Part shown: positions 1 to 31,168 of the stretch, piece after piece
Numbering within the stretch: the first letter of the stretch is position 1
How the letters are laid out: every line of letters starts with the position of its first letter
Origin: a virus
IMG/VR virus record: IMGVR_UViG_3300027649_000009
Coordinates: 1-31,168 of that record
DNA: 31,168 bases
Strand: one strand, 5' to 3'
Notes under the pieces: model-generated
What the model saw: the letters and a program-made list of their open reading frames with translations, nothing else
What the model was told of the DNA's origin: nothing
The model's database searches: none
Translations under genes and position numbers: made by a program

Positions 1-2
1 CT

Positions 3-236
3 AACCTGCTTGGCGGTGAGTGGCTGCAGACAAGCTTTAACGGCAACATGCGCAAAAACTACGCTGGCATCGGCTACACATACGACACGGCACGCGATGC
101 GTTTATTGAGCCAAAGCCGTATCCGAGTTGGGTGCTTGACGAGGCGACCTGCAGGTGGGATGCGCCCGTGGCAATGCCAAGCGAAGGTTTGTGGATGTGG
201 GATGAAGCGACAATGAGTTGGATAGAGATGCAATGA
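3..236 (+). CDS. C-terminal part of a conserved phage protein (5' end cut by window)
   Basis: The reading frame is open from base 3, so the gene begins outside the window. The visible 77 residues start NLLGGEWLQTSFNGN and run into RKNYAGIGYTYD, then PYPSW, LDEATCRW, WDEATMSW. The motif RKNYAGIGYTYD followed by PKPYPSW and LDE-TC-W is familiar from the C-termini of short conserved proteins in many aquatic phages, usually near tail or fibre genes. Function is not established; a virion or tail-associated role is inferred from that context and from its place just before the lysis genes. Its TGA overlaps the ATG of the endolysin gene (ATGA), so the two are probably translationally coupled. Confidence 0.75.
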   Translation, partial: NLLGGEWLQTSFNGNMRKNYAGIGYTYDTARDAFIEPKPYPSWVLDEATCRWDAPVAMPSEGLWMWDEATMSWIEMQ

Positions 237-808
237 CATTTGAGTTGGGCGTAGATGTGAGCAAATGGCAAACGCCTGAGAAGGTAGACTGGCGCAAGCT
301 ACGAGACGCGGCCGGTGTGCGTTACATGTTTGGCCGGTACGCGTACGGCAATCTAATAGACGCCACCTTTTGGAAGCACGGCTGGCGCGCGATGCAAGCT
401 GGCGGTATCAGGACTGGCGCATATCAGTATTTAGTACCGACACAAGACGCTTTACAGCAAGCGACGCTGGCTTTATCTATCGCATCGCATTTGAGCATAC
501 CGTTTGTGGTGGATATTGAAGCGCGCGGCCTTACCGCTAAACACATTGACACATGGATGGAAGCGTTTGTGCGCGCCAACATGCCATTTATTATTTACAC
601 ATCGCATAGCGCTTGGCGCGCGTGTTATGGTGTCGGGCCGCACAAATGGATGCACATACCGTTATGGATTGCCAACTATACGACAGCATCAAAGCCTATG
701 TTGGCCGATGGATGGGATAAATATGCGTATTGGCAGTATAGTCAAAACGGCCGTTTACAAGGCTACGATGGCGCAATAGATTTGAACAGGCGGCTTGTAG
801 ACGCGTGA
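233..808 (+). CDS. GH25 family endolysin (lysozyme/muramidase)
   Basis: A 191-residue single-domain cell-wall hydrolase expected to cut the MurNAc-GlcNAc bond of peptidoglycan at the end of infection. The GH25 hallmarks are present in order: GVDVSKWQ at residues 6-13 (acidic D8), FVVDIEARG around 91-99 (D94 and E96, the catalytic pair), then YWQYS and an IDLN motif (D183) near the C-terminus. No cell-wall-binding repeat or signal peptide is visible, so export would need a holin; a holin-like gene follows directly. The ATG at 233 overlaps the previous stop. A TTG at 218 would add five residues but lies inside the upstream gene and adds no conserved sequence. Identification is by motif and is strong. 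Confidence 0.9.
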   Translation: MTFELGVDVSKWQTPEKVDWRKLRDAAGVRYMFGRYAYGNLIDATFWKHGWRAMQAGGIRTGAYQYLVPTQDALQQATLALSIASHLSIPFVVDIEARGLTAKHIDTWMEAFVRANMPFIIYTSHSAWRACYGVGPHKWMHIPLWIANYTTASKPMLADGWDKYAYWQYSQNGRLQGYDGAIDLNRRLVDA

Positions 809-1026
809 TGGAAGACACCAACATAAATGCTAATGTGCAAGTCGCCGTACGGCTATCTTTACTAGAAGATAAAGTAGACCGTTTATTGCTCGTCATCAGC
901 GAACAAGACCAGAGACAACGCCAAATGGAAGTTACGCTGGCGCGTATGAGCGTCTTGACCGGCTTCGTAAGCGCTGGCATCAGCGGCGCTATCGCTTTAT
1001 TGTTCGCTATGTTTAGAAGCAAATAA
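808..1026 (+). CDS. Small membrane protein, putative holin (XhlA-like layout)
   Basis: A 72-residue protein with a charged, heptad-like N-terminal half (VRLSLLEDKVDRLLLVISEQ, about residues 12-31) and one hydrophobic C-terminal segment (about 48-68, ending in AMFRSK). A short coiled coil followed by a single membrane span is the layout of XhlA-type holin accessory proteins. It directly follows the GH25 endolysin with a TGATG stop/start overlap, which supports a lysis role. There are no sequence motifs that prove holin activity. It could also be a membrane anchor that works with another holin, such as the small membrane protein at 12256. Confidence 0.65.
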   Translation: MEDTNINANVQVAVRLSLLEDKVDRLLLVISEQDQRQRQMEVTLARMSVLTGFVSAGISGAIALLFAMFRSK

Positions 1027-1088
1027 AGCCGCCTTCTCCGCGCCAGCGCGCCACCGGCCACCGCGCCAGCCGCGCCAGCGCCACCGGC

Positions 1089-1270
1089 CGCGCCACCGGC
1101 CATTACTCACTATGGAGGTAAACAAACGGCCAAAGGGCAAAGCGCCACCGGCCGCGCTACCATTACGCCTGAAATTCCAGCCCGATTTGGTGCTTGACAT
1201 TTTTACCAGCATGATGATAATTATGGCTATGGGTACGCGGTTTTATCAGATAAAGGAGACCAAGACAATG
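1089..1270 (+). repeat. Duplicated promoter cassette, copy A
   Basis: This stretch closely matches 4182-4356. Both copies carry CCGCGCCACCGGCCA, a CTATGGAG segment that encodes the C-terminus of the gene at 3809 in copy B (MELNKAPKGK), then an identical TTTGGTGCTTGACA promoter block and ATCAGATAAAGGAGACC just before an ATGAGC start. In copy A the MEVNKRPKGK piece is a remnant with no gene in front of it, which suggests that copy B, or a common ancestor of it, was the source. The preceding 1027-1088 holds only GC-rich words such as GCGCCAGC and CCACCGGCC. Confidence 0.85.
1194..1221 (+). promoter_or_regulatory. Sigma70-like promoter (copy A)
   Basis: A perfect -35 box TTGACA at 1194-1199 is followed after 16 bases by GATAAT at 1216-1221 (5 of 6 matches to TATAAT). 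The same promoter occurs unchanged at 4280-4307. It would drive the small-gene cluster starting at 1268. Confidence 0.8.
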
Positions 1271-1483
1271 AGCGCAAGTAAAATGCAATTCAATATCGGA
1301 GACAAGGTTATTTACCGAGGCGGCTTTGGTAGCAGTAGGCCGGTGGCCACTACCATCGTAGATATCGGCGATAAAGATGGTGTTCCAGTATTTGATACCG
1401 CTTCAGGGTCATGGGGATATGCAGACCAATTCAAACTCGGTGGAGATGGCGGCCGAGAAAATAATTGCGACGACACCGCGTAA
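1268..1483 (+). CDS. Small conserved phage protein, possible SH3/KOW-like beta fold
   Basis: A 71-residue protein. I chose the ATG at 1268 because AAAGGAG lies nine bases upstream and a strong promoter precedes it; the frame stays open back to 1112, but that part is promoter and remnant sequence. Residues 9-20 read GDKVIYRGGFGS, followed by short beta-type stretches (TTIVDIGDKDGV, PVFDTASGSWGY). The pattern G-DKV-YRG, a turn, then G-PV-D, W-Y-DQ is one I associate with small phage proteins of unknown function that resemble KOW/SH3 barrels. No catalytic residues are evident. The last codons (DDTA) and stop lie in a border sequence repeated between several genes here. Confidence 0.65.
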   Translation: MSASKMQFNIGDKVIYRGGFGSSRPVATTIVDIGDKDGVPVFDTASGSWGYADQFKLGGDGGRENNCDDTA

Positions 1484-1506
1484 GCGGCCACCTTCAAAGG
1501 AGACCA
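1475..1506 (+). repeat. Gene-border repeat, copy 1
   Basis: A 32-bp unit made of ACCGCGTAAGCGGCC, then ACCTTC, then AAAGGAGACCA. It supplies the last sense codon and TAA stop of the gene before it and the Shine-Dalgarno of the gene after it. The same unit recurs at 1815, 2669, 2895 (variant), 4992 and 5666. Confidence 0.9.
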
Positions 1507-1511
1507 ACCTG

Positions 1512-1823
1512 ATGAACGCAACCAAGCAAATCAAGATTGTAAAAACCAAGAACGCAAAGCACGGTTTCGGAGACCGCAGTTGCGCGGTTTATTATCCTGC
1601 TCAATACGCAGTGATTGTAAACGAAGAAACCGTCGCAACCATTACTTGCGATAGTCAAAAATATTTTGATGTGCCTTGTTGGACTTTGTATGTAGAAGCA
1701 AATGCGGTAGTGGCAGACCATCCAAAACGAGTGACATGGAGCAGCAAGAAGTTTTTGGTAGATTACGCAATGCGCCGCTGGAGCGCCGCCACCACCACCA
1801 CCACCACCACCACCACCGCGTAA
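1512..1823 (+). CDS. Hypothetical protein with poly-Thr tail
   Basis: A 103-residue protein I do not recognise. The ATG at 1512 follows AAAGGAGACC from the border repeat. The N-terminus is basic (TKQIKIVKTKNAKHGFGDRS), the middle looks beta-rich (CAVYYPAQYAVIVNEETVAT, then VPCWTLYVEA), and there is a short helical stretch (KFLVDYAMRRW). It ends in a run of nine or ten threonines coded by a perfect CAC/ACC microsatellite at about 1790-1818, directly adjoining the next border repeat. The tail is probably repeat-derived rather than functional. Length of the tail may vary between related phages. Confidence 0.6.
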   Translation: MNATKQIKIVKTKNAKHGFGDRSCAVYYPAQYAVIVNEETVATITCDSQKYFDVPCWTLYVEANAVVADHPKRVTWSSKKFLVDYAMRRWSAATTTTTTTTTA

Positions 1824-1846
1824 GCGGCCACCTTCAAAGGAGACCA
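1815..1846 (+). repeat. Gene-border repeat, copy 2
   Basis: Identical in layout to the copy at 1475: end codons and TAA of the upstream gene, GCGGCCACCTTC, then AAAGGAGACCA for the next gene. Confidence 0.9.
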
Positions 1847-1851
1847 AGACA

Positions 1852-2097
1852 ATGAGCGCAACACTGAAGGCTACGAAGATAGAGTTTGAGACACGCTACT
1901 ATTTCTTTGCACACGGTAAGGAGCCGCGCGGCCGCGGTACTTGGGCGTTTGAAGGCGCGGCCAATAGCGATGTAAAAGATGTAAGGCTATGGGCATGGGA
2001 TTGCACATATGCTGAAGCGAAGAAGGCGGTGGCCGCCCAAATCAAAGCAGACGCGCGGTTTGCTGGCATGTATGTACGCATGCGCGTTTGTTCCTAA
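1852..2097 (+). CDS. Conserved small protein with HGKEPRGRGTWAF motif
   Basis: An 81-residue protein. Residues about 10-31 read FETRYYFFAHGKEPRG then RGTWAF; the pattern HG-xx-PRG-G-W-F, followed by a Y-A-EAKKAVAA helix and a short basic end, is one I recognise from a widespread family of small phage and bacterial proteins without known function. It starts at an ATG with AAAGGAGACC from the border repeat. The product of the gene at 3465 shares an N-terminal IETRYY stretch and may be distantly related. No enzymatic signature is visible. Confidence 0.65.
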   Translation: MSATLKATKIEFETRYYFFAHGKEPRGRGTWAFEGAANSDVKDVRLWAWDCTYAEAKKAVAAQIKADARFAGMYVRMRVCS

Positions 2098-2122
2098 CAA
2101 TCAGATAAAGGAGACCAAGACG

Positions 2123-2329
2123 ATGAAGGCAAACCGCAAAACAATATGGCTGACGGTCAAAGACTATGAGATAGAGCGCGAGCATGCGACACTTGCTGAT
2201 GCAGTGTTTTGGGCGCAAGGTACACACTGTACAGATGACCGGCCGCGGCGCGAAGGTGAAGCGTACAAGATTGGGCGCACAACAATCGTCAAGCGCGATG
2301 TGTGGACGCGCTGGCAGACAACAAACTAA
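2123..2329 (+). CDS. Hypothetical small protein
   Basis: A 68-residue protein I do not recognise. Start ATG at 2123 is preceded by CAGATAAAGGAGACC, the same ribosome-binding block found before 1268 and 4354. The sequence (KTIWLTVKDYEIEREHATLA, then DAVFWAQGTHC, then YKIGRTTIVKRDVW) alternates beta-type stretches with one short helix, in keeping with a small alpha/beta fold. Charged, without membrane segment or cysteine pair. It is the fourth gene downstream of the copy A promoter, all on the plus strand with 20-30 base gaps. Confidence 0.55.
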   Translation: MKANRKTIWLTVKDYEIEREHATLADAVFWAQGTHCTDDRPRREGEAYKIGRTTIVKRDVWTRWQTTN

Positions 2330-2353
2330 CAATCAGATAAAAGAGACACAATC

Positions 2354-2677
2354 ATGAAAAAGATGGGATTACAAACGGCCAACGCGCTCTATCGCGCAAC
2401 AATAGCATCGGCCGCGGCTTACGCCGCGGCCAAAGAGTTTGATGAAGCGGCTAAAGAGTACTATGCAGAGGCTCTAAAGCTGGCGGCTGGCGCGCCACCG
2501 GCCGCGCCAGCGCACGACAACAGCAAGTTTGGCTCTAAAGGATGCTACGAGTGTGAAATGTGCGGCAAGAAAACGCGACAGACCGGCATGGATAACGAGA
2601 GCGTCAATTTATGCAAAGCTTGTTATCTAGATTGTCAAAACGAAAACGCGATTGCAGATGGCGACGACACCGCGTAA
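2354..2677 (+). CDS. Small zinc-ribbon-like protein (paralogue 1)
   Basis: A 107-residue protein. The N-terminal half is an alanine-rich helix (residues about 8-45, with YAAAKEFDEAAKEYYAEALK) and an Ala/Pro linker built from the GC-rich words common in this genome. The C-terminal half carries CYECEMCGKK and LCKACYLDC, that is two CxxC knuckles about 23 residues apart, which suits a structural zinc ribbon. The C-terminal about 45 residues are closely similar to the next gene product, including the NENAIADGDDTA end, so the two arose by duplication. A nucleic-acid or protein-binding role is likely but not shown. Confidence 0.65.
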   Translation: MKKMGLQTANALYRATIASAAAYAAAKEFDEAAKEYYAEALKLAAGAPPAAPAHDNSKFGSKGCYECEMCGKKTRQTGMDNESVNLCKACYLDCQNENAIADGDDTA

Positions 2678-2700
2678 GCGGCCACCTTCAAAGGAGACCA
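2669..2700 (+). repeat. Gene-border repeat, copy 3
   Basis: Same 32-bp unit as at 1475, lying between the two zinc-ribbon paralogues; it holds the stop of the first and the AAAGGAGACC of the second. Confidence 0.9.
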
Positions 2701-2705
2701 CAACA

Positions 2706-2903
2706 ATGGATGCTACGAGGCAGGCTACGAAAGTGAACGGTACGAGGTACGAGTGTGCAATGTGCGGCAAGAAAGCACCGCGGCCGGTCAGCGCTAATTG
2801 CACAAACGCCAAACGCGTCAAATTATGCAGACATTGCTATCTACATTTTTATGTAGATAGCAAAAACGAAATCGCAATTGCAGATGGCGCCACCACCGCG
2901 TAA
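2706..2903 (+). CDS. Small zinc-ribbon-like protein (paralogue 2)
   Basis: A 65-residue protein consisting almost only of the zinc-ribbon half of its upstream neighbour: RYECAMCGKK, then VKLCRHCYL, then NEIAIADGATTA. The four cysteines of the two CxxC pairs are kept. It lacks the N-terminal alanine-rich helix. Tandem position, conserved C-terminus and flanking border repeats indicate duplication by recombination between borders. No function is known; a small metal-binding adaptor is the plain reading. Confidence 0.65.
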   Translation: MDATRQATKVNGTRYECAMCGKKAPRPVSANCTNAKRVKLCRHCYLHFYVDSKNEIAIADGATTA

Positions 2904-2926
2904 GCGGCCACCACCAACGGAGACCA
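2895..2926 (+). repeat. Gene-border repeat, copy 4 (variant)
   Basis: Starts with ACCGCGTAAGCGGCCACC like the other copies but reads ACCAACGGAGACCA in the second half, so the Shine-Dalgarno is ACGGAGA rather than AAAGGAGA. It follows the second zinc-ribbon gene. Confidence 0.8.
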
Positions 2927-2932
2927 AAGACC

Positions 2933-3397
2933 ATGTTTGACCAAACGACCGACACGATAGAGTTCTTCAAAGTCATCAGTACCAAAGCCAAAAACAAAAT
3001 CGTGCAGGCGGTGGCCGCTACACGACATATCACTGAAGAAGAGGCCTTGGAGCTTGTGACTGAACAAGACAGCATGCCTTTACCAGAGTATCTTACCGGC
3101 GACATGCGCGAGTATGTCGTTGGAATGCTCAAAGGCTGGCGGCGAGGGCCGCGCGCCGTGAGCGCGGTATCTAAACTGGTGTATAGAGCTGACATAGCGA
3201 AGATGACGCCAGATGCTATACGGCTATACAAGAAGAATTATCAACGCGGCTGGCGCGCCAGCGGTGGCGAGATGGGCGCTTTAGATAAAGCCGACATGCG
3301 CAATGAGAGCAACGCATGGTACGACGGCTATTATGATTACGCCAGCCGCCCAAAGTGGCATATGTTGTATTGCCAATGCCACGAAGATTGCCCATAA
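2933..3397 (+). CDS. Conserved phage protein, two-part, function unknown
   Basis: A 154-residue protein. The N-terminal part contains RHITEEEALELVTE and LPEYL, a helical motif I have seen as a separate small phage protein. The C-terminal 60 residues (YQRGWRAS, GALDKADMR, then NAWYDGYYDYAS, then KWHMLYC) match another recurrent phage motif of the type YRRGWRAS...WYDGY-DYA-G-KWH-L-C, of unknown function. The protein may be a fusion of two such modules. It ends CQCHEDCP with a cysteine cluster. Start ATG has a variant GGAGACC upstream. Role unknown; early or accessory gene by position. Confidence 0.65.
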   Translation: MFDQTTDTIEFFKVISTKAKNKIVQAVAATRHITEEEALELVTEQDSMPLPEYLTGDMREYVVGMLKGWRRGPRAVSAVSKLVYRADIAKMTPDAIRLYKKNYQRGWRASGGEMGALDKADMRNESNAWYDGYYDYASRPKWHMLYCQCHEDCP

Positions 3398-3412
3398 CAA
3401 CAACATCAAACC

Positions 3413-3438
3413 GGCCGCGCGCCACCTGACGCGCGGCC
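3413..3438 (+). terminator. 26-bp GC hairpin element, forward copy
   Basis: GGCCGCGCG at 3413-3421 pairs perfectly with CGCGCGGCC at 3430-3438 around an 8-base loop CCACCTGA. It sits between genes, just before the AAAGGAGACC of the next one. There is no following T-run, so it may be a pause site, mRNA-end protector or weak terminator. The element at 6514-6539 is its reverse complement with one mismatch. Confidence 0.6.
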
Positions 3439-3464
3439 ACCACCTTCAAAGGAGACCAAAGATT

Positions 3465-3803
3465 ATGAAGACTGCAAAAAAGAAAATGCCAACGCTACGA
3501 ATAGAAACGCGGTATTACAAAACCACAACTGTGAATGGAGAACTGCAATTTCAAATTCAAGAATACACGACTGCGAAAGTGACGCCTATGCACAAGCGCA
3601 TCCGCGACTTTTATCCTGCAGAGACGCGCATCGGGCAGGTGGTGACTATTCTTGGATGTATGTCAATGTTCGTAATAGACAAGACCATCGCAAGCGACGA
3701 TTGGGGATGGGCGCATGAGCAAGCGGTGAAACAATACCGCGTCAAACGAGCGCTGGCGGTGGCCGCGCGCCATCTTGCGCGCGCCACCACCAAAGGAGCC
3801 TAA
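3465..3803 (+). CDS. Hypothetical protein
   Basis: A 112-residue protein I do not recognise. The ATG at 3465 follows AAAGGAGACC in a gap that also holds the GC hairpin. The N-terminus is very basic (MKTAKKKMPTLRIETRYY), followed by beta-type stretches (NGELQFQIQEYTTAKV) and a hydrophobic patch (VVTILGCMSMFVID). The C-terminal helix is Ala/Arg-rich (RALAVAARHLARATTKGA) and is coded by the GC-rich words. IETRYY near the N-terminus resembles the protein at 1852. The gene is followed after five bases by the next start. Confidence 0.55.
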   Translation: MKTAKKKMPTLRIETRYYKTTTVNGELQFQIQEYTTAKVTPMHKRIRDFYPAETRIGQVVTILGCMSMFVIDKTIASDDWGWAHEQAVKQYRVKRALAVAARHLARATTKGA

Positions 3804-3808
3804 AGATT

Positions 3809-4240
3809 ATGAACGATAAAGAAGCCGCCACCAATCTAGAAGCCGCATGGAGCGCGCGTTGTGACTGTCGCAACAATCACAACTCTGCAAGCGGCCGGTG
3901 CAATACACGCGATGTGACTGACCATACCAGATTTCATGCAGACGGAGTTGCTATATGTGCTGGATGCCGCGCCTTCTGTTTAGGGGAAGGCTTTAGAGGA
4001 TGGTATCTCGCGCCGCGCGCCGACAACAGCGTTGTAGACGATGAAGCGGTGCCAAAAAATTACATTGGCGCGATTGTGTCTCTAAAAGACCATCTAGCAT
4101 ACCGCGCCAAGCTTGGTCTATCGCCAGCCGCGCCAGCCGCGCCAGCCGCGCCAGCTACGCCAGCGCCACCGGCCGCGGTGGCCGCGCCACCGGCCACTAT
4201 GGAGCTAAATAAAGCGCCAAAGGGCAAGCGCCAGCCGTAG
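3809..4240 (+). CDS. Hypothetical cysteine-rich protein with Ala/Pro tail
   Basis: A 143-residue protein. The N-terminal 70 residues contain CDC, a later C in GRCNTRD, and CAGCRAFC, enough cysteines plus nearby histidines for a zinc site, though the spacing does not match a finger I can name. The C-terminal about 40 residues are an Ala/Pro run (PAAPAAPAAPATPAPP and on) coded by tandem GCGCCAGCC-type words, ending MELNKAPKGKRQP. The last 59 bases of the gene belong to duplicated cassette B. Function unknown. Confidence 0.55.
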   Translation: MNDKEAATNLEAAWSARCDCRNNHNSASGRCNTRDVTDHTRFHADGVAICAGCRAFCLGEGFRGWYLAPRADNSVVDDEAVPKNYIGAIVSLKDHLAYRAKLGLSPAAPAAPAAPATPAPPAAVAAPPATMELNKAPKGKRQP

Positions 4241-4356
4241 CGCTACCGTTACGCCTATTATTCTTGTGGCATTTGGTGCTTGACATTTTTACCAGCATGA
4301 TGATAATTATGGCTATGGGTACGAAGTTTTATCAGATAAAGGAGACCAAGACAATG
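4182..4356 (+). repeat. Duplicated promoter cassette, copy B
   Basis: Second copy of the cassette at 1089-1270. It begins inside the 3' end of the gene at 3809, continues through 39 bases of spacer, the promoter at 4280-4307 and the AAAGGAGACC of the gene at 4354. The block from TTTGGTGC through GGCTATGGGTACG is identical in the two copies. Confidence 0.85.
4280..4307 (+). promoter_or_regulatory. Sigma70-like promoter (copy B)
   Basis: TTGACA at 4280-4285, 16-base spacer, GATAAT at 4302-4307, identical to the promoter at 1194-1221. It would drive the second half of the small-gene cluster from 4354. Confidence 0.8.
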
Positions 4357-4587
4357 AGCAAATTTCCAGATACGCGGTCCGTTGTTACGCTGGAAGCCAA
4401 GATAGATATGTTGGCCAGCGTCGTAGAGCTACCGCGCGAATTGCGCCGCGCCATCCAATGGTATCGCAACGGTGATTTACAAGCCGCGCTGGCCATGTTT
4501 GAAGATGAGAATTTTCACGACATAGCTGAGTTGCTTGCAGACAGGATGAAACAACAGAACGGCTGTTGGAATGTTTTTACCATCTAA
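4354..4587 (+). CDS. Hypothetical small helical protein
   Basis: A 77-residue protein, first gene after promoter copy B, with ATAAAGGAGACC before its ATG. It looks wholly helical (VTLEAKIDMLASVVELPREL, then RAIQWYRNGDLQAALAMFED, then DIAELLADRMKQQ). Not recognised. The middle resembles a TPR-like helix pair but one repeat is not enough to claim it. No membrane segment. Ends WNVFTI 28 bases before the next start. Confidence 0.55.
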   Translation: MSKFPDTRSVVTLEAKIDMLASVVELPRELRRAIQWYRNGDLQAALAMFEDENFHDIAELLADRMKQQNGCWNVFTI

Positions 4588-4615
4588 CCGGTTACAAATA
4601 AAGGAGACCACAATC

Positions 4616-4960
4616 ATGAGTTCCATCACACTTACAGAAGCGACCGTCAAAGCCACCGCCTACGCCAGCCGGTTGAAGAAAGAGAGCAAGCGCGTTGTGT
4701 TTGAAGCATGGGCACAACAATGTTTGGGCCGCGTCCATTGCGCTGACATCAAAGAGCAAGTCAAGAGCTTGATGATATACGACTTGATGGTCAGCGTGTA
4801 CGGCAAGCTGGTCACAGAGGCGGTCTTTTTGGGCCATGTACGAGATGCGCGCGTAAGCCGCGCCAGCCGCGCCAGCCGTGACTGTGCCAAGTGGATGTCA
4901 CAACAAGAGAACACAACTCCTATCGGCTACGCTTACGGACGCGGAAGCCGCTTTGAGTAA
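4616..4960 (+). CDS. Hypothetical protein
   Basis: A 114-residue protein I do not recognise, with AAATAAAGGAGACC before the ATG at 4616. Mostly helical: TLTEATVKATAYASRLKKES, then VFEAWAQQCLG, then IKEQVKSLMIYDLMVSVYGK. A short RVSRASRASRD run is coded by GCGCCAGCC words and looks inserted. The end reads GYAYGRGSRFE. No known motif; probably soluble. Confidence 0.5.
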   Translation: MSSITLTEATVKATAYASRLKKESKRVVFEAWAQQCLGRVHCADIKEQVKSLMIYDLMVSVYGKLVTEAVFLGHVRDARVSRASRASRDCAKWMSQQENTTPIGYAYGRGSRFE

Positions 4961-4961
4961 G

Positions 4962-5023
4962 CGGTACGGCTAAAACACCAACCCAATCTACACCGCGTAA
5001 GCGGCCACCTTCAAAGGAGACCA
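4962..5023 (+). repeat. 62-bp gene-end duplicate (truncated copy)
   Basis: These bases match 5636-5697 with two differences (CGGCTAAAAC versus CGGCCCAAAC). At 5636 the segment is the 3' end of a gene (encoding RYGPNTNPIYTA) plus border repeat; here it is only a non-coding remnant with the stop and Shine-Dalgarno kept. It contains border-repeat copy 5 (4992-5023). Confidence 0.9.
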
Positions 5024-5028
5024 ATCTA

Positions 5029-5391
5029 ATGACTAACATGAGCTACTGTGCATTTGAGAATACGGCAAACGATATGAAACAAGCGATGGAGAAGCTTGTG
5101 GATGTGTTGGATGGCCGCGAAGCTGGAATGAGCGAACATGAGCAGGCTGGCCTGCGTCGGATGGTGGATTTGGCGTTGCGTATGGCGGCCGCGGTAGCAG
5201 AAGCGGCGACTGAGAACACGCGGATGACAGCACATCAGTACGAGATGATGAGCGCGCTGGCGTTCAACTACACCGACAGCTACGCGCCTACCATCTTTGG
5301 AGAGACGATAAAGCATGCGGTGGCGCGCGGCGAACTGCTAGAGGCCGAGTATGAGGCAGAGCTGGAAGCCGCGCGGGACTTGGGCGCTTGA
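5029..5391 (+). CDS. Conserved phage protein, MSYC-FENT type
   Basis: A 120-residue protein beginning MTNMSYCAFENTANDMKQAM. The N-terminal pattern MSYCRFENT-xDL is recurrent in small phage proteins of unknown function; here the arginine is replaced by alanine. The rest is helical and acidic (LSEHEQ-like EHEQAGLRRMVDLALRMAAA; ELLEAEYEAELEAARDLGA). A start at 5038 (MSYC) is possible, but the ATG at 5029 is better spaced from AAAGGAGACC in the border repeat. Function unknown. Confidence 0.65.
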   Translation: MTNMSYCAFENTANDMKQAMEKLVDVLDGREAGMSEHEQAGLRRMVDLALRMAAAVAEAATENTRMTAHQYEMMSALAFNYTDSYAPTIFGETIKHAVARGELLEAEYEAELEAARDLGA

Positions 5392-5425
5392 AGACTAAAC
5401 ACTCAGACATAAGGAGACTACGACA

Positions 5426-5674
5426 ATGACAAACGCTATAGACATCGCGCTGGCGCCACCGGCTACCACCACCAAGCGCGCCAAGCGCGCCAGCCGCGCC
5501 AGCCGCGCCACCGGTCCTCGCTACCTTACCGTTCACCACATCATCGCCATTGGCCACCGCGCCAGCCGTATAGACCCGCACAGCGTCGGCAACATCGGCG
5601 ACGCGACACCAGAGGAGACAGCCGCTCACTATGAACGGTACGGCCCAAACACCAACCCAATCTACACCGCGTAA
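5426..5674 (+). CDS. Hypothetical small protein with basic repeat
   Basis: An 82-residue protein. Residues about 10-30 are a low-complexity basic stretch (KRAKRASRASRAT) coded by tandem GCGCCAGCC words. The remainder reads YLTVHHIIAIGHRASR, then NIGDATPEETAAHYERYG, then NPIYTA. Not recognised. The ATG follows ATAAGGAGACT. Its last 39 bases and the border that follows are duplicated at 4962-5023, in front of the preceding gene. Confidence 0.5.
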   Translation: MTNAIDIALAPPATTTKRAKRASRASRATGPRYLTVHHIIAIGHRASRIDPHSVGNIGDATPEETAAHYERYGPNTNPIYTA

Positions 5675-5697
5675 GCGGCCACCTTCAAAGGAGACCA
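5636..5697 (+). repeat. 62-bp gene-end duplicate (coding copy)
   Basis: The 3' end of the gene at 5426 plus border-repeat copy 6 (5666-5697). It matches 4962-5023 at an offset of 674 bases with two mismatches. Confidence 0.9.
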
Positions 5698-5701
5698 GAC
5701 A

Positions 5702-6070
5702 ATGACAACGACAAATAAAGCTACGATGTTCCATCAAGCGACAAAAGACAGTATGTCCTATGTGATGGATGAGATTGTGGTAAGCGTAGGGCCGTATCAG
5801 TACATAGACGATGACGCGGCCACCGGCGCATATGTGGCCACCGGCTTGCGCATCGCTACTGTCCACATGCAATTGGTGCTTGACGCCGCGGCCGTTGAAG
5901 AGTTACGGACAGCGCTTTACATGGCCATCACAAAGCAAGAAACACGCGTTGTGACGAGTACGATGCAAGCGCCGCATCGTGTGCATCTAGAGCCAAAGCT
6001 TATAGACACTTGTAATTTGGCGCCATCCATCCGGTATGCCAATCTCGCTGGCGTGGAGATAGAGCGATGA
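5702..6070 (+). CDS. Hypothetical protein
   Basis: A 122-residue protein I do not recognise. Start ATG after AAAGGAGACC of the border repeat. A beta-type region (DEIVVSVGPYQYIDDDAATG, then GLRIATVHMQLVLDAAAVEE) leads into a helix (LRTALYMAITKQ) and a loop-rich C-terminal part (LEPKLIDTCNLAPSIRYANL). No catalytic or metal-binding motif is visible. It overlaps the next gene by ATGA, so the two are likely made together. Confidence 0.55.
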   Translation: MTTTNKATMFHQATKDSMSYVMDEIVVSVGPYQYIDDDAATGAYVATGLRIATVHMQLVLDAAAVEELRTALYMAITKQETRVVTSTMQAPHRVHLEPKLIDTCNLAPSIRYANLAGVEIER

Positions 6071-6495
6071 CGCGCGCATCTGTGGCGCTTGCGCCGTTGT
6101 TTGAGCGGCTATGGTCAGACGCGTGTCACGCTGGCGCGGTGGCCGGTGGCCGCGCGGCCGTAGCGCCAATGATTGTTACACAGCGCGCCAGCGTTCTTGA
6201 TGACAGCTCACCGATTGTGCAAGAGTATGTCGTAGCCGGTGGCGTGTGCGGCTTCGCTTGGCTTCAGTTCAAAGGCACAACACCGTTTGGCCGATGGGCC
6301 AAGGAGACTAAATTGGCCAGCGCCGCTTATGGAGGCGGCTTGCAGATAAGCTGTAGAGAGTTTGGCCAGTCTATGCAGCGTAAGGAGGCTTGGTGCTACG
6401 GCGTAGCCAAGTCATTGCAGTCATTTGGAGCGTATAGCTTTGGAGGCAAGCAATACGACTTTACAGATGTCTACTCGTGCAGTCGGATGGACTGA
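6067..6495 (+). CDS. Conserved phage protein ending SRMD
   Basis: A 142-residue protein. After a GC-word-coded Ala/Gly stretch the sequence shows VVAGGVCGFAWLQFKG, FGRWAKETKLASAAYGGGLQ, REFGQSMQRKEAWCYG and a terminal SRMD. The combination G-CGFAW-x-K, YGGG-x-I, GQS-xRKEA and a C-terminal SRxD is one I recognise from a family found in many phages, of unknown function. The start overlaps the previous stop. The conserved residues clustered in GQSMQRKEA suggest a binding site but none has been assigned here. Confidence 0.7.
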   Translation: MTRASVALAPLFERLWSDACHAGAVAGGRAAVAPMIVTQRASVLDDSSPIVQEYVVAGGVCGFAWLQFKGTTPFGRWAKETKLASAAYGGGLQISCREFGQSMQRKEAWCYGVAKSLQSFGAYSFGGKQYDFTDVYSCSRMD

Positions 6496-6513
6496 GCGCC
6501 AGCGAAGTATGTC

Positions 6514-6539
6514 GGCCGCGCGTCAGGTAGCGCGCGGCC
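6514..6539 (+). terminator. 26-bp GC hairpin element, inverted copy
   Basis: GGCCGCGC at 6514-6521 pairs with GCGCGGCC at 6532-6539. The 26 bases are the reverse complement of 3413-3438 except for one position. Like the first copy it lies just after a gene and just before AAAGGAGACC of the next one. No T-run follows. Confidence 0.6.
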
Positions 6540-6565
6540 ACCACCACCAAAGGAGACCAAAGGCT

Positions 6566-6910
6566 ATGTCTAACATGTACACGAAAAATTACAATGGAGC
6601 AGATTTGGGAGATGACTTCAAGCGCTTTTACAATAAAGTCAAGCGCGTGATTGTTGCAGAGCTACGCGATGCTAATTGCACAAACTTGCAGATGTCGCGG
6701 CAGTTTTACTACTTTACCGGTTTCTTCACAGCGGCTGATGGACAAGTGTATTACTTTAGCTGTTCTGATGTGAGATGGTTTGTGTTTACGCATTTGATGG
6801 TGCGCGCCGCTAAACACTACGGCGACTATGAAGGCTCTATAAATCATTATGTGCGCTTGCACTCTCTTGCACAATGGACGCTGGCGCGCGCCAGCCAAGT
6901 AGAGGCGTAA
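6566..6910 (+). CDS. Conserved phage protein, function unknown
   Basis: A 114-residue protein with AAAGGAGACC before the ATG. The sequence follows a pattern I know from many phages: a basic helix (DDFKRFYNKVKRVIVAELRD), CTNLQMSRQFYYFTGFF, a G-QVYYFS turn, SDVRW, then a helix MVRAAKHYGDYEGSINHYV. The core FYYFTGFF...G-x-YYFS-SDVR and a D-x-G-x-N-Y end are the recognisable elements. No function is known. Aromatic-rich, soluble, no membrane span. Confidence 0.65.
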   Translation: MSNMYTKNYNGADLGDDFKRFYNKVKRVIVAELRDANCTNLQMSRQFYYFTGFFTAADGQVYYFSCSDVRWFVFTHLMVRAAKHYGDYEGSINHYVRLHSLAQWTLARASQVEA

Positions 6911-6914
6911 GACC

Positions 6915-7145
6915 ATGAAGATAAAGGGTCAAGAATACAACGGACATCCTTCTAAAGGGCATTGGAATGTGGCTTTATGGATAAACAACGATGAGTGTAC
7001 ATATAGCGTGGCAATGACCGCGCTGAAGGAGCGCGGCCGCAAATCAGCGGCGCGGTGGCTCATCATGCACATGTTACCGGCGCGTACGCCAGATGGCTAC
7101 CAATACACATATGCGCGCGTTTACGCCGCTCTAGACCAAGAATAA
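6915..7145 (+). CDS. Small conserved protein with WNVALWINNDE motif
   Basis: A 76-residue protein. The motif WNVALWINNDECTY at residues about 17-30 is typical of a small phage/bacterial family (I recall it as DUF7249-like) with N/T-W-NVALWI-NDE-LY. The rest is a basic helix (LKERGRKSAARWLIMHML) and YQYTYARVYAALDQE. Only four bases separate it from the previous stop and no clear Shine-Dalgarno is visible besides AGAGG at 6901-6905, so coupling is likely. Function unknown. Confidence 0.65.
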   Translation: MKIKGQEYNGHPSKGHWNVALWINNDECTYSVAMTALKERGRKSAARWLIMHMLPARTPDGYQYTYARVYAALDQE

Positions 7146-7155
7146 GGAGACCAGC

Positions 7156-7383
7156 ATGTTTACGAAACAACACTACGAAGTGGTGGCAAGCGTCTTGCGC
7201 GATGTACGCGACATGGCGCGCCGCCAAGAAATAGCAACTGCGTTTGCGCGGCGCTTCGCCATAGACAATGAGCGCTTCAATAAAGAGCGCTTCTTGCGCG
7301 CCGCCAGCGCCAAAGATGCAGACACGACCGGCGCGGTGGCCGGTGGCGCGGCTGGCGCCACAGGAGGCCAAGATGCAAGCTGA
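7156..7383 (+). CDS. Small conserved protein with FTKQHYE start
   Basis: A 75-residue protein. MFTKQHYEVVASVLRD, FARRFAIDNERFNKERFLRA is a helix-rich pattern that I recognise from many small phage proteins (FT-KHYE-IA...FA-DN-RFD--RFL-A). Function unknown. The C-terminal 20 residues (TTGAVAGGAAGATGG) are low complexity from GC-rich words. TAAGGAGACC precedes the ATG. It overlaps the next gene by 11 bases. Confidence 0.65.
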   Translation: MFTKQHYEVVASVLRDVRDMARRQEIATAFARRFAIDNERFNKERFLRAASAKDADTTGAVAGGAAGATGGQDAS

Positions 7384-7843
7384 CGAGTATCTAGAAGACG
7401 ACATTGACGCTATGTTTGAAGAGTGGCGCGCGCATGCGTTTATGCCGCCAGCGCCAGACCATCAGCGCGCATGGGAGTTCACTGTGAAGGCGCTGTACGA
7501 CAACATCGGTCATGACTGGTACTTCCGTTTGACGATGCTTACCGTTATGAAGCATCTGTGGAAGAACATACGCGCCGTGGAGCTGGAGACTGAACGATTG
7601 TTGATGCACAATCGCAACGCGATGTATGCGACACAAATCCGGTTTATACAATCGTTGTTGCTGGCGGTGATAGAGCCAACTGATGAAGCGTCAGCAGTAG
7701 AGCTGGCGCGCGCCGATAGTTTGGCCGATGGATTGCCAGCGGCCGTACATGACATGTGTTTGAGAAAGGCCGAGGGCATGCTAAAGAGCTGGCCTCGGCC
7801 AGCCGTTTACCAAAATTTAGTCATAAAGGAGGCTACGACATGA
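7373..7843 (+). CDS. Hypothetical helical protein
   Basis: A 156-residue protein starting at the ATG at 7373, which has AGGAGG at 7362-7367 six to eleven bases upstream inside the previous gene. The frame is open to 7268 but that part lies wholly inside the upstream gene and has no Shine-Dalgarno. The protein is acidic and helical (EYLEDDIDAMFEEWRAHAF, then VKHLW-like VMKHLWKNIRAVELETERLL, then FIQSLLLAVIEPTDEASAVE). I do not recognise it. Its stop overlaps the next start (ATGA). Confidence 0.55.
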   Translation: MQADEYLEDDIDAMFEEWRAHAFMPPAPDHQRAWEFTVKALYDNIGHDWYFRLTMLTVMKHLWKNIRAVELETERLLMHNRNAMYATQIRFIQSLLLAVIEPTDEASAVELARADSLADGLPAAVHDMCLRKAEGMLKSWPRPAVYQNLVIKEATT

Positions 7844-8328
7844 CACACTTTGCAGAGTTGAAGCTGGCGGTGGCCGCGGTGGCGCATGGAGAAGAAGTCT
7901 TGGATGTGGAAGCGCATCCGCTAAATCTTGTGCGGCTACGCGACATGGTGATTGGGATGCAACGCGAATTGCGCGTACACGCTGAGGCCATAGAACAAGC
8001 GCTTATAGAGTGCATAGACGCGCAAGGCGACATAGTTCTTTCAGATACAGAGCGGCTGTATGTCGGCTTTACCAAGACAACGCGGTCTATAGATGACCAG
8101 AGCATACTGATGGCGGTGCTAGACGCTGGCGGTGGCAATCTAGAGTTGCTTACCACCGGCGATGGCGGTGTGCTGGCGTCACAGCCGTGGAAGCATGGAG
8201 CGGTACGCAAGCTGATTGGCGATGAGCGCTTTGGCGGCCTCTTTACCGAGGAGACGCGCAAGGACATAAAGACTGGCAAGCCGGTGCGCTCTGTAAAGGT
8301 CTTTGACAGCCGGTTTGCGGCGTCATAG
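7840..8328 (+). CDS. Conserved hypothetical protein upstream of recombination genes
   Basis: A 162-residue protein with one of the strongest ribosome-binding sites here (TAAAGGAGG at 7825-7833, six bases before the ATG). It shows a long helix (VRLRDMVIGMQRELRVHAEA), then GDIVLSDTERLYVGFTKTTR, then GGNLELL, and ends VRSVKVFDSRF. The part RLYVG-TK-TR, a variable loop, WKHG-VRKLIGD and K-GKPVRSVK resembles conserved phage proteins that sit beside single-strand annealing genes. A role in the recombination module is inference from that position; no catalytic motif is visible. Confidence 0.55.
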   Translation: MTHFAELKLAVAAVAHGEEVLDVEAHPLNLVRLRDMVIGMQRELRVHAEAIEQALIECIDAQGDIVLSDTERLYVGFTKTTRSIDDQSILMAVLDAGGGNLELLTTGDGGVLASQPWKHGAVRKLIGDERFGGLFTEETRKDIKTGKPVRSVKVFDSRFAAS

Positions 8329-8358
8329 AGAAGCTTTTTTCAACAGGAGAAAAATATT

Positions 8359-8658
8359 ATGGATGCAGTGATTACGCGGCGTCAGTATACAGCGGCCACC
8401 GCGGCGCAACTAGAAGCGTTGCGCGCGCGCACATTTGACAAGACATTTGAAGGGCATGGCCGCTTGGCGTTTGAGCGCGCCGCGCGGCTGGACAAGGACA
8501 AGCAATATGACTTGGCAGATGTAGTGCGCGTGTTGTGTGTCATTGGAGAGGACTTTTTGTGGATGGCTACAAACGATGAAACGCTCGCTGACAGTCCACA
8601 TTTGTTTGAGACCGTGCAAGACAATATTTCGTTGCTACAGGAAGTGGTGTTGTCATGA
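8359..8658 (+). CDS. Hypothetical small protein
   Basis: A 99-residue helical protein with ACAGGAGA before its ATG. ITRRQYTAATAAQLEALRAR, then RLAFERAARLDKDKQYDLAD, then VVRVLCVIGEDFLWMA. Not recognised. The 30-base gap before it has no promoter-like hexamers. Its TGA overlaps the ATG of the ribbon-helix-helix gene (ATGA), which may link its expression to that regulator. Confidence 0.5.
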   Translation: MDAVITRRQYTAATAAQLEALRARTFDKTFEGHGRLAFERAARLDKDKQYDLADVVRVLCVIGEDFLWMATNDETLADSPHLFETVQDNISLLQEVVLS

Positions 8659-8894
8659 GCAATCTAAATGCGGCAAAGCAAAACGAACAGTCCATAACGG
8701 TATGGTACTCCAACGCTGAGTTTGCACATATACAAGCGTATTGTAAAATCGGCGGCTTCAACAGAAGCGCCGTTATACGCAAGGCGCTGGCGCTGTACAT
8801 GGCCACCAATCCGATGCGGCCGCCTATGCCTTCAAACTTACCGGTAGCGCTTGTAGATTTAGATTGGTCTGGACTAGACGATAAAGGAGACTAA
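8655..8894 (+). CDS. Ribbon-helix-helix-like DNA-binding protein
   Basis: A 79-residue protein. Residues about 11-49 fit a CopG/Arc-type fold: a beta strand SITVWYSN, helix EFAHIQAYCKI, a GGFNRS turn, and helix AVIRKALALYMA. Such proteins bind DNA as dimers and often repress their own operon. The C-terminal 30 residues are proline-rich then acidic (LVDLDWSGLDDKGD). It lies directly ahead of the bet/recT gene (one base gap), so regulating that gene is a reasonable guess. No operator was identified for it. Confidence 0.65.
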   Translation: MSNLNAAKQNEQSITVWYSNAEFAHIQAYCKIGGFNRSAVIRKALALYMATNPMRPPMPSNLPVALVDLDWSGLDDKGD

Positions 8895-8895
8895 C

Positions 8896-9831
8896 ATGAC
8901 AACAGAATTAGACATAAACTTGTTGCGCCGTACTTTGGGCGCTGGCGCTTCAGCAGACGACTTTGAGATGTTTGTGCAACAATGCAGACGCACCGGTCTT
9001 GACCCTTTTGCGCGTCAGATTTGTATGGTACTGCGGCGCAACAAGAGCGCATCGGGAGATTGGCAAGTCAAGTCCACGATTATGATTACCATAGATGGCG
9101 CGCGTTTGATGGCCGCGCGCACCGGCTTGTACAACGGTAGCGACAACGATTGGTGTGGAGAAGATGGCGTTTGGCATGATGTGTGGCTGAAGAACACGCC
9201 ACCGGCCGCGGCGCGCACATGTGTATATCGTGGTAGCGCCAAGTTTACCGGCATCGCGTTGTGGCGGGAGTATGGAGCCAACGCAAATGGGCCGCTATGG
9301 AAGAGCATGGGCGCACATCTTTTGGCCAAATGCAGCGAGATGCTGGCGTTACGCAAAGGCTTCCCTGCTGAGTTGGCTGGCCTTTACAGCGCTGACGAGA
9401 TGGCGCAAGCGGACACCGGCTGGAGTGAAGGCGCGCCGGTGAGCGCGGCCACCGCCAGCGCCACCGCGGAGACACCTGCGCAAGCAGAAAAGCCTGCAGA
9501 AGCCGCGCCGCCACAGCAATTACCGGCTTCTGGCGTAAGCGCCAGCGCGCCACCGGCCGCGGTGGCCGCGCTCCGTGGTAAGGTTACGCCACCGCGCCAG
9601 CCGTTCATCGGGCCGTATAACATCATAAACGGCGATGGTACGGAAGAAGCGGTGTTAGACATAGACGGTTTATGCAGATGGGGTATCGTAACCTTCCCGT
9701 CAGCGTTTACAGAAGCTGAAGATGTCAAAGCCGCGTTGCGCGGTAAAGGCATAAAGGCTTGGAAGAGCGATACGGATGCGCTGGCGTTACAGCGCATGTT
9801 AGCTCATGTGGTGCTGACGCGTAGCACATAA
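8896..9831 (+). CDS. bet: RecT/Bet-family single-strand annealing recombinase
   Basis: A 311-residue protein. The N-terminal 175 residues match the Bet-type annealing proteins: FEMFVQQCRRTGLDPFARQI (about 23-42), SGDWQVKSTIMITIDGARL, AARTGLYNGSD, then AHLLAKCSEMLALRKGFPAE. Such proteins coat single-stranded DNA and anneal complementary strands during phage recombination and replication. Residues about 180-235 are an Ala/Pro linker made of GC-rich words, followed by a separate C-terminal domain of about 75 residues (AVLDIDGLCRWG, AFTEAEDVKAALRGKGIKAW) I do not recognise. AAAGGAGACT precedes the ATG. No 5'-3' exonuclease partner is adjacent; the VRR-NUC gene at 10576 is the nearest nuclease. 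Confidence 0.85.
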   Translation: MTTELDINLLRRTLGAGASADDFEMFVQQCRRTGLDPFARQICMVLRRNKSASGDWQVKSTIMITIDGARLMAARTGLYNGSDNDWCGEDGVWHDVWLKNTPPAAARTCVYRGSAKFTGIALWREYGANANGPLWKSMGAHLLAKCSEMLALRKGFPAELAGLYSADEMAQADTGWSEGAPVSAATASATAETPAQAEKPAEAAPPQQLPASGVSASAPPAAVAALRGKVTPPRQPFIGPYNIINGDGTEEAVLDIDGLCRWGIVTFPSAFTEAEDVKAALRGKGIKAWKSDTDALALQRMLAHVVLTRST

Positions 9832-9850
9832 CATCGGTTACACTTTATCG

Positions 9851-9881
9851 GGCGCGCCAGCCGTGATGGCGCTGGCGCGCC
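9851..9881 (+). terminator. Strong GC hairpin after bet
   Basis: GGCGCGCCAGC (9851-9861) pairs perfectly with GCTGGCGCGCC (9871-9881) around a 9-base loop, 20 bases after the bet stop. No T-run follows, so termination could be partial or factor-dependent. Confidence 0.55.
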
Positions 9882-9893
9882 TTCAGAAACAAC

Positions 9894-9917
9894 ATTGCCG
9901 CGGCGTCTCGCGGCAAT
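9894..9917 (+). terminator. Second hairpin after bet
   Basis: ATTGCCGCG (9894-9902) pairs perfectly with CGCGGCAAT (9909-9917) around GCGTCT. With the preceding hairpin it forms a tandem stem-loop pair in the 317-base gap after bet, again without a T-run. Confidence 0.55.
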
Positions 9918-10148
9918 CACATAGCTTTGAGCGGATGGCTACCGTACCGGCCGATAAGACGCTATCTACGCCAGCGCGGCGCTATGTTAGATGAGCGCCA
10001 GTCTGGCCAGCGTTGTATGTGTAGAGCAAATCCTGATGCTAAATCCTGTCAGGAACATGAGGGGGTAGGGGGAGTATGCGTTTGTTTTACACTACGCTTC
10101 TAAAATAGGATTTATATATATATGTGTTCATAAAAGGAGTTCACAAGT
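9918..10148 (+). promoter_or_regulatory. Regulatory gap: direct/inverted repeats, G-runs and AT-rich promoter-like region
   Basis: No gene is visible. AAATCCTG is repeated directly at 10028 and 10041, and TCCTGA (10031-10036) forms an inverted repeat with TCAGGA (10049-10054), an operator-like arrangement. GGGGGTAGGGGGAG follows at about 10061-10074. Then comes an AT-rich stretch, with TTTACA at 10086, TAAAAT at 10101 and TTTATATATATATG from 10111; one of these probably holds a promoter but no pair has ideal spacing. AAAAGGAGT at 10132-10140 is the Shine-Dalgarno of the next gene. Confidence 0.45.
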
Positions 10149-10595
10149 ATGGAGACCAATAAGATAGATTACCAAGGATGGATGGCTCATGACCGCGGTG
10201 TAGATGAGGTCGCGGTAAGCGGCTGGCGCAAGCGTTCAGAGCGCGTATTGAAGGTGGAGATAAAAGAACAACTAGCAAACGCCTGTGGCTATGGACTGTT
10301 ACTTGTTCAGCATTGGGGGAAGAATAGAATGCGGCCTGAGGCGGTGGAGTTTTACGAAGCTTGCATTTTATGCTACGATAATGAGATGTACGGACATTTT
10401 CTTTCTGGTAGTGTGCTGGAAGAATGGTTTAGCAAGGACTGGCGCGGCGTCAAAGGCCAGCGGCCTTTACCAATGCAGCTCTTTGAGCGCGCGCTGATGG
10501 TCAAGCAAAGACTGATAGACGAGCAGGAAGCTGAGCGCCACCGCGCGCCGGTGGCCTTGCGCATATCTCTGCTGGATGGCGGCGCGCTCAGATAA
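10149..10595 (+). CDS. Hypothetical protein
   Basis: A 148-residue protein I do not recognise, first gene after the regulatory gap, with AAAAGGAGT eight bases upstream. Largely helical: WRKRSERVLKVEIKEQLANA, GYGLLLVQHWG, AVEFYEACILCYDNEMYGHF, LFERALMVKQRLIDEQEAER. No metal-binding or nucleotide-binding motif is visible. It overlaps the VRR-NUC gene by 20 bases, so the two are probably translated together and may work together in DNA metabolism. Confidence 0.55.
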   Translation: METNKIDYQGWMAHDRGVDEVAVSGWRKRSERVLKVEIKEQLANACGYGLLLVQHWGKNRMRPEAVEFYEACILCYDNEMYGHFLSGSVLEEWFSKDWRGVKGQRPLPMQLFERALMVKQRLIDEQEAERHRAPVALRISLLDGGALR

Positions 10596-10947
10596 CAATC
10601 AGCCGGTCATCGTCGCAACATTGCGACAATGCGGCGCGTCTGTATGTCATTTACATGCTGTCGGCCGCGGTGTGCCTGACTTGCTTGTCGGCTACCGCGG
10701 CCACAATATGCTTGTAGAAGTCAAGACAGCCACCGGCCATCTAAACGCTTTACAAGAAACATGGCACACAAGCTGGCGCGGACAAGTCGCGGTCATCTAC
10801 ACGACAGAGGACGCGGTGGCGCTTCTGCAATCCGTCACAGCTTACGGCGCGCCACCTTTTATACATGTGGCCGCTTCACGCGGCCGCGAGAGCGCGACAC
10901 AACACGCAACGCGCTTTAGATCTAAATACAAAACAAAGGTAACATGA
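10576..10947 (+). CDS. VRR-NUC domain nuclease
   Basis: A 123-residue single-domain nuclease of the PD-(D/E)XK superfamily. GVPDLLVGYRGHNMLVEVKT (about 32-51) supplies the acidic D35, then E48 and K50 of EVK, followed by Q60 in HLNALQETW; this is the VRR-NUC/Holliday-resolvase-like arrangement. In phages such small stand-alone VRR-NUC proteins process replication or recombination intermediates. It sits in one run with RecT/Bet upstream and a second nuclease-like gene downstream. Overlaps the gene before by 20 bases and the one after by ATGA. Confidence 0.85.
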   Translation: MAARSDNNQPVIVATLRQCGASVCHLHAVGRGVPDLLVGYRGHNMLVEVKTATGHLNALQETWHTSWRGQVAVIYTTEDAVALLQSVTAYGAPPFIHVAASRGRESATQHATRFRSKYKTKVT

Positions 10948-11594
10948 AAACTAAAACAAAGTTCATCACAATCGCAAGCGCGATGCTCAAAGAACACAGA
11001 AGACATTACGCGGCGCTGGCGCTGGCCTGTGCAATCGCGTTCAGCGCAAGCGCCGGTAGCACAATGGCTTTATCACAAGGCGCCAGCGCGCCTTCACATA
11101 CCATCGTTACGGCCGCCAGCACAAAGCCGCTTCCATCGGCAACATCTACAACAGCGCCACCGCCGACACGCACACAACGGCCAACGCCGACGATGACACC
11201 GTTTATCGGTTTGCTTGATGTAGAGCCAGCGCGCTTTACCGCGCGCTTGTCTTACTATTGGCCACCTTTAGGAGGGACAAATTGTCATCACGCAAACTGG
11301 CGCAACGGTCTATGTATGACGCTTCTACTTGGCCAGCCGTGGAGTGATTGGGCCGGTGCTGGCGCGGCTTGTCCACCAAGCATTCCTTTGAAGGCGCGCG
11401 TGTACATAGAGCGTTTGAAGCGCTCGTACTATTGTGTAGATAGAGGCGGCGCGATAGACGACATGCCAGATGGAACAAAGTTTATAGACTTGTTACAAGA
11501 CCGGCCGCCTACCTTCCCTGATTGGGACATTGGCATCATTGTAGACATGTATTGTCCGCGCGGATGCTACACATCAGAGGCGTATGTTGAATGA
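10944..11594 (+). CDS. Membrane-anchored 3D-domain-like (double-psi beta-barrel) protein
   Basis: A 216-residue protein. A basic N-terminus is followed by one hydrophobic segment (AALALACAIAFSASAGSTMA, about 23-42), acting as signal or anchor, then a Thr/Pro-rich linker (about 57-85) typical of wall-facing proteins. The C-terminal domain (about 97-216) has RLSYYWPP, six cysteines likely to be disulphide-bonded, IPLKARVYIE, then YYCVDRGGAID and KFIDLL; ipl...v.I...CxDrGG.i.g..IDL matches the 3D domain of lytic-transglycosylase-like proteins, with D166 and D182 as candidate catalytic aspartates. It could be a second wall hydrolase or an infection-stage protein. Confidence 0.65.
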   Translation: MKTKTKFITIASAMLKEHRRHYAALALACAIAFSASAGSTMALSQGASAPSHTIVTAASTKPLPSATSTTAPPPTRTQRPTPTMTPFIGLLDVEPARFTARLSYYWPPLGGTNCHHANWRNGLCMTLLLGQPWSDWAGAGAACPPSIPLKARVYIERLKRSYYCVDRGGAIDDMPDGTKFIDLLQDRPPTFPDWDIGIIVDMYCPRGCYTSEAYVE

Positions 11595-12093
11595 CCGGCG
11601 CTTGGCGATAGAGACGCCAGCTTGGCGCGCTCAAACAGACCAAGAAGATTACGCGTACGCCATCTTTATGCGACATTGGCCTGAGCTGACGGTTCAGCGC
11701 ACAGATAAAACGAGACCGCTACCGTTTGACGCTTATGTGCTAAAGCAAGGCCAGCGCATTGCGCTTGTAGAAGCAAAGTGCAGAGAGTTCACCTTCCAGA
11801 CATTTACAAAGCAATACAAAAGCCAATGGCTGCTGAGCGAGAGCAAGCTGACCGTGCTGGCGCAATGCGCTTTACAACACAAGCTTCCAGCATATGGATT
11901 TCTATACTTTATAAACTGCAAGATTTTATTGTATACGGTGCTGGCAAGCCGCGCTGGCGCGATTGTTGAAAGAGAGGCCAAAATTGTAACAAGCCAACAG
12001 AAATACTTGCAGAATACCGACACGCGGCCGTGTGCGCTGGTGTCTATGAGCGGCGCGCCAATTCTGCAATGGTACGGAAGTCCCGCTTGGTAA
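11584..12093 (+). CDS. PD-(D/E)XK nuclease-like protein
   Basis: A 169-residue protein. After a helix (DYAYAIFMRHWPELTVQR) come LPFDAYVLKQGQRIALVEAK (about 46-65) and CREFT: D49, 13 residues, E63-A-K65, the spacing of the PD-(D/E)XK core. An FQTF-x-KQYKSQW helix follows, then a hydrophobic strand (YGFLYFINCKILLYTVL). This is consistent with small phage nucleases of the restriction-endonuclease fold. A specific role is unknown. It overlaps the previous gene by 11 bases and ends the run before a promoter-containing gap. Confidence 0.6.
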   Translation: MLNDRRLAIETPAWRAQTDQEDYAYAIFMRHWPELTVQRTDKTRPLPFDAYVLKQGQRIALVEAKCREFTFQTFTKQYKSQWLLSESKLTVLAQCALQHKLPAYGFLYFINCKILLYTVLASRAGAIVEREAKIVTSQQKYLQNTDTRPCALVSMSGAPILQWYGSPAW

Positions 12094-12151
12094 GCCGGTA
12101 CGCGCTGGCGGCCGCGCCACCGCGGCCACCGGCCACCGCGCCAGCCGCTTG

Positions 12152-12160
12152 TGCTATACT
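12152..12160 (+). promoter_or_regulatory. Extended -10 promoter for the modification operon
   Basis: TGCTATACT is a near-perfect extended -10 element (TGn plus TATACT at 12155-12160), in a GC-rich gap of 162 bases. No good -35 is seen at the usual distance, which extended -10 promoters tolerate. Just upstream, GCTGGCG (12104-12110) can pair with CGCCAGC (12139-12145) as a possible terminator of the previous run. Confidence 0.5.
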
Positions 12161-12197
12161 TATTCTGTAGTCGGACTGGTCTCCTGCTATGGCTCAT

Positions 12198-12221
12198 AGG
12201 CCGCGCGCCCATACGCGGCCT
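12198..12221 (+). promoter_or_regulatory. Leader hairpin
   Basis: AGGCCGCG (12198-12205) pairs with CGCGGCCT (12214-12221), followed by TTGAGTTG. It lies about 30 bases into the transcript expected from the promoter at 12152 and 35 bases before the next start, so it could attenuate or stabilise the leader. Confidence 0.45.
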
Positions 12222-12255
12222 TTGAGTTGCTTGCAGACATAAACAAGGAGAAGAC

Positions 12256-12438
12256 ATGAAGATGAAACAGTTGTTGGCCAGCAGAAAGTTTTGGTCTATG
12301 GTGATTGCTGTAGCCGGTATTCTGACGGCATGGTACAACGCGCAAATCATCGCCACAGACGCGATAAACGCTCTTGTCGCTACGATGGCCGCGTACAGCA
12401 TTGCCACCGGTATAGACGACAATGGCTCTAACGCATAG
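12256..12438 (+). CDS. Small membrane protein, holin-like
   Basis: A 60-residue protein with AAGGAGAAG before the ATG. A basic start (MKMKQLLASRKFW) precedes two hydrophobic stretches (SMVIAVAGILTAWY, then DAINALVATMAAYSIATGI), and the end is short and polar. The start with R-KFW-M-V and two membrane-like segments is common in small phage holins. It lies near the 3D-domain protein rather than the GH25 gene. Its 3' end overlaps the ParB-like gene by 17 bases, so it leads the modification operon. It may instead have a membrane function tied to that operon. Confidence 0.6.
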   Translation: MKMKQLLASRKFWSMVIAVAGILTAWYNAQIIATDAINALVATMAAYSIATGIDDNGSNA

Positions 12439-13150
12439 CATCAGTTGGGAGAGCAAGCGCGTTTGCATTGCAGACCTGAAGCCTTGGTCTGACAATCCGC
12501 GTTACTCCACAAAAGCGCAAGCAAAGCGCTTGTTAGATTCTTGGGCCGACCTCGGACAATTCCAAACAATCGCCATCGGGCCTGATTTTGAAGTCTACGA
12601 TGGCCACCAAAGACTGAGCGCTCTATTGACGATGCACGATGGCGCGTTTGAAGTAGATGTGCGCCAGTCGCATCGCGCGCTCACAAACACTGAGCGTAAG
12701 CGCTTGTCTATTGTTGCTCATACCGGCTCTGTAGGCGCTTGGGATTGGGAGAAGCTTGTGGCTTGGGATAGTACAGAGTTGGGCGCATGGGGAATGGACA
12801 GCGAAGCGCTTGTGCAATGGAACACAGACGCTACCGTGTTACAACAAATCGTGCGACAACAGGTGGCCTCTGGTAACGGTTTAGAAGGCATAGAGATAAA
12901 CGAACAGTTGGGATTTGCGCCTGATGTTGCGGCTGATACAGAGCATAGGATTGCTTTAGAAGCACAAGCTCCTGGATTGTATGCGCGCACAATCGTTCTT
13001 ATCTATCCCGCATATATGTACGGCGCTATCGTGTCAGCGCTGGAAGCCGGTTGTCGTGATGGCAAACACGACACATATAGCGATTTTGCCGGTACGATGT
13101 TGTTAGGAGACGAGTATGCAAGAGCTAAGAGTAAAGTCCCAACAGATTGA
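12422..13150 (+). CDS. ParB/Srx-fold protein of the DNA base-modification type
   Basis: A 242-residue protein. Residues 13-70 form a ParB N-terminal-like domain: VCIADLKPWSDNPR, then QFQTIAIGPDFEVYDGHQRL with the diagnostic DGHQR box (60-64), then a helix. The remainder (LTNTERKRLSIVAHTGSVG, WDWEKLVAWD, ELGAWGMD) resembles the W-D--KL tail of ParB proteins linked to phage DNA methylases and modification genes. ParB-fold proteins have been reported in predicted base-modification operons beside TET/JBP dioxygenases; roles proposed are DNA binding, nicking or ATPase-like activity. It overlaps both neighbours (17 and 35 bases), which argues for joint expression with the dioxygenase. Confidence 0.8.
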   Translation: MALTHSISWESKRVCIADLKPWSDNPRYSTKAQAKRLLDSWADLGQFQTIAIGPDFEVYDGHQRLSALLTMHDGAFEVDVRQSHRALTNTERKRLSIVAHTGSVGAWDWEKLVAWDSTELGAWGMDSEALVQWNTDATVLQQIVRQQVASGNGLEGIEINEQLGFAPDVAADTEHRIALEAQAPGLYARTIVLIYPAYMYGAIVSALEAGCRDGKHDTYSDFAGTMLLGDEYARAKSKVPTD

Positions 13151-14039
13151 CCCGACAGCGTACCGCCAGCGTTATGCGTCTGAAGGTGACGCGCCTAAGC
13201 AAATAAATTATCCGTGTCGCATCTACATAGATGACAATGTGCTTCCAAGCGCTGTCTACTGTGAGTTAGACCACAAACTGCCAGCGCTTGTAGAAGCTTG
13301 TAAATCTCTAAACTACGGCGTCACACATCGCACACGCGGCATGCGCACGCGTTCTACAACATTTGGTTATATGCCGCGCAGTCCAACATATCAGCAAGAC
13401 TCATGTCGCGTTGTTCAGATGGCGCATGACTATCCACAACAACACGCCGTTCTATGCGAGAGCGCCAAACTGTTGTCGGCCTTATATGAGCGTCACAATC
13501 CAGAAGTGTTTGTAGAGCATGTGGCGCAAACGAAGATTGTTGTAGACAACTACAAAATGGGAGACACGCCGTTCACAAGCGGTATCGTAAATAAAGACAA
13601 TCAGTTGCCATACCACAACGACACGGGCAATTTCGCCGGTGTCTGGTCTAACATGTTTACCTTCAAAGGAGACATCATCGGCGGCAATCTGACCTGTCCG
13701 CAATTGGGAGTGACCTTTATGCTACGAGACCATTCCGTGTTGATGTTTGACGGACAATCCATCATGCACGGTGTCACGCCATTTATCAAGATAGCACCAG
13801 AAGCATACCGATATACCGTTGTTTACTACAGTTTACAACGCATGTGGAAGTGCCTACCGCCAGCCGAGGAGATAAAGCGCGCAGATAAAAGCGTAAGAGA
13901 GCTTACGATGTTGCGTGTAGAGCCTGACGCGGATGGTGGAGGCAAACTGCGCGCCAAAAGCACACGCGAAGCTCTGCAGGCGGTGGCCGCGCGCGCGCGC
14001 CAGCCTCGCAAGAGCAAGAGCAAGAGCGATGCACTATAA
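13116..14039 (+). CDS. TET/JBP-family 2-oxoglutarate/Fe(II) DNA dioxygenase
   Basis: A 307-residue enzyme expected to hydroxylate the 5-methyl group of a pyrimidine in DNA (5mC to 5hmC, or T to 5hmU). It has TRSTTFGYMPRSP (78-90), FTSGIVNKDNQLPYHND (153-169) with the iron ligands H167 and D169, GVWSNMFTFK, IIGGNLTCPQ, then MFDGQSIMHGVTP with distal ligand H218, and YRYTVVYYSL with R232 placed to bind 2-oxoglutarate. FTSGIVNK and MFDGQ-x-HGVTP are distinctive of phage TET/JBP proteins rather than general dioxygenases. The C-terminal 30 residues are Lys/Arg/Ser-rich, which may help DNA binding. TTAGGAGAC precedes the ATG. The substrate base cannot be told from sequence alone. Confidence 0.85.
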   Translation: MQELRVKSQQIDPTAYRQRYASEGDAPKQINYPCRIYIDDNVLPSAVYCELDHKLPALVEACKSLNYGVTHRTRGMRTRSTTFGYMPRSPTYQQDSCRVVQMAHDYPQQHAVLCESAKLLSALYERHNPEVFVEHVAQTKIVVDNYKMGDTPFTSGIVNKDNQLPYHNDTGNFAGVWSNMFTFKGDIIGGNLTCPQLGVTFMLRDHSVLMFDGQSIMHGVTPFIKIAPEAYRYTVVYYSLQRMWKCLPPAEEIKRADKSVRELTMLRVEPDADGGGKLRAKSTREALQAVAARARQPRKSKSKSDAL

Positions 14040-14757
14040 AATCGCGGTCGTCTCGCACCGGCGGCCGCACATATTGGCGCGCCTGACATACAAGATGTTG
14101 AAAGAATCAACAGTGGCGATGGAAGATGTCACATTGTTTCTGTCAGACGAGCAAGACGCGCGCGAATACGCCATCGTACCGTTGCCGCAAGTGATTACCG
14201 CCAGCGCCAATGTGCGCGATAAATTCAATTTCGTGCATAGCTTTTATCCTAAAGGTACGCGTGTGCTGGTGCTGGAAGATGACATAACACTGATAGACAA
14301 AAGCAACGCGGTCGTGCGCGACATAAACGCAATGGCAGAGATTGGATTTGCCAGCATTGGAGAGTACGGCATTTGGGGTATCGCGCCGCATGCCAACACC
14401 TTCTACTTTAGCGGCAAAGTAACGCACACACTAAAGTTGGTGGTGGCGCATTGCTTTGGATATGTGGCCACAAACGATCCAGCGCTGGCGGTCACACAAC
14501 TGAGTAAAACGGATTACGAGCGCACACTCTTATACTTTCAAAGATACGGCTGTGTAACGCGGCTGGACATGTACGGCGTCAAGACCAAAAGTTACACACA
14601 AGAAGGCGGCATGCAATCGGATTACACTTTAGAAGCGCGACATATCGTAGAGCAAACGGCATGCGACTATTTAGTAAAGCGCTTTGACGGACTTGTGGCG
14701 GCCAACAAGACTAAACAATCGTTGCATCCGGAGCTGCGGCTGGCGCGTGTGAGCTAA
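14029..14757 (+). CDS. TET-associated-type glycosyltransferase (TAGT)
   Basis: A 242-residue protein starting at the ATG at 14029, overlapping the dioxygenase stop by 11 bases. It has a GT-A-like layout: KIAVVSHRRPHILARLTYKM (4-23), VTLFLSDEQDAREY (34-47), RVLVLEDDITLID (78-90) with an EDD motif in the DxD position, then FASIGEYGIWGIAP and AHCFGYVATND. Proteins of this type were described next to phage TET/JBP genes and are thought to add a sugar to the hydroxymethyl base in DNA. Direct overlap with the dioxygenase strongly supports this pairing. The donor sugar is unknown; the kinase and nucleotidyltransferase at 15.6-16.7 kb could make it. Confidence 0.75.
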   Translation: MHYKIAVVSHRRPHILARLTYKMLKESTVAMEDVTLFLSDEQDAREYAIVPLPQVITASANVRDKFNFVHSFYPKGTRVLVLEDDITLIDKSNAVVRDINAMAEIGFASIGEYGIWGIAPHANTFYFSGKVTHTLKLVVAHCFGYVATNDPALAVTQLSKTDYERTLLYFQRYGCVTRLDMYGVKTKSYTQEGGMQSDYTLEARHIVEQTACDYLVKRFDGLVAANKTKQSLHPELRLARVS

Positions 14758-15005
14758 AGGCGCGGCCGGTGGCGCTGGCGCGGCCGGTGACCGAGTATTT
14801 GATAAATCATCGCAATTTATCAAGATTTATCAAGTATCAGTAAATACGCGCGGCCACCGGTAAATACGCGCAATTTATCAGAATTTATCAGGTATCAGTA
14901 AATACGCGCGCCGCGGTGGCCGGTGGCCGAGTATTTGATAAATCATCGCAATTTATCAAGATTTATCAGGTATTTGGTAAATACTCGCACCGCGCCACCG
15001 GCCTC

Positions 15006-15026
15006 CGAGTATTTGGTAAATACTCG
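15006..15026. repeat. 21-bp perfect palindrome, copy 1
   Basis: CGAGTATTT, centre GGT, then AAATACTCG. Identical copies lie at 15163, 15241 and 15281. Confidence 0.9.
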
Positions 15027-15162
15027 GAATTTATCAGAATTTATCAGGTATTTGGTAAATACTCGGCCGGTGGCCTAAATGTTCAAAATTTATCAGGTAT
15101 TCAGTAAATCATCAAGATTTATCAGGTATTTGGTAAATACTTGCGCTGGCGCGGCTGGCCTC

Positions 15163-15183
15163 CGAGTATTTGGTAAATACTCG
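15163..15183. repeat. 21-bp perfect palindrome, copy 2
   Basis: Same 9-base arms and GGT centre as the copy at 15006, preceded as there by GGCCTC. Confidence 0.9.
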
Positions 15184-15240
15184 TAATTTATCAAGATTTA
15201 TCAGGTATTTAGTAAATACGCGGCCGGTGGTGGTGGCCTC

Positions 15241-15261
15241 CGAGTATTTGGTAAATACTCG
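15241..15261. repeat. 21-bp perfect palindrome, copy 3
   Basis: Same sequence as the copy at 15006, preceded by GTGGCCTC and followed by CGCTGGCGC. Confidence 0.9.
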
Positions 15262-15280
15262 CGCTGGCGCCACCGGCCTC

Positions 15281-15301
15281 CGAGTATTTGGTAAATACTC
15301 G
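15281..15301. repeat. 21-bp perfect palindrome, copy 4
   Basis: Same sequence as the copy at 15006, only 19 bp after copy 3 and without TTTATCA boxes between them. Confidence 0.9.
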
Positions 15302-15340
15302 CGCTGGCGCGGCCGGTGGCCGAGTAGTTGATAAATACGC

Positions 15341-15572
15341 GACCGGTGGTGGTGGCCGGTGGCGCGGCTGGCACGGCCGGTGTGCGCTGGTGTGCGCCGG
15401 TGGCGCGGCTGGCGGCATAGCTGACCGTGCTGACCGTGCGCTGGCCTACGGCCGCTGGCGCGCGGCTGGCATCACTACTGTGCGGCTGGCGGCATAGCTG
15501 ACCGTGCGGCTGGCATCACTACTGTGCGGCTGGCGCGCCACCGCGGCCGTAAAGCCGACAAGCTGGCCAAAG
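15341..15572. repeat. GC-rich direct repeats, non-coding
   Basis: Built from GGTGGCCGG and GCGGCTGGC words. GCGGCTGGCATCACTACTG with its TGCGGCTGGC extension occurs at 15462-15490 and again at 15506-15534 (period 44), and GGCGGCATAGCTGACCGTGC occurs at 15411 and 15488. No gene is visible; it is the 3' flank of the minus-strand kinase. Confidence 0.75.
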
Positions 15573-16199
15573 CTACGCGTATAGAGAGGCCAGCGCTTCT
15601 ACACGGTCTAAATACATCGCTTTATATTTACACACGCGCAAACCCTCTGAAGCGGCCAACAGCCACACAATAGAGCCAAACTCCTCTGCTATCGTATGGG
15701 CAGAACGCATGTCGTCTTCGTAGACCGCGTAACTCCAAGCCGCCTTGCCAGCGTCTGTTAGATAACTGCCAAAGACCTGCTTGTGGTTTGGGTCAATCAA
15801 ATAAACATTGTCGCAATCATAACAAGTGATGCAGTTGGTCGTGGATAAATCGCCGTGAAAGAAAGTGGCCGCATGCTCGGCCTCCGACAACTGTTCTTTG
15901 ATGGCATGCGCCGGTAAATTGCTTATGTATGTCTCGTATGACGCGTTGTTGTGGCTGTTTAGAGCTTCAAAGCGCCTGATGACTGCGATGATGGCGTTTA
16001 CTTTTGGAGTACGGCCGTACACGCGCTCTAGCAGGATAAAGTCGTCACATACGCCCAAAACGCGCGGTGTGTAGAAGTCTTTGGCGCGCGCCAGCTCGTA
16101 CCAATGCGCTTCTGACCGGCCGGTGGCGCAATGCTTGTAAACGACCGTGTCAAACAGATACAAGTCGTTGCCGGTGAAGGCGCTATGTAAATAACTCAC
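15573..16199 (-). CDS. APH/choline-kinase-like small-molecule (sugar) kinase
   Basis: A 208-residue minimal kinase. The N-lobe has VVYKH with K22 as candidate ATP-binding lysine and E30 or E35 as its partner; FILLERVYG (54-62) is the hinge. The catalytic loop FFHGDLSTTNCI (113-124) has H115, D117 and N122, and VYLIDPN (132-138) carries the metal-binding D136. YLTDAGKAAWS follows, as in capsule-locus kinases paired with nucleotidyltransferases. A sugar or sugar-alcohol substrate is inferred from the pair. It starts at GTG (16199), overlapping the nucleotidyltransferase stop as GTGA, so the two are coupled. It could also be an antibiotic-type phosphotransferase, but the pairing argues against that. 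Confidence 0.75.
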   Translation of the reverse strand: MSYLHSAFTGNDLYLFDTVVYKHCATGRSEAHWYELARAKDFYTPRVLGVCDDFILLERVYGRTPKVNAIIAVIRRFEALNSHNNASYETYISNLPAHAIKEQLSEAEHAATFFHGDLSTTNCITCYDCDNVYLIDPNHKQVFGSYLTDAGKAAWSYAVYEDDMRSAHTIAEEFGSIVWLLAASEGLRVCKYKAMYLDRVEALASLYA

Positions 16200-16684
16200 G
16201 AGGCTTCAGACGCGGTGGCCGCTTTGTATTCCTCTGGTGTGCCTAAATGGATTGTACGCATCGTAATCGTTTGATGGTCACGCATACCACCGGCTATGTC
16301 GTCTACCTTCATATATCGCAATAAAGCGTCTATGGAACGCACATAGTATAAACCGGCATTGCGGCCTTTGTAAACGAATAAAGCGTCCTTATCCGTGCAA
16401 GCAAAACGAAACGATGGCACATAGATGTCCGCGTCTACGATGAGAACGCTACGCATGCCGGTAAGGTAACGGAGTGTGTCCTTGCGACAGCGTGTCGGCG
16501 CGATGCGTATAGACTGTGGTACATTCAACGCGTGGTGGCTCAGTACGATGGCGTCAGGGAAGCGCTCTAACAGGTGTGCAAGGATGGTTTTACCGCGAAA
16601 AGGAAGCAAACACTTGGCTATGTTGGCCACCGGCCGCATGCGCTCTCCATCTCCATTGGCCGTTATGACTGTAAAATATTCCAT
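16196..16684 (-). CDS. Sugar-phosphate nucleotidyltransferase (NTP-transferase fold)
   Basis: A 162-residue protein. The N-terminus FTVITANGDGERMRPVANIA (4-23) and KCLLPFRGKTILAHLLERF (24-42) match the signature G-G-R--P----KCLLP--GKTIL of enzymes that join NTP and sugar-1-phosphate into NDP-sugar. VLIVDADIYV (80-89) has the D84-x-D86 metal pair. It is shorter than usual (about 230-300 residues), so it is a minimal catalytic domain. I took the ATG at 16684, since the signature begins there; a GTG at 16714 adds ten residues. No Shine-Dalgarno is visible for either. It leads the minus-strand pair with the kinase. Confidence 0.75.
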   Translation of the reverse strand: MEYFTVITANGDGERMRPVANIAKCLLPFRGKTILAHLLERFPDAIVLSHHALNVPQSIRIAPTRCRKDTLRYLTGMRSVLIVDADIYVPSFRFACTDKDALFVYKGRNAGLYYVRSIDALLRYMKVDDIAGGMRDHQTITMRTIHLGTPEEYKAATASEAS

Positions 16685-16702
16685 CACATCATCAGTTATG
16701 GG

Positions 16703-16733
16703 ATTATAGGACACCGATGGCGCGGCCGCTAAA
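16703..16733 (-). promoter_or_regulatory. Possible promoter of the kinase/nucleotidyltransferase pair
   Basis: On the minus strand a perfect TATAAT (16703-16708) lies 18 bases before the ATG at 16684. A weak -35 TTTAGC (16728-16733) is 19 bases further up, inside terS. A start from here would give a leader of only about 12 bases without a Shine-Dalgarno. Confidence 0.4.
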
Positions 16734-17070
16734 GCTCAAAAGCACTGAAGTAGTAGATGCGCTCAAACGCGCGCGCGGCTTGCGTACCATCGCGGCTGAC
16801 TTGCTGGCGATAAATGTCAAGACAATAGATGCGTACATACAGCGTTTGCCTGATGCAATGGAGATTGTAGAACATTGGCGTAAAGCGCGCAAGGACTTGG
16901 CAGAGTTCAAACTAGACGAGGCCATCATGCGCGGAGAGAGTTGGGCGATTGTGTTCACACTAAAGAACGCGCGCGACAGAGAGTATAACGATAGAGTAGA
17001 GATAAACGCGCGCATCGGTGATCTAGAGCCATACGAGTACGGTCGTGCAGCTTCCTCGCTTGCGCCGTGA
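16717..17070 (+). CDS. Terminase small subunit-like DNA-binding protein
   Basis: A 117-residue protein immediately before terL. The N-terminal part contains a helix-turn-helix-type segment: VVDALKRARGLRTIAADLLA, then INVKTIDAYIQRLPDA, the usual layout of small terminase subunits that bind the packaging site. The second half (ARKDLAEFKLDEAI, GESWAIVFTLKNARDREYND) is the typical D-AE--L---I--GE-WAI-F-LK---R pattern. It overlaps terL by 26 bases. AGGA lies five bases before its ATG. The region between it and the divergent nucleotidyltransferase is only 32 bases. Confidence 0.75.
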   Translation: MARPLKLKSTEVVDALKRARGLRTIAADLLAINVKTIDAYIQRLPDAMEIVEHWRKARKDLAEFKLDEAIMRGESWAIVFTLKNARDREYNDRVEINARIGDLEPYEYGRAASSLAP

Positions 17071-18223
17071 CCAGCATGCCATCGCTGTCCATCCAGCACA
17101 TATCAAAGTGGTGGCAATGGGTCGGCGTTGGGGCAAGACCATAATGGCCGGATGTTTAGCTGTTGGAGAGGCGTACTACGGCGCGCAAGTAGCATGGGTC
17201 GTGCCGACATATCGCAACGCGCGGCCGCTTTGGCGCTTTGTAGAGCAACATGTGGCGCAAGCGGCCACTATCCATCGCTCAGAGATGGCCGTGAAGTTTG
17301 GCGGTGGCCGCCTTGGTATCTACACAGCAGACCACGACATCGCTTTACGCGGAGAAGCGTTTGACCTTGTGATAGTAGACGAGGCCGCGCGCATCCGCGA
17401 AGAAACATGGACAGATGTTATTATGCCTACGCTTGCTGACCGCGATGGCCGCGCCATCCTTGTATCTACACCGCGCGGTCACAATTGGTTTTGGAGGGAG
17501 TATCTACGCGGTTCTCTAGACAACGACAGACAACAAAGCTGGCGCGCGCCGAGTGTAGAGAATCCATCTAAAGCCATACAAGGCGCGGCAACGCGCGCAA
17601 AAGAGCTGGTCAGCGAGCGTACATACCGGCAAGAATGGCTTGCAGAGTTTGTAGAGGATGGTGGTGGCGTCTTTAGAGGAGTGCGTAAATGCGTGAAGGA
17701 ACATGCTGTGACGCCGGTGGCCGGTCTGACATATGTCATCGGCGTGGATTGGGGCCGTACTAACGATGCGACCGTATTTACAATCATCGCTACAGAGACG
17801 ATGCAGGTAGTCCACATCGCTAAACTGCTGGATGTAGACTACGCGCGACAAGTAGCACAACTGACGCATCTTGCTACGATATGGAATCCGTATGCTATAA
17901 TTGCGGAGACCAATAGCATGGGCGGTCCGTTGGTAGAGAGCCTTCAAAGAGCCGGTTTACCGGTAGAAGGGTTTGCGACAACAGCGCAAACGAAGCTGCC
18001 TTTGATTGACGCTTTGGCGCTGGCCATAGAAAGGCAAGACATCGGTCTGACTAACAACATTGAGTTGTTAGCAGAATTAGAGGCATACGAAAGTGAGAGA
18101 TTGCCATCGGGCGTTGTGCGCTTCAGTGCGCCACAAGGAATGCATGATGACCATGTCATTTCTTTGGCTTTAGCATACAGAGCGGCGCGCCGCGCTGGTC
18201 CTCTCGTTTTATTTGAGGCATAA
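17045..18223 (+). CDS. terL: Terminase large subunit
   Basis: A 392-residue ATP-driven packaging motor and nuclease. The ATPase part shows Walker A GRRWGKT (26-32), an adenine-side RRDQ near residue 7, Walker B LVIVDEAA (108-115) and the coupling motif VSTPRG (140-145). The nuclease part shows VIGVDWGRTND (231-241) with D235, AETNSMG with E288, and MHDDH (366-370) with D368/D369. Start is a GTG at 17045 inside terS; no better start exists that keeps the RRDQ motif. The length is slightly short for the family (about 400-550). It directly precedes the portal gene. Confidence 0.92.
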   Translation: MQLPRLRRDQHAIAVHPAHIKVVAMGRRWGKTIMAGCLAVGEAYYGAQVAWVVPTYRNARPLWRFVEQHVAQAATIHRSEMAVKFGGGRLGIYTADHDIALRGEAFDLVIVDEAARIREETWTDVIMPTLADRDGRAILVSTPRGHNWFWREYLRGSLDNDRQQSWRAPSVENPSKAIQGAATRAKELVSERTYRQEWLAEFVEDGGGVFRGVRKCVKEHAVTPVAGLTYVIGVDWGRTNDATVFTIIATETMQVVHIAKLLDVDYARQVAQLTHLATIWNPYAIIAETNSMGGPLVESLQRAGLPVEGFATTAQTKLPLIDALALAIERQDIGLTNNIELLAELEAYESERLPSGVVRFSAPQGMHDDHVISLALAYRAARRAGPLVLFEA

Positions 18224-18227
18224 CTTT

Positions 18228-20489
18228 ATGCGGCCACCTTCTCTCCACAATCTATTTACAACACACAACACTAAAACAGTTATCAGCATACCCGCATGGG
18301 CGCAACAAATGGCCGATGGAGATTCTATCGGCGGTAATCCGCAAAGCGCATACACGCGCGCGCCACAACTCTATCGCGCCGTTCAAATGCGCGCAAACTC
18401 TTTATCAGCCGTTCCATTTGCCATACACGACACGCGCGGCAACATCGCCGAGTGGCCGTTCCCGCAACATCTATCGCGCTTGCTTTACGAGCTGGAAGCG
18501 TCTATGTGCATAAGCGGCGCTGGCTTTGCACTGAAGTTAGAACCGGCCACCGGTGGTAGCCGCGTTGTCGGTCTGCAAGTGTTGGCGCCTGACACTGTGC
18601 GCGTCAAGATGCTAAATAATCATCTGTCCTTTGAGCAACAACTGCGCGGCCGCATCTATGGGCCTTGGGATAGCAAGCGCATGCTTTACATCCGTGAGTT
18701 TAGCTTTACAGACGAGATAGGACATGGCCTTGCGCCAGCGCGCGTTGCTTTATCTGCATCAAATCTGCGCATCAGCATGCAAGAGTTCGCCACCGGCTTC
18801 TTTGCCAGCGGCGCACAGCCTTTGACGCTCTTGACGATGAGCGGCAATCCACCGCCGATGGAAGTAGAACGCACAGAGCGCTTCTTCAAACGCAAGATGA
18901 CGGGCATCGTAAACGCATGGCGCGTTCTTGCGCTCAAAACTGATGTCACAGTCCAGCCGATTACGCCGCACATAAACACAATGGCAATGCCAGAGTTACA
19001 AGAGACAACAACACGCGAGATAGCGGCCGCCTTTGGCATACCGTTGTCCTTGCTGACGAGCGACAGCGCCAACTACGCGACAGCGCAGTCAGACACGCGC
19101 CTTTATTACGAGAACACAATAAAGCCGCGCTTGACGCTATACGAAGACGCCATCAACCGACAGTTGTTAGACGACCTGAATTTAGCATTGCACTTTACGC
19201 CAGAGATGTTACCGGTCTATCAAGAAGATGAGGCCGAGCGTAGTGGCTCACTTCTAAATCTTGTAAACGCTGGCATGCCGCTTGCAGACGCGATGTCTAC
19301 TTTGGGCTATGTCATGCAAGATGTGGCCGGTCTCTCTACGGCTGATGGCGCTGAAGGTGGTGGCGCGGCTGGCGCGGTGGCGCCAGCTTCTGACGGAGAC
19401 GCGATTGGCACGGTAACACGCATCGGAGGCATTGACGCTGAGCGCGCTGTAACAATGTGCAATCTAGTGTCCACCGGTGAGGCAGACCCGATTGTCGTAC
19501 GCATCGCTTTGACAAGCATGGGATTTACAGAGCAACAAGCGGCCGCGATGGTAGATGCGGCCGCGCGCTTCGCTGTACGCGTAGCGGAGGCGCCGCCGAG
19601 TAAAGCGCTGGCGCTGTCTGCATATCAAGAGACCGCGCATGTGGACAACATGCAACAAGAGGTAAAAGCATGGGCGAAGGTGGCGTCACGAGACCGCGCG
19701 CGCGCCGGTCACTTTATTTGCGAACATATCGTTCCAGAGCTGGAAGATTGGTGCAAGCTGAAGCTGTCTAACAAGGATTTAGACGCGACAGCCATCTTTG
19801 AGCATCTGTTTGTAAAGGAGTTGCGTTACCGCACACAAGCCGAGAAGGCGGTGGCCGGTAAGATAACAAGCGTGTTCAAGAAGTATGCCGCGCCTTTAGA
19901 GAAGGCGGCGCTCACCGGTAAAGTGCCAATACAGACACTAGACGCGATGGCCGCTGAGCTGGCCACCAAGCTGACGCCGGTGATAAAGAATGTTTTTGTG
20001 ACACAACTGCGCGCTGACGCTTCCAGCTTTGGAGAGCCGGTAACGCCATCCACATATACGACAACAGCGCAAGATTGGGCCAACAATCACACAATAGAGT
20101 TAAGTCAGCGTGTGACAGCGACAACGAGCAAAGACTTGCATAAAGCGATAGAAGAGATGGTCAGAAGTCCCAACATGCCAATCGGGCAGATAAACCGCGC
20201 TGTACGCGCGCGCTTGTACAAGACCTTTAGTCCGTACCGCGTAGCGATGATTACAACGACTGAAGTCACGCGCGCCAAAGCTGGCGCCACCAATCAGTAC
20301 ACAACAATCTTAGAAGACGCTGGCCTCAAAGTAAACACGCGATGGGTCACACGCATAGACGAGCGCGTCTGTTACATTTGCGGGCCTTTAGACGACACGA
20401 TGGCCGATGTGTGGCAAACGCAACATAGCGATGGGCCGCCAGCGCATCCCAATTGTCGTTGTCGCATCTATGTAGAGAAGAAGAGATGA
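18228..20489 (+). CDS. Portal protein fused to a MuF-type minor head protein
   Basis: A 753-residue fusion. Residues about 1-370 are an HK97-type portal: VQMRANSLSAVPFAIHDTRG, EASMCISGAGFALKL, the clip and stem region, then REIAAAFGIPLSLL and YENTIKPRL. A Gly/Ala linker (GAEGGGAAGAVAPAS) leads to a helical region and then the MuF/gpF module: RARLYKTFSPYRVAMITTTE, VTRAKAGATNQYTT, CYICGPLDD and PAHPNCRCRIYV at the C-terminus (a CxxC plus PNCRC pattern). The portal forms the dodecameric ring; MuF proteins are minor capsid proteins. ATG at 18228 has TGAGG nine bases before it; a TTG at 18213 is an alternative but overlaps terL. Confidence 0.88.
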   Translation: MRPPSLHNLFTTHNTKTVISIPAWAQQMADGDSIGGNPQSAYTRAPQLYRAVQMRANSLSAVPFAIHDTRGNIAEWPFPQHLSRLLYELEASMCISGAGFALKLEPATGGSRVVGLQVLAPDTVRVKMLNNHLSFEQQLRGRIYGPWDSKRMLYIREFSFTDEIGHGLAPARVALSASNLRISMQEFATGFFASGAQPLTLLTMSGNPPPMEVERTERFFKRKMTGIVNAWRVLALKTDVTVQPITPHINTMAMPELQETTTREIAAAFGIPLSLLTSDSANYATAQSDTRLYYENTIKPRLTLYEDAINRQLLDDLNLALHFTPEMLPVYQEDEAERSGSLLNLVNAGMPLADAMSTLGYVMQDVAGLSTADGAEGGGAAGAVAPASDGDAIGTVTRIGGIDAERAVTMCNLVSTGEADPIVVRIALTSMGFTEQQAAAMVDAAARFAVRVAEAPPSKALALSAYQETAHVDNMQQEVKAWAKVASRDRARAGHFICEHIVPELEDWCKLKLSNKDLDATAIFEHLFVKELRYRTQAEKAVAGKITSVFKKYAAPLEKAALTGKVPIQTLDAMAAELATKLTPVIKNVFVTQLRADASSFGEPVTPSTYTTTAQDWANNHTIELSQRVTATTSKDLHKAIEEMVRSPNMPIGQINRAVRARLYKTFSPYRVAMITTTEVTRAKAGATNQYTTILEDAGLKVNTRWVTRIDERVCYICGPLDDTMADVWQTQHSDGPPAHPNCRCRIYVEKKR

Positions 20490-21055
20490 GCAGCTTCAAA
20501 CTAGAGGCAAAAGGTTTAGACCAGCTTGCGCAAGCGATGACGACCATTCCAACGCGTGAGTTTTTGAAGCGTATAACGGCCACCGCCGGTTTGACGGCTA
20601 AAGGACGCCTTGCTTTTAGACCGCCAGAGATGGCCGCAACTCCTGGAACAAAAGGAGAGTCCAGCAACGGTAATGTGCCAGCGTCTGGTAAAGCGTTTTG
20701 GAGGCGCGGAGATGGCGGCTACTATGTTCCAAAAGGTAGTGGCAAGGGCAAGAAGAAGCTTCTATTGGCCGCTATCAAACGCGCTGACAGCGAAAACCTT
20801 TACGAGAGTTGGGAGATTACAAAGAGCAACGCTGGCATGATTGTGGATGTGCAGAGCAACGCGTCTTATGCTGGCTATGTGCAAGGCGGCAAGAGAGATA
20901 AACCGGTTCAAAGCGATGTTATGAAGCGCCGCGGATGGGACACAACCGATGAGGCCGCCAAGTTCGTAGAGAGTGAAATAGGCGCAATCATAGAGAAGAC
21001 CATCAAAGGCTTCTTTCAAGAATGGCTAGCGCGCTACGGTATAACGGCGCGCTGA
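20486..21055 (+). CDS. HK97 gp10-like head/neck protein
   Basis: A 189-residue protein. GLDQLAQAMTTIPTREFLKR at the start, a basic middle (KGSGKGKKKLLLAAIKRADS), YASYVQ-like SNASYAGYVQGGKRDK, RRGWDTTDEAAKF, then an amphipathic C-terminal helix (ESEIGAIIEKTIKGFFQEW). This is the pattern of HK97 gp10-like proteins, thought to act at the head-tail junction. It overlaps the portal-MuF stop by ATGA. Position before the protease is slightly unusual, since gp10 homologues commonly sit after the capsid gene; a role in morphogenesis remains likely. Confidence 0.65.
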   Translation: MSSFKLEAKGLDQLAQAMTTIPTREFLKRITATAGLTAKGRLAFRPPEMAATPGTKGESSNGNVPASGKAFWRRGDGGYYVPKGSGKGKKKLLLAAIKRADSENLYESWEITKSNAGMIVDVQSNASYAGYVQGGKRDKPVQSDVMKRRGWDTTDEAAKFVESEIGAIIEKTIKGFFQEWLARYGITAR

Positions 21056-22074
21056 TGCAAACGCCAGCGCCAGCGCTTGTCGCAGAAGGCGCGGCCACCG
21101 CGGCCGGTGGCGCGGCCGGTGGCGCGCGGCCGCTTACCGGAGAAAACGGCTGGAATCACGGAGCGGAGCTGGCGCAAGGTAGGGCCTACGCGACACCAGA
21201 CGCGATCCTAAGGCCTACGCCACCGCTACCGGACGCGCCGGTGCCTTTTGCGGCTGGCGCGCCGTTAGAAGACGCGCCTGATGAGGACGCGCCAGCGGAG
21301 GCCTTTACAGCCTGTCCACCGGCCACTACGGACATCGCGTTCAATCTCGTACAGCGTCAGGTGGCGATAGATGTGGCGCGCTATGGACCTTTAGACCCGA
21401 CACAAGACAACAATCTCTATTGGGAAGAAGCCGCTACCGCTTGGCGCATGGATGTAGAAGCGGTCAAACAAGCGCGTTGTGTCAATTGCGCCGCCTTCAA
21501 CATCACAACAAGCATGATGGATTGCATTGTAGATGGATTTGGAGGCGCTGAAGCGCGCAATGTCGCGCGTGTCGGCGGCATGGGATTTTGCGAACTGTTT
21601 GACTTTACATGCAACGGCGCGCGCCGCTGTGATGCGTGGATAGCTGGCGGCCCGATAACTGATGGCCTTCAACAATCGTTGTTAGATGACGCTTCAGCAG
21701 AAGAAGATTTACAAGGCGATGAAGGCAAGGCGGCCACCGCCGACATCGTTGTTCCAGCATGGATGCGCTCAAACGCCAAACAAGGCTTGGAATGGCATGC
21801 TGAAGGCAAGAGCGGAGATGGCGTCACGGACAAGACATTGCGTGAAGCGCGCGCGATGGCGGCCGGTAGCGTATCTGCAAATAAAGCGATGCGTATGGCG
21901 GCTTGGTTTGCGCGACACATGAGCGATTTAGACGCGCCTGACGCGCAAGTAGGCGCCAAAAATTATCCGTCTGCTGGCGTTGTCGCACATGCGCTTTGGG
22001 GAGGAGGTACGCGCACTGAAAGCAAACGCGCCGCGCGATGGGCCGCAAATAAACGCGATATGACGACATCCTGA
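21055..22074 (+). CDS. Conserved phage structural-region protein with Cys cluster and RM-AW--RH domain
   Basis: A 339-residue protein of three parts. Residues 1-105 are Ala/Pro/Gly-rich, with runs coded by GC-rich words. Residues about 140-215 hold ARCVNCAAF, MMDCI, GFCELFDFTCNGARRCDAW and GGPI, a six-cysteine module, likely metal-binding, that recurs in phages next to capsid genes. The C-terminal about 100 residues (AKQGLEWHAEGKSGDGVTD, LREARAMAAGSVSANKAMRM, AAWFARHMSD, YPSAGVVAHALWGGG) match a domain often found in head proteins near the prohead protease. Function is not established; head assembly is inferred. TGATG coupling to the gene before. Confidence 0.65.
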   Translation: MQTPAPALVAEGAATAAGGAAGGARPLTGENGWNHGAELAQGRAYATPDAILRPTPPLPDAPVPFAAGAPLEDAPDEDAPAEAFTACPPATTDIAFNLVQRQVAIDVARYGPLDPTQDNNLYWEEAATAWRMDVEAVKQARCVNCAAFNITTSMMDCIVDGFGGAEARNVARVGGMGFCELFDFTCNGARRCDAWIAGGPITDGLQQSLLDDASAEEDLQGDEGKAATADIVVPAWMRSNAKQGLEWHAEGKSGDGVTDKTLREARAMAAGSVSANKAMRMAAWFARHMSDLDAPDAQVGAKNYPSAGVVAHALWGGGTRTESKRAARWAANKRDMTTS

Positions 22075-22083
22075 CTAAAACAA

Positions 22084-22092
22084 TGGTATGCT
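22084..22092 (+). promoter_or_regulatory. Possible extended -10 promoter before the capsid gene
   Basis: TGG plus TATGCT (22087-22092) fits an extended -10 in the 35-base gap before the protease-capsid gene. No -35 is seen at the right distance. Weak evidence. Confidence 0.25.
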
Positions 22093-22109
22093 AACAAGAG
22101 GTACGAGAC

Positions 22110-23768
22110 ATGGATAACTACATAAACGACAAGATAGACTTGATGCTAAATGGAAGCGCTGTCAAAGCGCTCGGCGATGGCCGCGTAGGCGGCTACCTTG
22201 TGCGCTATACAGACGCTGACGCGCCAGATTTACAAGGTGACTTCTTTACTCCAGAGACAGAGCTTGGCTTCTATGAAGCTTTGCCTGTGTTGTACCACCA
22301 CGGACAAGACAAGACTGTCGGGCGGCGCGTCATTGGCCGCGGTGTCGTAAAGCGCGATGACATTGGACTTTGGGTAGAAGCGCAACTTGCGATGCGTGAC
22401 GAGTACGAGAAGTATATTTACAGTTTGGCAGAGAAGGGTAAACTCGGATGGTCAAGCGGCGCTGTGTCTCACATGGTAGAGCGCGAACAAAAGGCCGTTG
22501 GTGTACAATGGATAAAGACATGGTGGGTAGCAGAGGCCAGTCTCACACCAACGCCAGCCGAGCCGCGCAATGACGCGGCAACAATAAAGAGCGATGCGCA
22601 AGAGCCTTTGGGCGTTCTGATGGAACAGCCGGTTCAAACTGCATCGGATGACCTGATAGAAACACATACACAACTAGGAGAATACAAAATGAGTGATACA
22701 GATGTTAGCGAACTGAAGGCGCAAATAGCAGCGCTCACAACGCTGGTAAATGAGCCGCGTGTAGAGGCCGCCAAGATGGCGCCGGTGGTGCGTAGTGTCG
22801 GCGGTGATCATGATGGCGGTGGCGCCTTCAAGCATTGGCTCCGTACCGGTCAGATGAACGCATACACCAAAGGCAACGAGCAAGACTGGAGTTCTACAAA
22901 GACCAACGCGCTCAATGAGACGACCGCTGGCGAAGGTGGCATCCTTGTTCCAGAAGGTTTGTACACAACGATTATCGCAAAGCGTGATGAGATGAGCATC
23001 ATCCGCTCACATGGCGCGCTTGTCATCCAGACCAATCTAGACAGTGTGCAAGTCCCTGTTGAGAACGCGCGCATGACAACGGCCATCGTTGCAGAGAGTG
23101 GCTCGTATGTGGCCGCTGAGCCTACCTTTACGAGCAATAGCGTAAGGGTCTACAAGTTTGGCAATCAGTTGCGCTTGACTGAAGAACTGATTGCAGACGA
23201 GCAGACAAACATCATGGGCTTCTTGGCGGCTGGCCTCGGACGCGCCTTTGGCCTGATGGAGAATCAGTATTGCATTGCAGGCACAGGAAGCAGTGAGCCA
23301 AAGGGTTTGCTGACCGGTGGTACGGCCGCTGTAACAGCCGCCAGCACAACGGCCATTACCGCGGCTGAGCTTGTGTCGCTTTATCATGCTATGCCAGAGC
23401 CATACACGACTGTACCGAGCGAAGTGATTTTTATCACACGCAACGCGACACTCGGAGCGCTACGCGCGCTGGCGTCTTCTAGCGTCTTTACCTTCAATGT
23501 TCAGCCGCAAGGTGATCAAAGCGCGAAGCTGCTGTACGGACATGAGGTCGCGGTCAGCGGATACATGGAAGCGGCCACCACCGGTAAGAAGTCATTGCTT
23601 GTGACTAATCTGGCGGCTGGCTATGTGATGGTAGAGCGCGCTGGCATGGTGATGCAGCGCAATCCGTATCTGTTGCAGGCCACCGGCCAAGTCGCGCTGT
23701 TTAGCACGATGCGGTTTGGCGGCACGACAACTGTCGCAGAAGCAACGCAAATCCTTACACAGGCGTAA
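22110..23768 (+). CDS. Prohead protease-major capsid protein fusion (HK97 type)
   Basis: A 552-residue polyprotein. Residues 27-155 are an S78-type prohead protease: GGYLVRYTDADAPDLQGDFF, PVLYHHGQDKTVG with H63/H64, GKLGWSSGAVSH with S115/S116, and WWVAEASLTPTPAEPRN with E142. Residues about 195-225 (SELKAQIAALTTLV) are a short coiled-coil scaffold-like region. The rest is an HK97-fold capsid: GEGGILVPEGLYTTIIAKRD, VPVENARMTTAIVAESGSY, YKFGNQLRLTEELIAD, CIAGTGSSEPKGLL and a C-terminal beta-rich end. The protease would release itself and cut the delta region during maturation. An in-frame internal start at 22689 could give capsid alone. Confidence 0.9.
   Translation: MDNYINDKIDLMLNGSAVKALGDGRVGGYLVRYTDADAPDLQGDFFTPETELGFYEALPVLYHHGQDKTVGRRVIGRGVVKRDDIGLWVEAQLAMRDEYEKYIYSLAEKGKLGWSSGAVSHMVEREQKAVGVQWIKTWWVAEASLTPTPAEPRNDAATIKSDAQEPLGVLMEQPVQTASDDLIETHTQLGEYKMSDTDVSELKAQIAALTTLVNEPRVEAAKMAPVVRSVGGDHDGGGAFKHWLRTGQMNAYTKGNEQDWSSTKTNALNETTAGEGGILVPEGLYTTIIAKRDEMSIIRSHGALVIQTNLDSVQVPVENARMTTAIVAESGSYVAAEPTFTSNSVRVYKFGNQLRLTEELIADEQTNIMGFLAAGLGRAFGLMENQYCIAGTGSSEPKGLLTGGTAAVTAASTTAITAAELVSLYHAMPEPYTTVPSEVIFITRNATLGALRALASSSVFTFNVQPQGDQSAKLLYGHEVAVSGYMEAATTGKKSLLVTNLAAGYVMVERAGMVMQRNPYLLQATGQVALFSTMRFGGTTTVAEATQILTQA
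22676..22691 (+). promoter_or_regulatory. Internal ribosome-binding site and start for capsid
   Basis: AGGAG at 22676-22680, an 8-base spacer and ATG at 22689, in frame with the protease-capsid gene (codon 194). The spacing is ideal, and the ATG falls right at the protease-capsid linker. It would give a 359-residue capsid precursor without protease. Confidence 0.7.
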
Positions 23769-23771
23769 ACA

Positions 23772-23951
23772 ATGGTAGTCTTGTTTAGCATCGCTTGTTG
23801 CGGTGTGACGGAAGACGACAAGATTTGGGCCGGTGTGGATGGCGAGACGCTGGATGTAGAGAAGGCGCTTGGTGAAGAACTTATCCGTTGTGGATATGCG
23901 ACGCTTGCTGTAAGCAAGGCGCCGCCCAAAGCCTCTAAAGCAAAAGAATAG
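23772..23951 (+). CDS. Small head-region protein (59 aa)
   Basis: A 59-residue protein between capsid and the head-tail connector, starting MVVLFSIACCGVTEDDKIW and ending PPKASKAKE. The middle GVDGETLDVEKALGEELIRC, then GYATLAVSK follows the usual G--V-V---LA--LI--G-A pattern of very short proteins in this position in many siphoviruses, which are thought to be head accessory or FluMu-like proteins. No clear Shine-Dalgarno is present (the gap is only three bases), so it is probably translated by reinitiation after the capsid gene. The function is inferred from position only. Confidence 0.65.
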   Translation: MVVLFSIACCGVTEDDKIWAGVDGETLDVEKALGEELIRCGYATLAVSKAPPKASKAKE

Positions 23952-23959
23952 CGTTTAGG

Positions 23960-24595
23960 ATGGCCTACGCTACGACAGCGCTTGTCAAGACATATCTCGG
24001 CGTTACGAGCGTTGCCGATGATGCTTTGATTGGCACTTTGATTGTGCGCGCGCAAGCTATGATAGACAAGCATAGCGCGCGCACATTTGAAGCCGCCAGC
24101 GATGCAACGCGTTACTTTGACTCCGTGATGGATGTAGACGCGCCTATAAATAGACGCGGCTACCTTGTGCGCAACTCTTATGGCACGACTTTATACTTCA
24201 CTGAAGGTCTAGAGCTGGCGCAAGCGCCAACGACTGTGACCAACGGAGATAGCGTTGTGCTTGTGTTGAACACGGATTTCGTTACAGAGCCAGCAAACAT
24301 AGCGCCGTTTTATGGACTGGCAATGATGACTTCATCGTCTTATGTGTGGACACAGGCCGGTAGCGGCGCCTCACAAAGAGCCATCTCCGTGCTTGGAAGA
24401 TGGGCGTATAGCATCACAGCGCCTGATGATGTGGTGGCGGCAACAATCCGACTTGTGGCGTTTATGTACCGACAACGCGAGAGCAGTGTGGACTTTGACC
24501 GCGCTGTAAGCGTTGGAGATGGGATGGTGTTGCATCCAGGACGCATTCCAACTGACATAGCAACAATCCTTGCGCCGTATAAACGCTTTACATAA
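23960..24595 (+). CDS. Head-tail connector protein (gp6-like)
   Basis: A 211-residue protein. The N-terminus AYATTALVKTYLGVTSVADD and LIGTLIVRAQAMIDKHSART is the typical start of gp6/gp15-type head-completion proteins (short helices with L-V--YLG----DD--I--LI--A---I). A beta-rich middle (YFDSVMDVDAP, TLYFTEGLELAQAP) and a C-terminal helix (VVAATIRLVAFMYRQRES) follow. It would form the ring below the portal. TTTAGGATGG gives a Shine-Dalgarno close to the ATG. Its TAA overlaps the next ATG (TAATG). Confidence 0.75.
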   Translation: MAYATTALVKTYLGVTSVADDALIGTLIVRAQAMIDKHSARTFEAASDATRYFDSVMDVDAPINRRGYLVRNSYGTTLYFTEGLELAQAPTTVTNGDSVVLVLNTDFVTEPANIAPFYGLAMMTSSSYVWTQAGSGASQRAISVLGRWAYSITAPDDVVAATIRLVAFMYRQRESSVDFDRAVSVGDGMVLHPGRIPTDIATILAPYKRFT

Positions 24596-25059
24596 TGAGC
24601 AACATACGAGCCATCACAAGCGCTTTGGCCGCGCTGATAGTGACTTACACAAACGAGGCGCTGGTGTCTGTCACTCCAACGGCGTATGACATAAACGCGG
24701 TGCCGCCAAGCGTACCGGCCGCCAATCTACCGGTGCGTTTGCTAGGCACAACGCGCGGTGGAAGCGGCGCCACCTTCAGTCCGTTTACGGCTGGCGTCAG
24801 CGATGGCAGAGTAGAACATGACATAAGTGAACTATGTCTACTAGAAGCGGTGGGACTGAGCCGCGTACAAGACGAGTGGTGTGATACGATGCGATACATG
24901 GATGCGTTGTTAGATAAACTCCAAGCGAGTCGGTCTATCTACACGCGTTGTGAAATCACAAGCGTAAACGCACAGCGGGGAGTTTATGAGTGGCCTTCAC
25001 AGAGCAATGAGTTCTTTTATGGCTGTCAAACTTCAATTACCATTTTAGAATACCAATAG
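24595..25059 (+). CDS. Probable head-tail joining or tail terminator protein
   Basis: A 154-residue protein: an N-terminal helix (NIRAITSALAALIVTYTNEA), PVRLLGTTRGGSG, a beta region (DGRVEHDISELCLLEAVGLS), helix (RYMDALLDKLQASRSIY) and a last strand (FYGCQTSITILEY). The order helix, strands, helix and strand and the site between connector and tail tube fit the tail-terminator/completion family. No specific motif proves it; this is mainly a call from gene order and predicted fold. Confidence 0.6.
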   Translation: MSNIRAITSALAALIVTYTNEALVSVTPTAYDINAVPPSVPAANLPVRLLGTTRGGSGATFSPFTAGVSDGRVEHDISELCLLEAVGLSRVQDEWCDTMRYMDALLDKLQASRSIYTRCEITSVNAQRGVYEWPSQSNEFFYGCQTSITILEYQ

Positions 25060-25071
25060 AGGAACAACAAC

Positions 25072-25461
25072 ATGGCAATTTATACAGGCAAGAGTTTGGT
25101 GGTGAAGCACGGAGCTAACACATTGACGCATGTGCGTACCGCCAGCGTTACGCCATCCATTGACACAGTTGAAATTACTGCGGCCGCTGACACGGCTAAA
25201 AGCTTTGTCACGACAACTGTCGGTTTTGAAGCTACTGTAGAGCTGTTGGAAGACGACACGACTTCATTGACCGACAGCGAGTTGGTGGTAGGGACATCAG
25301 CCGTTTTGAAAATCCAACCGGAAGGAACCGGTGTCGGACTGATTGAATACACCGGTACTGCTCTCGTCACGAGTTATGAACATAGCTCTCCGTACGATGG
25401 AGTGGTGGCCATCAGCGTGTCATTTCTTGGAACGACAGCATTGTCTTCCACAGTGCAGTAG
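25072..25461 (+). CDS. Major tail tube protein
   Basis: A 129-residue beta-rich protein: AIYTGKSLVVKHGANTLTHV, TASVTPSIDTVEITAAADTA, VGFEATVELLED, then LIEYTGTALVTSYEHSSPYD and VAISVSFLG. Alternating strands, small size, few charged residues, and position immediately before the frameshifting chaperones and tape measure are the marks of a siphovirus tail tube subunit, which polymerises around the tape measure. AGAGGAACAACAAC precedes the ATG. Confidence 0.8.
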   Translation: MAIYTGKSLVVKHGANTLTHVRTASVTPSIDTVEITAAADTAKSFVTTTVGFEATVELLEDDTTSLTDSELVVGTSAVLKIQPEGTGVGLIEYTGTALVTSYEHSSPYDGVVAISVSFLGTTALSSTVQ

Positions 25462-25468
25462 TAAAAGA

Positions 25469-25750
25469 GTGCAAGTATTAGACAATAAGAACGGAGTAGA
25501 TGTGACGTTTGTTATGCTCCAACAGCGTCACATCGAAACTTTTGCTATCGCAATAAAAGAGAGCGAAGACTGGCCAGCGCCAGCGTTTCGCGGTGCTGTT
25601 TTGCGCGCGGCCATCAAGTGTGGATGGATAGAAAAGCCATCGTACGCGGTGGATGATGTCGCTACCATGTCGCCTAAATTTGTACGCGTCGTTGCTGACG
25701 CCATCGCTACGATGTATAGCGAAGCGATGGACATCTCCCCAAAATCTTGA
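25469..25750 (+). CDS. Tail assembly chaperone, upstream (G-like) frame
   Basis: A 93-residue protein starting with GTG at 25469, eight bases after the tail tube stop. DVTFVMLQQRHIETFAIAIK, FRGAVLRAAIKCGWIE, then a helix ending MDISPKS. It is the usual small soluble protein between tail tube and tape measure. The site CCCAAAA near its end, with codons CCA AAA in frame, gives a -1 frameshift into the next frame, so a minority product should be a 185-residue fusion. An ATG at 25514 is possible but would drop DVTFVMLQQRH, which looks conserved. Confidence 0.75.
   Translation: MQVLDNKNGVDVTFVMLQQRHIETFAIAIKESEDWPAPAFRGAVLRAAIKCGWIEKPSYAVDDVATMSPKFVRVVADAIATMYSEAMDISPKS
25738..25744 (+). promoter_or_regulatory. 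Programmed -1 ribosomal frameshift site
   Basis: C CCA AAA fits X XXY YYZ in the frame of the upstream chaperone gene, four codons before its TGA. After slipping, translation continues ATC TTG ATC into the frame of the ORF at 25747-26025. This is the position and type known for the G/GT chaperones of many tailed phages. Confidence 0.8.
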
Positions 25751-26025
25751 TCGCGGCAATGCGGTGTGCGCGCGATAAAGCGCCAGCGCCGTATGAGTTG
25801 CGCATGGCTTGGCAAGCGGAGCGCTGGTCTGCTTTGCCTGACGCCGGTGGCCTGCTAGACCAGCAAGCCGGTTTGATAAGCCGCATGGCCGCGGTGGCCA
25901 ATGTATACAACGCGTTTGAGGCAATACAGAGCGGTAAAAGCATCGTGCAGATAGCCAACACACAGCCGCAAATTCTGAAGACTGTTAGAGCAATAGAACG
26001 CTTAGAAGGTGAGTTAGATGGCTGA
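25747..26025 (+). CDS. Tail assembly chaperone, downstream (T-like) frame, made by frameshift
   Basis: The frame (93 sense codons if read from the slip at 25744) gives APAPYELRMAWQAERWSALP, GGLLDQQAGLISRMAAVANV, YNAFEAIQSGKSIVQI and a helical end. A GLLD-QAGL--RM--V-NVY pattern is seen in T-domains of GT chaperones, which bind the tape measure. A TTG at 25747 would be the only start near its beginning and has no Shine-Dalgarno, so expression as a frameshift fusion is more likely. It overlaps the tape measure gene by eight bases. Confidence 0.75.
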   Translation: MIAAMRCARDKAPAPYELRMAWQAERWSALPDAGGLLDQQAGLISRMAAVANVYNAFEAIQSGKSIVQIANTQPQILKTVRAIERLEGELDG

Positions 26026-28615
26026 TGTCAAAGTACGCATAATCGCGCAAGACGAGGCTTCTCCTCCGCTTGACAAGATAGGCAAGGAAGCCGCCAAGAC
26101 AAAAGCAGCGTTTGCTGGCTTGGAGAGCGGCTTGCTAAGCATGGCGGCCGCCTTTGGACTGTCCAATGTCATTGGCTTGGTGGCCAATAAATTCAAAAGT
26201 CTGATTACGGATTCCTTTCAGCTTGCGGCTGGATTAGAGCAAGCCAAGATTGCGTTTACAACAATGCTTGGTAGCGCAGAAAAGTCTGACGCAATGCTCA
26301 AAGAGCTAAAAGCTTTTGCAGACAAGACGCCATTTGAATTCTTAGAGCTACAAGACGCGGCTAAACGCATGATGGCGTATGGCTTTGCCGCCAAAGATGT
26401 CATTCCAACGCTGGAAGCGGTAGGTAACGCGGCTGGCGCGCTTGGCGGTGGTGGCCCAATGATACAGCGCATAACAACGGCGCTCGGCCAGATGAGCGCA
26501 AAGGGCAAGGTCGGCAATGACGATTTGCGACAGCTTGCAGAGACAGGCATACCGGCCCTAAAGCATCTTGCAGACGCGGCTGGCGTCACGACTGGCGCAA
26601 TGAGCAAGATGATAGAGAAGGGAATTATACCGGCTGACCAAGCCGTAAAAGTGCTAATCGCTTCTATGCAACGCGATTTTGGCGGTTTGATGGCCAAGCA
26701 AGCAGAGACAGCCGCTGGCAAGCTGTCTACGATGAAAGACGCGGTAGCTGGCGCCAAAACAGAAATCGGCGCTGGCTTTATTCCTGTTGTCAAAGGATAT
26801 TCGGATGTTGTAACAGCGGCCGCTAAAGCGACAGAAGGATGGGCGGCGCGCAACAATGCAAATTACGCAGAGCTTGACAAACTGCAAGCGATGGTCAAGA
26901 TAGGCGCTATCTCTTTTGAAGACTACAAGCGCGTCACAAATGAACTTTTAGCGGCTTCGCAAAATGCCTTTGGGCCAATGTTGATGGTTGGTAACGCGAT
27001 TACAGACCAAGCTGGCGCCGCCAAACTGATGGCCGATGCGCAAAAACATCTGAACGAACAATATGCGATTTCTCGCACGCGTCTTGAAGACTATAAAGGC
27101 GCGGTGGAAGTCATCGTACCAACGCTGACGCCGATGCAAAAGGCAATAAACGAGCAAACAGAAGCTTATGAACGGCAGGCCACCGCGCTCAGTTCTATCA
27201 AAGGCGTTTATGGCAACTACAACAAGACGCGCGGCGACTTGCTAAAAACTGAAGGCGAACAAAAGGACGCCATCGCCAAACTGACCAAAGACTTCAATGC
27301 ACAATCAGCGGCTATACGCGCCGGTAGCGGCACCATCGTAGACAACAGTGATGCGATAGAGCGCGCTTTGATTTCGCAAGGAAGACTTGGCATCTCTGTA
27401 AACGATCTAAACGAAAGATTTGCCAACACGGATGGTATAGACCGATACAACGAAGGTACATCCGACATCAACGCTTCCATCGCAGAGCTGAACGCTGAAC
27501 ATGAGAAAGGCCTCGTGAGCGCAGAAGACTTTGCGAAGCAGTTAGACAATCTAAACGATAGACAAGGAGACTTGAAGCGCACTCTAGACAACGGTCAGAT
27601 GTCGCAAGAAGCGTTTGGACTGTCTACGCGCGACAACACGCTAGACTCAAAAGATTTAGAGAAGAAGCTTGCAGAGTTGCGAGCTGAACATGGACAAGGC
27701 AAAACAGCCGCTGAGTTGTTGGCCATCGCACAAGGACAATACAACACTAAACTAAAAGAAGCGCAAACCGAGCTTCAGAAAACGAAAGATAAAGAAGCGG
27801 AGATGCGTACTTTTGTCGCAGACCAAATCAAAGCTGACCTGCTAGAGAAACAAATCGCGGCGCTGGCCATAGACGGTTTGCGAGCAGATGAGATAAAGGG
27901 CATACAAGACACCGCCATCGCCTTTGGTTTGGCTAAAGACGAGCGCATCAAAGGCTTGTTGATAGAAGGCGCGGCCGCCACCGCGTTTGCGAAGCTGGAA
28001 GAAGACCATGCTCTAGACTACATAAAAGACGGTGAGAAGAAGGCCATCGCACACGCGGCTTTTGTAGACAGCATCGGTAAAGACATTACGATGGGTTTGA
28101 TTCCTAACTACGACAAAGCATTATCAGCGGCAAAGGCGGCCAACGGTGTTATTTCTGAAACAGCCAGCATATACAACGGTTTGAGCAGTAAAGAAATAAC
28201 ACTAACGATTATTACAAGACAAATCAAGTTTGGAGAAGGTAAAGACGCTGGAGATACAGACCCAAATGTCAAAGGGCCAAACGCTCTTCCACAAGGCCCA
28301 TACGGCGCGCCAGTCGTACTTCCAAACGCTGTGCCGCAAGGCCCATACGGCGCGCCAGCGGGACACGCGGCCGGTGGCGTGTTCGGCATAAATTCTAGTC
28401 CGTTTATGGTAGGAGAGCGCGGCGCTGAAATCATTGACCCGTCGGGCGGTGGCCGCGTGTATAGCGCTACACAAACGAGCAACATGGGCAACAACGCTGG
28501 CGCGCAAAGCTTGCGCATAAACACACTGAATGTCTACGGAGTTCAGGACACCGGCGCCTTGTTCGCGGCGCTACAAAAGGAAGCGCGCGCGCGCGGTATG
28601 GTGTTGATAAAATAA
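26018..28615 (+). CDS. Tail tape measure protein
   Basis: An 865-residue protein that sets tail length. DVKVRIIAQDEASPPLDKIG is a typical tape measure start. Residues about 65-230 match the N-terminal tape-measure domain: AKIAFTTMLGSAEKSDAMLK, FADKTPFEFLELQDAAKRMM, GGPMIQRITTALGQMSAKGK, DDLRQLAETGIPALKHLADA and KMIEKGIIPADQAV. A long helical, coiled-coil middle follows. Near 754-778 PNALPQGPYGAP and PNAVPQGPYGAP form a tandem repeat, then GINSSPFMVGERGAEIIDPS, a common C-terminal motif. It is fairly short, so the tail should be correspondingly short. AGGTGAG lies about six bases before the ATG. Confidence 0.9.
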   Translation: MADVKVRIIAQDEASPPLDKIGKEAAKTKAAFAGLESGLLSMAAAFGLSNVIGLVANKFKSLITDSFQLAAGLEQAKIAFTTMLGSAEKSDAMLKELKAFADKTPFEFLELQDAAKRMMAYGFAAKDVIPTLEAVGNAAGALGGGGPMIQRITTALGQMSAKGKVGNDDLRQLAETGIPALKHLADAAGVTTGAMSKMIEKGIIPADQAVKVLIASMQRDFGGLMAKQAETAAGKLSTMKDAVAGAKTEIGAGFIPVVKGYSDVVTAAAKATEGWAARNNANYAELDKLQAMVKIGAISFEDYKRVTNELLAASQNAFGPMLMVGNAITDQAGAAKLMADAQKHLNEQYAISRTRLEDYKGAVEVIVPTLTPMQKAINEQTEAYERQATALSSIKGVYGNYNKTRGDLLKTEGEQKDAIAKLTKDFNAQSAAIRAGSGTIVDNSDAIERALISQGRLGISVNDLNERFANTDGIDRYNEGTSDINASIAELNAEHEKGLVSAEDFAKQLDNLNDRQGDLKRTLDNGQMSQEAFGLSTRDNTLDSKDLEKKLAELRAEHGQGKTAAELLAIAQGQYNTKLKEAQTELQKTKDKEAEMRTFVADQIKADLLEKQIAALAIDGLRADEIKGIQDTAIAFGLAKDERIKGLLIEGAAATAFAKLEEDHALDYIKDGEKKAIAHAAFVDSIGKDITMGLIPNYDKALSAAKAANGVISETASIYNGLSSKEITLTIITRQIKFGEGKDAGDTDPNVKGPNALPQGPYGAPVVLPNAVPQGPYGAPAGHAAGGVFGINSSPFMVGERGAEIIDPSGGGRVYSATQTSNMGNNAGAQSLRINTLNVYGVQDTGALFAALQKEARARGMVLIK

Positions 28616-28616
28616 G

Positions 28617-30158
28617 GTGGCCAAGCCAGCATTCAAATTCTATCTAGACACCGCGTCTGATGGAACATTTGCGACTGAGATTACCGCTTATGTGCTGTCG
28701 GCTGACTGGTCACTTGGGTTTGCTGAAGCGTTTGAGCTGATGGGCCGCGACAACACCGCGATATTGTCGTGCAACAACAGCGACAGACGCTTTAGTCCAG
28801 AGTATACGAGCGGCGCTTACTATGGATACCTTACCACCGGCCTCGCAGTCAAGATTACAAGCACATATCTGACGGTAACGCGTACTATGTATGTTGGATG
28901 GATTGCTTCTATTGCGCCGCGCTTCAACACTAAAGGAGACCGCACATCAGACATTGAGTGCAACGGATGGTTTGAGCGCGCGCTTCGCTACGAGAGCCGC
29001 ATTCCATTGCAGTTTGAAACAACAGCAGACCAAGTCATAGCGACCATTCTTGACGAGTCAGACATACTGCCTCCAGGAGTGACCGGCCGGTGGATTTTAG
29101 GACGCGGCTTGTTGGGACAAGGAACAACATTAGGAGCCATCTCCGACTACTACACATACGACACTGGAGACGCGGAGATTGTGTATGCTGGCGATTGGGA
29201 CATCGGCACAACTGTTCATGAAGCCGTGTTATCTATCGTAGACCGCGAAGCAGGCCGCTTCTTTCAGAAGCGCGATGGTACATTGCAGTTTTACCGGCGC
29301 CTTCACTTCCCTGCAGACACTCTCAGTCTAGCATCTTTTAGCGATGCAAACACGGAGATGGAATATATGTACGGCGCGGACATCAGCAACTATGTTGTTG
29401 TAGAGTACGCGCCGCGTAGCGTTGGCACGGCTGGAAGCACGCTTGCGACGCTGGCGTCAAGCGCTGCTATAGCACCGGCAAGCGACACAACGATAGAGTA
29501 CGCTTTTACTTCTGCGATTGCCGATGTGACGGTAGGCGCCACCGCCATTGTTGTCCCTGTTCCAACTACGGACTATACGGCAAACACTATGGAAGATGGC
29601 ACCGGTACAGATGTTACCTCTTATGTCACCGCGCTTGTTACAGAACAAACGGCCACCGCGGCCTCCGTAAAATACTCCAGCACATACAGCGCTACGGCAT
29701 ATCTGCAACCGACATCTAAATTGCGCGGTACGCCTCTTACCAAATACAACGCGCAACGCTATGTGGCACAAGACGACGACTCATTGTTGGCCTACGGACA
29801 AATAGCCTATATGGCCGGTGGCGTTCAAGACACATACGCTGGCGCCGCCTCTTTAGCAAGTTATCAGCTTGACTTGCGTAAAGACGCGGTAGGCCGCGTA
29901 AACGCTTATACTTTGGCCGGTTACGATACCAATCGCACAGTAGCCGCGCTTACGCGCACAATCGGCGACCGCATAACGATGCACGAGTCGCAAACACAAG
30001 CCAATGGAGACTGGTTTATCGTGTCAGAACAACACAGTCTAAATAGTGATTATCGCGTGACATGGAAGCTGGAGGATGCTGGTACAATCATTTATTGGGC
30101 GCTTGGTAACACCGGCGCATCTGAGATTGGGCAGACAACATGGCTTGGGCCGCTTTAG
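28617..30158 (+). CDS. Distal tail / baseplate-type protein
   Basis: A 513-residue protein directly after the tape measure (one base gap, GTG start at 28617; coupled translation likely). The N-terminal half shows ITAYVLSADWSLGFAEAFEL, AILSCNNSDRRFSPEY, TMYVGWIASIAPRFN and DIECNGWFERA, a pattern of beta-rich tail proteins with LF-G-I--I-P----R---I---G. GRFFQKRDGTLQFYRR looks like a shared hub-type motif. The C-terminus (RIT...ESQTQANGDWFIVSEQHS) is also typical of tail proteins describing a beta barrel. Called as distal tail or hub from order and pattern; no enzymatic domain seen. Confidence 0.65.
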   Translation: MAKPAFKFYLDTASDGTFATEITAYVLSADWSLGFAEAFELMGRDNTAILSCNNSDRRFSPEYTSGAYYGYLTTGLAVKITSTYLTVTRTMYVGWIASIAPRFNTKGDRTSDIECNGWFERALRYESRIPLQFETTADQVIATILDESDILPPGVTGRWILGRGLLGQGTTLGAISDYYTYDTGDAEIVYAGDWDIGTTVHEAVLSIVDREAGRFFQKRDGTLQFYRRLHFPADTLSLASFSDANTEMEYMYGADISNYVVVEYAPRSVGTAGSTLATLASSAAIAPASDTTIEYAFTSAIADVTVGATAIVVPVPTTDYTANTMEDGTGTDVTSYVTALVTEQTATAASVKYSSTYSATAYLQPTSKLRGTPLTKYNAQRYVAQDDDSLLAYGQIAYMAGGVQDTYAGAASLASYQLDLRKDAVGRVNAYTLAGYDTNRTVAALTRTIGDRITMHESQTQANGDWFIVSEQHSLNSDYRVTWKLEDAGTIIYWALGNTGASEIGQTTWLGPL

Positions 30159-30175
30159 TATAGGAGAAAAACAAA

Positions 30176-30466
30176 ATGCCGTGGACGACACCGACTGACA
30201 AGACGACTGGCGATTTAGTAACTGCTGCTAGTTGGAATACATTTTTAGGAACAAGCGGCGACATGAGCCGCACGAGCGCCGCGGTGGTTACAACGGCTGG
30301 CGATATGACATACGCCAGCGCGGCAAATCAGATGGCGCGTATAGCAGGCGGCGCGTCTACCTATGTGCTAACAAGCAACGGCGCAACAAGCGCACCAAGC
30401 TGGCAAGCGGCTGGCGGTGGTATCAGCATGGGCAAAGCAATTGCCATGGCACTGGTTTTTGGGTAA
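30176..30466 (+). CDS. Small tail-fibre-like protein
   Basis: A 96-residue protein. PWTTPTDKTTGDLVTAASWN, then AAVVTTAGDMTYASAANQMA, then GGASTYVLTSNGATSAPSWQ is the repeat-like pattern (TAGD-YA-AAN---R---G-----L-SNG--P-WQ) found in fibre and receptor-binding proteins of many phages. It starts with the usual W-TP-D--TGDLVTAA-WN. TAGGAGAAA precedes the ATG. It may form the proximal part of a fibre with the proteins that follow. Its C-terminus is slightly hydrophobic (KAIAMALVFG). Confidence 0.7.
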   Translation: MPWTTPTDKTTGDLVTAASWNTFLGTSGDMSRTSAAVVTTAGDMTYASAANQMARIAGGASTYVLTSNGATSAPSWQAAGGGISMGKAIAMALVFG

Positions 30467-30489
30467 CAAGTTTTACGGAGTAAAAGAAA

Positions 30490-30867
30490 ATGGCAAATCC
30501 AAATATTGTAAATGTCGCAACTATCAACGGCAATATGCTATCAACGGCAGTTGGTACAGGCACACCCGATACCAGCATCGTTAGCAATGCGGCAAGTAGC
30601 GGCAAAATCTTCAAAATAAATTCGTTGTATGTGGCAAACATTGACGGCACTGCGAGCGTGGATGTAAGTGTCCGCATGTATTCGCAAGCCGCATTGGGCG
30701 GCACTGCAACTGCTATTGCAAGCACGGTAGCGGTAGCTGCGGATAGCACGCTAGTTGTAGTTACTAAAGATAGTGCAATCTACTTGTTAGAAAATCAGAG
30801 CATGGGCATTTTCGCAAGCGCAAGCGGCGATGCGGTGTTCACCTGCAGTTGGGACGAAATCAGCTAA
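30490..30867 (+). CDS. Conserved virion-type protein (MANPNIVNVATI)
   Basis: A 125-residue beta-rich protein: MANPNIVNVATINGNMLSTA, SIVSNAASSGKIFKINSLYV, ANIDGTASVDVSVRMYSQAA, AADSTLVVVTKDSAIYLLEN. This sequence type (ANP-IVNV--I-G, ---SG-V-KINS--V-NID-----V-V, YL-E---I-V-AS) is common among aquatic phage genes close to fibre genes; it is likely structural. From about 30470 onward the sequence has no GGCC, unlike the rest of the window, so this gene and the next may have been acquired together. AGTAAAAGAAA is a weak ribosome site. Confidence 0.65.
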   Translation: MANPNIVNVATINGNMLSTAVGTGTPDTSIVSNAASSGKIFKINSLYVANIDGTASVDVSVRMYSQAALGGTATAIASTVAVAADSTLVVVTKDSAIYLLENQSMGIFASASGDAVFTCSWDEIS

Positions 30868-30868
30868 C

Positions 30869-31168
30869 ATGTTTGGGCTGACGCAACTGCGGAAGTTAGA
30901 TGGCGCAACACTGCATAAGCGACCGCCATATACTTTTTATCTCTCCGTTGAGTATGCAATAGTCGCTGGCGGTGGCGGTGGTGGTGGTAAGGACTACACT
31001 AGTCCTGGATGTGGCGGTGGTGGTGGTGGTGGTGTTCGTGATTTGACTGCCACGCTAGGAATTAAAGCGTATACAGTAACGATTGGAGGCGCTGGTACAA
31101 CAGGCTCTGGCGCTATTGGTGGGGATGGGAACACAAGTTCACTTGTTACTATGGCTGGCACAATATCG
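30869..31168 (+). CDS. Glycine-rich tail fibre / receptor-binding protein (3' end cut by window)
   Basis: The first 100 residues of a protein that continues beyond the window, starting MFGLTQLRKLDGATLHKRPP. VEYAIVAGGGGGGKDYTSPG and CGGGGGGGVRDL followed by IKAYTVTIGGAGTTGSG and GGDGNTSSLV follow the glycine-rich domain pattern VAGGGGGG---...Y-VTVG-GG-----G--G--S. Such polyglycine domains form host-binding tips of phage fibres. The ATG lies one base after the previous stop. No Shine-Dalgarno beyond GGGACG; reinitiation is likely. Confidence 0.8.
   Translation, partial: MFGLTQLRKLDGATLHKRPPYTFYLSVEYAIVAGGGGGGGKDYTSPGCGGGGGGGVRDLTATLGIKAYTVTIGGAGTTGSGAIGGDGNTSSLVTMAGTIS

Follow-up and report, generated by a model that had tools for sequence, protein, structure and literature searches.

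The window analysed here is a stretch of 31,168 nucleotides (IMG/VR record IMGVR_UViG_3300027649_000009, a record of a virus of bacteria that may be incomplete), in which two convergent gene sets face each other across a repeat array. The following features are located there:

12422–13150, plus strand: ParB-like protein, encoded at the start of the operon (PHROG ParB-like, 6.5e-7)
13116–14039, plus strand: TET/JBP 2-oxoglutarate/Fe(II) dioxygenase (Pfam Tet_JBP and four catalytic residues)
14029–14757, plus strand: TET-associated glycosyltransferase (TAGT) of GT-A type with an EDD motif (PHROG 25200, membership in a TAGT clade)
14761–15550, no strand: repeat array separating the two convergent sets of genes, with four exact copies of the 21-bp near-palindrome CGAGTATTTGGTAAATACTCG
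15573–16199, minus strand: predicted small-molecule kinase of the APH/LicA fold (38–43% identity to phage kinases adjoining TET/TAGT, motifs intact)
16196–16714, minus strand: short putative nucleotidyltransferase (NTase) of the sugar-1-phosphate type (AlphaFold2 pLDDT 90.4; Foldseek E 1e-7 to 1e-6)
16717–17070, plus strand: candidate terminase small subunit, a flanking gene divergent from the NTase gene (homologues in relatives lie directly upstream of the terminase large subunit)

The first-pass annotation had described the ParB-like, dioxygenase and TAGT-like genes as overlapping on the plus strand, and the coordinates of the open reading frames bear this out for both ParB/TET and TET/TAGT. 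It had also placed an overlapping kinase and NTase opposite these genes across a repeat array; the array is real and the two minus-strand genes overlap by 4 bp. The best start for TAGT is the ATG at 14029, giving MHYKIAVV as in relatives, and was preferred over the long open reading frame from 13933. In the case of the NTase, the inner ATG at 16684 is the likelier start.

The dioxygenase scores above the Pfam cut-off for Tet_JBP (PF12851; E 1.3e-14, 54.2 bits versus a cut-off of 34.9), and the residues H167, D169, H218 and R232, found exactly at the positions that had been claimed for them, are invariant in the relatives aligned. This TET protein is predicted to act on a DNA pyrimidine by hydroxylating its methyl group. 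The glycosyltransferase falls just under the Pfam TAGT cut-off (PF20691; 24.2 bits versus 27.5) and matches PHROG 25200 at 1.1e-26, while its homologues from the relatives L090 and L094 and from phage S-CBWM1 score over the Pfam cut-off. Alignment and tree placement show that it is homologous to TAGTs, it carries the EDD acidic metal motif and its gene overlaps that of TET, so that its earlier assignment as a TAGT-like glycosyltransferase stands; it is predicted to transfer a sugar onto the hydroxymethyl base. The ParB-like protein is recognised only through PHROG. Its counterpart in L002 matches ParB_N over the cut-off, most of the relatives for which sufficient sequence is available have a ParB gene alongside the cluster, and the protein is probably a DNA-targeting or accessory factor.

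Profile matches of the minus-strand proteins are weak (TCAD9, APH and Bud32 for the kinase, which is below the Pfam APH cut-off; NTP_transf_3, MurU and GlmU for the NTase), and the fold support envisaged by the first-pass annotation was obtained from the NTase itself and from a homologue of the kinase. The NTase model resembles MurU, LicC, HddC and RmlA, and the kinase homologue from L090 (pLDDT 92, about 39% identical to the window kinase) resembles LicA and APH. The closest folds include LicA and LicC, which activate choline and not a sugar, a point that weighs against a sugar-donor role. Residues K22, E30, HGD115-117, N122 and D136 of the kinase are intact. In the NTase, the N-terminal GxGxRM...K loop, the DxD metal site and the fold are all present, and G21, G23, R25, K34, D94 and D96 are invariant among 17 aligned sequences. 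The protein is probably a nucleotidyltransferase of the sugar-1-phosphate type. A hairpin in sugar NTases helps to bind the sugar phosphate; most relatives possess it and the window NTase does not. The window kinase corresponds to the kinase portion of the HAD-kinase fusions seen in relatives and starts past the HAD domain. A regex scan of the window detected no HAD phosphatase motif, and this enzyme, which most relatives add as the third step of an NTase-HAD-kinase donor module, is absent. Both the position of the pair on the opposite strand and the absence of the HAD domain in the window weigh against a role in DNA glycosylation.

Both proteins are 41–43% identical to the L002 pair adjoining TET/TAGT. 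Coincidence is an implausible explanation, given that NTase and kinase share 42–43% identity with a phage pair located next to TET/TAGT. As single-sequence queries against viral contigs they gave no matches, and alignments with L002 were needed. A tblastn search with the NTase and kinase, and also with the L090 proteins, gave no matches among 50,697 phage records, and thus the pair is absent from this collection in a form recognisable by tblastn. PDB searches returned marginal matches only, and a sequence match of the kinase to Csy1 was judged spurious.

A dereplicated TAGT tree places the window TAGT in a clade of 16 lineages (support 100/99), and NTase genes are found beside TET/TAGT in all 16, accompanied by a complete kinase in 15; as the kinase frame of L114 is incomplete, this lineage was scored as having NTase-HAD and a truncated kinase. 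The proposed survey of whether the kinase/NTase pair accompanies TAGT in other phages was therefore strongly positive. Outside the clade, NTase and kinase occur only in S-CBWM1 and are absent from 11 tree lineages with readable flanks. A scan starting from the kinase yielded 22 viral contigs, with TAGT present in the stretch read of 16, no TET/TAGT in five, and one contig starting inside the gene. Gene orders vary across relatives (ParB-TET-TAGT-NTase-HADkinase or ParB-NTase-HADkinase-TAGT-TET), as do fusions, which include a single NTase-HAD-kinase protein of 595–621 amino acids and, in L116, a kinase with an NTase-HAD fusion. In the clade, stop and start codons mostly overlap. Because many unrelated viruses share this gene set, the sugar-making genes are probably part of the DNA-modification system. 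In five viral lineages NTase and HAD-kinase are present but TET/TAGT is not, and in at least one of these a glycosyltransferase adjoins them; the pair is thus not exclusive to DNA modification.

From the computed gene content, folds, intact catalytic residues and conserved linkage we infer an order of reactions, with its chemistry, sugar, base and purpose, and we consider it probable that the locus encodes a DNA-glycosylation pathway of the phage with its own donor-sugar branch. The kinase would place a phosphate on C1 of a sugar or of a sugar phosphate, and in most relatives the HAD phosphatase would then remove the second phosphate; in the window phage, where this step is missing, the pathway might start from a free sugar or rely on the host. 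The NTase would convert the sugar-1-phosphate into an NDP-sugar. TET would hydroxylate a pyrimidine methyl group in finished phage DNA, most likely that of thymine to form 5-hydroxymethyluracil, TAGT would transfer the sugar onto the hydroxylated base, and ParB would probably direct or assist the modification enzymes on DNA. Glycosylation would protect the DNA of the phage against host nucleases. The first-pass annotation had already read kinase and NTase as the source of an NDP-sugar, and dioxygenase and glycosyltransferase as producing a sugared base, and this reading is supported by co-occurrence and folds; it had not foreseen the HAD phosphatase of relatives as a third donor step, nor that the window would lack it.

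The pair might instead make an activated non-sugar group of the CDP-choline or CDP-ethanolamine type, like LicA/LicC, for decoration of DNA or of a surface; LicA is among the top folds of the kinase homologue, LicC is among those of the NTase, and the NTase is short and without the sugar-side hairpin, all of which would suit such a role. This is very improbable, given that the constant partner is a GT-A glycosyltransferase, that relatives have their kinase fused to a HAD phosphatase, an enzyme not needed for activating choline, that the NTase part of fused relatives matches sugar-1-phosphate NTases of the GlmU/RmlA/HddC type, and that RB69, whose DNA carries arabinose, has the same three activities (PMC6024577).

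A genome-contig search with the fused NTase-HAD-kinase protein gave 24 matches, with best segments 25–44% identical, and a search of genome contigs with the HAD-kinase alignment gave none. In Roseivirga, Prochlorococcus and a Rickettsiaceae MAG, HAD, NTase and kinase occur together or fused among apparent surface-glycan genes; these loci are cellular, no TET or TAGT was seen in them, and they resemble the fused relatives, not the window proteins directly. Such distant bacterial homologues, in what look like loci for surface-glycan or surface-polysaccharide synthesis, would fit a pair that is an independent cassette for host-surface or virion glycans, placed by chance next to the DNA-modification operon, as would the opposite strand, the intervening repeat array and the five viral lineages without TET/TAGT. 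The glycan setting of these homologues also counts in favour of the donor-sugar branch. However, the complete association with one TAGT clade across 16 lineages in varied orders and fusions, and the mostly overlapping stop and start codons, make such a cassette improbable.

Neither a C5-methyltransferase (0 of 14 records, comprising the window and 13 relatives and comparison records) nor, in the same 14 records, a thymidylate-synthase-type hydroxymethylase was found. Since the methyltransferase was found in none of them, thymine is a likelier target of hydroxylation than 5-methylcytosine, although the absence of the methyltransferase is no proof, because the window record may be incomplete. 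Burke et al. in 2021 are said to have found that phage TETs act on 5-methylcytosine, and in a variant of the main reading, which we regard as unlikely, TET would act on 5-methylcytosine and lead to glycosylated hydroxymethylcytosine at host-methylated or otherwise methylated sites. PMC12730594, citing Burke et al. 2021, describes phages in which a C5-methyltransferase, TET and glycosyltransferases together produce glycosylated cytosine. Such a cytosine TET system has a co-encoded C5 cytosine methyltransferase, whereas none is found in the window record, possibly incomplete, nor in S-CBWM1, Acadian and Bolt007, the three phage records among the 14 that were searched whole. Also, the similar ParB-TET cluster of Tonitrus was interpreted by its authors as modifying thymine (PMC11955845). 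Tentatively, and with slightly less than even confidence, we propose that the window phage and its clade make a sugar not supplied by the host and link this sugar to thymine of finished DNA, which would be a counterpart of base J in bacterial viruses with a sugar other than glucose and its own nucleotide-sugar pathway. If the main reading is right, a large and mostly uncultivated branch of TET-TAGT phages makes a dedicated donor independent of the host sugar pool, pointing to unknown DNA bases whose chemistry is predictable from genes, and the fused NTase-HAD-kinase proteins offer compact enzymes for assay.

AmgK-MurU and LicA-LicC follow a two-step logic from kinase to nucleotidyltransferase and share their folds with the window pair, but differ in substrates and genomic context and show no close sequence similarity to it. 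Mycobacteriophages (Acadian and relatives) and Arthrobacter phages share with the window the order ParB, TET, TAGT, with homologous TET and TAGT; unlike the window they have no kinase or NTase, and TAGT is followed instead by a PIG-L-type deacetylase, which suggests a host GlcNAc donor trimmed afterwards. The first-pass annotation knew of no description of a dedicated, phage-supplied donor-sugar branch beside ParB/TET/TAGT genes; phage-encoded donor-sugar branches as such have precedents. RB69 DNA is arabinosylated and a phage donor-sugar module has been proposed for it (PMC6024577), and one donor enzyme of Thanatos makes UDP-xylose in vitro (PMC12838424). The linkage of a donor branch to ParB-TET-TAGT appears undescribed, no description having been found in the literature search, and a prior account in Iyer 2013 or Burke 2021 is possible. 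In the RB69 module (ORF051c, 052c, 053c, 055c) and in TH1_060/TH1_063 of Thanatos, a phage NTase, an APH-type kinase and, in RB69, an EcbF-type HAD phosphatase serve DNA glycosylation, much as is proposed for the NTase and kinase of the window. These phages differ from it in that modification of the base takes place beforehand, on the nucleotide, and not via TET, and in having another glycosyltransferase and a sugar isomerase. ORF055c of RB69 is an arabinose-5-phosphate isomerase with a SIS domain, and no SIS domain was found among the window proteins scanned, a subset of the open reading frames. Sequence similarity between the RB69/Thanatos donor genes and those of the window is very low, and close kinship to the RB69 kinase and NTase is not claimed, as the profile comparison is too weak. 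In S-CBWM1, gp8 to gp12 encode in a row TET (annotated as SNF2), TAGT, HAD phosphatase, NTase and an APH-type kinase, the last homologous by profile to the window-type kinase (E 6.7e-13). Its HAD gene is separate, its NTase belongs to a different subfamily, its TAGT lies outside the window's clade and ParB was not found in the stretch read. If the proposed pathway is true, S-CBWM1, with its complete TET-TAGT-HAD-NTase-kinase set, would be a phage isolate that allows a direct test.

The window is an entire IMG/VR virus record (31,168 bases) with genes for terminase, portal, major head and tape-measure proteins, and its five genes of interest lie between 12.4 and 16.7 kb in the following layout.

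ParB-like, TET/JBP dioxygenase (TET) and TET-associated glycosyltransferase (TAGT) genes: plus strand, overlapping; TAGT probably starts at ATG 14029
0.8-kb repeat array: between the plus-strand trio and the minus-strand pair
Kinase and nucleotidyltransferase (NTase) genes: minus strand, 4 bp overlap
Terminase genes: divergent from the kinase/NTase pair

The TET residues named in the first-pass annotation (H167, D169, H218, R232) occupy exactly those positions in the window protein and are invariant across aligned relatives. Between the convergent gene sets, the array (14761-15550) holds four exact copies of a 21-bp near-palindrome, which has 14 matches at ≤3 mismatches, both strands counted, where none is expected.

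Profile matches of the window kinase and NTase are weak on their own. The window NTase, modeled with an alignment of relatives (pLDDT 90.4), has MurU, LicC, HddC and RmlA as its nearest PDB structures. The kinase fold is taken from a homologue in another viral sequence (L090, about 39% identical to the window kinase), whose model (pLDDT 92.3) resembles LicA, APH(3') and methylthioribose kinase. The window kinase and NTase both retain intact catalytic residues.

The same annotation had proposed that this pair supplies a donor sugar to TAGT, and the pair was found with TET and TAGT well beyond the window. An unrelated phage contig (L002), found by a TAGT search of IMG/VR, encodes ParB, TET, TAGT, NTase and a fusion of a phosphatase domain (HAD) with the kinase, all in the same direction, mostly overlapping and directly before terminase. 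Its NTase is 43% identical to that of the window and its kinase 41% over the kinase part of the fusion; inverting its NTase-kinase segment in place gives the window layout. The scan with kinase alignments yielded further phages, most with the order ParB-NTase-HADkinase-TAGT-TET. A TAGT-first scan was followed by HMM annotation and a maximum-likelihood tree of dereplicated lineages, in which the window TAGT falls within a 16-lineage clade (support 100/99). NTase genes adjoin TAGT in 16/16 of these lineages, which share kinship and are thus not independent trials, and the kinase is complete in 15/16, being cut in L114; calls were made by HMM for 13 lineages and by weaker profile matches and inspection for L114, L115 and L116. 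Because the TAGT-first scan returned all 15 non-window clade lineages, the association was not produced by kinase-based searching. Outside the clade, among lineages whose sequence was read, NTase and kinase occur together only in Synechococcus phage S-CBWM1; they are absent from 8 tree lineages with enough flank, a PIG-L deacetylase takes their place in 3 tree lineages, and in 11 the flanks are too short for judgment. Gene order and fusion state vary inside the clade, as follows.

Separate NTase and HAD-kinase
Single three-part protein of 595-621 aa: L117, L118, L119, L132, L137
Kinase and NTase-HAD: L116
NTase and kinase, without HAD, on the opposite strand: window

Similarity to the EcbF-BcbF capsule phosphatase family is weak for the HAD part of the HAD-kinase fusions and clear (2e-17), yet under the curated cut-off, for that of the three-part proteins. 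In the GDP-heptose pathway, kinase, phosphatase and NTase act in succession on one substrate, and their union in a single protein likewise points to successive steps on one substrate. The three-part protein has distant homologues in bacteria, in loci that, with neighbors judged by eye, resemble those for surface polysaccharide synthesis. With no HAD step in the window, the pathway there must begin from another substrate or use another phosphatase. Substrates, reaction order and biological purpose of the pathway are here inferred from folds and neighborhoods.

A Pfam search of less than full sensitivity, as the known TAGT of L093 escaped it, detected no TET or TAGT in five viral lineages with NTase and HAD-kinase (L097, L098, L100, L085, L086), on contigs of up to 175 kb. 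As a GlcNAc-type glycosyltransferase adjoins the two genes in at least one of them (L097, 2.8e-72), these lineages suggest glycosylation, rather than DNA as such, as the common denominator.

With regard to the base, neither a C5 cytosine methyltransferase nor a thymidylate-synthase-type hydroxymethylase was found in any of 14 records, most of them fragments, the window included and S-CBWM1, Acadian and Bolt007 searched whole; this argues for a predicted oxidation of thymine to 5-hydroxymethyluracil.

Other neighborhoods were also read. In S-CBWM1 (3729-5165; Pfam 4.3e-18) and Caulobacter phage Cr30 (734-2062; 8.4e-21), genes that carry an SNF2 DNA repair annotation encode TET/JBP dioxygenases. 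Cr30 clusters TET, an amino acid:DNA transferase (ADDT, 1.3e-52), TAGT and inositol-1-phosphate synthase (734-7207), possibly for a modification that combines an amino acid with a sugar or inositol. Three sequences (L121, L136, L156) have consecutive genes for ParB, a second glycosyltransferase, TAGT and TET, possibly placing a disaccharide on DNA; the second glycosyltransferase matches PF04488 at 3.2e-15 in L121 and is similar in sequence in L136 and L156. In L144, an FkbM-type methyltransferase (3026-3664; 3.3e-12) immediately 3' of TAGT might O-methylate the added sugar. A PIG-L-type deacetylase downstream of TAGT in mycobacteriophage Acadian (2438-3025), L109 and L112 suggests GlcNAc transfer followed by deacetylation in actinobacteriophages. 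The window's closest terminase relatives (L003, L012, L014) lack TET/TAGT and the kinase/NTase pair and hold other genes upstream of terminase, by eye DNA methyltransferase-like (L003) and ParB-like, which suggests an exchangeable DNA-modification slot at this site.

TAGT is an already known DNA-modifying family (PMC13216743, PMC13390438). The literature searched, with Iyer 2013 and Burke 2021 outside its scope, held no description of a kinase/NTase(/HAD) donor branch tied to ParB-TET-TAGT. Thanatos TH1_063 makes UDP-xylose in vitro (PMC12838424), and donor-sugar synthesis by the phage has been proposed for RB69 (PMC6024577). The DNA of RB69 is arabinosylated, and this phage encodes all three activities as well: ORF051c (5709-6095; annotated phosphoheptose isomerase) hits the HAD phosphatase family EcbF-BcbF at 3.8e-13, and ORF052c and ORF053c resemble a kinase and an NTase, respectively.
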